DNA of 64,000 nt. It comes from Candolleomyces eurysporus (lineage: Eukaryota; Basidiomycota; Agaricomycetes; Agaricales; Psathyrellaceae). Shown one piece after another: positions 1 through 64,000 of this stretch; position 1 is the first letter of the stretch; each line of letters opens with the position of its first letter. The stretch covers positions 1-64,000 of the forward strand of contig JANBPK010000933.1 of the NCBI GenBank assembly GCA_027579435.1, written 5' to 3'. Both the position numbers and the translations under genes were made by a program. Below the pieces are notes generated by a model. The model was not told where the DNA came from and did not search any database. It saw nothing but the letters and a program-made list of their open reading frames with translations.

Positions 1-62
1 AATGCGCTGTTATAATACCTGCTGAAAACCTAAATTCTTGTTCTATCCTTGTTTTCTATCAG

Positions 63-266
63 CTATTGCCAGGTTCTAGAGATGTTTCTTATGTCAAGAA
101 CACCTGAAACAAAAGGTGAACTTAATCTGGTGACTCTAATCTCTGCTTTTCAGAGTTCGCCGAAGATGCCTATGAGGCTGTGGGCAGGCCCGATTTATCT
201 GACGTTCGTCGAGTTTGGGACATCTTTGGAGCCATGCTCGTCCATATCCCAGCAAACCTTACATAG
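63..266 (+). CDS. 3' end of an unrecognised gene (partial)
   Basis: Two short exons can be joined into one open frame: about 63-115 and 154-266, ending at TAG 264-266. The second starts after a pyrimidine-rich tract and CAG. The joined C-terminus contains the segments EFAEDAYEAVG and RVWDIFGAMLVHIPA, which look like ordinary helical protein. The intron of 38 bp would be short even for this genome, so its donor may be elsewhere. The gene begins left of the window and converges on the F-box gene. I do not recognise the family. Confidence 0.4.
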
Positions 267-331
267 ATTAATACTTAGCACATGTATCATAGCTTTGACC
301 ATCCACCCCTTCATCGGGCTTGGTCAATCAA

Positions 332-1993
332 TCAAAGATAGGCAAGGCGGAGTGAGTCGCGCGCGCGAGAAATTCTTGCCTGGCAGTTCCCGCCAACCAT
401 AGGCCCAGGTGCCAAGGGGAACTCACAGCTCTGTCTCGCCGTACTTCCATGGTGCTTGTTAGGCCCCAAGCCGTTTCGGTACCCGTGCCGCCAGANCGTG
501 CGAGGCGCTGTATGGTCCGGGCTGGCGAGCCAGTCGTCGGTGTGGATCCGGGATGTGTCGAATCTGCTTGTTGTGAGGGTGAGGTCCATGCCTTGGTCGA
601 CGATCAGGGAGCGTATGGACGACTGGACCTCTGGTGTGATGGTGAATGAGCTGGCTGATTCGAGGGATACTTTGTGGAGTCGCTCTACTGAGTACCGATC
701 GCTGCAAGAAGAGGAAGAGGAAGAAGATGGGTGGGAGTTTCCGTACCACCTGTATTCGAGCATGGTTCGGAGGGTCTCGGGTGTAATGTTACTCAGAGGT
801 CCGCTGTACTCCAATACCTCCAGTTTGGGAACGAGAGATTCGTCCGGGGGGAGTGGGTGACAAACCCCGAAAGGGCGAGAGGAAGGAGGTGAGAGGGCGA
901 ACAAAAACGTATCAGAGATGGAGATCCCCGGCGCAGATAACTTGGAATACTCGGCGTGGAGGTGCAACTCGACGAGGTGCGGTAAGAATACGAGGCACTC
1001 GATGAGCTCTTGCTCGACCAGACGGATTTTGGAGAGCGTCAATTTCTGCAGAGAGCACCCCGATCGCCTGGCGAGCGATGTAAGATTCGAAATGGAGAAG
1101 TATTTCCAATCGTCGAATGTGAAACCAAGTCCGAGTTTGAGCTCAACGAGAGAGGGTAGGGATAAAGAGTCGAGAAACGCGATCGCGAGCATGTTTCCTA
1201 TGGTGGAGAGTTCGAGGATTTGGAGACAGGGTAGGTGGATCATCTCTGGGGATGCGTAGGCGAAGGCCGATGATTGTTGTACGTTGTTGAAGCGACAGAC
1301 GACCAAGTTCTGCGCATTGTTCAATATGGAATAACAATCTTCTGCCACCAAAAAGTCTTGTCCGTGGAGATACCTCAGCTGGTGCCATGGCAAGGCGGAA
1401 GCATCGGCATAATACAACCCGTTGGTCGTCAAATCCTGCAGTCTCGGGGCGTCGTGGAAGAAATCGAGCTTGTAGTCGAATGCAGAGTCGACGCCGTCAG
1501 GCGGACGGATCGTTAGTCGTTCGAGAAGTGGAAGCCTGGACCGAATGCATGCTAGGTCTTTGTAGCACGGATATGAGATGAACATGTCCACCTCCTTCCA
1601 ACGTTCCGAGACTTCGGCGAGTTGGCGCACGATTTCGTGCGGTGGATGGATCTCCCAGTCCTCCTCCTCATCTCCACCAGGTCCTCGCATGATGATAGTG
1701 AGTGGGTGGTGGCCTGAGCGCTCCAACCATCCCGGGAGCAACTCGACTTGTGTCTCGTAGTGCTCTCTATTGAGTGTTAGGGCGACGTATGTCCAGAGCA
1801 TCGGGGTGTTCCAGACAATGGACCTCCACGAGCGACATATTTTGCTGAGAGACAAGGGTGTAAGCGTGGTATGTGGTGGTGAGGACTCGCTCCATTCTTC
1901 CCGACGTCTGGGAGGGACGACTTGGGAGAATATGTCGACCACCAGCTCGGCAGGTAGTTTGCGAGTCAAAAGATCAGTCTGGGTGACCTTCAT
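332..1993 (-). CDS. F-box-like domain protein
   Basis: A single open frame of about 553 codons. Residues 12-70 contain LPAELVVDIF, then SLSKICRSWRSIVWNTPMLW, the pattern of basidiomycete F-box-like proteins; the start lies just upstream of it. The rest is leucine-rich with irregular LRR-like repeats (for example LVELKLGLGF, LTLSKIRL, LVELHLHAEY), as expected of a substrate-recognition part. By family knowledge the F-box recruits SKP1 in an SCF ubiquitin ligase; the target is unknown. An N at position 495 lies about 55 codons before the stop; if it is a spurious base, as in other genes here, the last 50 or so residues are read in a different frame, so the C-terminus is uncertain. Confidence 0.8.
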   Translation of the reverse strand: MKVTQTDLLTRKLPAELVVDIFSQVVPPRRREEWSESSPPHTTLTPLSLSKICRSWRSIVWNTPMLWTYVALTLNREHYETQVELLPGWLERSGHHPLTIIMRGPGGDEEEDWEIHPPHEIVRQLAEVSERWKEVDMFISYPCYKDLACIRSRLPLLERLTIRPPDGVDSAFDYKLDFFHDAPRLQDLTTNGLYYADASALPWHQLRYLHGQDFLVAEDCYSILNNAQNLVVCRFNNVQQSSAFAYASPEMIHLPCLQILELSTIGNMLAIAFLDSLSLPSLVELKLGLGFTFDDWKYFSISNLTSLARRSGCSLQKLTLSKIRLVEQELIECLVFLPHLVELHLHAEYSKLSAPGISISDTFLFALSPPSSRPFGVCHPLPPDESLVPKLEVLEYSGPLSNITPETLRTMLEYRWYGNSHPSSSSSSSCSDRYSVERLHKVSLESASSFTITPEVQSSIRSLIVDQGMDLTLTTSRFDTSRIHTDDWLASPDHTAPRTXWRHGYRNGLGPNKHHGSTARQSCEFPLAPGPMVGGNCQARISRARDSLRLAYL

Positions 1994-2529
1994 ACTGTCG
2001 GAGAGTTGAAGCGGCCGTTGAGCAAGGATGGATGTGGATTGTCTGGTGATTTAACTGACCTTTGGGATATTATTAGCAGGGGTTCTGCGTTAAAGAGGTG
2101 TCCGTGTATTGACCGCGCGAAATCGTCTACTAGCCAACAAGAATTATTAGGGAAGTAGACGATGAGCTCAAAAACGCTTTAGCGTACCGTGTGTCACACA
2201 ACTTCTTCAGCTCGCCTTATAGGCAGTCCTCGATGTCGCCTTTTAGCGGGGAGTATAAGGTGGGATTCCTCCGTGCATTTCAGTTAGAGGTCTCAGACAG
2301 CTTTTTGTCCCTTCACTTGTCGTCATTGGGGTTGGAGGGGCTTTCGATCATCGTCGACACCATATAGGTATACCCGTAGGTCCATAATTGGAAGGCAAGG
2401 TTTTGCCAAACAATGTATAGGTTGCCGACCAATCGCAGGCCGGCCTTTTCGGTGCCATCACCATCGTTGTAGTCGATGCTCACAGCGTTGAGGACTCGAT
2501 TTGCCTGGTTCTTCAGCTCTAGCTCATCT
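1994..2529. promoter_or_regulatory. Divergent intergenic region between F-box and HAL2-type genes
   Basis: No coding signal. It must hold the promoters of both divergently transcribed neighbours. I see no clear TATA box or known operator. Confidence 0.4.
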
Positions 2530-3748
2530 ATGGCGACTTCATACGCTCAAGAAGAAAAGGTTGCCATTGCAGCCGTGCGACGAGCCTGCGTTTTGACCTC
2601 GTCAGTCTTCGAAAAGCTGATCAAGAACGAGACGCTCGTCAAGGGAGACAAATCTCCTGTAACTGGTATGTTTCCGACCCTACAACGTGCTATCTCTCAT
2701 TAAAGAAATACCCTTCAATAGTTGGGGACTTTGCGGCCCAAGCTCTGATCAGCACCATCCTTCAGAACGCGTTCCCAAACGACCCCATCGTCGGAGAAGA
2801 GGATGCGTCGGATTTGCGTGTGGAAAGCGGCAAGGCTATGAGAGATAGGATTATAAGTCTTGCCAACGATGCGTTGACGGCTCCTCTCGCTGCTGGTGAC
2901 GATCCTCTGTGGGGTGTTGGGCCAGGGAGGGACCAGAGTGCAGACCAGCTCTTGGACGCCATTGACAGAGGAAACCATACAGGTGGAAGCCAAGGAAGTG
3001 CGTCACCCTTTTCTCTGCCTGAACATCGATACTCATAGCTCTCAGGGATGTGGACTATTGACCCCATTGACGGGACAAAAGGTTTCCTTCGAGGCGAACA
3101 GTACGCCGTCTGTCTATCCCTGATCGTCGACTCCAAGGTCCAAGTCGGCGTTATCGGTTGCCCCAACCTCCCTATTGACCCTGCTCACCCCGAGAAAGGC
3201 ACCGGTGCCATATTCTCAGCTGTTCGTGGACAAGGAGCGAGGCAGCTCTCTCTCGAAGGAACGGACCCCATCCCTCTTCGTATTCCTCCCACTACCTCTC
3301 TTGAGGCTCTCAAATTCCTCGAATCCGTCGAGGCGGCCCATTCATCTCATTCTTTCAACGACCGTGTCTCCGCTGCACTCGGTATAAAAGCGGGACCTCT
3401 CCGTATGGACAGCCAAGCCAAGTACGCAAGCCTCTGTCGAGGTGAAGGCGGGGCCTACCTCCGGATGCCGACGGTTGTCGGATACAAAGAAAAAATCTGG
3501 GTAAGCATTTCGGCTTGTTTAGTAACGCACACCATCTTAATCACGCTTTCCAGGACCACGCTCCCGGACAGATCCTCGTCGAAGAGGCAGGCGGCGTTGT
3601 CACTGACTCACGTGGGGAGCCTTTGGATTTCGGTCTCGGGAGGACACTAGGCAAGAATTACGGTGTCATTGCCGCTGGGAAGGACGTTCATTCACAAGTT
3701 TTGGCTGCGGTGCAAAAGGTTCAAGGAGAACTCGAAGCCAAGGTCTAA
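2530..3748 (+). CDS. MET22: 3'(2'),5'-bisphosphate nucleotidase (HAL2/MET22 type)
   Basis: Four exons: 2530-2665, 2722-2997, 3046-3500 and 3554-3748, giving 353 residues, the usual length for the family. The spliced protein shows DKSPVTVGDF near residue 40, then FPNDPIVGEED with the metal-binding Glu pair, then WTIDPIDGTKGFLRGEQYA with the central DPIDGT metal site, and EEAGGVVTDSRGEPLDFG near the C-terminus. These are the inositol monophosphatase superfamily motifs in HAL2 form. By family knowledge it removes the 3'-phosphate of PAP and PAPS in sulfate assimilation and is the lithium- and sodium-sensitive target in yeast. An ATG at 2476 is in frame, but I chose 2530 because homologues begin close to the AQEEKVAIAAVRRA helix. 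All motifs are intact. Confidence 0.93.
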
Positions 3749-5240
3749 AGCAAATTGTAATACTTACTACTATGTTTAATCGGCTCGGTCCGAATCGACG
3801 TTGCATCAATCAACACCTTGGGAGGCGTTGTGGCGGTGGGTGCTTGCAAATTGGGTCACGGTGGCGGCGGGTCCTTTGCTTACCGATGTTCATCGTCCTA
3901 GGCATGTGAGCTGCTCGTGCTGGGGTCATAGTTTACGGAATATTCTGCCTCTTATGCACACACCATGTACCGCACCGATGATGAGGTGAGCGTGTCCTCC
4001 TCTCGCCGTTAGTTACCGTGACTAAGGCATCCTTCAGGCAGGTTACCTACCTGACTAGGACTGCTCGGACGTAGATATCTCAGAATCAGAACTACCGCCA
4101 CTTTCGGAGGTAGGATACGAACCGTAAATCAGTCCCGCGTGTGCGTTATTCCCGTACTCGAGCGTCTTCGCTATGCAAGGCAAATAGGCACGAGCGGAGT
4201 CTGGCAAGATACGGGCTGAGGGTGTGTGTCTACTGTTACTGTAAGAGCCTGTTGCTGAATGAGCACATTTCTAGACGCTAATATTGGACTCTATGGCACA
4301 GGTTTACAGCCATTACTAGCCTTGGTCCGTGCTACACACGGCTGGAACGTACATTCACATTTGGAATATGCGCCCTAAGTATTGGGTTCCAAGAGTTCCG
4401 AGAGTTCCGAGCGTTATCTCATTTAGGGTGTACATGGTTAGTGAACGCATTGTTTTCTCGAGCCTCGTTGTTCGAGAACAAAAGAGCGTGGCCATGGCAC
4501 TCGACATGCACTTCAGACCAGCACCTGTGAAAGGGTCCAAATGCATATCTTGAAACAAGCTGAAACGCTCTCTCGACGTTCCCCGTCCTGCCGAGAAAGG
4601 TATACCCTTTTCAAGTCGCTCATAGAGCTCTCTCTGTGTTTCTTGAATACCTGAACAGTATTGTCGAAATCGGGAGCGATAGTATTAGGACGTTGCTCGA
4701 TCGGGAGAAGATAGATAAGGAGACTGCTATGTAACGCTAGTAGTCCTGAGGACGCTGCTGTGAGCAAGTCCGGGTTTCGGACTGCCCGCGGAACATGCTT
4801 GTTTCTATAGGTAGCTATGAGCCACACATTCAGTACCGATAGATCTTGGATCCGGGGAAGATACTACGACCACCATCGACAGTCGAACTCCCAACAGTCC
4901 ACAGCTACCGGTCCCAGGGGAGTAGTAGATGGACGAATTAAACGTCGAGCTCAAGTTGAGTCTTGTGTCCGGGCATGTTGGTGCTGGGGTGAGGCCAGCC
5001 TAGTTGATCGTGTTTGTGGTGAAACGCAACCCACTGAATTTGGCTTAGCTTTCTTTTGGCGCGAGACTTTGGGCTAAGCTGGTCCATTGTAACTTAGATA
5101 GCTGAAAGATAAGAGTTATATATGTAGAATCGATCAGCCACCAATTCATTACCATGGCCCACGAGGCCAGTGAACGGCAAGGCGGGCGCTTCCAAGTTCC
5201 AGATATAAAACCAAGCCGTTCATAGGATAATTCTCTTCCC
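3749..5240. other. Intergenic, no gene recognised
   Basis: No supported coding region. It holds a diverged repeat (4150-4310) also found near 11.3 kb. Around 4990 there is a short ATCGTGTTTGTGGTG block, which follows the second copy of that repeat directly. A short upstream ORF begins at ATG 5154 and stops before the next gene. Confidence 0.5.
4150..4310 (+). repeat. Diverged dispersed repeat, copy 1 (partner 11299-11450)
   Basis: Shares an ordered series of words with 11299-11450 on the same strand: CCCGTACTCGAG, CAAGGCAAAT, GATACG, GTGTCTA, GATGAGCACATTTC or its close variant, and GACTTTATG/GACTCTATG before CACAG. Identity by eye is about 75-80%. No coding frame is conserved between the copies. 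Confidence 0.6.
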
Positions 5241-7916
5241 ATGGCCACCTCCACCGGATACGAAAAACTCAGCCTCGACCCTGGCATCGTTCCCAGTAGA
5301 AACCGGCGAACTTCAGGATGCAAATGTGTGCTCGTGGCAGTTGGCACTCTTTTTTCACTCCTCTTCTCAATCGGCCTTCTGAAATTGTTATCCGATACGT
5401 TTCATGACCTGCGAGCACCCCACAGATTTTTGTACGAAAACAAGGCTTTGGCGGAGGTCAAGGATATCACTGCCGTCGTGCAACCACTGGTGAATAGGGA
5501 TCAGAAGTTCGATATTATTGCGACTGTCTGGGTTCGGAAACTTGACCCTTGGAACGACGCACTGTCTGGGAAGTACTATCACTGGATGTATGAGGACTAC
5601 ATCTTCTCAGATACCGTATTTCGTGGGGTGACACTCATGGATGAGCACTTCCATACAAAGGTCAATCTATCCATCCCGCTCGAAACCTTGTAAGCTCCCC
5701 CCGTCCAGATCGCTTACGCGCTCATTTACTGAAAGTATTATGCACTGTTAGCGCTAAAGCTGTCACGTTGAGAAACTTCGATATCAGGGCAACCTTCAAA
5801 CTGGTTCCTCAATCCCCATCCCTCTTCGACTATATCACAAACTTCACAACCTGGGTTCCCGCAGTAGTTGTGCAACCCGAAATCAGTCCCGAAAGCCACG
5901 ATCGAAAAAAGAGAGGAGATTTCTTCCCCCCAGAAACGCCTGTAGCTCTGCGAGATGCAGCTCTCGAGTCATTCGCCATCTCCGTACCGTTGATTGAATT
6001 TCATTCAATCAAGAGCGAGTGTGGACAAACGAGTGAGGGGAAGAGTGAAGACGATGGACCACCGAAGTTTGGGAGGGTCCCAGCGCCTAATCAATCAACT
6101 CTGGAGGCGCATCCTTACGTCGTTACAAGGTGCAGCTTTTCTTGGCTGATCTTTTTGACTTGGAGTTTGTTGCTAATTGAATCTCTTTCCCTGGCTGTGC
6201 ATAGAACGGACTTGCGCGTCATACGAATGGACCAAATCTACAACAAAAATGCATACGATGCACACCAGAACCTCCTTCGTGTGGACATGGTACGAAACCT
6301 GATTCCCTTATGGCAGAGGAGTTATGCTGAGGCCTTCTCTTCCTTTAGAAACTAAACGGTTGTTCGATGGAAGGCGGTGGAGTGAGAAGTGGGTTGATGT
6401 GTTTTCGTGAGTTTCGCGCGCGAGCGAACTGCGAAACACGAATCGAGCTCGAAGTGCCGGATGAAGAGACCGGTACATCTCAAAACCAAACGGCTTACGC
6501 CCCTTTCATTACCGCCATCAGGGGACCCTGGGGCCCCTCTGTATGTATAATATCTTGTCCTTGATTCTTGCTGTAGCTCATCGACTCTCAGGACATCATC
6601 CGTATGCCGGTTAATCGAGAACACTGCCCTGTGGAACCCGTTTCTGGTCCGTCACAGTCACAATTTTACGAAACACCTCGTTCTCATTTCTGGTGTTTTT
6701 ATCTTATTAGAAGCTCCTCAACTCATGCAATTCACCTGGAATCTAGTGTATTCGGGCACCACACCAGAGAAACTGTTTCTAGCCGATGCGGTGCAGATGG
6801 CCCACGCAAACGCAGACAAGCTCAATGCAACGGCTACCGAGTCCGAGAAAGTTCAAGCTCAACAACTTGCAGAATTTCTGCGTCAGCCATTTTCATTTTC
6901 CCTGCGTATCTCAATCTCCGAACCGCCTGACTGACGAACTCGCAATCAACAGGACGACTTCATGGTGGTAAAGACTCACCCGATGGCCGCGTCGGGAGGA
7001 CGGTCGTATTGAATGTAATTTGGTGTGTCACCATATCGCTAAGTCGACGTCTCTCTTTCAACGTCTGACGCCCCTTCTCTGCAGCATGGGTATCAGCTTT
7101 ATCCGCCTCAATTTGCGATTACACTACTGGTACACCCGCTCAACGACGGTCGGAATCAGCATTATCGGGTCCTCACTCTCAGCTTTTGGCTTCGTCCTTT
7201 CCTTTGCACTCGACCTCTGGGTCCGAAAAGCGTTTAGAGAGGGTAAACCACTGCTTTTATCTTTATTAGTGCTCGTGATGGCCGTATACTGGTACATCTT
7301 GATTCTGATCGTCATCTTACGAGCGGTGTTGAGATTGGAGTTTAAGGGTGCAAGGTTCCCTTGCGTGACGTTGATGCCGGCCTCGCATTTGGAGAGGGCC
7401 AGTGCGAGGCTGGAGACGAGGGGCAGGAAGTGGTGGATTATCGGGGTACGTTTCAGTCTGTTATTCTTTCGATGAAAGTACTTACCCTTCGACAACAAAC
7501 AGATCCTCACGGGCGTATTCACCTTCACCTTCATCGATACCCTACGCGACCTCCCTCTCATCTCTCGTCTTGGTCCAACGCCGGACCCACTCGGAGCCGA
7601 CCTCGTTATCCCAAACGCAATCGGAAGCTATCTCCTCTCGCCACTCTACCTTTGCGGTACTATCTTCCAAGCGGTGTTGAACTATAGATCCAAGACGTTT
7701 GCGGGCCAGCACAAGTTGGCTGCTTGGATGCTCTTGGCGGTAAGGGTCATTGATTTTGCGGCATATATTCCGTGGCTGGCGTGGAGGGCTGGGGAGATTA
7801 GGAGCCCTTACTCATTTGGGGACTCGGTGACTTTGGGATTGGCTGTCGTGCTTGTAGTGCAGGGTGTTCTTTACAAGAAGGTTCCACAGGATATTGAGGA
7901 TGAGGATACGAATTGA
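5241..7916 (+). CDS. Unrecognised multi-pass membrane protein
   Basis: About nine exons give a protein of roughly 720 residues. Exon ends that splice in frame include 5689/5752, 6129/6205, 6289/6349, 6540/6592, 6646/6711 and 6881/6953. Near the N-terminus one membrane segment (CVLVAVGTLFSLLFSIG) is followed by about 370 mostly hydrophilic residues with possible N-glycosylation sites (NLS, NFT, NQS, NAT). The C-terminal third has about six hydrophobic segments, including VGISIIGSSLSAFGFVLSF, LLVLVMAVYWYILILIVIL and LGLAVVLVVQGVLY. This gives a large extracytoplasmic domain tethered to a membrane bundle. I do not recognise the family and assign no function. The upper exons are firm; the exons from 6349 to 7083 are less certain. 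The stop is TGA at 7914-7916. Confidence 0.7.
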
Positions 7917-8761
7917 AAGGAAATTCAATTTATGTATAGTATATTTTATTTATTGCGATACACTGTCTGACATTGGATTCGCGCGATGTCTTGTTGTCCT
8001 GACGAGCCAGATTTAAGGTGTCAAGATCGTTCGCGCGGCATTTACAGGAACAACCAATCCGACCGGCAGATACCGCGCGTTCGAGGAAATTGTTCTTGCA
8101 CCCTCGTCATGTGTGTAGTCTGCTAAAGTAATGAGATGTAACTCTGGATAGAATATACACACCGTTGGGCGAACAACTGGGCCAAGCAATCCAATCCTAT
8201 GCCCATTATGCGGCTCACCTTCTGCTAGCCCGCCTCTCCTATATCTCTGTTCTCCCGCCTCAGTTGTTGGGCAAGATCTTCCCGAGCCTCGCGATTTTGC
8301 TGTTCGGAAGGTTACGCTGCTAAAAGGCTCACGGTGTTGATGACGCCATAATTTCGCCAGCCTGTGCAACGGATCTAGGCCGATCTCCAAGGCTGCTCAC
8401 TGGGCCCACTGCCGCCACTGTCCACTGGACGCCACAATGTCAGGAAAATCGACCAGGATGGAAAAAGTGCTGTTGGTCCCACAGCTAACATGAGCCTCAA
8501 GGGTGTGCGGGGTATTGAGTTCTTACGTGAAACATCATTGGAATGCTAGGTTGGTGCAGTTTAGCTTGGTCTGTCGTGCCACAGGGCGGTTCAGTGCCAA
8601 AGCTCTCCAGCGCTAGGCACTGCACTGACATGCAGCTTAAATTTTTTTGATAATCTGCGAGAGGTTTACGCGGTAATGTTATTATATAAACTCCTCGTTT
8701 CTGTAAAATTTATCAGTTTCTGTCGAAGTTTTCGAACCCACCAGTCCCTACAGTGCCAACA
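7917..8761. promoter_or_regulatory. Intergenic with promoter of the GPCR gene
   Basis: No gene supported. A TATA-like TTATATAAAC lies near 8691, about 70 bp upstream of the next ATG, the expected spacing for a core promoter with a short leader. A 125-codon minus-strand open frame at 8013-8390 has unusual composition and no motif, and is not called. Confidence 0.45.
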
Positions 8762-10421
8762 ATGGCCTCCGCTGATATTCCTGGAATCAGAACCTGCACG
8801 GAGGAAGAGTATCATCGTTTTCGCAACGGTGACGCTTCCTTACATTGTTTGAGCCGTGGCCAGAGCATCGTCTTGGCGGTGAGTTGTCTCTTACATTTCT
8901 ACTGGGAGGAGGGACGAACACGAACACGAAGCGACATCGTCCCATAGTACTCCAATCAACAAATGCTGATACGCGCTGATCGCCACTTCAGATGGTGATC
9001 CTCGCGGGATTCGCTTCGCTTTTAGCGGTACTATTCGTATTCAGAATCATAATCGTGAGTTTATTTCCATTCGAAGTGATAAACCTTACGTGCTCATATC
9101 CGTGCAGCGCAATGTTATCAGACAGAGGCGACAACATCAGAAATGGCACATATTTGTTGACCCAGTAGACGTGATTATGGTATGCAACTTCGCTGTGTCA
9201 ATGATGGTTGGCCTACATTGAATCAATCTTTTCTCCCTTTCATCCCAGTTCTCTGTGTTCCTTGGGGATGCTATTCAAGCGCTAGGCGCAATTGTTGGCA
9301 ATGTCAAATGGGTGAATGAGGGCAAAGTAGAAGTTGGCGCTTACTGTACTGCGCAAGGTGTGTCCGGTTACCCTTCATTGGCGCCATTGGAGACTTACTT
9401 TCTATTTCAGGAGTGCTCAAGCAACTAGGGGAAACCTCGGTTCCCTTGAACATCTTGGTATGCCTTTTGGCTTGCGCCCTGTTTTTAGCATGAACTAAGT
9501 CAATGATTCATCCCGTATACTATCCAGCTGCTCGCTATCTACACCTTCAGAGGGATATGGATTGGTAGGGCATCAGAGTCTTTGCTAGTGACCAAGTTTC
9601 TTGTTACAGGAATATGGGGCTTCGTTATCCTCATGATTATTCTTGGAAACGCTCTACACTCACACGAAGATAAACAGCATCGTTATATAGCACCGGTTCC
9701 GGTGAGCAAAACTTTGGATTGTGTCGCTGTACTTCTGCTGACAAAGTGAAAATCACATTGACGGAATCACAGTACTGGTGCTGGATTGGCCAGTCATACA
9801 GGCAATGGCGTCTCTGGGGAGAATATTTATGGCTCTGGTTGACTTTGGTGGTCTCAATCCTGACCTACACCCCTCTATTCTTCTGGAGCCGTGGACAAAT
9901 CACCCCACATCCCAACTCATGGTGGAGATTCAAATTTCGACGTGTCAACTCCGTTCAAGGTGCCGGTTCAGGCTTTCCTAAGGAGCTCCGAAATCAGGCT
10001 AAAATCATGCTCGTGTACGTGTCCTCTCCCTAGTACTCAACAGCTCAGCGCGACAGCTCAAGGCATCTAATCTAATTCAATCAGATACCCGATGGTGTTT
10101 TGCATCACTGTTCTCCCATTTAGCATTGTTCGTTGGATTCGGTTTGAGCTAGAACGTAACAGACTTGACCAGGTGACGGTTCCTTCAGCTCTAGAATTTG
10201 TCTCATTGTCGTTGCTTGTTCTAAGCGGAGCATTCAATGTTACCCTGCTCTTGACGACACGGCCAAACACCGTTCTGTTTGGGAGGCACAAATCCGATGC
10301 GATGGACTCGTTGCCGCCACCAAAGGTCCAGGATCATGAAGGAGCTGGATCATTAGAGGTGACTGAATCTACACCTTTGCCGATGCAACAGGTTCCTCGG
10401 GGTCAGTTTTCTGATGACTGA
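8762..10421 (+). CDS. cAMP-receptor-like G-protein-coupled receptor
   Basis: Nine exons (8762-8878, 8992-9054, 9108-9179, 9249-9357, 9411-9457, 9528-9564, 9610-9701, 9773-10014, 10085-10421) join without any frame break to 371 residues. Seven hydrophobic segments are visible, among them MVILAGFASLLAVLFVF, FSVFLGDAIQALGAIVG, GIWGFVILMIILGNAL, EYLWLWLTLVVSILTYTPLF and LEFVSLSLLVLSGAFNVTLL. The order YWCWIGQSY, then EYLWLW, and a late TTRPNTVLFG are typical of fungal class cAR/Git3-like receptors. The hydrophilic C-tail is probably cytoplasmic. By family knowledge such receptors sense carbon or unknown ligands and signal through Galpha and cAMP; the ligand here is unknown. Intron positions are supported by frame and membrane-segment continuity. 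Confidence 0.82.
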
Positions 10422-11190
10422 TGGTATTGTATCGCTTTGGCTAGACTTCCCTCCCGTTGATAGTAAGCCACAGATACCGATAGCCAATAAAATCGTAACG
10501 AGAATCCATTGTGGAGTACAAACTAATGTATAGTAGTGTGGCTTGAATCTAGTTAGGTCCCTCGCTTGGTAGATAAACGGGATTGGGTACTAGTATGCGC
10601 TCGAAATCAATCTGTTCTGGTGGCACTTGGAATGACCATGGTTTAGGCTGCTGTGCAGCGTGACCGCGGATCAGGCAGAGTCAGGGCTGGCCCATCGGCT
10701 CGATCCTTGGCTTTGACAATTAATAACTGCCACTGATCATGATAAGAACGGCCGTGATTTGTGGTCGCGATTTAGTTAACAATCCTTTCACGGTCATACA
10801 AGGGCCCTTGGAATGGGGTAGAGCCGGCGCCTCATTCATCTCTTGCTTTGTCAAAGTTGAGATGAACAAGATCGAACACATTCTATTCAGTCACGCTAAG
10901 CGGTCACCTTAGGCAATGCATAAATCCCTTACTCAACTACCTACCACCTGAACCACTCAGCAAGATTTTGTTGAACTTTTTTGTTTTATCCAGACAGCTG
11001 GCGTAAACGTGTCACCATCCTGTCCTTGGTTTGCTCTGAGTTTCTACCCCGCAGCGGACCAAGCTCATGTATATCTCTTGGGGAGGGGCGGCAAGCCGCC
11101 ATGTTTCCAAGTGGCTCAAGTTGGAGCTTGTTCAAGGATTCAACGACCACTGTCATCGATCCTATCGCTCCACTGAAGCCTTTTGCGAGG
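10422..11190. other. Intergenic, nothing recognised
   Basis: AT-rich unique sequence after the GPCR stop. No coding frame with plausible composition and no repeat recognised. Confidence 0.4.
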
Positions 11191-11263
11191 CTCCATCGTC
11201 AAGAGAACAGATCGACGTCTGGTTAAGCTCTCATCTTCGAAGCGCCAATGTACCTGAGCCCCT
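11191..11263 (+). repeat. Short dispersed repeat, copy 1 (partner 25738-25817)
   Basis: GCTCCATCGTCAAGAGAACA through CGACGTCTGG, AAGCTCTCATCTTCGAA and GCGCCAATGTA to TGAGCCC matches 25738-25817 with a few substitutions and one small indel. The partner lies about 130 bp upstream of the GIYGxW membrane gene, so this copy may be the remnant of a displaced promoter of that family. Confidence 0.6.
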
Positions 11264-11298
11264 GCCCACACATACATACAAGTTGCAACGCGCAAGAT

Positions 11299-11450
11299 TC
11301 CCGTACTCGAGTGCCTTCACTATACAAGGCAAATCGGTACAAGCGGAATCTGACAGGATACGAGTTGAGGCTGTATGTGTCTATTATAAGGGCCTTTTGT
11401 AAGATGAGCACATTTCGCTAATATGTTAGACTTTATGACACAGAGCCAGC
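11299..11450 (+). repeat. Diverged dispersed repeat, copy 2 (partner 4150-4310)
   Basis: Same ordered words as the copy at 4150-4310, on the same strand, with scattered substitutions and short indels. It is followed immediately by the remnant of the membrane-protein gene. Confidence 0.6.
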
Positions 11451-11454
11451 GTTT

Positions 11455-11760
11455 GGGGTGGACTATCGTGTTTGTGGTGCAGGGCCTGCTGACAAAAATG
11501 GAAAGCTGAGACTGATGCGGCGACGACGACGAGAGCGACGGGAGAGGACTATTCAAGGAACATGATTGACGGAAGCCTTATTGTAAGTAGATACAGTAGG
11601 TACTATATATACTAAAAGTCTGTGGAGTAAATGATAGGAGTTTGTGAAACAGATGATGAAATTCTGGAGTGATGAGAGCATCGACATAATGATACTCGAC
11701 ACCTGCTTTACATGAGGGTTGAGCGGGATATNGAGGATAAGGATACGTGTTGAAAGGAGA
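11455..11760 (+). pseudogene. Remnant of the 3' end of the 5241-7916 membrane gene
   Basis: Two blocks match the end of the membrane-protein gene in the same order. 11461-11495 matches 7843-7880 (TCGTG, TTGT, GTGCAGGG shared). 11723-11758 matches 7885-7920 (GGATAT, GAGGAT, AGGATACG, TTGAAAGGA shared, including the stop). About 225 bp of unrelated sequence separates them. The second block contains an N at 11732. This is a decayed, interrupted duplicate of the last exon. Confidence 0.6.
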
Positions 11761-11956
11761 TGATTAGTCGTGTGTGGTAGTTCGGATAATAGACCTCTTC
11801 ATACGCGATGTGTAAACTAGCCTTTCTGAAAAACTAGCTTCAATAAGTTCTCGATCAGTACTCTTATATGATCAGGCGGTAGTAGGAGATCCTCCTCGTC
11901 CCCATGAACGGTTGCCAATCTATACTCAAGGTGATCACAGAACTCCGGTCGATTTC

Positions 11957-13931
11957 TCAAAGCTCGAATAAAGTTGTCGAATCCGGGTGGACGAGTTGCA
12001 AACGTTTCTGCAAAATGTCGGCCACCTCGTGGTAGTGGATGCGAAGGAGCCTTGAGAGATCTCGGTTAGAACCTGATTGCAAAAAGTGCATGAAGGCTCC
12101 TTCCACCGAGCATCGAAGATGTGAAACGGCATCATCGAAGAAAGGAGCAGGGGTGGGAGGCGACTTATTCGCCACGATGAGGTTCATGGTAGGATGATAT
12201 AGATCATTGACACAGGCCGATATAGATCGACCAGTAAGAAGGTCGTCACATTCGAGCTCATGAACAAAGCACGCGGTGAGGTCAACTGCAAGGAGCGCTT
12301 TGACCGTTGAGGAAAGTTCAACTTCATCGGAGGGTCTCCATTCCCTCCAGTACCGTACCCATGACCCCAACGCGAATTGGAGATGTTCCTCGGCAACCGG
12401 ACTATCCAAGGTGATAGGCGACAGCGTCTTCAAACAACCCGCCAGTAGCCTTCCGACCCCCTTCTTCAAATCGATTGTCACATCCGGCGAAAGTTGGGGA
12501 TGATCCAGCAGGAATTCGGGAAAAGATGAATGATAGAACATGCCAAGCGTGGAGTATTCGTGACCCTGAGCGCTTAAGGAAATCACCGCGTGGAGGGGTC
12601 GAATGGCCTTGTCAAATGTTCGCCCGCAGATTCGCTGAAGGACGTGGAGGGCATCCAGGGCAGTTTTCGTTCTAAATATCGAATGTACAGAGCGACGAAA
12701 GGCTAGGATGTCTTCGAGAGCCTCAACCATGGTTCCCTGACGTGCTCGGGGGCATGACAGTAAGATTTGGCGATAGAGTTCGTGAAGGGAGGAGAAGGGA
12801 GTCGAGTGGGCGAGATCTGGAGTGGAGTTGAACCAGCGGTGCAGGATATCTTGAAGTCGTTGACGTGGATCGTCGTATGGGTCATCGATATGACGGATAA
12901 CGGTGGCCGCGTAGAGCATGTGGCCGCCTGTATTGAACAGAAAGTCTTGAACGAGATCTTCCCCAGGCCACTTTTCATCGTCACTTGGCTGGGGTTCCAA
13001 GCTCTCTGCAATTCGAGCCAGCTCATCCCTGACAAATACCTCCACGTCCTTCATATGATCCCCGACTTGATAGAGATCCAATATCTCTGTTGTGGCTTGG
13101 AACGACTTGGACCCGATGTGTTGCTTGATCCACGGCTCCGGCCTACTGAGAATGAGAAAACAGAGGGGAAGGTGATGGGACTGAAGAGTGAGGATGAGTT
13201 CTAGGACGCGAACTTGGACGCGTTCTTGATCTTCCGCATACTGCTTTTCGACTCGAGACTGCTGATCCGAGTTGATGCACTCGTCAAGCCCATCGATGAT
13301 AACGAGTCGATGAGGCATGTCGTCCAACTCTCCCAGAGATTTGAACGGCTCGACGATGAGCTTCATTAGCTGAATTTCGAGCGCCTTGTTGAGGACCATC
13401 GGATTTCGCTTCACCGCCGCTTCGATATGAGGGGCGAGCTCGGGGATCGACATGGTGAACTGATACGCCAACGTGATGATGAAGTGTTTAGGACTGTTGC
13501 GCTCGGGGGACGACCTCCAGAAGAAGAATGTGGCTCCAACTGAGTTAAAGTTCAGGTCCGTACGGCTCTCCATCTTCTTCGACACCGTCCCCGCAACCGC
13601 AGTCTTCCCGTAGCCTGCAGGGGCATGGACCCACATTATTTTCTTCTCCGGTGGGATTTCGAACCCATACCACCCCTCGATCCGAGATATGACGACGTCG
13701 CGAGTACCTTCGTGACACAAGGGTGGCGGGTACCGCTCTTCTGAGTCGTGCATAGCACTCGTGGCTGAGTGCTTGTGTAGATATTGCAGGGCTAAGCGAT
13801 TATCAGCCAATTGGGCTCACCTGGCACGACACAACTATTCACTTACCGTCTCCATCCGAGATGAAGGTGTTAAAAGTTGGGTTCGCTACGAAGTGTTTGG
13901 CGTTCTTGAAGTATGATACGTTACTGGACAT
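11957..13931 (-). CDS. NACHT-domain NLR-like protein, family 1 copy N1
   Basis: Two exons on the minus strand (13847-13931 and 11957-13791) separated by a phase-1 intron, 639 residues. Exon 1 encodes 28 residues with the motif YFKNAKHF and ends ISDGD. The large exon begins ALQYLHKHSAT and has a P-loop (APAGYGKTA), the family segment GATFFFWR, ITLAYQF, and a Walker B site (LVIIDGLDEC), then a helical C-terminal part with YHSSFPEFL. By family knowledge this is a STAND NTPase of the fungal NLR type, linked to nonself recognition and regulated cell death. No WD40, ankyrin or TPR repeats follow. Oddity: other copies continue with a conserved PAFDN segment. Here a shifted frame carries a PPGFDN version and stays open to a stop near 11817, so the annotated C-terminus may result from a frameshift near 12010. 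Confidence 0.85.
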
Positions 13932-15714
13932 GATGGTTCGAAGAAGAGATGATCGATGAGGATCGATGGATCAAGTGCTCAGCCACAGCAAAGTCACAGC
14001 TTTTACAGCTTTGTGTGGGCCGTGACCAGAGCGCTTATCCTTCTATTTAGAGCAATCCCGCCCAGATCACCTTCATTTCTTGTTCGTCTTTCAGCACCCC
14101 CTGGCTCCTCTCCTCGTTACGATGCTTCGGTTTAGCTCTCGCAAGTATTCGATCTACCAGTTCAGTGCAGGTGGATATCCTCGATTCTTACTTTTTCACC
14201 CGACGTCACGGTGGTTCTCAAGTCTAGATAGCCAGTACAAAGACTCGGTTGAAGTCGAAGTACATCCATGCAACCTATAGGGGNAAAAAAAGCTTCATCA
14301 TCGGGAATTTAATGACAATGACGCCACGCGTTACGCTCGCCGTAATCTGTGCGGGATAGGTGTCCTGGAGGAAGGCGAAGCTGGTGCGAGCGGAAACCCA
14401 GTTGGAGTCGGGCCAGCTTTCCGCGGGGGAGGGTGGGCACTGAAAGCACATTTGAGCGTCTGGGTTGACGACGTACTGTGATATTATTTAGAAAGGTCGA
14501 CGCATTAGCGGCGATAGATTCTTTTCCAATCCTCCCTTTGGCGCTTCTTTGATATGGCGGGATGGCAATTTCAGCAAGTGAAGTGCTCTCCCTTGAGCAC
14601 TAGGGTGGTCATTGTATTTAAATACTCAACGCCAAGCTCCGATCCTTAAGAGAGGCGTTTGGTTTGAAGGAAAGTACTCACGTTGATATCATCGCAAAGT
14701 ACACTCTTCTCGCGTTCTTGTAGCATCCGAGTGGGTTGTTGGTGAACAGAGTCCTTGGTACGGAAAGAAGTTAGAGTGTTCCTCCGGATAACCGCACTCC
14801 ATTCCGCGTCCGGACGGTCCGAACCAAGGTTGCTAGCTTCTCCTTGTCAGTATTTTAAATTTCAGTAAGAAAGGCCTGCGTTGGAGAGGGATCAATCAAG
14901 AGGGTTTGACCACCCGAAGGAACGAAATCGAGAGTCGAACAGGGCAGCAAGGATCGCGAGTTGGTCCAACCTCGCTACGATGGAGCTGATGCCAAAAATC
15001 AACTCTTGAATTAATACTACATCATGGAGAGCATCCAGATTCATGTCTGTCGTATTTTAGCTCACCACAATCAATGAACGTCACCACTACTGCGACAATG
15101 TGGTGACAGCTGGCTGTAAATTCAAGAATGGGCAGTCGCGGTAATTGCACGCGTCCTTCTTCCGACATGCGCGTGCCCCTGCCATTGCCCAAAAAACATA
15201 CACTTGGGACGAAGTATATCCCAAACCTTCTTCAAATGTTCCAGGGGGTGGAGATTGCTTCATCTTTCGAATCCACGATGTATTCATACAAATCTTGGTG
15301 ATTGCGCTGCCCAGGGACCTCGTGCCGACGACCATGTGCAAAATGGCGCCTTCAGCCGGTCATCAGGGGACATAAAGGCTTTGGTCATTCTATGACGCGG
15401 GATAGCAGACATGGATGTCCTTGGAGATCGCTTGCAAGCGTCCGAGAGGCAAACTGAGTGCGTGCTATTCTTTGTAAATATAGGCACATCCAAGAGGTAA
15501 TCCTGTCCAGATTTTTGAAGATGAGATTCGTGACGATGCGGCATCTTTAAGGGGACGCCAATTGCCACAAAGTTGAGGGTTTAATTCGAGGCAGGCCAAA
15601 ACTAGTTTGAATTTTTCGTCTGATGGCTCCTGCTCAGGTTGCATCTCCCCGAGAAACCGAGTACTCCAGGAGAAGCGATAGTAGGATGCGTAATAAGTTG
15701 TCGAAAGAGATCAT
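13932..15714. other. Intergenic, no gene recognised
   Basis: Contains the N1 promoter at its left edge, then about 1.6 kb without supported coding sequence or recognised repeat. An N lies at 14284 beside an A-run. Confidence 0.4.
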
Positions 15715-15721
15715 GACGTGT
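15715..15721 (+). repeat. 7-bp target duplication GACGTGT, left outer copy (partner 25696-25702)
   Basis: GACGTGT abuts the left end of element copy 1. Its partner abuts the right end of element copy 2, 10 kb away, rather than the right end of copy 1. Confidence 0.7.
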
Positions 15722-16746
15722 CACCTGGTCCTGGCCGGGTGGTGCAATAATATACTTCAATTGTTGTAGTAGTCCTGGTGCACGAATCACAACGGTGGTA
15801 CTCTTCCTCAATGGTAGCTATTTCTGGTATATCATCAATGTTGCACTAAATATCTATTGCGCCTTACACCAGTCACTGTCGCTAATAATGCACCACTTAC
15901 GCTGGCTTGCACTACTTTGATGTAATCTGCCGCAGCGCCGCTCCCCGCCTTGCGCTACTTTGATCGACAATCCCGCTTTCCCGCCATTTTGCCGCGCCTG
16001 CCAGCGCGGCGGTGTGGCAGGCGGCAGGCCGTACACCTTCTGCTCGGTCTATAAAGTGATGAATTCCTGGTCCTGTCTGTCTAATATCATAAATATAAAC
16101 CCATGCTTTGCTTTGGTATTTTGAGCATGATATTTGCAAAGAATGCGTGGATGGTGATGAGCAGCCCTTTATGAAGATAGTTAAGCACAAAGAAGGACTT
16201 CCCTGAGTGTATATAAGTGACTAGTATGTTTCATTAGGCCTTCACTGGGTTTTACAAGACTGCAATACAAAACTTGACTTGTGGTTCAGGGTGGCACATG
16301 TAATGTTAGGCCAGGTTTATGACTTTGGAGATGCCCAACTTTAAAGAAAATAGATTGAAATTTTGAACAAAAGATCGAAAAATTAGGTCACCACAGTGAC
16401 TATTTCCAACAGTTCTTTTAGTTATCGGGCAACACAGTAGCATGATATACTGAAATCTATGTTTCTTCCTCGAGTCAGCGCACCTTTATATGAGCTCTGA
16501 TTGGCTGGACATTTTGATCTCCGTCCCGTTGATCAGGATTCACCACCCCCCCGTAATCTTTACGGCCGATGCAAGACCGATGCACCACTTCAGAGGTCAT
16601 CAGTGCATCAGTCATCAGGAATACAATAATGCACCACTCTGAGTCTTTGCCCTGCCTCGGGCATGCTCGACAACTGTTGTGAATCGTGCACCACACCACC
16701 CACTTCAATGGTTGTTGTTTGTGCACCATTCCGACAGTATCAGCTG
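15722..16746 (+). mobile_element. Undescribed ~1.03-kb non-coding TIR element, copy 1
   Basis: Runs from CACCTGGTCCTGGCC to the right end GACAGTATCAGCTG. The reverse complement of the right end aligns with the left end at about 17 of 25 positions, so the termini are imperfect inverted repeats. Both ends carry several subterminal TGCACCA/TGGTGCA words, as in many cut-and-paste transposons. No ORF long enough for a transposase, so it is non-autonomous. Copy 2 is nearly identical. The right flank is not a repeat of the left flank: it is CCTCCAA, inside exon 1 of an NLR gene. I cannot place it in a superfamily; a 7-bp duplication is uncommon. Confidence 0.8.
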
Positions 16747-16753
16747 CCTCCAA

Positions 16754-18933
16754 GTCGGGCCATGGCAGAAATCAGTCGATCGCTCACGATCTACAGGCTT
16801 TGGAGGCCCAGGGCCCTTCCTTGCCAGACAACTCGAATGGGCTCACACCATCCTCAGGAGAGCAATCTCATGTAGCGGTTGTCAGGGCTGAGAACACAGC
16901 CTTACCCTCGCCCATGGAGCCTTCAACATCCACATCAATGTTTTCGAGAGCGCACCATTTCAACGTCGGCGGCATCCACATCCACTCACCCCCACATACT
17001 CATAATGGTCAGGATAAATCGATAGATGGTGAGAGGGTTCGATGAGATTAGTAGCTCGAGGACATCCGCTAACCCTGTGGCATGTCTACCGCTCAAGGCT
17101 GGAAGCTGCTCTTGGAGAACATAGCTTCGAATGCCTTCTACGACTCAGGTGCTAGGTTCGACCCTCCAAAGTGCGACGAAGATACTCGCGTCGAGGTCAT
17201 CAGCGAAATTACGGATTGGATCAACGATCGGGGCGGTCCCCAACGCTTGCTCTGCATGACTGGCGCTGCAGGAGCAGGGAAGTCAGCGCTACAGCAGACA
17301 GTTGCCGAACGTTGCGCCCGCTCGGGAATCCTAGGCTGTGCATTCTTCTTTTCTTCCCAAGACCCCACTCGAAACGACCTTTCCCGCATCATACCGACCA
17401 TCGCATGCCAATTAGGACAGCACGATCCTACGCTACAAGACTCTATCAGTAAATTTGTCGAAAAAGACCGTCTCATATTCACGAAAACCATCAGGATCCA
17501 GATAGATGCCCTCATCGTGCGCCCATTCAAACAGCTTTGCGCGAATGGCGGCTTGGATCCCAGCAGTTTTCCCCACGCCATCCTCATCGACGGCCTCGAC
17601 GAGTGCTCCGGAGAAGAAAAACAAGCAGAATTGCTGTCCAGCATCAAAAGTTGCCTCCTCGACAACGACCTACCCTTTCGTATTTTTATCGCCAGCAGAC
17701 CGGAATGGGCCATTCGAAGTGCGCTTAGTTCGGAGCCCCAGGGTTATCTCCATTCATCGGCGTATCATATTCAACTCAGCGACGAGTACGATGCAACAGA
17801 CGACATTCGTCGCTACCTGTGGAGGCGTCTTCGGGACATCGGAAGTCGAAGCCACGATCCTCGAGCGCGATCCCAGTCATGGCCCAGGAAGGAAGACATC
17901 GAGAAGCTAGTTCAGGCTGCATCCGGGCAGTTCGTGTACGCTGCGACGGTGGTCAAATATGTTTCCGAACGTCACAGTTCTCCGGTGGATAGGCTCCAGA
18001 CGGTCGTTGACTGGACACCAGACGACGGACACCTCGCAAGGCCATTCGAAGCTCTCGATATCCTATACGCAAGCATTCTGTCCGCCGCGAAAGAGCTGTA
18101 CGAGGCGGTCGATACGCATCAAGGACGCAATTTTTTGCTTCTCCTGAGGGCTCATCACATCAACTCTGACTTTCGTGTAGGGAATGAGGGTTTCTGGGCC
18201 CCTGATTTCGACGTCCTCCTCAACCTAGAAAGCGGGGCTCATGATATCCTTGTTTCTGACCTACACTCTCTCGTCGTATTCCATCGTGCTCCTGCTACCC
18301 CTCCGTCGTTACCCTGCATTAGCATGCGTTTCTATCACCGGTCGTTCTCCGAGTTCTTGGATAGCGAAAATCGTGCCAAGAACTTCTTCATCGCGGAAGT
18401 GCAGGCTAAGACATACGTTTTGGAGACCGTTGTGCAAGGAATCGATCGGTTTTCCTTAGATCCCAGTGAGTCGACAACAACACCTCGATGTATTCATCCA
18501 ACTTATTCTTCAGGCGGTACGAGTGCAACTTCAGGCAGTTCTTTCCAGGATGCACTGCTGGCCCTTTTTCTGTATTCCGACAAAGGCGAAACATTTAGTG
18601 GTCAACAACTTCTTTCTTTAGCACGCAACGATGGATGGAGAAAGTTTGATCAAATGCTACCAACGACGGGTTTTTATATTGAGTTCTTGAGGATGATATA
18701 CGTGATTTTTGGGCGATTGAAAGTAAGCCCATCATCTTGGAAAAGGGAAGCTCGCTGACTATCTTTCTTTGCCGCCTACGCAGAATGAACTCAAAGAACC
18801 AGGATTGGCGGATGCTTTGAGACCTTACTATGGGAAATGGAGGGAGTTCATCAAAACGCGGCTCGGGGAGCACGAATGGCATTTCCTGCCGCCGGAGGAA
18901 CTGGAAGANGGGGGGAGCGAAGTAGGAGTCTGA
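16754..18933 (+). CDS. NACHT-domain NLR-like protein, family 2 gene A, body (5' end displaced)
   Basis: Exons: rest of exon 1 to 17028, then 17098-18465, 18514-18722 and 18784-18933. Exon 1 carries RAHHFNVGGIHIHSP and ends in phase 1. Exon 2 begins with GWKLLLENIASNA, then P-loop CMTGAAGAGKSALQQ, FFFSSQDP, IIPTIACQL, Walker B ILIDGLDEC, IFIASRPEW and FYHRSFSEFL. The start of exon 1 is missing here: it is cut by the element at 16746, and the matching 5' piece is at 24575-24651. Joining the two at the shared CCTCCAA gives 2079 nt, exactly 693 codons, with no stop. As it stands, a frame open from 16686 inside the element reads into exon 1 and could supply a substitute start. The final exon contains N 18909, which fits the frame as a base. 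Confidence 0.8.
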
Positions 18934-18959
18934 AGTAGTAGTCGAATACATACCGTGTG

Positions 18960-21180
18960 TCATAGGATCCATGTTAGGGGCGTTGATTTCCTGGCCCTGG
19001 ACCAGAAACAGAAGAAAGGTCCAAGCTCCGACGCTTGTTCTCGTCGACGGTTGATGGCAGAGACGGCAACCCTATCGCTCAAGATCTACAGGCCTTTGTC
19101 ACAGAGCCGTCCTTGCCAGACAACCTGAGAGGGAGAGAATTCTCATGTGCCCGTTGTAAAGGCTGAAACCATACCCTCACCCACCGAACCTTCAGTATCT
19201 ATATCAATGTTTCCGGGGGCACACCATTTCACCGTCGGGGGCATTCACATCGACTCATTCTAGCATATTCAAAACGGCCAGGGTAAACCAATAGATCATA
19301 GGAGCGCTCAATTTTCCGTTAAATCTGTTGCATATGCTAACCCTTTGCCTATTGCTAAAGGTTGGGAGATACTTCTAGACAAGATAGCTCTAAATGCCCT
19401 CTATGATTCCGGAGCTAGATTCGACCTTCCGAAATGTGACGAAGATACTCGCGTCGAGGTCATCGGCGAAATCATGGATTGGGCCAATGATCGAGATGCT
19501 CCTCAACGCTTGCTCTGCATGACCGGTGCTGCAGGGTCAGGCAAGTCAGCATTACAGCAGACAATATCCGAACGTTGCGCTGGCTCNAAAAATCCTTGGT
19601 GGAACGTTCTTCTTTTCTTCCCGAGATCCCACTCGAAACAACCTCTCTCGCATCGTACCAACCATCGCATGCCAGCTAGGCCAGTACGACCCTACACTCC
19701 AGGACTATGTCAGAAAAGCTATCGAAAACGACCGTCTCGTCTTCACGAAAACCGTCAGAACTCAGATGGATGTCCTCATCGTTCGCCCCTTCCAATAGTT
19801 TTGTTCGAGTTGCGATTCGGACCCTGGCGGTTTCCCCCACGTTGTGCTTATCGATGGCCTCGACGAATGTTCCGGAGAAGATAATCAAGCAGAGTTGCTC
19901 TCCAGCATCAAAGATTGCTTCCTCGATAACGATCTCCCCTTTCGTATTTTTATCGCCACTCAGCCGGAATGGGCCATTCGAAGTGCACTCAACTCGAATC
20001 CCCAGGGTTACCTCCACCAATTGGCCTATCAAATTCAGCTCAGCGACAAGTATGACGCAACGAACGACATTCGTCGCTATTTGTGGAGGAGACTTCAGGA
20101 CATCGGAAGTCGAAGCCATGATCCTCGAGCCCGATCTCAGTCATGTCCTAGGATGGAGGATGTCGAGAAGCTGGTTGTCGCTGCGTCGGGGCAGTTTGTG
20201 TATGCTGCAATTGTGGTTAAACACGTCTCGGAGCCCCGTAGTTCTCCGGTGGATAGGCTTCAAACAGTTGCTAACTGGACACCAATAACAGGTCAGCTAG
20301 CGAGGCCGTTTGAAGCTCTCGACGTGCTCTATGCAGGCATTCTGTCCGCCGCAAAAGAGTTGCTCCTTCTCAGGGCCCATCACATCAATGATGACCGCCG
20401 TGTATTCGACGTGACCTACGAAGCCAATACCTTTGGCGAGTTTCTCAATCTAGAAAGAAGTGCCCATGATCCTTGTTTCCACTTACACTCTCAGGTCGTG
20501 TTTTATCAGCACCCTAGCTTCACGCACATCTTCATGAAAATGCATTTCTATCACCAGTCGTTCGCTGATCCTTGGATAGCGAACCTCGTGCTAAGAGCTT
20601 GTTCGTCGCGGAAATGCAGGTTAGAGCGTACGTTTTGGAGGACGTTGTTCAAGGGACCATTCGATTATCCTTAGAGACCAGTGAGTCACCAAGACTTGGT
20701 ATGTATCTGTGTGCTTATTCTCCAGACAGTACAATTACAATTTCAGGCAGTACTTTCGAGAAGTATGCACTGAAGGCCCTCGTGACGTATTCCAACAAAG
20801 GAGAAGCGCTTGATGGTCAAGAATTTCTTGCCTTAGCCCGCGGCAATGGATGGAGAAAGTTTGACCAAATGGTACCAAAGACACATTTTCATCGTCCTGT
20901 CCAAGCTTACTTTCTGGAGATGATAAATGTTATTATGCAACGATTGATAGTAAGCCTATCATGTTGGACACAAGGGAGCTTGCTGACTGATTTTGTTTAC
21001 CGCTTGTGCAGAATGAGCTCAATGAGCCTGAGTTGGCAGATGCCTTGAAACCTTACTGTGGTAAATGGAGGGGGCTCATTGAACTGCCTCTTGCAGAGAG
21101 GGGGGAGGAATTTCCACCCCTGGATGAATCAGAAGAGTGCCAAGGGGAAAAACNACAGGAAGAGTCAGATACCTCAGCCC
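18960..21180 (+). pseudogene. Family 2 NLR pseudogene (gene B)
   Basis: Homologous to genes A and C along its length but broken. The exon 1 region (about 19009-19290) lacks a usable start and has a stop just after the AHHFTVGGIHI motif. The NACHT exon follows from about 19362. N 19587 breaks the frame, and dropping it restores the reading GSKILGGTFFFSSRDP. A TAG stop sits at 19796-19798 just after IVRPFQ. About 12 codons are missing at SAAKEL/LLLLRAHH near 20355, and a frameshift lies near 20565 in the YHQSF segment. P-loop and IDGLDEC are still readable. The gene is dead by several independent lesions. Confidence 0.8.
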
Positions 21181-21640
21181 ACAGAGCATCACGCTTTCAT
21201 CTTCATGATGTCCTTTTATTGGTGCATTTCATCTCCTGGTTCTATGAATCCAACCTTTCCGGTAGCCACAACTCTGATAGACAAGTTCAAGGAGGCCGTC
21301 TCAAAGAAATAATGGCCAAGTCAAGGCCCCAGCAAACTTTCCCCAAATGACCCGACGAAGGCCTTTGGTCGGGCCGGGATGGGTGCTCAGGTCTGTTTCG
21401 ATGTCCAAAATACCTGCGCTCTCTGGAATGCCATCTCAGTAGAGCCGTGAGATTAGCTGCGGCAGTGAATACTGCTACCACTGCTGGCCTCGGTCCAGGG
21501 TAAGTTTGGCTCCGGGTAGCATCTAATCAACATGGGCGCCTATCACGCGCCATCTGTGAGAGACCGAGCGTGGGTACGTACGCGTGCCTCAAACGGAATC
21601 CCGGCGCCACCCAGCTCTTGCTCGGCCCCACGTCACGAAG
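21181..21640. promoter_or_regulatory. Intergenic with the 5' flank of gene C
   Basis: The last 110 bp (GACCGAGCGTGGGTA, then CCCAGCTCTTGCTC) match the flank at 24488-24574 in front of the displaced 5' end of gene A, showing that the two promoters are duplicates. The first 300 bp hold nothing I recognise. Confidence 0.5.
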
Positions 21641-23940
21641 ATGGCCTCGGGCTCGAAACCCAAGAAATCCGGCTTCAGGGCCAAGCTCCGACGCTTGTTC
21701 TCGCTGTTCACCTCTAAGTCGGGTCATGGCAGAAATCAGTCCAGCGCTCAAGATCTACAGGCTTTGGAGGCCCAGGGCCCTTCCTTGCCAGACAACTCAA
21801 ATGGGCTCACACCATCCTCAGGAGAGGAAGCTCATGTGCCCCTTGTGAGGCCCGAGAACATGCTATCCTCATCCATGGAACTTTCAACACCTGTATCAAT
21901 GTTTCCGAGGGCGCACCATTTCAAAGTCGGCGATATCCACATACATTCACCCCCACATACTCATAATGGTCAGGATAAATTGGTAGACGGTATGAGCATT
22001 CAATGGGATTAATAGTTTAAACACATCCGCTAACCCTGCGGCGTATTTGGCGCTCAAGGCTGGAAGCTGCTCCTGGAAAACATAGCTTCGAATGCCTTTT
22101 ACGATTCAGGAGCTAGGTTTGACCCTCCGAAATGCGACGAAGATACTCGCGTCGAGGTCATCGGCGAAATCATGGATTGGATCAACGATCGGGACAGTCC
22201 CCAACGCTTGCTCTGCATGACTGGTGCTGCAGGGGCAGGCAAGTCAGCGCTACAGCAAACAGTCGCCGAACGTTGCGCTGGCTCGGGAATCCTAGGCTGT
22301 GCATTCTTCTTTTGTTCGCAGGACCCCTCTCGAAACGACCTTTCCCGCATCATACCGACCATCGCATTCCAATTAGGACAGCACAACCCCACACTCCCGG
22401 ACTATATTAGGGGAGCTATAGAAAAAGACCCTTTTATCTTCACGAAAACCGTCACAATCCAGATGGACGCCCTCATCGTACGCCCATTCAAACGGCTTTG
22501 CGCAAGCGGCGGCTTGGATCCTAGTAGTTTTCCTCACGCTATCCTCATCGACGGTCTCGATGAGTGTTCTGGGGAGGAGAATCAAGCAGCACTCCTCGCG
22601 AGCATCAAGCGTTGTCTCCTCGACAACGATCTCCCCTTTCGTATTTTTATCGCCAGCAGACCGGAATGGGCCATCCGCAGTGCGCTGAACTCGGAGCCCC
22701 AGGGCTATCTCCACCAATCGGCCTATCATATTCGACTCAGCGACCAGTATGACGCAACGAACGACATTCGTCGCTACCTGTGGAGGCGGCTTCGGGACGT
22801 AGGAAGGCGAAGCTACGACCCTCGAGCACGATCTCAGTCATGGCCCAAGAAAGAAGACGTCAAGAAGCTAGTTCGGGCTGCATCCGGGCAGTTTGTGTAC
22901 GCCGCAACGGTCGTAAAATATGTTTCCGAGCGCCGCACTTCCCCAGTGGATAGGCTTCAAACAGTCGTCAACTGGACACCGGAGCAAGGTCAGCTAGCGA
23001 GGCCGTTCGAGGCCCTCGACGTGCTTTACGCACGCATTCTGTCCGCCGCCAAAGAGCTGTATGAGGCGGTCGACACCAACCAAGGGGGAAATTTTCTGCT
23101 CCTTCTCAGGGCTCATCACATCAACTCTGACTATCGTGTCGCCGGCACGAAATGGGACGCCCACGCCTTCAGCGAGATCCTCACCCTAGAAAGAGAGGCT
23201 CATGAAGTCCTTATTTCCGACCTACACTCTCTCGTCGTCTTTCTCCCATACCATTTCGTCCCTAGTATATTCATCGAAATGAGCTTCTATCACCGATCGT
23301 TCTCTGAGTTCTTGGATAGCGAAATTCGCGCCAGGAGCTTGTTCGTCCCGGAAACACAGGTTAAAGAGTATGTTTTAGAAGCCGTCGTGCAAGGAATCAA
23401 CCGGTTTTTCTCAGAGCCCGGTTAGTCAACAAGAACACTTGCGATATATGTGTATACTTATTCTTCAGACAGCGCAACTTCAAGCAGTACTTTCGATCGG
23501 AATGCACTGGGCGTTCTTGTGGAGTATTCAGATCAAGGTGAAACCCTTAGTGGTCAACAACTTCTAGCTTTAGCCCACAACGATGGATGGAGAAATGTCG
23601 ATCGAATGCTACCGAAGTCCTCTTTTGCTTTTCGCCAAGGCCCCCGGTTCCTGACGATGATACATGTTATGATGCGACGATTGAAAGTATGCCCATCTCC
23701 TTGAGTTGTATCAGTTGCGGTAGCTCGCTGACATTTTTCTTTCGCTGCCTGTACAGGATGAACTCAGAGAACCTGGATTGGCAGGTGCTTTGAGATTTTA
23801 CTATGGCAAATGGAGGGAGTTCATCGAGAGGCAGCCCGAGGAGGATGGAGGGGGGTACTTNGCTGCCGTCGGAGGAACCGGGAGAGGGAGAGAGCGAAGA
23901 AGAGGAAGAGCCCCAGGAGTCAGATATCTCGGCTCACTGA
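21641..23940 (+). CDS. NACHT-domain NLR-like protein, family 2 gene C
   Basis: Exons 21641-21989, 22059-23420, 23469-23686 and 23757-23940. The start is the ATG before ASGSKPKKSGFRAKLRRLF, a basic N-terminus. Exon 1 then has LQALEAQGPSLPDNSNG and RAHHFKVGDIHIHSPPH, and ends in phase 1. NACHT motifs: GAAGAGKSALQQ, FFFCSQDPSRND, ILIDGLDECSGEE, IFIASRPEWAI. The C-terminal exons carry NDGW and LRFYYGKWREFI and an acidic tail. Total length is 2113 nt, one more than a multiple of three. Removing the single N (23861) gives 704 codons and continues the paralogue's reading frame to TGA 23938-23940, so this is the intact member of the trio. Confidence 0.85.
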
Positions 23941-24574
23941 GCAGTGTTACACTTGTATATTCATAATCAATCCTTTTATGTTAGTGGATCTCATGTTCTG
24001 GTTCAGTCCTCCAGCACTCCACCAAGCTAGAGTAATGTTTGTGATACGATCCACGGTAGAATTTCCTTTACTGCCCCACGTGTCGAGTACGCTGGCGGGG
24101 TTGCATCGCCAAAACCGCTTTGATGTATGTAGCGGTTGAAGTTATTCTACTTTCTTATGCGTCTCAAGCGTCCGAGCCATTGGATAATTGAGAAAAGCAC
24201 AGTAAGAATAATTCACTGCTCAGTGCTCCTTGTCGCGAGCGACATCATCGAAAGGTGCCAAGTTTGTTTCGACCGCTCATAGTAGCCACACCACCGCTGT
24301 TCTCTAACCCGTTCTTCCACTAGCAGCGGATCATTCATCCTAATAGACCTACTTCGATCAGCGGCATCGACATTAATCTCGTGTCTGCCCGACTCATCGC
24401 AAGAGAGGTCTGTACTCCGACAAGCCCAGACTCGACATTGGTCAGCATGGGCGTTTAAATCAGCGCCCAAGAGAAGCTATATGCTCAGGGACCGAGCGTG
24501 GGTATCTGTACCTCATGGCGACCTCGTGGGTCTACCCTCAACCTAGCTCTTCCGCTCTTCCCTACGTCGCGAAT
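23941..24574. promoter_or_regulatory. Intergenic with the displaced promoter of gene A
   Basis: Downstream of gene C. Its right part (from about 24488) is homologous to the 5' flank of gene C and leads into the ATG at 24575. The left 500 bp show no coding signal. Confidence 0.5.
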
Positions 24575-24651
24575 ATGGCCTCAGACTCAAAACCCAAGAA
24601 ATCGGGCCTCGGGACCAAGCTTGGACGCTTGTTCTCGCCGTTCACCTCCAA
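24575..24651 (+). CDS. 5' part of exon 1 of family 2 gene A (detached)
   Basis: ATG followed by ASDSKPKKSGLGTKLGRLF, matching the N-terminus of gene C, up to CCTCCAA at 24645-24651, where element copy 2 begins. The continuation is at 16754-17028, about 8 kb to the left. 77 nt plus 275 nt leave the same intron phase as gene C. In its present place the reading frame runs into the element and stops, so only a short fragment can be made. Confidence 0.8.
24645..24651 (+). repeat. 7-bp target duplication CCTCCAA, inner copy (partner 16747-16753)
   Basis: CCTCCAA directly precedes element copy 2. The partner directly follows element copy 1. Gene C has the uninterrupted site CCTCTAAG at the equivalent codons, so this is the insertion point in exon 1. 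Confidence 0.7.
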
Positions 24652-25695
24652 CACCTGGTCCTGGCCGGGTGGTGCAATAATATACTTCAATTGTTGTAGT
24701 AGTCCTGGTGCACGAATCACAACAGTGGTACTCTTCCTCAATGGTAGCTATTTCTGATATATCATTATTGTTGCCCTAAATATCTATTGCACCATGCGCC
24801 TTACACCAGTCACTGCCCTAATAATGCACCACTTACGCTGGCTTGCACTACTTTGATGTAATCTGCCGCAGCGCCGCTCCCCGCCTTGCGCTACTTTGAT
24901 CGACAATCCCGCTTTCCCGCCATTTTGCCGCGCCTGCCAGCGCGGCGGTGTGGCAGGCGGCAGGCCGTACACCTTCTGCTCGGTCTATAAAGTGATGAAT
25001 TCCTGGTCCTGTCTGTCTAATATCATAAATATAAACCCATGCTTTGCTTTGGCATTTTGAGCATGATATATGCAAAAAATGCGTGGATGGTGACGAGCAG
25101 CCCTTTATGAAAATAGTCAAGCACAAAGAAGGGCTTCCCTGAGTGTATATAAGTGAATAGTATGCTTCATTAGGCCTTCACTGGGTTTTACAAGACTGCA
25201 ATACAAAACTTGACTTGTCGTTCAGGGAGGCACATGTAATGTTAGGCCAGGTTTATGACTTTGGAGATGCCCAACTTTAAAGAAAATAGATTGAAATTTT
25301 GAACAAAAGATCGAAAAATTAGGTCACCGCAGTGACTATTTCCGACAGTTATTTTAGTTATCGGGCAACACAGTAGCATGATATACTGAAATCTATGTTT
25401 CTTCCTCGAGTCAGCGCACCTTTATATGAGCTCTGATTGGCTGGACATTTTGATCTCTCCGTCCCGTTGATCGGGATTCACCACCCCCCGTCATCTTTAC
25501 GGCCGATGCAAGCAATGCAAGACCGATGCACCACTTCAGAGGTCATCAGTGCATCGGTCATCAGGAATCCATCAATAATGCACCACTCTGAGTCTTTGCC
25601 CTGCCTCGGGCATGCTCGACAACTGTTGTGAATCGTGCACCACACCACCCACTTCAATGGTTGATGTTTGTGCACCATTCCGACAGTATCAGCTG
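24652..25695 (+). mobile_element. Undescribed ~1.04-kb non-coding TIR element, copy 2
   Basis: Same termini as copy 1 (CACCTGG to CAGCTG) in the same orientation, with only scattered substitutions and a few short insertions, such as extra bases near 24792, 25505 and 25569. The left flank is NLR exon 1 and the right flank is GACGTGT (25696-25702), the partner of the sequence left of copy 1. Confidence 0.8.
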
Positions 25696-25702
25696 GACGT
25701 GT

Positions 25703-25947
25703 GTTGAGGTCGTCGCGTCTGGGCGGGTCGGTACCAAGGCTCCATCGTCGAGAGAACAGTTCGACGTCTGGTCAAGCTGTCAACTTCGAACTTGAAGCGC
25801 CAATGTATTTGAGCCCATAAATCATGATCCAACGGTAGAGTCGACCGCCGGCCTGATTGAGTTCACCTTCAAACAAGGACATACAACACGCAAGCAACAA
25901 GCCCGCTTCGAGCTGCACAGCCATCAAACCTTCTTTCCTCCCTTAGC
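25703..25947. promoter_or_regulatory. 5' flank of the membrane/coiled-coil gene, with a dispersed repeat
   Basis: 25738-25817 repeats 11191-11263. The rest is the leader and promoter of the next gene. No TATA box recognised. Confidence 0.45.
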
Positions 25948-27528
25948 ATGTCATTCCCAAGCTTCAACCGGTAAGTCGGAATGGCCTGCTGAGATGGGCA
26001 CGCCTGGATTTTTCTGATATACTATCGCTCTGCGTGTATCATCACTAGCTCTGGTCCCGCCGCGGGCACCCAGGACGAGCAGCAGAGGCTGCTCTGGCAA
26101 GAGAACGGGGAGTCTGCAGGCTACTCTGCTACAGATGGGAATTGGGGTGCGTCCAGCGAGAGGAGCTTTGGCTCGGGGTCTGGTCAGACCCCTCATCGTA
26201 ATCGCTTCGCTCGATCGGGAAACAATGCTGCCTCCAGCAGTCAAGGTACGTCGTCGTCTTTCCCATCTTTAGAGAGCTTAAGCGAATTTCCGGTAGGCGC
26301 GAGATACGATCCACTTCCCCCACAATACACACCATTACCTATGGAAGGATGTAGCCCCTCCCCTCCGTTCGGCGCCCCGACTCGAACCCCTAGCGCGCTG
26401 ACAGGCCCAATCCAACGCGTCCGCAAGTTTAGGCCTGAAACTGAGCGCGGCTGGTGTTACTTTGCGCTCTTTACGTTTGTAATGGGCAGCCTCATCGCCT
26501 GGGTCGCTCAGGATGTATGGGCTATGTCGGTTCTGAATCCCAGTGCCCTCGAGAGGAGAAGACTCGGATGGGATAAGGACTACACTAAACACCTTGCACA
26601 GATATCCGCTATGCAGGACATCACCGCTCAATGGGCTCAAGAAATCCAACAACACGCTACAGCTCGTGAAGCAATGCGTAAAGAACGGGCGGACTGGGAC
26701 AAGGAACGTGCTCAGTGGCAATCTGATCGACGGGAGCACGAGCGTATGCAAGAAGAACAAATGAAGCTCGAACTCGAGAAGAAGCGCCGAGAATTGGAGA
26801 AGGAGAAAGAAGAGGAGGAGAAGAAGAAAGTGGGGTTGAAGTGGCAGGATCCCCAGCCTGACCAGCACTGCTTGCGCTTCGGAGCGCGTAGGTATACTGC
26901 GAAACTCGAGCACATCCCGGCGGGCTACAACCGTGTCAGGGCTTGCCGTGAGACGCAGGCTTGGGTCAATGGAAAATGGGCGGCTCCAACGGATTGCGAN
27001 TGATAGGGTGAGTGCCGGTACCTGTCCTCACCTGGNCCCATTGATCAACCGAATTTAAAGGGCCCCCTGGGTGGCATTTACGGAGCTTGGATCGTCGACT
27101 GGGAGGAGGGTCCCTGCCGCCCATTCTTCCAGGACTTCAAAGACAAGGTGCGTCGACTCTTTCTAGTCGGGCTCCCGCGGTCCACTGAAATTTCATTCCG
27201 TAGGGCTGCACGGCCGAAGGCTCGGGGAAACGGGTCTGTGTTCTCCGCTTCGAGTAATCCATTTATTTGCTCACCGACTATTCCAGCGAATCGAGTCACA
27301 GATTCAGAACATACACAGCGGTGATGATGCATTGAAGATGTGTGCTTCCACTCCCGCTGACTTCCATAGCCTCCATTTCGATGCTCCACATTCGTGCGCT
27401 AACTGGGTACGTGCCGCAATTGGCACTTGAAGCCTTTATTCAATATTCATTGTGCTAATGATTGGATGCTCCAGGGAATATACGGTATTTATGGATTATG
27501 GTTCATCGACGACGCCTCTTGCGTATAA
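25948..27528 (+). CDS. Membrane/coiled-coil protein with GIYGxW C-terminal repeats
   Basis: Seven exons: 25948-25970, 26049-26245, 26297-27007, 27061-27147, 27204-27233, 27287-27406 and 27475-27528, about 406 residues. There is a polar N-terminus, one membrane segment (GWCYFALFTFVMGSLIAWV), then a strong charged coiled coil (RKERADWDKERAQW to KEKEEEEKKK). The Cys-rich C-terminal domain has QPDQHCLRFGARRYTA, GGIYGAWIVDWEEGPC, DKGCTAEGSGKRRIE, CASTPADFHSLHFD and WGIYGIYGLWFIDD. I know this as a frequent Agaricomycete family without an assigned function. The length is one base over a multiple of three; removing N 27000 restores the frame and gives CDDRGPLGG across the intron. The single membrane segment and Cys pairs suggest a secretory-pathway membrane protein. 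Confidence 0.78.
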
Positions 27529-27570
27529 ATACAACGCCTCCCTCTGGAATCTCACCCGCTTGTTGACTTT

Positions 27571-27950
27571 CTAGAATATTGTTCTCATCCCCCCATCTAC
27601 TCATTTGTTTGTGTACCATTTGAAATAGTACCAAAATGGTCTTGAAAAGATACACAGAACGATGATAGCGAGTAAACAGAGCGGCTTAGTTAGGAACTTG
27701 GAAGGGGGTCAAAGGATGGACCACTGACTGATTTCTCGCACACTCTCGGACGCACCCCAATCCAAGTGCCGTAGAATTACCCCTAGCCTCCCATAACGCA
27801 TCGACGTCGTGCTCTAGTGGGTACGTCGCATTGCCATCGCAAGCGTGTTGCATGTCACAAAGCTGTGCTGATCGTTTAATTCTCTAGGGAATATATTGGG
27901 GGGTGTGGTTCATCGAAGACGGTTCCTGCCAGTGAGTCCGAGCCATTCTA
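27571..27950 (+). repeat. Downstream repeat of the membrane gene, with two relic exons
   Basis: 27571-27830 (TCTAGAATATT, TCATTTGTTTGT, ACACAGAACGATGAT, CCAAGTGCCGTAGAATTACC) recurs at 33112-33360. 27781-27945 is a decayed copy of the last two exons of the preceding gene, with the same GT donor, AG acceptor and a GGGAATATATTGGGG start followed by a TGGTTCATCGAAGACG end. Confidence 0.65.
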
Positions 27951-28439
27951 ATTTTCGCAAGGTTGATGATCGAACGTTTTCTTGGTCACACTTCTTCCTA
28001 CTCAATTTACCAATAGCTCTGTATGGCTGTCGATATGATAGGCGAAACAGCTCAAATTTCGGAGGAAGCAAAGTGATGCGGAGCCCGATCCTCGCAGCCT
28101 TCGATCACACCCGTAAGGAGAATTCTGCCGAGTCGCAGTGTCGTATAAAAGCTTGAAGGCGTGTTTCGAGAGGGGGGATGTGATGGCATTTCTGCAGACT
28201 CACCTTACCTTTAATGAACGAATAGGTGTTCCTTGGTATCTCTTCTTTTCGATTGACCGACCCTATGTGCGAATTTGTGTCTTCACTGCTGTTTCGGACT
28301 GCGTACTAGGTTGACTGCTCGGAGTGGTATTCCCTTCGAGATGCGGTGATTTTAGCGTTGGCTGCGGAGGGTGTATGGTAGGATGGGTCGACTACTTTAT
28401 TTAAATACATTGTCGGCTCGGTAATAGCATTGTACTATA
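27951..28439 (+). repeat. Spacer repeat between membrane-gene relic and NLR, unit 1
   Basis: Sequence such as CATTCTAATT, GATGATCGAACGTTTTCT, CTTCGATCACACCCGTAAGG, GAAGGCGTGTTTCGAGAGG, GAGATGCGGTGATTT and TACTATACTATTCGACATCC recurs in the same order at about 31650-32145, 33365-33836 and 36800-37305, each time ending at an NLR 3' end. Confidence 0.75.
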
Positions 28440-30571
28440 CTATTCGACATCCTGACGAGCACGCTTGAACATGTCCATAACCGCTGGTCCACTATCCTCA
28501 AATACGCTATGCAAATCCCGTCGATACACCCACTCTTCAACACTCTCCTCGAGTTTCTTGAAGCAGGTTTCTCGTTTCTCGAGAAGGCCACTCAAAGCTT
28601 GAACAAGATTGTCGAAAGCGGGCACCGGACGATGCTTCGAGATTTCCATCATATAAAGAGACAAGTGAAGTGTTTTATAGTAGAAGTCCAAGCGATGACT
28701 GTTGAAAAACTCGGGATCCAAGACGTGCTGGAAGCATGCGTCCACCGAGGATCGAAAATGCGAGAGTAAGTCTTCAATGAGGGGCGTGAAAACGGGAAAT
28801 GGCCTGTTGAGGACGATAAAGTTGCGATTCGGATGATACAAATTGAAGAGACAACGAAAAAAACCATGATCCAATCTCACACTGTGAACGAAGCAAGCTG
28901 TGAGATCAGCTGCAAGCAACGCTTTGGAGTGAGATGATAGATCAGCGTCTGTGATGGGTTTCAATTGGGACCAGAGATTCAACCAACAATCCATGGAGAA
29001 CCTGACATGTTCCTCGCAGACCTGACCATCCATGGTTATCGCCGACAGTGCCTTTAAACACCCTGCAAGCACCCTGCTGAGACCTCTCTGACCATTGATC
29101 GTGACGTCTGGCAAGGGTTGAGACGTTATTCTCAAGAATTCGGCAAATGAAGAATGATAGAAAAAAGGCGAATTGCTAGAGTTTCCATCATCGTCTCCAG
29201 ACAGGCGGATCACAGCGTGAAGAGGTCGGACGGCCTTGATCCCACGACCGGGTGCTCGCCCGCAGAGGCGATCAAGGATGTTGAAGGCAGCTTGGACCTT
29301 GGTTCGGGGCCGGAATTCTCCTGTAGCCGCCAGTAATTCTTCCAGTACGCCGACCATGGTGGCCCGATTTGCTTGGGGGCATGACCGTAGGATTTGGCGG
29401 TAGAGCTCGTGAAGGGAGGAGAAAGGAGTCGAGTGGGTGAGGTCCTGAGAGGAATTAAACTCGCCTCTGAGAATATCTTGCAGTCGTTGTCGGGAATCGC
29501 CGTATGGGTCGCCGATGTGACGAACAACGGTGGCAGCGTACAGCATGTGCCCGCCAGTTCTCTGCAAGAAGTCTTTCACGGTATCTTCCCCTGGCCACTC
29601 TTCGTCGTCGCCTGGCTGTGGGTCCAAGTGCTCGGCGATTCGAGCTAGCTCAGCCCTGACGAATGTCTCCACGTCCTTTATATGATCTCCGACTTGGTAA
29701 AGATCCAAAGTCTCCGTGATAGACTGAAACGACTTGGACCCGATGTGTTGCTTGATCCACGGTTCTGGCCGGCTGAGAATGAGGAAGCATAGCGGAAGGT
29801 TATGGGAATGGAGAGTGCGAATGAGATCCAGGATCCGGACCTGGACACGTTCTTGATCCTCCGCGTATTGCTTTTCGACGCGCGACTCCTGGTCAGAGTT
29901 GATGCACTCGTCGAGTCCGTCGATGATAACGAGGCGATGCGGCATATTGTCTAGTTCGCCGAGGGATTTGAACGGCTCGACAATGAGCTTCGTCACCTGA
30001 GCTTCGAGCGCTTTGTTGAGGACCATGGGATTTCGCTTCACCGCTGCTTCGATGTGAGGAGCGAGCTCGGGAATGGATATGGTGAACTGATACGCCAAGG
30101 TGATGATGAAGCGCGCAGGGCTGTTGCGCTCTTGAGATGTCCTCGAGAAGAAGAAGGTAGCCCCGACGGGGTTGAAGTCGAGATCCGTACGGCTCTCCAT
30201 CTTCTTTGAAACCGTCCCCGCAACAGCAGTCTTCCCGTAGCCTGCAGGGGCATGGACCCACATGATCTTCTTCGGTAGGACTTCGAGCCCGTACCATCCC
30301 TCGATCCGGGATATGACGACCTCGCGAGTACCTTCGTGGCACAAGGGTGGCGGGTACCGCTCTTCTGAGTCGTGCATAGCACCGGTAGCCGAGTGCTTGT
30401 GTAGATATTGAAGCGCTGCGAGAAGGCAACAGCAATACGATTCATCCACGCTGCCTCGAGTACAAGTAAATGTCCCTCACCATCACCATCTGAGACGTAT
30501 GTATTCAAGTTAAATGTAGTGTTACTTGCTTCGAAGTTTCTAGCATTATTGAAGTAGGAAACACACGACAT
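28440..30571 (-). CDS. NACHT-domain NLR-like protein, family 1 copy N2
   Basis: Two exons on the minus strand (30481-30571 and 28440-30415), phase-1 intron, 688 residues with no frame break. Exon 1 encodes 30 residues with YFNNARNF and ends YVSDGD. The large exon has ALQYLHKHSATGAMHDSEERY, P-loop APAGYGKTAVAGT, GATFFFSRTSQER, IITLAYQFTISIPELAPH, Walker B LVIIDGLDEC, FLILSRPEPWI, YHSSFAEFL, and a C-terminal part with HRPVPAFDNLVQ and KRETCFKKLEESVEEW ending RARQDVE. This is the reference copy of family 1 in the window. It sits tail to tail with the membrane/coiled-coil gene. No C-terminal ligand-binding repeats are seen. Confidence 0.9.
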
Positions 30572-31018
30572 GGTGGTAGTTGGTTGTAGTTGGCGGAAGA
30601 GATAAGGATCAACAATCCAAGCGCCTGGTCCCAAGCTGAGTCGGCGTTTGAAGGCAGTGATCCGCGCCGGCAAGCTTCAAGAGGCTCTGCCAGTGTACTG
30701 CTCTTTACTCAACCAGAATGATAACGCCTCTCTTTCGTGCTCGCAACCTACATGATGACATAAATGGTATTTTCAACTACGCTAACAAACTAATGCATAG
30801 TTCATTGTAGTTTCCATGGACAATCTTGAGCTGAGTCTTGTTATGATAGGGGCGGAGGACAGCGTACGATGATGAATATCAGGAGATCAGAACTAGCATA
30901 CGTGTAAGTGGTAAGCTCAGATATAGACGATGGTTTCTGAGCTCCAACGCAGCGCGCTGACGGGATACGAGCCGTTTACAGTTTCTCGAGTCCACCTTAT
31001 TCGCAGCGATCTTGGTTA
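30572..31018. other. Intergenic, promoter side of N2
   Basis: No coding signal. Contains the N2 promoter on its left edge. Confidence 0.4.
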
Positions 31019-31650
31019 GGCAAATTGGGGCGCTGTACACGGAACGTCGATCGTCGCTGGGACGAGGGCGGCCGCCACTCACTCACTCACTATTTCCGGC
31101 CATCTAATGGATTTCGTTCAATAGGATTGCTCCGCTCAAGCCTCAAGGTTCAGGGAAACAAGTACGTGATCTCCCTATTGAGTTCTTCCTTCACTTGCTC
31201 ATTGGTGGCTGTAGAGAATCGAATCATAAATACAGAACCTACGATGGAGTAGTCCAGAGACCACTCGAGTCCGCGCAGGCTCAGATAACTAGGTGAGGAG
31301 CACCTCGTATAGCGTCGAGGGCAAGGATCCAATGCTCTATTCTGGCACGCTGGCATCGACTAAATATACGGATCACACCCGCAATCTAATCTAATCTAGC
31401 ATGTGCACTCGACTCAGCCAGGATCCCCTACCACAACGATAGGCGATGACGGGATGAGGATGTATTATCCCACTCCCGCTGGTTTCCATGGCTTCCATTC
31501 CTAAGGTCCGCATTCGTGCGTTTACTTGGTACGTCGCGTCGTCATCGCAAGCCTGCTTCATGTCCCAAAGCTGTTCTGTCCGCGTTATTCTCTAGGGAAA
31601 ATACGGCTATTAGCGTTGTGGTTCATCGAAGACGGTTCCTACACATAAAG
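31019..31650 (+). pseudogene. Relic of the membrane/coiled-coil gene (3' exons)
   Basis: Pieces match the last four exons of the 25948-27528 gene in order. GGGGCGCTGTACACGGAACG with ATCGTCG matches the GIYGAWIVDW exon. GGGAAACAAGTACG and AGAGAATCGAATCA match the GSGKRRIE region. CCCACTCCCGCTGGTTTCCA matches the TPADFH exon. GGGAAAATACGGCTATTAGC with TGGTTCATCGAAGACG matches the last exon. The frame is broken throughout. Confidence 0.6.
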
Positions 31651-32145
31651 TCCCCGTGATATTTCGCGAGATTAATGATCGAATCTTTTCTTCGTTACAA
31701 CTTCTTCCTACTCGATATTACAGACAAGAACTCAAATTCTAGGGAGTCAAAGCAATGCGAAACCCGACCCTCCCAGTCTTTGATCACACCCGTAGGGACT
31801 AGACAGAAACCTGAGTTGCAATGTCGTATAAACTTGAAGGCGTGTTTCGAGAGGGGGGATGTGATGGCATTTCCGCAGACTTGCCTTACCTTCGATGATC
31901 AATCCGTTTGAATAAACGAGTAGGTGCTCCCTGGTATCTTTACTTCTCGATTGACCGACCCTACGTGCGAATCTGTGTCTTCACCCCCTTTGACTACATT
32001 TTAGGTTGACTACTCGGACTGGTATTCCCTTTGAGATGCGGTGATTTTAGCGTTGGCTGCGGAGGGTGTACATGATAGGAAGGGTTGACTACTTGATTTA
32101 AATACATTGTCGGACGCTGAAGCTCGGTAATAACATTGTAATATA
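31651..32145 (+). repeat. Spacer repeat, unit 2
   Basis: Same ordered sequence as 27951-28439, including GAAGGCGTGTTTCGAGAGG, CTACGTGCGAATCTGTGTC and GAGATGCGGTGATTTTAGCG. It ends at the 3' end of NLR copy N3. Confidence 0.7.
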
Positions 32146-33110
32146 CTATTCGACATCCTGACGAGCACGTTTGAACATGTCCATAACCGCTGGCCCACTT
32201 TCCCCAAATGTTGTACGCATAGACTCTTGATGCACAAGTTCTTCAACACTCTGCTCGAGTTTCTTGAAGAACGTTTCTCGTTTCTCGAGAAGGCCCCTCA
32301 AAGTTTGAACAAGATTGTCGAAAGCGGGCACCGGACGATGTTCCGAGAGTTGGATCATATAGAGAGACAAGTGAAGTGAAAAATGGTTGAAGTCCACGCG
32401 ATGACTGTTGAAAAACTCGGGATCCAAGACTGGCCGGAAGCATACGTCCGCCGAAGATCGAAGACGCGAGAGTAAGTCTTCGATGAGGGCCGCATAAACG
32501 GGAAATGGCCTGCCGCGGACGATAGGGTTGCAATTCGGATGGTACAAATCGAGGAGACAATAAAAAAAACCATTATCCAATCTCTCACCGTCCATCACAT
32601 TCTGAACGAAGCAAGCTGTGAGATCAGCTGAAAGCAGCGCCTTGAGGTGAGATGATAGGTCAGCTTCTGTAATGAGGTCCAATCGGAACCAAAGACTCGA
32701 CCAACGATTCAAGGAAAACTTGACGTGTTCCTCGGAGACCTGATCATCCATGGTTATCGCCGACAGTGCCTTTAAACACCCCGCAAACACCCTGCTGAGA
32801 CCTTTCTGAACATTGATCGTGACGTCTGGCAACGGTTGAGACCGATCCCTCAAGAATTCGGCAAATGAAGAATGATAGAAAAAAGGTGAATTGCTGGAGC
32901 TTCCATCATCGTCCCCGGACAGGCGTATCACAGCGTGAAGAGGTCGGAGGGCCTTGATTCCACGACCAGGTGCTCGCCCAGAGAGGCGGTCAAGGATGTT
33001 GAAAGCAGCTTGGACCTTGGTTCGGGACTGAAACTGATCTCTAGCCGCCAGTAATTCTTCAAGTACCCCAACCATGGTGGCCCGATTTGCTTGGGGGCAT
33101 GACCGTAAGA
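32146..33110 (-). pseudogene. 3' half of a family 1 NLR (copy N3)
   Basis: About 320 codons homologous to the C-terminal half of N2, starting at ILRSCPQANRATMVG and ending RARQDVE with no stop in between. The NACHT half and exon 1 are absent. At 33110-33112 the homology switches abruptly to the downstream repeat of the membrane gene (TCTAGAATATT), so a deletion or unequal exchange has joined the middle of an NLR to the tail of the next membrane-gene unit. The open frame upstream of the junction is accidental. Confidence 0.8.
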
Positions 33111-33111
33111 T

Positions 33112-33836
33112 TTCTAGAATATTTCCCTCATTCCTACTTCTCATTTGTTTGTACTCCGTTTGAAATAGTATTAGAATGGTTTGACAAGACACACAGAACG
33201 ATGATGGCAAGGAAAAAGAATGGCTTAATTAGGAACTCGGACGGAGACAAAGGGTGAACCACTGACTGATTCTCGGACTCAACCGCAATCCAAGTGCCGT
33301 AGAATTACCCCAACCCTCTCAAAACGCATCGACGTTGTGCTCGAGTGGGTACGTCGCGTTTAATTTACGGACACCTCTGTATGGCTGCCGATATGATAGA
33401 TAAGAAGAGCTCAAATTTCAGAGGAATCAAAGTGATACGGAACACGATCCTCGCAGCCTTCGATCACACCCGTAAGGACTATACAGAAATCTGCCGAGTC
33501 GCAGTGTCATATAAAAACTTGAAGCTTGAAGGCGTGTTTCGAGAGGGGGATGTGATGGACTTTCCGCAGACTTGTCTCACCTTCGATGATCGATCGATTC
33601 GAATGAACGAGTAGGTGTTCCTTGGTATCTCTACTTTTCGATTTACCGACCCTATGTGCGAGTTTGTGTCTTCACTGCCTTTGACTACATACTAGGTTGA
33701 CTACTCGGACTGGTATTCCCTTCGAGATGCGGTGATTTTAGCGTTGGCTGCCGAGGATGTACATGATAGGAAGGGTTGACTACTTTAGTTAAATCCATTG
33801 TCGGACGCTAAAGCTCTGTAATAACATCGTACTATA
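33112..33836 (+). repeat. Downstream and spacer repeat, unit 3
   Basis: 33112-33360 repeats 27571-27830 up to the relic exon ending GAGTGGGTACGTCGCG. It then jumps by a short deletion to the spacer sequence (TTTACGGACACCTCTGTATG) and runs to the 3' end of NLR copy N4. Confidence 0.7.
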
Positions 33837-35957
33837 CTATTCGACATCCTGACGAGCATGCTTGAATAGGTCTATAGCCGCTGGCTCATTATTCCAAAAT
33901 GTATGATGCAGTATCTCTTCAACGTTCTCCTCGAGTTTCTCGAAGAGCTCTTCTCGTTTCTTGAGAAGGCCCCTCAGAACTTGAACAGCGTTGTCGAAAG
34001 CAGGCACCGGACGATGTCTAGATACCTCTACCATATAGACGGTTNAAGTAACGTAAAAAAGAGTCAATGTTCAAGCGATGACTGTTGACTCGGAGGCGCT
34101 CAGGATCTAAGACGTGCCGGAAGCATGCGTCCACCGATGATCGAATGTGCGACTGTAGGTCTTCGACGAGGGGCGCTCGAGCGGAAAATGACATGTCGCC
34201 GAAGAGATAGCTTCGTGTCGGATGGTACAAATCGTAGAGGCAACACCACAAGCCACCATACGCCATGTCATCTGCCATCACAGTCTGAATGAAGCAAGCT
34301 GTGAGATCAGCTGCAAGCAACGCTTTGGAGTGAGATGATGGGTCAGCATCCGTGATGCTGAGCCAAAGACCGGGCCAACGATCCAGGGAAAATTTGACGT
34401 GTTCCTCGTAGCCCTGACCATCCATGGTTATCGCCGACAGTGACTTTAAACACCCTGCGAGCATTCTGCTAGCACCCTTCTCAACGTTGATTGTGATGTC
34501 TGGAAAGAGTTGAGACTGATCCTCCAAGAATTCGGGAAATGAAGAATGATAAAAAAAGAGTGAATCTCTGGAGCTTCCATCATCGTTACCAGACAGGCGC
34601 ATTGCACCGTGAAGAGGTCGGAGGGCCTTGATTCCACGACCAGGTGGTCGCCCGGAGAGGCGATCGAGGATGTCGAAAGCAGAGTGGACCTTGATTCCGG
34701 TCGGGAATTCATATTTAACCGCCAATATCTCTTCAAGTACACCGATCATGGTGGCCCTTTTGGCTTGGGGGCATGAACGTAAGATTTGGCGGTAGAGCTC
34801 GTAAAGGGAGGAGAAAGGAGTCGAGTATGTGAGGTCTTGAGTGGAATTAAACTCGCCCTGAAGAATATCTTGCAGTTGTTGTCGGGGATCGTCGTATGGG
34901 TCGTCGATGTGACGAATAACGGTGGCAGCGTAGAGCATGTGCCCGCCAGTTCTCCCCAAAAAGTCTTTCACGGTATCTTCCCCTGGCCACTCTTTGTCGT
35001 CGCCTGGTTGTGGGTCCAAGCCCTCTGCTATTCGAGCAAGCTCATCCCTGACGAACTTCTCCACGTCCTTCATATGATCTCCGATTTGGTAAAGATCCAA
35101 GGTCTCTGTGATGGATTGAAACGACTTGGACCCAAGGTGTTGCTTGATCCAAGGTTCTGTCCGGCTGAGGATGAGGAAGCACAGTGGAAGGTGATGGGAA
35201 TGAAGAGCGAGAATGAGGTCGAGAACGCGAACCTGAACACGTTCCTGATCCTCTGCGTATTGCTTCTCGACTCGCGACTGCTGGTCCGAGTTGATGCACT
35301 CATCGAGTCCATCGACGATCACCAGTCGGTGGGGCATGTCGTCGAGCTCCCCGAGAGATTTGAACGGCTCGACGATGAGCTTCATGAGCTGAACCTCGAG
35401 CGCTTTATTGAGGACCATGGGATTTCGCTTCACCGCTGCTTCGATGTGAGGGGCGAGCTCGGGGATGGATATGGTGAACTGATACGCCAAGGTGATGATG
35501 AAGCGCGCAGGGCTGTTGCGCTCTGGAGACGTCCTCCAGAAGAAGAACGTAGCACCGATGGGGTTGAAGTCGAGGTCCGTACGGCTCTCCATGTTCTTCG
35601 ACACCGTCCCCGCAACAGCGGTCTTTCCGTAGCCTGCAGGGGCATGAACCCACATGATCCTCTTCTCCGGTGGGATTTGCAATCCATACCACCCCTCGAT
35701 CCGGCGTATGACAATTTCGCGAGTACCTTCGTGGCACACAGGCGGTGGGTACCGCTCTTCTGAGTCGTGCATAGCACTAGCAGCCGAGTGCTTGTGCAGA
35801 TATTGGAGCGCTTATCGTCGGAAAGCTGTCAGTCTAGTCCGCGCACTAAAGCAGACCCAACTATTCATTTACCATCGCCATCTGAGATGTAGTTCTTGAA
35901 TGTTAGCTTGCTGATAGCAAAGTTCCTGGAGTTGGCGAAGTACGATGAACCAGACAT
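33837..35957 (-). CDS. NACHT-domain NLR-like protein, family 1 copy N4 (frame broken at an N)
   Basis: Exon 1 35873-35957 (28 residues with YFANSRNFAIS and ending YISDGD), phase-1 intron, then 33837-35810. It has APAGYGKTAVAGT, GATFFFWRTSPER, LVIVDGLDEC, FLILSRTEPWI and YHSSFPEFL, and ends with HRPVPAFDNAVQ and HARQDVE. Total length is 2059 nt, one over a multiple of three. The apparent break is at N 34045. Dropping that position joins the SFLRY segment to TVYMVEVSRHRPV in one frame and gives about 685 residues. I therefore regard it as probably functional, with a base-calling fault. Confidence 0.8.
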
Positions 35958-36689
35958 GGATATGATATGGAGGAGAGTTCAAGACAGACAATAGTTGATA
36001 TCAAGAAATCAAACGCCAGCTGGCCTGTGCGCTCATTTCCACTACCTCATAGTGCGTCTTGTGGTGCACACCCGCCAAATCGCCGATCACTAACGAGTTT
36101 TTGGCGCAACGGTGTGTCCAAAAATGGATTTTTTTGGTTACCGTAGCAGACAGGAACGCTGCCTCCAAAAATTGTCTATTTTCGTGCTGTGCAACGAACA
36201 ACGCCGGCCCTGTTGCTGAAAAAAAAAAGCCCGAGAATAGTGAAAAATAGGGTAAAGAATTTGGCCTTGAGAGCTTCGGTGCTAGAGCCGGTAACTTTAA
36301 CGCGTAACATCCCGCCCATTGCCCAAAACACAGGCGCAATGTAACGCTTCAAATCGCGTTGCCTATCTACAGTCTGCTACATTACTCTTGTTCACCCATT
36401 TTTACACCTGTGTTAGCGTTGTTTCAACCGATAATTGAATCTCCTGTCGACTTTTGCCCAGTGGGCAAAAGTCGAGTCTCCCACCTCCTCCTGGCCCGTG
36501 CTGGCTCGGTCTCTTCTGCGCCGTCATTCTACCTATCCACCTTTGTGTACAACTCGACCTAAAATAGTTGTACCAATTTTAGGTCTTCAGATAGTCTATT
36601 ATGTTGCTACCGATGACAATCTTTCCATCACACCTGATAACTCTGTTGACCATGATTCATGTACGGAATTCTTGTACCGTCATTCCACG
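35958..36689. other. Intergenic with two inverted repeats
   Basis: No gene supported. A near-perfect palindrome lies at 36448-36474 (arms CGACTTTTGCCCA and TGGGCAAAAGTCG around one base). A hairpin lies at 36556-36585 (arms GACCTAAAAT and ATTTTAGGTC around 10 bases). Confidence 0.5.
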
Positions 36690-37305
36690 CATTGCCAGCG
36701 TGTTGCATTTCACAACACGGTGACAAAGCCGTGCTGATCGTTTAATTCTCCAGGGAATATGTTGGGGAATGGTTCATCGAAGACGGTTCCTGGAGTCCGA
36801 GCCATTCTAATTCGCGAGATTGATGATCGAACGTTTTCTCGGTCACACTTCTTCCTACTCAATTTACCGACACCTCTGTATGGCTGTCGATATGATAGGC
36901 AGAACAGCTCAAATTTCGGAGGAAGCAAAGTGATGCGGAGCCCGATCCTCACAGCCTTCGATCACACCCGTAAGGAGAATTCTGCCGAGTCGCAGTGTCG
37001 TATAAAAACTTGAAGGCGTGTTTCGAGAGGGGGGATGTGATGGCATTTCTGCAGACTCACCTTACCTTCAATGAACGAATAGGTGTTCTTTGGTATCTCT
37101 ACTTTTCGATTCACCGACCCGATGTGCGAATTTGTGTCTTCACTGGCTTTTCGGACTACATACTAGGTTGACTACTCGGAATTGTATTCCCTTTGAGATG
37201 CGGTGATTTAAGCGTTGGCTGCGGAGGGTGTATGATAGGATGGGTTGACTACTTTATTTGAATACATTGTCTGACGCTAAAGCTCGGTAATAATATTGTA
37301 CTATA
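36690..37305 (+). repeat. Relic exon and spacer repeat, unit 4
   Basis: From GCGTGTTGCATTTCACAA and GGGAATATGTTGGGG onward it follows 27845-28439 closely, including GATGATCGAACGTTTTCT, CAGCTCAAATTTCGGAGG and GAGATGCGGTGATTTAAG, to the 3' end of NLR copy N5. Confidence 0.7.
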
Positions 37306-37740
37306 CTATTCGACATCCTGACGAGCACGCTTGAATATGTCCATAACCGCTGGCTTACTATCCCTATTACTTGCATGCATAGACTTTTCAACACTCTCCT
37401 CGAGTTTCTTGAAGAACGTTTCTCGTTTCTCGAGAAGGCCCCTCAAAGCTTGAACAAGATTGTCGAAAGCGGGCACCGGACGATGTTCCGAGAGTTGCAT
37501 CATATAGAGAGACAAGAAAAGTGAAAAACGGTAGAAGTCCACGAGATGACTGTTGAGAAACTCGGGATCCAAGACGTGCCGGAAGCATGCGTCCGCCGAA
37601 GATCGAAGATGCGAGAGTAAGTCTTCGATGAGGGCCGCATAAACGGGAAATGGCCTGCGGCGGACGATAAGGCTGCCATTCCGATGATACAAATCGAGGA
37701 GACAATAAAACAAACTATTATCCGATCTCTCATTGTCCAT
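37306..37740 (-). pseudogene. 3' fragment of a family 1 NLR (copy N5)
   Basis: About 145 codons matching the C-terminal end of N2 and N3 (LLDLYHRNGSLIV, HRPVPAFDNLVQALRG, FKRARQDVE). It ends at a cluster of N characters at 37744-37758. To the right the sequence is unrelated and belongs to the ERG25 upstream region. Confidence 0.8.
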
Positions 37741-37760
37741 CACNATTCNTGAATNGNNAA
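37741..37760. other. Cluster of N characters at a sequence junction
   Basis: Five N positions within 15 bp exactly where NLR homology stops. This may be a collapsed repeat boundary or an assembly join rather than a biological breakpoint. Confidence 0.6.
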
Positions 37761-38131
37761 TTACCTGCACTGCGCCCGAGCCAGCGAAATCGCCGAAGAA
37801 AACCTGTCCCAAAGCGTCTGGCGCCTTCCTAAAATGGGAGCGTGGTCAAATCCCAATACAAATCCCAATCAATTTCTGAAAATGATTGATGGGATTGCAG
37901 GCCTCACGCCATTTTTGATTTTCTGCGAAAAAAAAGTGGTTCGGTTCTTGAGAGGTGTATATAATTGACACGTCCTGCGGGTTCTTGGTCTTCACTACGA
38001 TTCGTCGTTTCCTCCTCCTCCTCCTCCTACTTCCTTCTTCCTCTTCCCGTTGGGGTTTTTTAAAAGGGTTGACGACGACGAAGACGAAGACGAGCACTTG
38101 ACAACAACCACGACGACGACGATTGACCGAG
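37761..38131. promoter_or_regulatory. ERG25 promoter and leader
   Basis: A TATA-like TATATAATT lies near 37959. It is followed by a CT-rich tract (CTCCTCCTCCTCC near 38011) and a GACGACGAAGACGAAG leader, a layout common in strongly expressed basidiomycete genes. Confidence 0.5.
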
Positions 38132-39372
38132 ATGGTGTTTAACGCGACGACGCCGAGTCTTTATGACGCGATGTACCCTGGCCAGGACTTCGGCTCGCTT
38201 TCGTGGCTGGAGCAGCAGTGGGTGCATTGGTATGTGTCCATTGGCAACCCTGTTATTGCCACTGGCTTGATGAGCTTTTTGCTGCACGAGGTGCGTTGTT
38301 ATCGTTTTTCGTGTACAGATACATGGCTAACCCCCCCTCGCTAGATTGTGTACTTTGGACGAGCGATTCCGTGGATCATCATCGACTCCATGCCGTACTT
38401 CCGCCAGTGGAAGCTGCAGCCCAAGAAGGTCCCGACTGCTGCTGAGCAGTGGGAGTGCACCAAGACTGTGTTGTTTTCGCATTTCACTATTGAGCTTCCT
38501 TTGGTACGTTGTTGCACCGGGATGGAATTTGAGATGGTGATTGACTGGGTGGTTGTGTAGATCTGGCTTTTCCACCCCACCGCTGAGGCCCTCGGAATGT
38601 CGACTTATCAGGTTCCTTTCCCCTCGCTCAAGACCATGGCCCCTCAGGTTTTCCTGTTCTTCTTCTTTGAGGATTTCTTCCACTTTGTTGGTACGTACCC
38701 CCCTTCTGATTCGCGCTTGGAGGCGTGGCTTATGTTTTGGTGATTTTGCAGCCCACCAAGCCCTCCACACCGGTGTCCTCTACAAGCACATCCACAAGAT
38801 CCACCACAAGTACTCTGCCCCCTTCGGTTTGGCTGCTGAATACGCCCACCCCGCTGAAGTGTTCATCTTGGGTGCTGGAACCATCCTCGGGCCTCTGATC
38901 TACTGCTTCTTCACTCGCAACCTCCACATCGTCACCGTCTACCTCTGGATTGTTCTCCGTCTCTTCCAGGCCATCGATGCTCACAGCGGTTACGGTACGC
39001 TGTCTTCTTATCCCACCGTTTTTAGCTCGCGACTAATTATATCTACCTCGCTCAGACTTCCCATGGTCTCTCCACAACATCGTGCCCTTCTGGTCCGGCG
39101 CCGAGCACCACGACTTCCACCACATGGCCTTCACCAACAACTTCTCGACCTCTTTCCGCTGGTGGGACAGGATCTTTGGCACTGACGACAAGTACCGTGA
39201 ATACCGTGCCCGGGTCAAGGCTGCCAAGAAGGCCATGAAGAACGCTAGTGCCGACGATATCAAGAAGCTGGAGGAGAAGCTTATGGATGAGGTGGAGCAG
39301 GAGGGTATCATTGCCGAGAAGGAGGCCGAGAGCCGGGGTTCCTTTGGTGCGAAGACTGTCAAGGTCCAGTAG
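38132..39372 (+). CDS. ERG25: C-4 methylsterol oxidase
   Basis: Five exons (38132-38290, 38345-38503, 38561-38690, 38752-38994, 39056-39372) give 335 residues. The three histidine boxes of the fatty-acid hydroxylase superfamily are present: HQALH, then HKIHHKY, then HDFHHM. Around them are family segments such as [20 protein letters not shown] and [12 protein letters not shown], and hydrophobic stretches that place the enzyme in the ER membrane. The C-terminal tail is charged and helical ([14 protein letters not shown]). By family knowledge it oxidises the C-4 methyl groups of 4,4-dimethylzymosterol with ERG26 and ERG27 in ergosterol synthesis. Codon use is strongly biased (AAG for Lys, CTC/CTG for Leu), fitting high expression. 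No lesions. Confidence 0.95.
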
Positions 39373-40070
39373 ACTTTTGGGATGGGCCAGCTCGCTATGC
39401 AATTTTGGAACCTATATATTCGTATTTAGTTAATGTTAATAGAGACACCTCACCAGGTGTAAAATGAACGGACGCACGATTCAACCGGGAGCTGCTGTTA
39501 ACGTTATCTATCCCGCCGGGCCGCCTAGATCCGAGTAGATGAAGACCTCTATCCGAGTCGGACTCTTTGTCCAACTCTCCCTCTCCTCCCCATGGACCAG
39601 TTCCACCACTTTCACGCCAAAATCCAGACGCTGTCCAACCTCAACGAGAGGATCGTCAACTCCCATTTCCCGGACGAGATTGGGCGATGCGTCAGCCGGN
39701 CCCCAGCGACCCNTCGAGCCAGGGAGGCTGGTCCCGCCAGGGAGGTGCTACCGATAGCGGCCCAGGCTCTTCGCAAACCTGTTCTGGACGTGGCTGTTAT
39801 TGAGTCCACATGGATATTCACCGAGGATTGCTTCCAGAGAGCGCGCCCTTCTGTTTGCGCACCTAATCCGACGAATTGATCCGACTTTTGGGTGCTTGGC
39901 TCCACCAAGCCATACTGCTTCACTACTCTGCTGACTCTTTCTTTCTCTTGGCTATGGACAGGCTGACTGAGCTTCAGGCAGATGACCACACAAGCTTTAG
40001 TCGTACTTTCCGGTTTTCCGAGCAGGTTCACGAACTTCGGATTAGCTGTCCGATATTGATCACTGCTTCT
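39373..40070. other. Region of uncertain content after ERG25
   Basis: An open frame at 39592-39879 (starting MDQFHHFHAKIQTLSNLNER) contains two N positions (39700, 39713) and has no recognised family. It may be a host relic. The rest is non-coding. Confidence 0.3.
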
Positions 40071-40924
40071 GTTCCTTCCAATTCGGGTCATATCAACACT
40101 TATTGACTTAGCGGATCACTCATCAATTCTTGAAGCCACCGGCTGCTTCGTGAGGACTTCGGCTTAGCGAGTGTCAGGGCGAATTCCCTTGTAATGTGCA
40201 CAACTCCCTCTAACATTGTACCTCACCAGGTCAGGCATGCTAGTTAGACTTCGAATAGTATGACTGCATTTCAGATACGTTCGTGAGACCTTCGTGAACT
40301 TAAAGTGTCGTCACAGAACCGTCTTACTCAACGTTCTTTTGTTCTCTAGGGCGTCTGCTTAGTTGACAGTCAGGGTTAACTCCAACTCTTATATTTCCCT
40401 TCCTTCAAGAAGATCTCGTTAATTATCTACGTCGATTCACGAACTTTACAAATAGATTCGCGAATTTGAGAGGGTGTCTATGCAGACGGCGTATCACCGT
40501 TCCTTCCAATTCTGGTCACATCAACGCTTGTTGACTTGGCAGATCGCTCATCAATTCTTGAAGCCACCGGCTGCTTCGTGAAGACTTCTGCTTAGCGAGT
40601 GTTGGGGCAAATTCCCTTGTAATGTGCACAAATCCCCTAGCATCGTACCTTGCCAGGTCAGGCATACTAGTTAGACTTTGAATAGTATTACTGCATTTCG
40701 GATATGTTTGTGAGACCTTTGTGAACTTAAAGTGTCATCGCAGAACTGTCTTACTCAACATTCCTTCATTCTCTATGGCGTCTGCTTAGTTGACAGTCAG
40801 GGATAACTCCAACTCTTATATTTCCCTTCCTTCAAGAAGATCTCTTTCATTAGCTACATTGGTTTGCAAACTTTACAAATAGATTTGCGAATCTGAGAGG
40901 GTATCTATGCAGGCAGTGTATCAG
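40071..40924 (+). repeat. Tandem duplication of a ~428-bp unit
   Basis: Unit 1 40071-40498 and unit 2 40499 to about 40924, both starting GTTCCTTCCAATTC. They share TCATCAATTCTTGAAGCCAC, CTTAGCGAGTGT, AATTCCCTTGTAATGTGCAC, AACTTAAAGTGTC and CCTTCAAGAAGATCTC, at about 90% identity by eye. Unit 2 runs straight into a copia relic. It is not a normal LTR pair, because the copies touch. Confidence 0.75.
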
Positions 40925-42510
40925 CCTCCTCAATGGGTTCACAGTTGGCCTCCCTGTCAACAACCCCAACTATGCCCCTCTGGTTGCCGAAATTGGCTGG
41001 ATCATCAATGGGAATGTGTACTTTGATATCACCACATGCATTGCCCAAGCCCAGTCTATTGACCAATGCCTGCACGCACAAGCTCAAACTCATGCTGCAA
41101 TGGGGCATGCGACTACGGTGTCCAGCGCCCATCAGACCTCAAAACCAGCACAAACCTCTACCACCAAGGCTACGGTTTCCCCCTGCACTATGTGCAAGGC
41201 CACATCTCATACGACGGCTGATTGCTTTCAGCCTGGGGTGCCATGGAGGGGAAAGCTAATGAAGTGTTGGAGAGAAGGAAAGTGGAGAAGGCTGCTTGGC
41301 TGGTGTCATGAAAACCTTGCCCACTCAGACTGTAGATGTTGTTGTACTGGCAGCTGCCCCCCCCCATTCCCCCTTCCACCACTGCTCCTTCCCCTGTTGC
41401 AACTAGTGCCCCACAGGCCATCCCCGCTCCCCCACTGCCACCTTCTGGGGGTGGTCTTGTTAATAGTATAGCTCTTGTTACGGACTCTGACTCAAATAAT
41501 AGTGTACTAGTAATGGCTATGTAATCCATATAGTATTTGACTCATTCTTTTCNTTTTTTGACTCATTCTTACTTTTATTTGATGGATCTAGTGTTTCATA
41601 GTAGCTGCACAATGATATCGCACAGCTACTTATTATTTATGACTCGGATGGGCTGTGTAGCCCTGTACTATATAATTTATCCTTGATGTACTGTAGTTCT
41701 TTAGCTCGTTCTCAAGAATCTACCCTTTGAGCCAAGTAACCCAGCTACCTTATGCTAGTATTAAACTTCCAACTCATCGACCACAGCTATTTCGCATCAA
41801 AGTAACTGTCCAACGCCGAGTAACCCGTCCCTGGTACCAACAACTCTTTTCTCACTCCTCGTTCCTCAACGCCTCTGCCACTCTTGTCCTCAAAACCAGA
41901 CTCAACACTTTAGTCAATACTGTTGGCCAGGACATCCACTTAGTCACTCTGACCGGGGGATATCTATTGTCCTGTCAAATTCCCGATGTATATTGATTAT
42001 CCGACAAGACAGGCACCTTTCAATTATCCGCGGACAACTTCTCAGCATCGTACACTATGAAGAAAATCTAGTCTTTATCCCTTCCAACCAAAGACCTGTA
42101 ACTGCACCACAGTTTCGACCGTAACGCATAACAGCTCTCATGTCTGCTGCCATGATTCCAAATACCACTGTTTTTGATTCTCTACCCCCCCTCNGTGCCT
42201 TTGTCTCACATTACCTAGAGCAAGTCGAGCAGGTTGCCTTTCCCTCCAGGACATATTCCATTGAGGAGGCCTCATCCCAGTCCAATATGTTGCTGGACTC
42301 TGGATGCTCCTTGCACATGGTGAAGAATAGGTCTTTATTTTGGGAATTTGACAACTCCAATGCATCTCAGGTTGCCATGAGGACAGCGAACTGTGGGGAG
42401 TTCGTGACTGAAGGGCGGGGTACTGTGAAGTTTGAGGTTTGGATTGGTGAGAAGAGTGTCATACTTTGCCTCCATGAGACTGCCTATATTCACCCTCCCT
42501 CCTGATAAAC
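40925..42510 (+). mobile_element. Decayed Ty1/copia-type retroelement (gag and protease relics)
   Basis: Around 41190-41230 the frame reads CTMCKATSHTTADC, a CX2CX4HX4C zinc knuckle of a Gag protein. At 42240-42500 it reads SNMLLDSGCSLHMVKNRSLF, a copia aspartic-protease core with its Asp intact. Between them the frame is broken and low in complexity (poly-C, poly-Pro). Integrase was not found. A possible YVDDLW at 42770 could be a scrap of reverse transcriptase. N positions at 41553 and 42195. Confidence 0.65.
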
Positions 42511-43875
42511 CTGATGTCGGTTGGTGCTGTGGCTGAGATGGGTGCCGATGTGGTGTATTCAGCAGGTATTCCTGTGAGCTCACCCTGAGCTTGGAGGGTA
42601 CACCCTCCACACTACTATGGTTGGCAGGCTCACCTTCATGTGGTGCTGATTTCTATCTCCCCCCACCCTCTCACTTCCCATCCCTGTTATTGAGCTCTTC
42701 TGTCCCCTGCTACCTGGCTACTCAAAGGTGTGACCATAACATCACACTAAGTAACACAGTGGTCTGTGCACTATGTAGATGACTTGTGGGTAGTGGACCG
42801 ACGCTGCGCGCGGCAAGTTCCGAGGCCTTGGGGTCATATAATGTTTCAATTATATGTTGTTACACTGATCCATAACCCACAAATCAAGTGGCAAGTAGCA
42901 ATGACGCGGCCTACACTTACGGATACCGATGTACACACGTCAAACGTCTAATATTTTGGAGGAAGAGAGGGATGTAGGAAGATACAAGAGAAAGAGCAAA
43001 AAGCTGAAGAAACAGGATCGAGATGCGAGCAGGTATATATAGGGGCGTGTTGTTTGGTGATGTGTGGTATAGAAGATCGGGGAGGGACGCGTTGTTTGGT
43101 GTTGTGGGGATGCGGGGCATGGCTGAGTCTTAAGTAGTGAGGTATTGGGGGATTGTACATCATTACATATCCCTGTATCCCGATGAATACACCTGAAGTT
43201 CTTATTAACTCAGGGTTTAGGTCACACGCAGAGAAGTATATTTAGGTAAGTGTAAGAAACAGCTAAAAGATCTTATTCAACTCCCTGAGTGCTAAACTAG
43301 CATACTGTGTTAGTTGAAATGTATCATAGAGCAGAGCAATGTGAAGCATGAGAAGGATTTGATGAGATTGAATTAGGTTATACATTCAAAGTAGCTACAA
43401 TCAACCTTATATACATGCTAGTTCCCAATTTTCTACACATTAAAAGTAATTTAAAGGTCCTACAAGGAAGGAGTAGAAGCTGAGGGAAAGAGATAGAAGT
43501 ATCCAGGACTTATAAGAAAAGAAGAGAAGCATTGGTGGAGTTCTTGATGCCAATCGGACTTGTTCTTACTTGCTGATCTGTGCTGGTAAACTCTATTTGT
43601 TTGAACTCAGAACTTGGTGTACCAATGAAGGAGTTTGCACTTTCCAATGGCTTCACAAAAGATTTATATATTGTACACTTAGTAGATACTTCTTCTAATA
43701 CATACAATACATACACACATACACAGCAACACTATTTTTAATAGTTAACTAGGCTTTTGAAAATGAAAGAAATAGGCACCCATCTGTCAATAGCATATAA
43801 GAAGAGGAGATTGAAACATGTTACCCATAACAAGATGCATGCAGGCAGATACTGCACATACAAAGTAGACATTGA
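42511..43875. other. Transposon-derived intergenic sequence, no gene recognised
   Basis: Apart from the possible YVDD scrap near 42770, nothing coding is supported. A TATATATAGGG motif lies near 43034, next to two near-copies of GTTGTTTGGTGATGTG (43046, 43090). This could be part of an LTR, but I see no partner. Confidence 0.35.
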
Positions 43876-45139
43876 CTATTTATCCTTGGCTAGAGATTTC
43901 CGAGTAAGTCGTGGCACATCAACATCCATGTCTGATAGCTCATGAAACAGAGATAAGCCCAGAGCAGCAATGTGTTTATCCTGACTCTTTCTTGGTCCTT
44001 TGTTTCTCCTCCAGCTTTGCTTTACTGGAGAATGCCATGGTGATGACTTCCAAGGGGATGAAGATTTAGGACAGAGGGGTGAGGAACTGCCAATCAAAAT
44101 TGGTGGTGAAGAGGGAGGGATTTCTGGTGGAGATCAACCCCGCTTGGGAGTTACGGGTGTTGCGGGTGCTACAGGGATCATTTGGGTTGAGGTTACGTTT
44201 ACTGATAGAACACGCTTTCGAAGTTTGTTCAGTTGTCCTTTGGTAAGCACCCAACGTTTCTGCCCTTTTCCTGAAAAGGTGGTCCACAGCGACATTGTTC
44301 TGTAGTATACTGGGAGATGAGGGTCGCCCTGGACTACAACATGCCTGCACCAGGTCAGCAACAAGGAAATTTGGTGAAGAGTTCAAACTAGCAATACACA
44401 AAGTGGTCCGTGAGGAGTTTCAACAATCTTCCCATGTCCACAGTACTCCAATGGCCCAATAGCAACACCCTTGGTGTTGTTGACAATATCAGCAAAGCTC
44501 TTTCCTATTCTCTCTTCATCTGAGTACTCCAGAATGGTCTTGAAATGTTTTGGGCTAGTCAATGTGTCAGTGTCAGTACTACAGGTCCTGTGAATGAAAC
44601 ATACATTGTTTTAGGCTTTGTATCCAACAGATTGAGTGGAAAACATGGCAGAGGTGTCCAGAGTTGCTTGGTGGCCTGGAAAAGATATGTTCTCTGGGGC
44701 TTATACCTCATTAGGGGAGTGGGATCTTGTAGTTGATCATACATGGAAGGATCGAGATATGTCTTGGACTCTGAGTTCCATAAACCTTGATAAAAATGAA
44801 GATGTTTGTGCAACAGCAGTGTAGATACAACTCACCACTTGCAATAAACATTTTTGTAAGTGGATCACTTCCAGCAGGAGCTTGAATATGATACTGGTCC
44901 CAAGCTGCTTGACCAAAGACAAGGTGGCCCAGAGATACATTCTTCAATGGGACAGACACCACCAAAGCGTGGTATATAAGAGTTGGCTCAAAAACATCAT
45001 ACAGATCCTTGATATTGTCTCGTCGAATGAATGAACTCAAAAAAGAGACATAGCTACTCATGGTTGAAGTTGCTTTTTGATTTGCCTCTAGCACCAGAGT
45101 CCGTCCTAAATTCGACTTCGCCCCAACATTCAAATTCAT
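43876..45139 (-). CDS. Orphan gene of a transposon-associated basidiomycete family
   Basis: Minus-strand exons: from ATG near 45139 with STMSSYVSFLSSFI, KDLYDVFEPTLIYHA, SLGHLVFGQAAWD and QAPAGSDPLTKMFIASGE; then about 44570-44390 with KSFADIVNNTKGVAIGPLEY and YCGHGKIVETPHGPLCV; then RKRAETLGAYQRTTEQT; and a basic C-terminus. The segments YDVF, APAGSDPLT, ADIVNNT and YCGHG form a pattern I recognise from many unnamed multicopy Agaricomycete proteins. No enzyme motif is visible. It lies just downstream of the Helitron peptidase on the same strand, so it may be Helitron cargo. Exon borders are approximate. Confidence 0.55.
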
Positions 45140-45325
45140 GGCTACCGCCGTTTTGATCTTTTTGACATACAGGCAGGTCCAAATTAAATGGTGATCACCC
45201 AATCAGGTCAGTATGTAAGTTACAGATTCGGAAGCAAGCCCTCCATCCAACCAACCAACACTGATTCCCACAATGCCCTGCACCTCCCCTTCTCTCTACT
45301 TCTCTAGTGACAGGAAGTCCTCCTG

Positions 45326-48300
45326 TCATTCTTTCTCCCGAGCGTATATAGCAATTGTTGCCTCACAAACACCACACATGCTCAAACTGGCAGGGTCAAA
45401 ATCATCTGGACCAAGAATACCCTCAAGGGTGCTATATGCTCCATGGATTCCATCATGGTGAAAAACTTTGTTCTCTGGTGTTACCAATCTGCTAACAAAG
45501 TGGTAGCCACCATGATAGATAACCCCAACCAAGTGAAAAGACGCATATGGAGTGTTTAGATCCGGCTCTATTTGAACAGGCGCATTCTGTCAGTCAGTGC
45601 ACAAGTCAAATATTAATAACTCAGTGTCCTTCCCTACCCCATGAAGATTCCCTCCACATTCAGGGCATGGACCATACGGTGTAACTGCTTCATCGATCCA
45701 CTCCTGTATTGACTGAAAGGCACCCACAGGGTTTGAACGTGACAAGGTATGCCGGTCAGGACTCCGTAGTTCCAACGCTTTGTTACATTGCTCACAGATG
45801 AGTTCTCAATTCCTCGCAGTTTCTTGCGCCCCAACAAACCGACAAGAAAGTTCCAGTAAATCTGTGCCTTCATTGCCAACCGGATACTTGCCAGGATACA
45901 AGGCTCGAATCGCCTCTCTCCAGCGGTTTTGCAAGACAACCATGCCATCCTTCATTTCGTTTTGATTCATTGCACAGCAAGTGGCAAAAAGCTGTGCTCT
46001 TTCCAGGCTCAATGCTGAAAGAACCATTCCCCACCAGCAGGTATTAGTGAACCACAGCCAATAGAAGATGAAGATACAAGCATTGTAGGCGCAACTATGG
46101 TCCATGCTATCCCATCGTGGACCCACATGTGCAAGCATAGGTGCACCTCTTATTATTGTTCCTGTCGGATTTACCTTACGCTTCTTCTTAGGAGGGGTTT
46201 CAAGTTTTTGCAGCTTTCTTTTATGATCCGCAGCAATGGTGTGTATCTCGTACTTAATGGTGTCAGCACCAATAGGCATTTGTTTGATTGGTCTCTTCTT
46301 GCCCCTCGACTTCTCAACAATTACCGGATCCGGGGGCAATCCTTCAAGATCTCTATAACGGGACAGTGGGCCCCATTGTGTGCCATCACCAAAGTCCTGA
46401 GGCAATATCCCCCTGTACTGCAAATCTGTGATCTTATCCAGTAAGTCTAAGTCCCTATACTCCTGTCATATCTCACCATCCAATTCTCCTGATAGCAGGT
46501 CATCCTCAAAATCTTGGACAATGACAGTTCCAGACAAAGCTGTGCCCCTAGATAGACATGTATAAGCGGCCTGGAAACTGCTACACTCTGCAATATCAAT
46601 CACATTCATGTCCCTCGTCTTATCTTGAGAGGAATAATCAGTCATTGCGAAGTTTGGCAAGCATGGCACTTGACTCCTAGAGATGCTGATGTATTCATCC
46701 GTAGGAAGCTGCGCATCCACTGATTGACTCGTCCTTGTCAGTGGTACAACATTCACTGGTAAGTTTGGGAGTTTGACAGTCCTTGGAGGGTTGATTAATT
46801 CAGCATACAGAACGTCAAGGACTTGCTGCTTGTCAGTCTTACTCACACTTGTGGAGCTCCATCCAACTAGGCAAGCCTCCTGGCCTCTATTTATGCACAA
46901 TTCCGTCACTTTGTTGTATCTGACTATGATTGGAAACCCCAAGCAGATCTTGAGGCAAGCCGGAACCTGTTCACTCGTATGCGGCGGCTGCTCCCAGAGA
47001 ACATTCATCAACACTTTCGACAGGTGTAATACGTGTGCGTAGACCCTGCCCTTTACCCTACATTTAGAATCTGATTGGCTTAACTTGTCAATAGAGTAGA
47101 ATTCAGCTACAGTCTGCCCTGTTTCAGTTGCAAATCTCTGCACATTACATTCATTTATCTGGTCTTTCACCCTGTTGCGCACTGTTATTATGGAAATGTT
47201 CTTGAACGGTGCCTCGTTTAATGACAGGGCGTTTTTGTCTGTAGCAATACGGGACCTGATTAGAGCAATATCCTCATCACTGCAGTTGTGGTATCAAAAG
47301 TTTACTAGCGCTGCACGGAAGGCTATGTCCTCTGGCAATTGCCCTGTTTGTCACATGTTCTCCTTCAGTATCACGACCTTCGTGAATTGAAGCCATATCA
47401 TTTTACCAATAGTAGCCTCCTGTTCCCCAATTGTCTGACAAGGTGATTGATGCAGGGAAACTGACCTACTGTACAGAGAACTGCCTTGCACAGGAGGTAA
47501 TTGAGCAAAGTTGCCTGCCAATATAACGTTCAAGCCTCCAAATGGCTTTTCGTACGGCTGAAGAACTTCGCAAATCTGAGCGCTAATCTTACAAAGGTCA
47601 TGGCACGCCAACATCGATGTTTCATCAATGAACAAATAACCGCATCTCACAAGTTGTTCCAGCACCTCATCTAGTGAACTGGGTGATTCTCCAGTCCTAT
47701 CGCCAGTCCTCAGTCCCAAGAATGAGTGATATGTGGATCCCCCAATGAGAGCTGAAGACGTTCCTGTGGGCCCTAGCAAGACCAACCGGTATGGCTCTCC
47801 TCTGGCCTGGAAATACGCTTCCAGAGCCCTTATGACCTGACTTTTCCCAGTACCGCCCATCCTCCCGGTGCATCAAAAGTTGCTCCGGGGCAACACAGGT
47901 GGCATGGTTTGCAACAATGTTGAATGCCTTCCTTTGCTCAGGGTTTAAGTAGAATTCTTTTGCAATGCTTTCTATGATGGCTTCCCATTCCGGCCTGGAG
48001 GGGATAAAATCTTGGCTGAGATACGATGCGGGCACAATGAACACGTCATTGTGCACAGTGCCTTGGTTGCTACCTGCTCGTTCACTTGTTTCTGCAGCTT
48101 TGAATTTGGCTTGCCATATTCTCGACTTTTCTGACCTGATAATGGCACACCATGCTGTTGTTAGGGTGTAATCTCTGAGGGGGTACTCGGAGGAATTAAA
48201 ACGACCGTGTTTGGGATCCGCCGTGCTAAAGTAGATCTTGGGTCGATAGTAGGCTTCACAAAGGTAAGTCGTAGGATAATAAGTGAGATGGAAAGACAGA

Positions 48301-48452
48301 AGGCAAAAAGCGGTCCCTTCCGAGGAAACGTGGCGGACAAGGAGGGGGTAGGAGTCATGGCCTTCAGGTTTGGGGGGAGGGTTGAGGAGAGAGGGCAACT
48401 CAGGGACGCTTNGGGTCGTAGTTGTCGGGGGGGTTGGGGAGCGGGAGGTCAT
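45326..48452 (-). pseudogene. Helitron PIF1-like helicase with fused USP-like peptidase domain
   Basis: After LNPEQRKAFNIVANHA a frameshift near 47860 leads into MGGTGKSQVIRAL (Walker A), then LFIDETSML (47612-47630), AGNFAQLPPV and VVILKENM. The same frame continues to 45326 through five TGA codons: 47351, 47294, 46466, 45806 and 45590. Helicase C-terminal motifs include TVRNRVKDQINE and TCLSRGTALSGTVI. The fused tail starts after LDLLDKI. It has GPRWDSMDHSCAYNA (putative catalytic Cys codon 46091-46093), CEQC (45785-45796) and CPEC (45656-45667) like a zinc ribbon, and GGYHFVSRL (putative catalytic His 45500-45502). The Cys box, paired CXXC and late His resemble ubiquitin-specific proteases. 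ENM-TGA-Q and NF-TGA-Y replace conserved Arg. Confidence 0.75.
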
Positions 48453-49186
48453 CGAGAAGATGTTGAATGTCCAGTGTTAGAGGCGGAACAGCGGGCGTTC
48501 GATTGTGATGGTGAAGTCATCTGGATAACTATTGACAGTAATGCAGTAGAGTTGATTAACCGGAGTGCGGCCTGCATAATGTTCGACGTTCGCCAGGTGG
48601 ATAACAAGCGCTCCTTCTTCCCAGCTGAATGAACCCCCAGTTCGAGTATAGAGAGGGCGGCCCTGAGTTCGGGGGAAATTGAGGACAGTAGGCGCCGCTG
48701 GTTGTATTGTACGAGGACGGAGTCGATAGGGATGTGGAGGATAGCTGTCCCGACTTTGATTAGTGCGGCGGGTTCGAGGTCGAGGAATACGTGAATCCAG
48801 ATTGTAAGGGTTTCGTCGTTGATCTCGCTAGCAGAGCTGGCTCTGATCATGCAACGGCGGCGAGGGATACTCTTGGTGAGAGTGTACTACACCAGTAAGG
48901 TGGAGCTGAGTGGTTCGTTCGGGGTTCGAGTGGAGTTTACAGGTAGTCAAGGTATGATTCTTGAGAACAAGCTAGGGAACTACAACGGAAGTACTAGCTT
49001 ATTTATACTACTTGTTCCGGAGAAGTCCGTGCTTCTGTAAAACTTCAGGGTCCCAAGTCAGGACCGAAACAAACTAAGTATGTAGAAGTTTTATGGAAGG
49101 CTTAGTAACTATCGATCCCAAAGATAGTAACTAGTCCTAATATAGTAAGTTCAAAGAAAAAAAAAGGGTATCCTAAAGTACATGGG
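48453..49186. other. Sequence interrupting the Helitron between Rep and helicase
   Basis: Rep homology ends near 49187 (LEMALVNVETTRVLRLAGW) and helicase homology resumes below about 48200. The interval is more GC-rich at its left (about 48200-48880), then AT-rich with TTATTTATACTAC near 49000. It has no recognised protein, and N 48412 lies nearby. It could be an insertion or captured host sequence. Confidence 0.45.
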
Positions 49187-52100
49187 TTACTTTGTAACAG
49201 CTGTGGCATTGAAATTCTGGTTGATGAAGATCCTGGGCAGATTTGATGAATTTATTTTATTGATGTGCTTTCCAACCTTCCACCCTGCTAGTCTCAACAC
49301 CCTTGTGGTTTCCACATTCACCAACGCCATCTCCAAAGTCTTGGGTCCAGTCGGTAACTCCAGATCATTGTCCTTGTCCTCAATCAAGTCCTCATAATTT
49401 CTGGATCTATCAAGTGATTGTTGAATTCATCATTGCTTCCTTCTTTTTCACCAGCAGAAGCTTTCAAAACACTGGCAAAGTCATCCCTGGCATCGTAGCA
49501 CTCGTAGCGTAGGTTGAAGTTCACCATCAGCTCCCTTTGACGATCTGTGAAATTGTACTTATCAAACGCTTGCTCCCAGCTTTCATCAGCACTCTTTAAG
49601 TCAATACCAGTATGCCATGGGTGGAAGAAAGTCAACATTGTGCAACAGTACCGTTCCCAGTCACTAGCATCTCGCTTTGGGAGAGTGGGACCAACAAAGT
49701 TTGGGACGGTATAGGCTTGGCGTGCTAAGTCGCAAGCGACAACATGGGACTCATGCAATGGGTGCTCTGGCCTGTAGGGGAAAAATTGCAAAGATTTCTT
49801 TGGCACTCTAGTACCCTCCTCATACTGCTTGACTGAACACTGGATCCATTCATATAGAGGGATGCGTTCATGTTCGTCTGGTCGGTGGCGGTAATCATCA
49901 GTAGTTGTCTTCCCCACATACTTCTTATTGCTCCTCTGGACTAATAGACTTTCTGCATTCTCCTTGTCTGCTAACTCTGCTACCTGAGGGTTGTCTTTTC
50001 CAGAACATGTTATACCAACGTCGTGGCTTTCCATCAAATCTTCAGCAGATCTGGGTACCTCATCCGGATCAGCCACTGCTAAGTATCGTTTCCACTCATC
50101 CTCTACAAAGTTGACATAATTTTTCCAGTAGAATGTGCGAAACTCGTGGCTCGTGTAATGGTCGGGGTTCCCCAGGAAGTACAATGCAGCCATAGGTGCA
50201 CATATTTCCATTTTGGCACTGAGTGAGTTGACTATTTTCATGATCATCCAACGAGCAGCATGGATGGGTTTGGTATCACCCTCTCCAGTTGTCTGGGGAT
50301 TTTGAGTGAATGTATCATACATAATGCTGAAAACTTGGTGCGTCTTCAACCAACCTTTTGTGATGTAGTCAGTGATATAACCAAGCGTTGCCTTCACTGC
50401 TCTCCCTGAGAGCAGGCATGTTGTGTCCGTGTTACAGCGGAAGATAGCTGAAATAATTGGCGTAACATTGTTAATCCATGCTTCTTTTTTTTTCCATGTT
50501 GACATGGCCTGTGTTGGGATCCACAGTTGTTTTGTCAAATGTGTCTCTGGGAAATCTAGCTGTACACACACCATCTTTATTAATGCAACCTTTCCCGGTT
50601 ACGTGCTGCTTTGGAACCTTGGTCTTGGATTTTTTGGAAGATGTTTTATCAGCGGCTGAGTGATTGTCCTTCCTTCCAAAGCATTTATGTACATTAGATC
50701 GAAACACAATGTCATCAACCACTTTCTTGAACGATTCCCACCATGTCAAAACATGTTCACATTCTTCATCATCACATTCCTCTTCCTCAGGACATTCAAT
50801 GACAGGGCTTTCTGGCATGGTGAGTGTTGGGTCTACATAACCTAATGGGATGGGTGGGGTGTTCTCATCTGTTAAGATGGTATGAATCCCTTTGTTCTTC
50901 TCATTCTCTGGGACTTTGGGAACCTCTTCAGATACTTCAGCCATGGTACCTGTCATAAATTCACCCATACGGCAGCTATCCAGATACTCAATAAGTTCTT
51001 TCTGGAATTCTGAATCGTCACTGAGCAGTTTCTCTCAAATAACTTGCAGTGGAAGGGCGCCCTCAATCGACAGAAGATGATGGAGATGCAGAGTCATTCG
51101 CCCCTGCTGTTTGACAGTGCCGTAGTACGCTGAGGGCTTACCAAACATGCCACGGCTGGGTTTGTCGCTCCACCCACATATGTGCTTTATGAACAACCTA
51201 ACAAGGTAGTCGAAGAACCAGGCACACGCCACCGGGTTTCCAGTGACCAGGTGCTGCCTTTCAGCATAACCTTTGACATGTGGTGAGAGTGTTTCATTGT
51301 GAGACACCATATAGACACATAAAGGATGCTTGTGGTCTGCAGGGGACAATGTTATAAACCAGTGGGGTGCATTTTTGAAACACACCAGGGACCAAAGCTC
51401 ATTCCGAAGGAATTTCTTAGATGCAAGAGAACCATTGACTTGGCCCCCCACATATTCAATCTGGTCCAGTAAGCTAAAGCATTCTTTTTCCTCATGGGTC
51501 TGTGGTTTAAATCTGCTGGTCTCCTTCTTCTTCTCTGCAATGTTGGACAGTACATATGGACTTATTCTCTGTATTGTCTCTGCAACTTTGTTAAAGTTGT
51601 TTCTTTTCACCAGCATGAAGCTCCCTGTTGTACTTTGACGGATGAGCATGTGGTTGAACATGACAATGACAAAGCAAGCGTCTTCCTGGAATTGTTTGTC
51701 ATGGTACATGAGGAGCCAGCATATGTGCTTCTCCCTTGAAATGATTCCTTTGTGGCACTCCTGACCAACTCCTCCTAGTCCGAACGGGAAGAGCCATGGG
51801 AACATTGCTGGATATAGTGACGGATTATCATAGATTGACTGAGGTTTGGGGTCGTGTCCGACCGCCAGTAGGGAACTGCCATTCTTCAAATGCTGTAGGG
51901 CTCCAGCCTTGCATTGAGCTGTCGTCATTTTAGCCAGGTGATCACCAGTTAACCTGTTGACTATGAAAGGGCAAGGACCACTCTCTGTTCCTTGCTCTTC
52001 ATCATTGTCGAATTGGCTGGTAGCTGCCGCTATTAAGTTGGAACCATCTTTTGGTGCCGCCTGGTGTAGTACTCCAACTGGTACACCCTCCAAGGCGTAG

Positions 52101-53687
52101 GTATTCAGAGTAGTGTAGTCAATTGACATGTCTGCATAACCTGCATGATTCAACTTCAACCACTCCAATGCATTCTGCACTTTCTCTCTTCGCATGAGCA
52201 CCAGTGTTCTCTTCAAATCATCTGCCGTTGGTGCAGAGACCCCTGTGTATACAACAGCCAGTACCTTGTCCAGATCTTCTTTGGAGATTGGCAGCTGTTG
52301 ATACACCTTTACAGTGGGATGCTCAAATGCAATTACATTTGCAGCCATCTTGATGTGACCGCTTGCAACTCGGACAACGCACCGGCTGTACCATACCCTG
52401 GATATCAAGGTCTTCTCAGCAAGCGTTAAATCCTTGAATTCATCTGGCAAGTCACCAACCCACAGCGAGTTGGCTAAAGCTAACTTTGGGCAGTGCCCTC
52501 ACAGAAGGGTCTCCTTGCACGGCTGACAAACCTTGGTTTTAGCAACAGCCATGACAGGGCCAAGAACACCTTGGATTGGTTGCTCTACTGAAGTTCTAAT
52601 GGACCGTGTAACGTCCTCCACCTCAAGAAGGTGCTTGAAGTCGTCGATGTCGGTAATGGAAGATAAATCTGACTTGGGAGATAGCTGTCCACATACTCCG
52701 CAGCCATCTTCATTGACAACACTTGGTTCTAAGTCATCACAGAACTGTTTCATTATCTTTGCAATACCGGCTTTACTCACTGGTTTTGGAGGGTAAGCTT
52801 CACGAGGGCGATCCTCAAAAGGTACCCATTCAAACTCCAGTCTGCTGTCTTCTGCTTTTGCTTTAGGTTCGCCCCATGGTTTCTTAGGGGATCGGGTCAG
52901 TACGAACTGCAACTCATCGCAGTTATTGCAGACATGATTTGACACAAACCACTGACTGTCCTCCTTTGACCAATCATTTGGAATCTGAACTCGATGAGCT
53001 GCTGCCAACAAACGGATGCAAGCTGTTGATAAGTACAACACAAGACTAGCGAGGGGCCAGTTTGGTATGCACACATCATTATCCCCAAGAGGTGTTGGGT
53101 CATTCCAAGAAACCAGTGTTAACCTGAGCGACCCTTTCCCATGTAATGGATTATTGTCACCAAGGAGAGCCTGAACGTCTTTGGCAGGAATTGGCTTGCA
53201 GCCTTTGAGGAATAAGGGTCCTAATACGTCCACCAAACCTGCTTTGGCAGAACCAGGCAATTCAAGAATTGGGGTCAAGATCGAAAAGCATGTGTTGCAA
53301 CTAGCATTGCAAACATGATCTGATAGTGCTGCTACCAGTGCATCATGGTAGTAGAGACCTATGTACAACATTGACGCCATGGACCCTACATAAGTCTTTC
53401 AGCTCCTCCCTATTTAACATGCCAATGATTTTGGCCAGAGGTATATCACGCGCAATTGCATGAACAGTCTCACCCAGAGCGTTCTCAACTCTGTCGCTGT
53501 GGACATACTTGTATAGCTCGTACCTAGCATAGGGAAGGCATGGAGCATCACCTTGTTTTTTTTCGAAATCTTTCAGTTCAAACACGTTGAAAAATCGTCT
53601 TCTAGCGCCGCCTCCAAAGAGGAAATTTTTGGGGGTCTCTGTAACACCATCGGAAGAACCAATTGCTTCATCCAACAACGACATCAT
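49187..53687 (-). pseudogene. Helitron Rep protein (HUH endonuclease)
   Basis: N-terminal part 53343-53687 (GGGARRRFFNVFELKDFE), frameshift near 53370, then CGVCGQLSPKSDLSSI and CQPCKETLL. An in-frame TGA at 52499-52501 is followed by PKLALANSLWVGDLPDEFKDL, where family members have Arg. The HUH region contains PAMFPWLFPFGLGG, ITLSPADHKHPL and RMTLHLHHLLSIEG, with the HLH codons at 51080-51088. A second TGA at 51035-51037 follows QVI. A frameshift in a run of nine T (50485-50493) leads into EAWINNVTPIISAIFRCNTD and CLLSGRAVKATLGYITDYITK, the Tyr motif. The last frame ends near 49187. Not able to make a full protein as it stands. Confidence 0.8.
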
Positions 53688-54080
53688 GGCAGGGTTTTGG
53701 AGCCTGTTTCAAAGGCAATGGGGATCTAGGAACAGAGTACACTGTCCTTACAAGACGAAGATTGTCAAAGAGATAGCTCAAGACACGCTTTGTTCTCTTC
53801 GCCATCAAGCATGGGAAATGTCACCGGGAGATGCCGTTTTCCACCCGCAATTGCGCTGTCTGACATTGCAGGCTGGATATGCAGTCCCTGAACTTCAATA
53901 TACACCAAATTCATAAGGAAGAATGTATTTAGATTTTTTAGCTTTACTGGGGTAACAAGAGAACAATATATGTAGACTTTTGTAGTTTTATGTGTAATAA
54001 TAGGAAACAGATACGACAGCGCTGAATTTTTATAGCTTTACAGTATTCTGAAAGGTAAACTATCTCGTTCAATTCATAAA

Positions 54081-56826
54081 TCAGGCTCCTTCTGGAACAC
54101 CCAACACCATGACCCAGCGAACGTTGCAGCCAAGAGTCCACTCGTGAGTAGATCCTGATAAGTAAAGGCTGACAGTGTATGATACAGCGACACAGGAGTC
54201 ATGAGGGATCTCACTAGAGGCAGCAGGCCAGCAGGGGAGAGCATTCTTGATGTTAGACACATGCGCAACAAAGTCAAATGCAGGGGCATTACGGGCGTCA
54301 TAGACAGGCACTGGATGTGGTCAGCTAGAGTATTTAGTGGATGTCTACAAATTAAATACCTTTGTCATTGGAATCAATGGTCCACTCATCAGTGTAGATG
54401 GGCATGGTAGAATCACCTAGGGGGCAATTCAGCATTGCACAAACTGTTGGTCAAAGAAGGAAGACTAACCCTTGGTGAAGTCAGACTTAGTTGAGGCCTG
54501 AATGGCATTCATGCCGTATTGCGCTGCGAGATGTTTGTGACCAGTGACCATGCAAAAGAACGCCTCCCAACGTTCCCATTCAAGACAGATTCCACGCCAG
54601 TTAATGAACTGTTGCCTCATCCCGGCTCCACTGCGTGAAAACAACTGGGACCGGGAGACTGCGCCAAGCGTGACACAATACACCACAGACCTGTTGCAAA
54701 CAACATGGTAACAGACTGGATTGGTGGGATACTCCCTGAGCTCAACTTCCAGAGGAGAGATACAGCTAGGATTGATGTAGCTGCTGACATTTTCAAACTG
54801 CAGGATCGCCAATGCCAGCCTGTACCGTTCTTGAGTGACTGGATCACCACTGAGGAAGGCAAGAACTTACGTTGTGTTCATATTTGGCACTGTCCTGCCA
54901 TAGCTGCTGATTGGAAAACGAGGCCAGCCACGAGTAGTAGTCCAAGGCTTGATGTTGCCCTTTCTATGAGGCGTTGAGTGAGAAGAACAAGAAACCGTAA
55001 GGAAAGGGACTCACAGTAAATTGCAGAGGGAAGGGTAGTCAGCAGCCAGAATTGGATCATGCAACTTGGGAAGGTCAACTTTGTTGGTGTCCAGCAACTT
55101 TTGGACATGCTTGATGTACTTGACGTTTGGTAAGGCACTTGCCACTCCTGGCGTGTTTGCAACCAGAGCAGCCATGGTCACTGGGTGAGCTGTGTTTGCA
55201 GGCGTGGTTGGCACCAGAGCCTGTAACGCAGGCCCAGGGCCAGGGGTGGTGGGTACAGTTGGAGTGGCAGTGTTGGCAAGTAGAGCACCCATTGTGACTG
55301 GCAGAGCAGGCGTGGAGGGAACAGGAGCTATGGTGCTGACCAACATGTTTGCGCTCACAGCGCCGGAAGATGCACCAACGGCTGCACTATGCCATACTGT
55401 TAATTGGTAGAGCGGTGAAGAGTTAAAAACCATTACGAACCTTGGGCCAGAAAGCTGCTTGGTGAGAACCTCATCATCAGAACTGGTAGGGGCTTCATCA
55501 TCGTCATGAGCGCATTTCTTCCCCTTGCCTTTGGATTTGGTCTTCTTAGATTTCTTCTTCTTTTTCAACTCGCGCGCAGAGGTCTGGAATAATTTTGCAG
55601 CTGAATCACAAATGACCTGGTTGTAGCATTTATCAGAGATGTTTGGGGCCAATGCAGAGACGACACTGTGGATCATGGCCATCCTAGAGGTCGTCATCGG
55701 GAGAAAATAGCGAATTTCAGACACAGATACGTAAGGCAGTCGACTCTCCTTGTCAGATGGGATATCAATAGTGTTCTTATCCTCCTCAATGGCAGCATTG
55801 TTGCTGTAGGATGGAACAGGGGTTTAGATGATGACGGAAGGACAGGAACTGATCATGTACATGGAAGAGTCTTCAGAGTCATATTCCCCAACAGAGTCGT
55901 CATCCGACTCAGGGTCAACGACAATCTTACGCTTGAGACCTTTGGAGATCACATCCCAAGGTTCCATCTCACTTGAACGAGTGAATAAGTACAAGGCAAG
56001 CAAGACAATGCTGGTATTCACAGTTCCTCATTGGATTCCGCTGCCTGTGGCTCTACATTGCCATCCAAGGCGACATCCAGACCTTGGCTAGCTTCCAACG
56101 AGGTTCCCACACACCTAGGGAGTCACAATGTTGATGTCAATCAAAGCTACTGATGATGTCTATGGAGGCCTGTACCTCCAGAAGCCCTGGGTCCTCAGCG
56201 GACTAACAGGTTTGGCAGACTTGGCCGGCTGTACGCGAGAAGATGTAGTTTGGCCATGAAAGGTCCTGTCCTTGGCCGTCGCAGGGGTAGACCTAGCAAG
56301 CATTTAGAGAGATAGCAGTCGCTAGGGAGGGAAAAATCACTTACTTCTCTTCATCGCTCGAGGTGATCTCAATGACTTCATCCCTGGAGTATTGTCAGAA
56401 CAGTGACAACAACAAATTAGAACAGGGTTGATACGTACTGGGCAAGCAGAACAGCAGCATCGTCAGCATTGGGGTTGTGGTCCACCTTTTGCTTTTTCGG
56501 AGCTTGGGATGGCAAAGTTGTGCTGATAGCGGCTGCAGATAACAAAGAGCCATTTGATGATTTCATCCGAGGGGTGTTCTCCGCATCACGCTCCTTCAAC
56601 TTTTTCCTCAGACGAAGGAGGGCCTTGGAGGCTTTCGAGTCGATATTGGCCTTGACATGATTGGTGCGGCAAGGATGAACGGGGGTCTTGGGAGGGGTCA
56701 AGAGACCAGGGCTTGGAGTGCAAAAGTTGGACAGGCTGATGATGAGAAGAGGGTAGAGGGAACAGGGAGTAAGACTTACTTGTGAGGCAAGGCTTTGGAA
56801 TACTTGGAGGGAGTGGTAGAAGCCAT
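54081..56826 (-). CDS. Orphan multi-exon gene of a second transposon-associated family
   Basis: Minus-strand gene from ATG 56826 (MASTTPSKYSKALPHK) to a stop at 54081-54083, with about eight exons. The N-terminal half is low in complexity and basic (LLRLRKKLKERD, QAPKKQKVDH, and a Lys-rich run near 55560 that looks like a nuclear-localisation signal). The C-terminal half is conserved in a family I recognise from many unnamed Agaricomycete proteins: FENVSSYINPSCISPLEVEL, ECTS-like repeats absent, then WERWEAFFCMVTGHKHLAAQ, VPVYDARNAPAFDF, DSCVAVSYTVSLY and WTLGCNVRWVMVLGVPE. One in-frame TAA at 55824 may be a lesion or lie in an intron. No catalytic motif. Exon borders are approximate; same strand as the Helitron. 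Confidence 0.55.
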
Positions 56827-58379
56827 TTCTCAGCACCAACAAACACAGATGGCAGGGATGCAGGACCACTGTGCACTGTACTGTGCAGTTTTGCTTTTCA
56901 AGTCTTTCCTCCCTTTCAATTTGGTCCGAAATTGTTCGCTTTTACAAAAAATGCCTGTGCTGACAATCCAGGGCAACGTAAATTATCCGAAATTAGCGGT
57001 CATGGAAACAGGCAAAACCACTCACTGGGCTCACTTGAGAGCGTTCCACATGGCTGACGGTGCTCCAATTTTCCATTGGAAAACCTAGTATGCAGAGATG
57101 CGGTGAATTGTGGGATGGTGCCTCTGTGGCATACATCATCTGTCCATGGGCGGGTGCTGTACAAGCGGGAGCCGAGACTTTAACAAGAGAATGAGAGTGC
57201 AGTTGTCACAATAAGCATTAGACATATCCCTAAATTAGTATATCTGTTACCATTGCTCTCTGGAGTGTCAACCAGTCGCTCTGCCTCACCATTCAGGCAG
57301 AGGATGGCCTCAATGAGAGAGGAGAGCTTTTTGGGGCGAGGTGGTAGCAGAGCAACAGCAGGACGTACTCATGTGACGCATTCACACAGTATTGGAATAT
57401 GAATCCCAATTTGAATGTACCTGCACCCAAATTTCCAACGTGCAACTGCTCTAACTTTCCTCCGACCTAAGAAACCGGTAGATCACACCATTCTTTCTCT
57501 TTTTCTACGTCATGGCTGGAAAACCAAGTGGGAACCTCTGAAAATATGTCAAGAGAACCTGGTAAGCAAAGTGTGGTGACCATGGCCACATGGGGGACTT
57601 ATGGGGTTGCCAGGTACCGGCGCCAGCATGGCAGTCAATGACTAGGCATGATAGAGATAGGAGGGGATTGGTGGTTGTTGATTGTGGGTTGCACTTTCAG
57701 AGCTCTGAAGGCACTGATATTGTCGCACATCACCATTGCTTGCTTGATGGACGCCTTTTATGAGCATGATGCAGCACGTCAGTATCCCGGTTTCACCTTC
57801 AGAGGCACGATACTAACAGACAGAACAGGACTGGTTGGACCAGGATATAATGTCACATCTACAAGATGGTAGTTCAGACCAGTTTTTGTCAACAATACAG
57901 GTACATTTTTGTTAATCTGTGGATTTGATTGGGGATTCATGATGGTATGACAAGTTGGATGGCGCAAAAATCATCAAGTAGGCAGAGCCAAGTTCTCTTC
58001 AAATGACAGAGGAAGTCATGGAGGGGACCTGGTGTTGAACTTATGTGAAATAGGCGCCTGTTCCATAGCGCTTATTATGTAAACCTCTATAATTAGAGTT
58101 ACGTAGTAATTTTGGTATATAGTAGGTCTAGTAGTTATCTAGGTTCAGCTTCTGGAGCAACACATCATAATGGTGTCATTATTGCACCTTGAGCACACAA
58201 TGCTCAGTCATCCGATGTGCACAGACCACAAGGTGACTTTATGTGACGTTATGGTCACATATTCAAGTAGTATATAAACCATGTAGTTTAGTACAAATGA
58301 AGCTTGAAGCACTTTCTGCAAGCAAAGTCAGTAGTACACTCACCAGCATCGCCTCAGTAGTTGATCCTAGTACAACAGT
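56827..58379. other. Intergenic, possible left LTR of the copia element
   Basis: No supported gene. The right part (about 58050-58379) has promoter-like features: TAGTATATAAACC near 58270 and a following AG-rich leader. It could be a 5' LTR for the retroelement to the right, but the 3' LTR is outside the window, so this cannot be checked here. Confidence 0.35.
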
Positions 58380-59513
58380 ATGTCTAACCAACATACTCTC
58401 CCTACTTGTAACTGCGCAACACAAGGACTTGCATTACCATGCAAGAAATGCTGTCTAACAGTTATGAGCCCCACGCTTGTTGCCCCTTACTACAACCCTG
58501 TTGCTCCGCCCTCGGGCTGGATGCTGACTACATGGGTAGTTTGGTTGTCGCTGACAATGTCACTGCACATGGCAATGGATCGGCTTGTGCGTTACGCTCC
58601 ATATGCCTCACGGCTGGACGTAATGAATAATGTGATCGATTGGATAAATCAGTATCAGGCCTCCTGGATGTTTCATTCAGGTGAATCCTTCTGAATGCCG
58701 TTTTTTCTGGAGAACCAATACTACAGTAGCAATATCATCGGACATATGCACCCGCATCAACTTTCACATAACGTGCATGACATACGTAGACTGGAAGGTC
58801 GTATCAATGCGTTGTGTCAATCAGCCCAGAGGAATGTCACATTACTGGCTAGTATTAGAAACCTGTTATCGTCGCGTAATGAGAATCCAAGGCAGAATTC
58901 AAATTCTCAGCCAAGGAATCCGTTACCAAGACGGTTGTCTACTCGTAGACGGACGATTCGCATCAATCAAGATCAATCAGATCGTGACAACGTGGCTAAC
59001 TCAGTCAGAGGGCCTCCATATAATCCACCTGTCCGCTCTGGACGTGGGCGAGGTAATGGACTCCTTAACAGAGGAACATGTCATCAGGAATCTACTGCTC
59101 GCGTCCAGGCCAGATCCGGCTCTGGAAGCGCTCGTCATCAATGACAAATGGACAAAGGCACCCACCAGAATCCCATTATCGTCGATGAGGCAGTGGTTAC
59201 CCAAAACCCCGGACTACCTTTCATCAACAATTGTTGGGAAGGATTAGTCCCTGAGAATATTGGCCAGGCTTTGTCTCGCCATCTCTCAGCAGGCTCTGGA
59301 CTGAGAAGGACTCCTTCTCCTCCAGAGGGATATATTATCCCACAGAGAAGACGAGTTGATACCCCCGGGCCAATCCCTGGGACTCACACTCCTCCAACTG
59401 AACCTGGTGGGTCACATTCTCCAGAATCTGACTCGGATAAGGAGAACCAATCATCGCAGGAACCAATCGACAGGATCCGCGATGGATCTGATGATCCATC
59501 TTGGAAGCTTTAG
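58380..59513 (+). pseudogene. Unrecognised ORF upstream of copia gag, two in-frame TGA
   Basis: One frame runs from ATG (SNQHTLPTCNCATQGLALPC) to 59513 with only two stops, TGA 58692-58694 and TGA 59142-59144. The first part has a Cys cluster (CNC, CKKCC). The middle has a probable coiled coil (DIRRLEGRINALCQSAQ) followed by Arg-rich sequence. The end is Pro/Ser-rich and acidic (SPESDSDKENQSSQEP). A competing frame of 188 codons exists at 58681-59247, so the call is tentative. Placed between a possible LTR and gag, it might be an extra retroelement gene. Confidence 0.4.
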
Positions 59514-59667
59514 ATCGTAGAGATCCTTCCAGTCTGTTTGGTAACATGAAACATGGTAACTATGGCTGGAAGAACGGGTAAAGCTTGCAGGCGGCTCATT
59601 CNTTTTTTTTCCATGTGTTATTCTCATGGAAAATCTGTATAAGTTCACTGAAATCTTTCCTTTTTGG

Positions 59668-60753
59668 ATGTCGCACTCCAAGACCGACGCCGCCTACAAT
59701 GCTGTTCCCACTCTCAATGGATCCAACTATGTATGATGGGCTCAGACTATGGAGTTATATCTCCATAGTAAGAGCATGTGGCAGATCGTTGATGGCAAGA
59801 TCACCAAGCCCTCCAACTCAGAAAAAGTGGAGGCTTGGACGGAGAAAAGTGATGCAGCTAAAGGCCTCATCTTACTTAAAATCTGTGAAGATCTCAGGGA
59901 AGCGCACATGAAATTGGACGCTCCCAAGATCTGGGCCAATCTCAAAACCAAATATGGGGCAACTTCTGACTCGCAGGTCTTTTCCTGGTTCTGCGAGTGG
60001 TATAAGTTTGCTATCCCAGGATCCCAGAGCCTGCAGAAGGAATTTGCACACTGGGACCTATTGGTTAGTAAGATGAAGGCCGCCTCCATCAAAATCCTGG
60101 AGAAGATCTTAGCCATGCAGCTGGTGGCTGGAATGCCACCGGCCTATTCCAACATCGTGCCGCTTATGGTGGCTGATATCAATCAGAAGGAATTAACAGT
60201 CGAGAAGGTTAAGTCCTATATGCTTACGGAATGGGAAAGAAAGCAGAAGCCGGGCAAGAAAGCCCTGGCTAACCACATCTCCACCGTCCAGCGGAAGGGG
60301 AATGCTCCCCTTTTCCACCAGCAGCAGAAGGCTTCTCAGCCTACTGCCTCCTCTTCCAAGCAGCGCACGGATCAACCGCAGCAGCAGCAACAACAGAAGA
60401 AGGAGAAGTGTCAGCGTGCCAGCCGTTCCAAGAAAGGAAAGGGCAAAGGCAAGGCCAAGGCCAAGGCTGCCGATACTGGTTCCGACTCCGAGTCGGACAT
60501 TCCTAATGCAGACAACCTTTTCGCATCACTTTCCCTTGCTGATTGCATTCAGCCCGCTCCCATCTCTGTCGCTGACGAATCGTCGCCAGAGAAAGCCCCT
60601 ACTCCTCCACTTCAACATAAACCTTACAGCAGAATGACTGCAACCAAGAAACCGGCCCGCAAAATCAAGGAGCCATTCAGTTCTCACTTCCACGTTAACA
60701 ATGAAGAGTATGATCCGGTCCGCTTGCAGGCGCATTATGGTGAAAACCACTGA
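59668..60753 (+). pseudogene. copia Gag polyprotein (UBN2-type)
   Basis: ATG 59668 with SHSKTDAAYNAVPTLNGSNYV, then an in-frame TGA at 59734-59736, then WAQTMELYLHSKSMWQIVDG. The usual family pattern has NYxxW here. It continues with WANLKTKYGATSDSQVF, FAHWDLLVSKM and VAGMPPAYSNIVPLM, the Gag capsid-like helices of copia elements, then a Gln/Lys-rich tail. No zinc knuckle is seen in this copy. It ends at TGA 60751-60753 and overlaps the pol frame by about 50 nt in a +1 relation. Confidence 0.75.
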
Positions 60754-63700
60754 GACAATGAAGACGCTCAAAAGAGCAAACTCTAACTCCGAGGAGCAAA
60801 TGGCTCCTACTGACGAGGTTGCCATGGTAGAGATGGCCGAAATAGAAGCAAGGGATGAGGCATTGTTCACGGATGATGAAGATGCTGTCTCCATCAACTT
60901 GGTTCCTAATTGTTGCAAGAGATCTAGATCTCTTTCGCCTGACAAAGAAGCACCGAGTAGTAAGTCCGACAACTTGAATACTTCTCATTCTGCTGATTGT
61001 TGTTACAATACAGAGAAGATCAAGTTGGACAAGATCTTGAAGGAAGATTTCAAGTGCCTGTATGGTGTGAATGGGGAACCTCCGTTTCTCCTCTCACAGA
61101 TAATGGAATTGTCTAACAATTCCAATATCATACTGGGACTTGTCTGGAGAAAGGAACATGTGGAAACCGGGGATGTCATAGAAACGTGCTGGAGAAAGAT
61201 CAACTGGATTACCGGTCATCTTAACCAGTTCTGGGATGACTACAAACGTGGTCACCATCAAGGAAAAACCATTCGGTTCTGTCCTGATGGATATCTTGAG
61301 ATCGTGGATAATACCTATGGTCACGCCCCTGGATCGTTTGCACATCCCACAGAGTATGTCGTGGTCTATCATAAGGGCGGTCTATATTTAGATTTCGGTA
61401 AAGAACCACTCACTGATCCCCAAAAGGGGTTCAAGTGGCTGTGGCTTCCGGAATCAAAAATGTGGATCAAAACCATGAAAGTGTTGGCAGGCACTTTCAC
61501 CTATGACGAACTGCAATATCGGCAAGATTGTGCCAAAGACTCTATCATGGGAAGGTATGAGTCATCCTCACCTCTTTCCAAACTATCATTAACGCAGACT
61601 TCTACAGTGATAATTAGTCATAGCAGTAGTAGTAGTGTATTCTTTACCTGTACAAGAGCTGAAATTGAATACCTTGTTCTGCGTGCTGATGATAGCGAAA
61701 GTAAGGGTAACAAAGGATGGATCCTGGGCTCTGGAGCGAGTCAACACTTTACCAACAATAGACAAGACCTCGTTGATTATCAAATCATCAAAGGTAAAGG
61801 GGTTGCTATGGCAACCTCGTCTATTGCAATAGAATGGAAAGGAACTTGTTTCCTAGCCCTCTATATCAGTGATAAGAAGTGTGTGATTTGTCTTCATCCT
61901 GTCTTCTACATCTCTAGCTTCAAGGAAAAACTCCTGTCACTAGGGTGGTTCCTTCAGAACGGTCATACAATGATGGGTGATCAATCTACAATCATCCTAT
62001 TCGATGAGAATAACCAATTAAGTTTGGAGGCTAGGCCATATTCTCATGGGCGGACCGTTTACAGAACCCTACTGGTTAATGCAAACCCGGTAGACCACTT
62101 TAACGCCCACACTGTTGTATATTCTGCTAAGTATGAAACTTGGCATCAGCAGATGGGACACCCCTCAGTGGATGTTCTCAGGAAAGCTTCTAAGTTCATG
62201 AAGAATTTCCCAAAGGATCTGAAGATTCCCAAAGAACCCAGACTTTGTTCCAGATGCGCGGAAGGAAAGATGACATCAGCATCATTTCCCCTGAGCTCTA
62301 CACAAGCCAAGCATCTCTTTGAGAAAATTTATTCAGATCTTAAGGAATTCCCAATCAAATCGTATCATAAGTATAAATACTTTATCAGCTTCCTTGACGA
62401 CTTCTCTTCTTACTGTTGGATTATGTTATTAAAAACCAAGGATGACACCATTAAGTCATTCAGGCACTTTGTTGCCATGGTTAAAACACAATTCAACTCC
62501 AACATCAAAGGTCTAATGACCGATTTCGGGGGAGAATACAAGTCTCGCACCTTTGATAACCTACTGAAAGAGTTGGGAATCAAGGAGCTGGCGTCCGCGC
62601 CAAGGACTCCTCAACAAAATGGGAGAGCTGAACGATTAAACAGGACAATAATGGACAAAGCGGAAGCCATGCGGCATTACGCTAGTATCCCACAGTCCTG
62701 GTGGGAATTCTTGGTGGAACATGCGGTGCATGTCTATAATCGAACTCCGATTCGGAGATTAGATTTTAAGACTCTGTATGAACTTCTTTACAAAGAAGCT
62801 CCTGATGTATCACACTTATGTGTTTTCGGATGCCTAGCATGGGTTTGGGTTAGTCCCGAAAGCCAATGGAATAAATTAAGTCCAAAGGCTAGACCCATGA
62901 TTTATCTAGGTAATTGAAAAGGGGTTCAGGGGTTCCTTTGTATGCGCACTGCAGATAATACTGTGCAAATAGGAACCAAGGCTATGTTTGATGAACAAGC
63001 CTTTCCCAAATCCAAAGATTTCAAGTTGCCAAAATATACTTCGGTCAAAACCAAGGAATCACACGACTCTAATAACGAGCCATCAGAATTCTCTGAGGAA
63101 GAATCATTTGTCCCGAAACAGAAAAATGGTTTCTCTCGTTCCCATCATCAAAGAGATCAGTCACCTCCCTCCGACGGGACGGAGCCCGCTGACGATCCGC
63201 CTGAACGGCCCACCGAGATACCCGAGGCTAGACCTCAGGGGGAGCCTAGATGCTCCGGCTGCCAGGTTAAACCTCCAACTCGACCAGGAAATGTCTACAG
63301 TGAATCAAAAGCACCCACGCAAATTTTGCGTGAGGTATCAGGGGAAAAATCGTGGTCTAAGGCCATTGGAGAAAAGCTGAAAGGTGCTCCAAAGCCTAAG
63401 CAGAAACCAAAAGGGATCCTGGCCCAAGTTCTGCACCACCGCTTCCGGAGAATGTACCTCTTCCTCCAATACCAGTAGGCAAAGTCAATGACATTGACAC
63501 TTCTTCTGCGAGAACAACCCCCACAGGATCAGAATCCTCTTGGGACTCATCGGATTGAAAGTCCGATGCACCGGAATTAACTCGCCAAAGAGTCATAAGT
63601 GACTATGGAAAGAAGAAGTGGAACCGTCATGTTCGGAGAACAAAGCGGAGAAAACAGAAGGAACAGAAAGCTACTGTTGCTGACCTGTGCCATGATGGGG

Positions 63701-64000
63701 GAGAAGATTTTGCCAATTTTCTGCTAGCCCAAGCAGTTCCAGAAATGGATTCTGGCAAACTTCCAAACAAAAGTCCACGCAATTGGACCTTTCGAGACTT
63801 ACAACGGCTACCTGAAGCCAAAAGAAGAGAATGGAGAAAGGCAATGTCCAAAGAGATTGATGCTCTCAAAGGACGCCAAGTATTCGAACTCATCGAACTC
63901 CCACATGGGAGAAAGGCAATCAAAGGCAGATGGGTCTTTGATATTAAGTCTGATGGACAAAAAAGGGCCTGATATGTAGCCAAAGGGTTCTCTCAAATCG
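60701..64000 (+). pseudogene. copia Pol: protease, integrase, start of reverse transcriptase
   Basis: Protease: WILGSGASQHFTNN, where the catalytic Asp of D-S-G is replaced by Gly (codon 61727-61729). Pre-integrase: WHQQMGHPSVDVL and CSRCAEGK, forming HHCC. Integrase: IYSDLKEF, MTDFGGEYKS and PQQNGRAERLNRT supply D, D and E. In-frame TGA at 62915-62917 after YLGN. Frameshift near 63415, then TGA 63556-63558. RT begins with WRKAMSKEIDALKGRQVFEL and GRKAIKGRWVFDIKSDG. TGA 63970-63972 stands where the family has Arg before YVAKGFSQ. The window ends inside RT. Confidence 0.85.

Follow-up and report, generated by a model that had tools for sequence, protein, structure and literature searches.

The window analyzed here is a stretch of 64,000 nucleotides of Candolleomyces eurysporus (assembly GCA_027579435.1, contig JANBPK010000933.1, positions 1 to 64,000 of the forward strand). 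Positions 15722-25695 of the window hold a unit of 9,974 bp in which a block of NLR genes is bracketed by two copies of an element (E), one at each block end and both in the same (direct) orientation, with one 7-bp target duplication, GACGTGT, on the outside (left copy, 15715..15721; right copy, 25696..25702; all features lie on the + strand). The left copy, E1 (15722..16746), is 1,025 bp long, starts with CACCTGG and ends with CAGCTG, and is non-autonomous, with every open frame shorter than 230 aa; the right copy, E2 (24652..25695), is 1,044 bp long and is touched by no open frame longer than 126 aa. A second 7-mer, CCTCCAA, is found directly to the right of E1 (16747..16753) and directly to the left of E2 (24645..24651). 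The flanks are therefore read as GACGTGT-E1-CCTCCAA … CCTCCAA-E2-GACGTGT, in which the 7-mers pair exactly and crosswise only, and at the checked ends of E1 and E2 neither copy has a cis-matching 7-mer pair. Neither 7-mer is rare on the + strand of the window (5 occurrences of GACGTGT and 12 of CCTCCAA); it is their exact position at alignment-fixed ends that makes the crosswise duplications meaningful, the chance of both falling there being 4^-14, or about 4e-9. The outer ends of the unit are intact in sequence, and a search of 15.5-26.0 kb for tandem repeats found none. A simple inversion between two elements is rejected: the two copies face the same way, and each duplication is likewise direct. 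Alignment and flank reading thus agree with the positions, orientation and crosswise-only 7-bp flanks given in the initial annotation; the elements it called identical are, however, 95.5% alike (BLASTN, 999/1046 identities, 23 gap columns).

Three NLR genes lie in the block. Gene1 (16747..18960, NPHP3_N/NACHT open frame 17073-18755) is without its first exon, and the stranded first coding exon (24575..24651) is found 8 kb downstream of the remaining gene, i.e., first exon and promoter are separated from the rest and lost to gene1. Gene2 (19053..21350) is degenerate, broken by a frame change around the N at 19587 and by an in-frame stop at 19796-19798. Gene3 with its upstream region occupies 21410..24000 (start codon at 21641, NPHP3_N/NACHT main frame 22034-23422), and is the only one of the three without a break in the main frames, as judged from open frames and not from gene models; on this reading it looks like the only whole gene of the block. 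The suggestion that three immune-type genes moved together therefore holds for the NLR unit, which appears to have arrived as one, and has to be reduced for the genes themselves, of which gene1 is split, gene2 is degenerate and only gene3 is without a break.

The target site of the unit is found empty in the same assembly. Tested with four probes from 5.0 to 30.4 kb, contig C1054 runs collinear with the window, and it carries a single GACGTGT without element, without block and without footprint; the two flank matches overlap there by exactly 7 bp (156258-156264). E1-block-E2 is thus an insertion with one 7-bp target duplication that is absent from the collinear C1054. This contig is apparently the other haplotype, and it could instead be a close paralogous segment. 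The initial annotation had proposed looking for such an empty site without the block, and for an uninterrupted exon 1 carrying CCTCCAA; the latter is also present in this assembly, on contig C87.

On C87, NLR gene1 is uninterrupted, with a single CCTCCAA at 51736, and the gene order is gene3-gene1-gene2. The block interior is therefore a circularly permuted piece of a C87-like NLR array, opened at CCTCCAA in gene1 exon 1. When exon 1 is joined to 16754 onward, the sequence aligns free of breaks to C87 at 51.7 kb, the joined flanks being 93.3% identical to C87:52437-50410 over 2,031 columns, 13 of which are gaps. Window 16747-18073 matches C87:51736-50410 at 95.2%, and window 21549-24651 matches C87:54838-51730 at 96.0%. 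In the stretches scanned, CCTCTAA replaces CCTCCAA in the gene3-type copies of C87 and the window and in one gene of contig C537. By sequence, C87 is a relative of the source and not the direct source, because gene2 is only 92.1%, then 88.0% and 75.7% alike, because window 18074-18559 is missing at the corresponding place in C87, and because C87 gene1 is not the nearest array gene in several 150-bp stretches of gene1. A third contig, C348, is apparently an allele of the C87 locus (C87:47239-43421 vs C348:13389-17187, 94.9%), and the downstream flank matches only C87 and C348, at 97%. As a donor C348 was rejected: the part that was read, 7780-17187, has no stretch resembling the exon 1 site. 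A donor locus with E still present was not found among the assembly matches listed, and C87 has no E; the macrotransposon reading does not demand such a locus if the donor haplotype is unsampled. No private join that could mark a circle closure or an end-joining event can be named inside the block, because the spacer between gene2 and gene3 runs collinear with the gene2-gene1' spacer of C87, an ordinary array spacer; at window 21410 the match seems to break, but this is where C87 itself has other sequence.

At least three close E copies exist in the assembly (12 of 12 candidates scored). In a pairwise MAFFT alignment, E1 and E2 differ by 25 substitutions over 1,023 aligned bases (2.4%) and by 6 gap events; in a six-sequence alignment the substitutions number 26. 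Their distance is smaller than that to the third copy, E3 (5.2% and 5.8%), and at or below the divergence of the flanks from C1054 (left 4.1%, right 2.5%), so that, as far as these distances tell, a single insertion can have given rise to both E1 and E2, and the event can postdate the split of the haplotypes. Neither copy has a clear excess of derived changes (10 in E1, 16 in E2, p=0.33). A crossover trace was sought in E1 and E2 with E3 as the outgroup; the derived sites are interspersed and give no signal. The initial annotation held that many family members without 7-bp duplications would speak against its reading. This pattern is not observed, as four other members have cis duplications of their own: CAAGGAA on C1025 and GTTGAAT on C1218 (7 bp each), AGCTCGA/AGCTTGA on C1214 (7 bp with one mismatch, the left end of this copy being shortened by deletion), and GCAACAGG for E3 on C1157, which with 8 bp is the one of the four that departs from 7 bp.

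The most fitting identity for E is that of a non-autonomous, Kyakuja-like (KDZ) transposon. This reading is suggested by the 7-bp duplications (the crosswise pairs and the members above, E3 excepted), by the CA..TG termini, and by KDZ domains on five of the six contigs that carry other E-like ends or interior pieces, compared with 72 of 1,296 contigs of any size listed overall; please note that these domains lie about 4-21 kb from the E-like pieces and are linked to E by the shared contig alone. The contigs of the short copies (C1226, C1157, C1025, C1218 and C1214) have no KDZ match among the matches listed. Two Kyakuja families of Laccaria likewise have 7-bp duplications and CA..TG ends, and Kyakuja elements, DNA transposons of Agaricomycetes, are described in the same paper as having no TIRs, the families described there carrying TET/JBP (PMC12730594). 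Unlike these, E is 1 kb long without a transposase, and none of the related contigs C60, C571, C715, C1286, C1058 and C429 has a Tet_JBP match among those listed; the TET/JBP gene is a feature of the TET+ families treated in PMC12730594 and does not define Kyakuja. A possible further difference is that imperfect inverted repeats lie near, not at, the ends of E, whose two termini partly resemble each other when one is read inverted. A hAT source (hAT7, also with 7-bp duplications) was considered and rejected in favor of KDZ, because PF05699, among its 35 matches listed, avoids all six E-like contigs. A candidate autonomous element at C60:13.4-23.2 kb was also dropped: the 6 scanned of its 12 listed open frames gave no Pfam transposase, and neither a left end nor a matching duplication was found in the stretch. 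The KDZ match of C60 lies further on, at 26.7-27.4 kb.

We consider, with a probability of about 0.6, that E1-block-E2 arrived through a transposase as one macrotransposon or composite insertion from a C87-like array, with E being Kyakuja-like. Briefly, E would have been mobilized in trans and first inserted into gene1 of such an array; the transposase would then combine the left end of one copy with the right end of another copy of that insertion and place both at GACGTGT, with the intervening DNA carried along. This other copy may have belonged to a tandem duplicate of the array unit (macrotransposition), or it may have been on the sister chromatid, in which case the re-replicated flanks would have been healed inside the NLR repeats, as in a Composite Insertion of maize Ac. 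The outcome would be a shift of NLR genes from one NLR cluster to another of a different NLR subfamily. Composite insertions and macrotransposons of maize Ac yield this layout (PMC4270019, PMC9910405).

The initial annotation named two routes, a circle and macrotransposition. What both share, an element-to-element NLR unit that arrived as one and is permuted inside, is upheld; between them, the evidence leans to the transposase, because the one empty allele seen has no solo E and because E3 is more distant from E1 and E2 than these are from one another. In the circle route, a solo E would have been present at GACGTGT, and a circle of the NLR array carrying one E would have entered it by recombination across the 1 kb of homology. 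Exactly the crosswise duplications and circular permutation seen are predicted by this, and circles formed by unequal recombination are plausible because the array genes are mostly 74-95% alike. We nevertheless regard it as unlikely: two independent insertions (at least three close copies are among the matches listed) plus a circle are needed, the one empty site seen, C1054, has no solo E, E1 and E2 are mutually closest, which independent insertions do not require, and the E1/E2/E3 comparison gives no readable crossover signal.

Less probable still is an ectopic gene conversion, in which a solo E at GACGTGT was broken and a tandem array holding two E copies served as the template for its repair, E-block-E being copied in; the final layout would be identical and NLR arrays and E would supply the homology, but this requires a solo E as well as a tandem donor with E, and neither was seen. 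An assembly artefact, in which C1226 was joined through E repeats to the sequence of another NLR array, we hold to be similarly improbable. In its favor, the assembly interrupts the donor arrays close to the same gene2/gene3 spacer (C537 stops at the position corresponding to window 21122, and the similarity of the C87 array begins at the one corresponding to 21410), and the block has four single N bases where 2.6 are expected from its share of the window's 21. However, an artefact would still require a circular or tandem donor running from CCTCCAA back to CCTCCAA; E1 and E2 are not one collapsed copy, because they differ at 25-26 sites plus indels, and the block is not C87's own copy, because substitutions amount to 3.7-4.8% in the three stretches measured. 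Going beyond the preferred transposase route, we tentatively speculate that a short KDZ element carried out a composite insertion in one step, starting from a single insertion site and using the ends of two sister copies with the flanks healed in array repeats, and that such events seed NLR units into other clusters and leave the two nuclei of a mushroom differing in which NLR genes they have.

In bacterial composite transposons, two like elements bracket a cargo and move it as a unit; here, in contrast, the host is a eukaryote and the cargo consists of host NLR genes opened mid-gene. The macrotransposons and Composite Insertions of maize Ac/Ds, products of alternative transposition, are similar in having outer element copies with donor DNA between them, one outer target duplication of the element's own length, and inner ends joined to donor flanks (PMC4270019, PMC9910405). 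Those are hAT elements seen in pedigrees, whereas here we have a fungus, a KDZ-like element and haplotypes that differ naturally in the presence of the insertion, and the two sides of one insertion site supply the inner flanks. Starship transposons of Pezizomycotina are also fungal mobile DNA with host cargo genes, but they are ascomycete elements whose classification is centered on a tyrosine recombinase (PMC12134995). A literature search for Kyakuja together with NLR found nothing.

As a rule, the founding of a new tandem array by NLR genes from an older one has to be deduced from ancient and blurred events. In the present case, a single assembly contains the occupied site, the matching empty site and a relative of the source without interruption, and the order of events can be read from the duplications. 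This case would carry macrotransposition or composite insertion, known from maize Ac, over to KDZ elements and to fungi, and would give a concrete route by which NLR genes spread and by which haplotypes come to differ in their immune-type genes.

The three NLR genes of the block (gene1, gene2 and gene3) lie between two copies of a short element, E, at 15722-16746 (E1) and 24652-25695 (E2). As the initial annotation had claimed, the flanks are swapped, i.e., GACGTGT-E1-CCTCCAA and CCTCCAA-E2-GACGTGT, with both copies in the same direction; the two copies, which it also took to be identical, are close only, at 95.5% (BLASTN), with 6 gap events and 25 substitutions per 1,023 aligned bases. Single 7-mers recur on the plus strand of the window (GACGTGT five times, CCTCCAA 12 times), and the chance of finding them crosswise at fixed ends is about 4 in 10^9.

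The window covers the opening 64 kb of a 110,564-bp contig from an assembly of 65.85 Mb and 1,296 contigs, in which two haplotypes seem to be present. This would agree with a published genome size of 70 Mb where C. efflorescens has 33.6 Mb, but C. aberdarensis is put at 60.6 Mb (PMC12786890). Four probes from the window, the extent of the comparison, lie collinear on a second contig, C1054: window 5000-7989 matches C1054:166823-163815 (92%), 13800-15721 matches 158175-156258 (93%), 25696-27500 matches 156264-154460 (95%), and 28000-30417 matches 153984-151557 (90%), the final 583 bases of the probe from 28000 having no counterpart there. The left and right flank matches share exactly seven bases on C1054; the junction reads GAGATCACGACGTGTGTTG, GACGTGT is present once, and the sequence there contains neither an element nor a footprint. 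The empty GACGTGT site without the block, which the initial annotation proposed to look for in related strains, is thus found within the same assembly, and E1, the block and E2 therefore form a single 9,974-bp insertion, accompanied by the 7-bp duplication. Strictly, C1054 could still be a close paralogous segment; its differences from the window flanks are 4.1% and 2.5%. A 54-bp stretch occurs at 11188-11241 and, close to the insertion site at 25696, at 25737-25790 (91% alike), with a related copy at C1054:160522-160597, perhaps a shared promoter piece.

These flank differences also bear on E1 and E2 themselves, which differ by 2.4% from each other and by 5-6% from E3, the third close copy, on contig C1157. 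Because of these three distances, the sequences fit E1 and E2 being copies of one insertion, diverged after a duplication that would date, at the earliest, from around the time of the haplotype split; the derived changes are evenly shared between them (10 vs 16, p=0.33).

When the sequence left of E2 is joined to that right of E1, with the 7-mer counted once, it aligns without a break to contig C87, which carries an NLR array, at 52437-50410 (93.3%, 2,031 columns, 13 gap columns), where CCTCCAA stands singly at 51736; this is the uninterrupted exon 1 with CCTCCAA, in gene1, that the swapped flanks had led the initial annotation to seek. On C87, gene3 (54838-51730) is 96.0% identical to window 21549-24651, gene1 (51736-50410) is 95.2% identical to 16747-18073, and gene2 (50405-48932) is 92.1% identical to 18560-19996, with 88.0% and 75.7% beyond. 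The order is gene3, gene1, gene2 on C87, whereas the window runs gene1, gene2, gene3 and then the first exon of gene1. By these alignments the block is a C87-like array in circular permutation, its opening lying where one element had inserted into that exon. Within the stretches scanned (the window, C87:43407-55749 minus a 329-base gap, C348:7780-17187 and C537:1-8304), CCTCCAA occupies this exon 1 site in gene1 only, and CCTCTAA stands there in the gene3-type copies of C87 and the window and in one gene on C537.

C87 is a relative of the source rather than the source itself, because window 18074-18559 is missing at the corresponding place and because gene1 of the window is, in several 150-bp stretches, nearer to other array genes than to C87 gene1. 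From one part of window gene1 to the next, identity to its relatives changes abruptly, which suggests frequent conversion. C87 carries no E, and the close copies listed in the assembly number at least three (12/12 candidates scored); the immediate donor chromosome is therefore not among the sequences compared. C348 is apparently an allele of the C87 locus (94.9%, 3.8 kb), the downstream flank matching only these two contigs, and C537 apparently an allele of another part of C348 (95.9% over 3.8 kb). The last sequence on C537 is a gene2-like 3' part, reaching the point that corresponds to window 21122, and the array similarity on C87 starts at the counterpart of 21410; if the two adjoin on one haplotype, across the contig gap, gene1-gene2 units would stand in tandem. 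NLR gene number is apparently unequal between haplotypes on these array contigs. Upstream of gene3, C87:54933-55749 (817 bp) has no similarity to the compared array parts and ends in the inverted-repeat-like CCCGCTACTAAAGTAGCGGG beside an N; it may be a further mobile element or a join at the contig end.

E measures about 1 kb, and TGGTGCA-type repeats occur in both orientations close to its ends; E1 has no open frame of 230 aa or more, and none above 126 aa touches E2. Four further copies whose two ends can both be read have the cis duplications CAAGGAA, GTTGAAT, AGCTCGA/AGCTTGA and GCAACAGG. E-like ends or interior pieces occur on six further contigs, five of which (C60, C571, C715, C1286 and C1058) carry KDZ transposase domains, the sixth, C429, having none among the matches listed. 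KDZ domains are on 72 of the 1,296 contigs overall, and the chance of five in six is 3e-6 with contigs taken as equal regardless of length, or 4e-4 if KDZ contigs make up 15% of the genome. None of the six has a hAT dimerisation domain among the matches listed; they give no TET/JBP match either, so the group would be a KDZ group without TET/JBP. In a published description, two Laccaria families of the KDZ group Kyakuja lack TIRs and have CA..TG ends and duplications of 7 bp, 8-bp duplications belong to Zisupton and one Puccinia Dileera family, and Puccinia hAT7 elements have 7-bp duplications (PMC12730594). We consider E to be probably Kyakuja-like and non-autonomous.

Most likely, the block moved by transposase use of two copies. 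The transposase would pair the outer left end of one copy with the outer right end of a second copy. One such step would account for the single outer duplication, for an empty site that has no solo element, and for CCTCCAA at both inner ends. The second copy might lie in another unit of the tandem array, giving macrotransposition, or on the sister chromatid, giving a composite insertion with re-replication. Against this Kyakuja-like two-copy reading stand the 8-bp length of GCAACAGG and the tie of E to KDZ elements, which is by shared contigs, the contigs of short E copies having no KDZ match among those listed. A circle that recombined into an element already at GACGTGT is possible, but it requires a second insertion at that site, which is seen in no sequence. 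An assembly artefact seems improbable to us, although the donor arrays do break in the assembly near the same gene2-gene3 spacer.

In the window, the first exon of gene1, with its start codon at 24575, is severed from the rest of the gene and now stands 8 kb downstream of it. Gene2 changes frame around an N and is interrupted by an in-frame stop at 19796-19798; the main frames of gene3 read as unbroken. NPHP3_N and NACHT matches exceed the cut-offs in gene1 and gene3, and the NPHP3_N match of the gene2 fragment falls below its cut-off. The block sits in a cluster of NLR genes from another subfamily, whose frames at 11957-13816, 28440-30476 and 34018-35811 are alike in DNA, the Pfam check having covered the first; NLR genes thus seem to have gone from one NLR cluster into another. 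This second subfamily, at 11957-13816 and 27568-37753 on the minus strand, has NPHP3_N/NACHT where checked, and its repeats, mostly 80-88% alike, form the receiving cluster. Elsewhere, the window holds a direct tandem repeat of about 426 bp (40071-40923, 88% alike), a Helitron-like element frame (51038-52498, minus strand; DUF6570 and Helitron_like_N), and retrotransposon-like frames at 59737-62917, which we take to be of Ty1/copia type, with Pol_BBD, integrase core and gag pre-integrase matches at 60638-62914. Among the neighbouring frames at 46-56 kb, that at 46469-47293 (minus strand) matches no family.

Two papers on maize (PMC4270019, PMC9910405) describe macrotransposon excision and composite insertions, including healing in which repeats undergo homologous recombination. 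In maize two elements take part, whereas here there would be two copies of one insertion, and the step between them is our inference. No report of such a fungal event appears in the titles and abstract openings retrieved from the open library searched.
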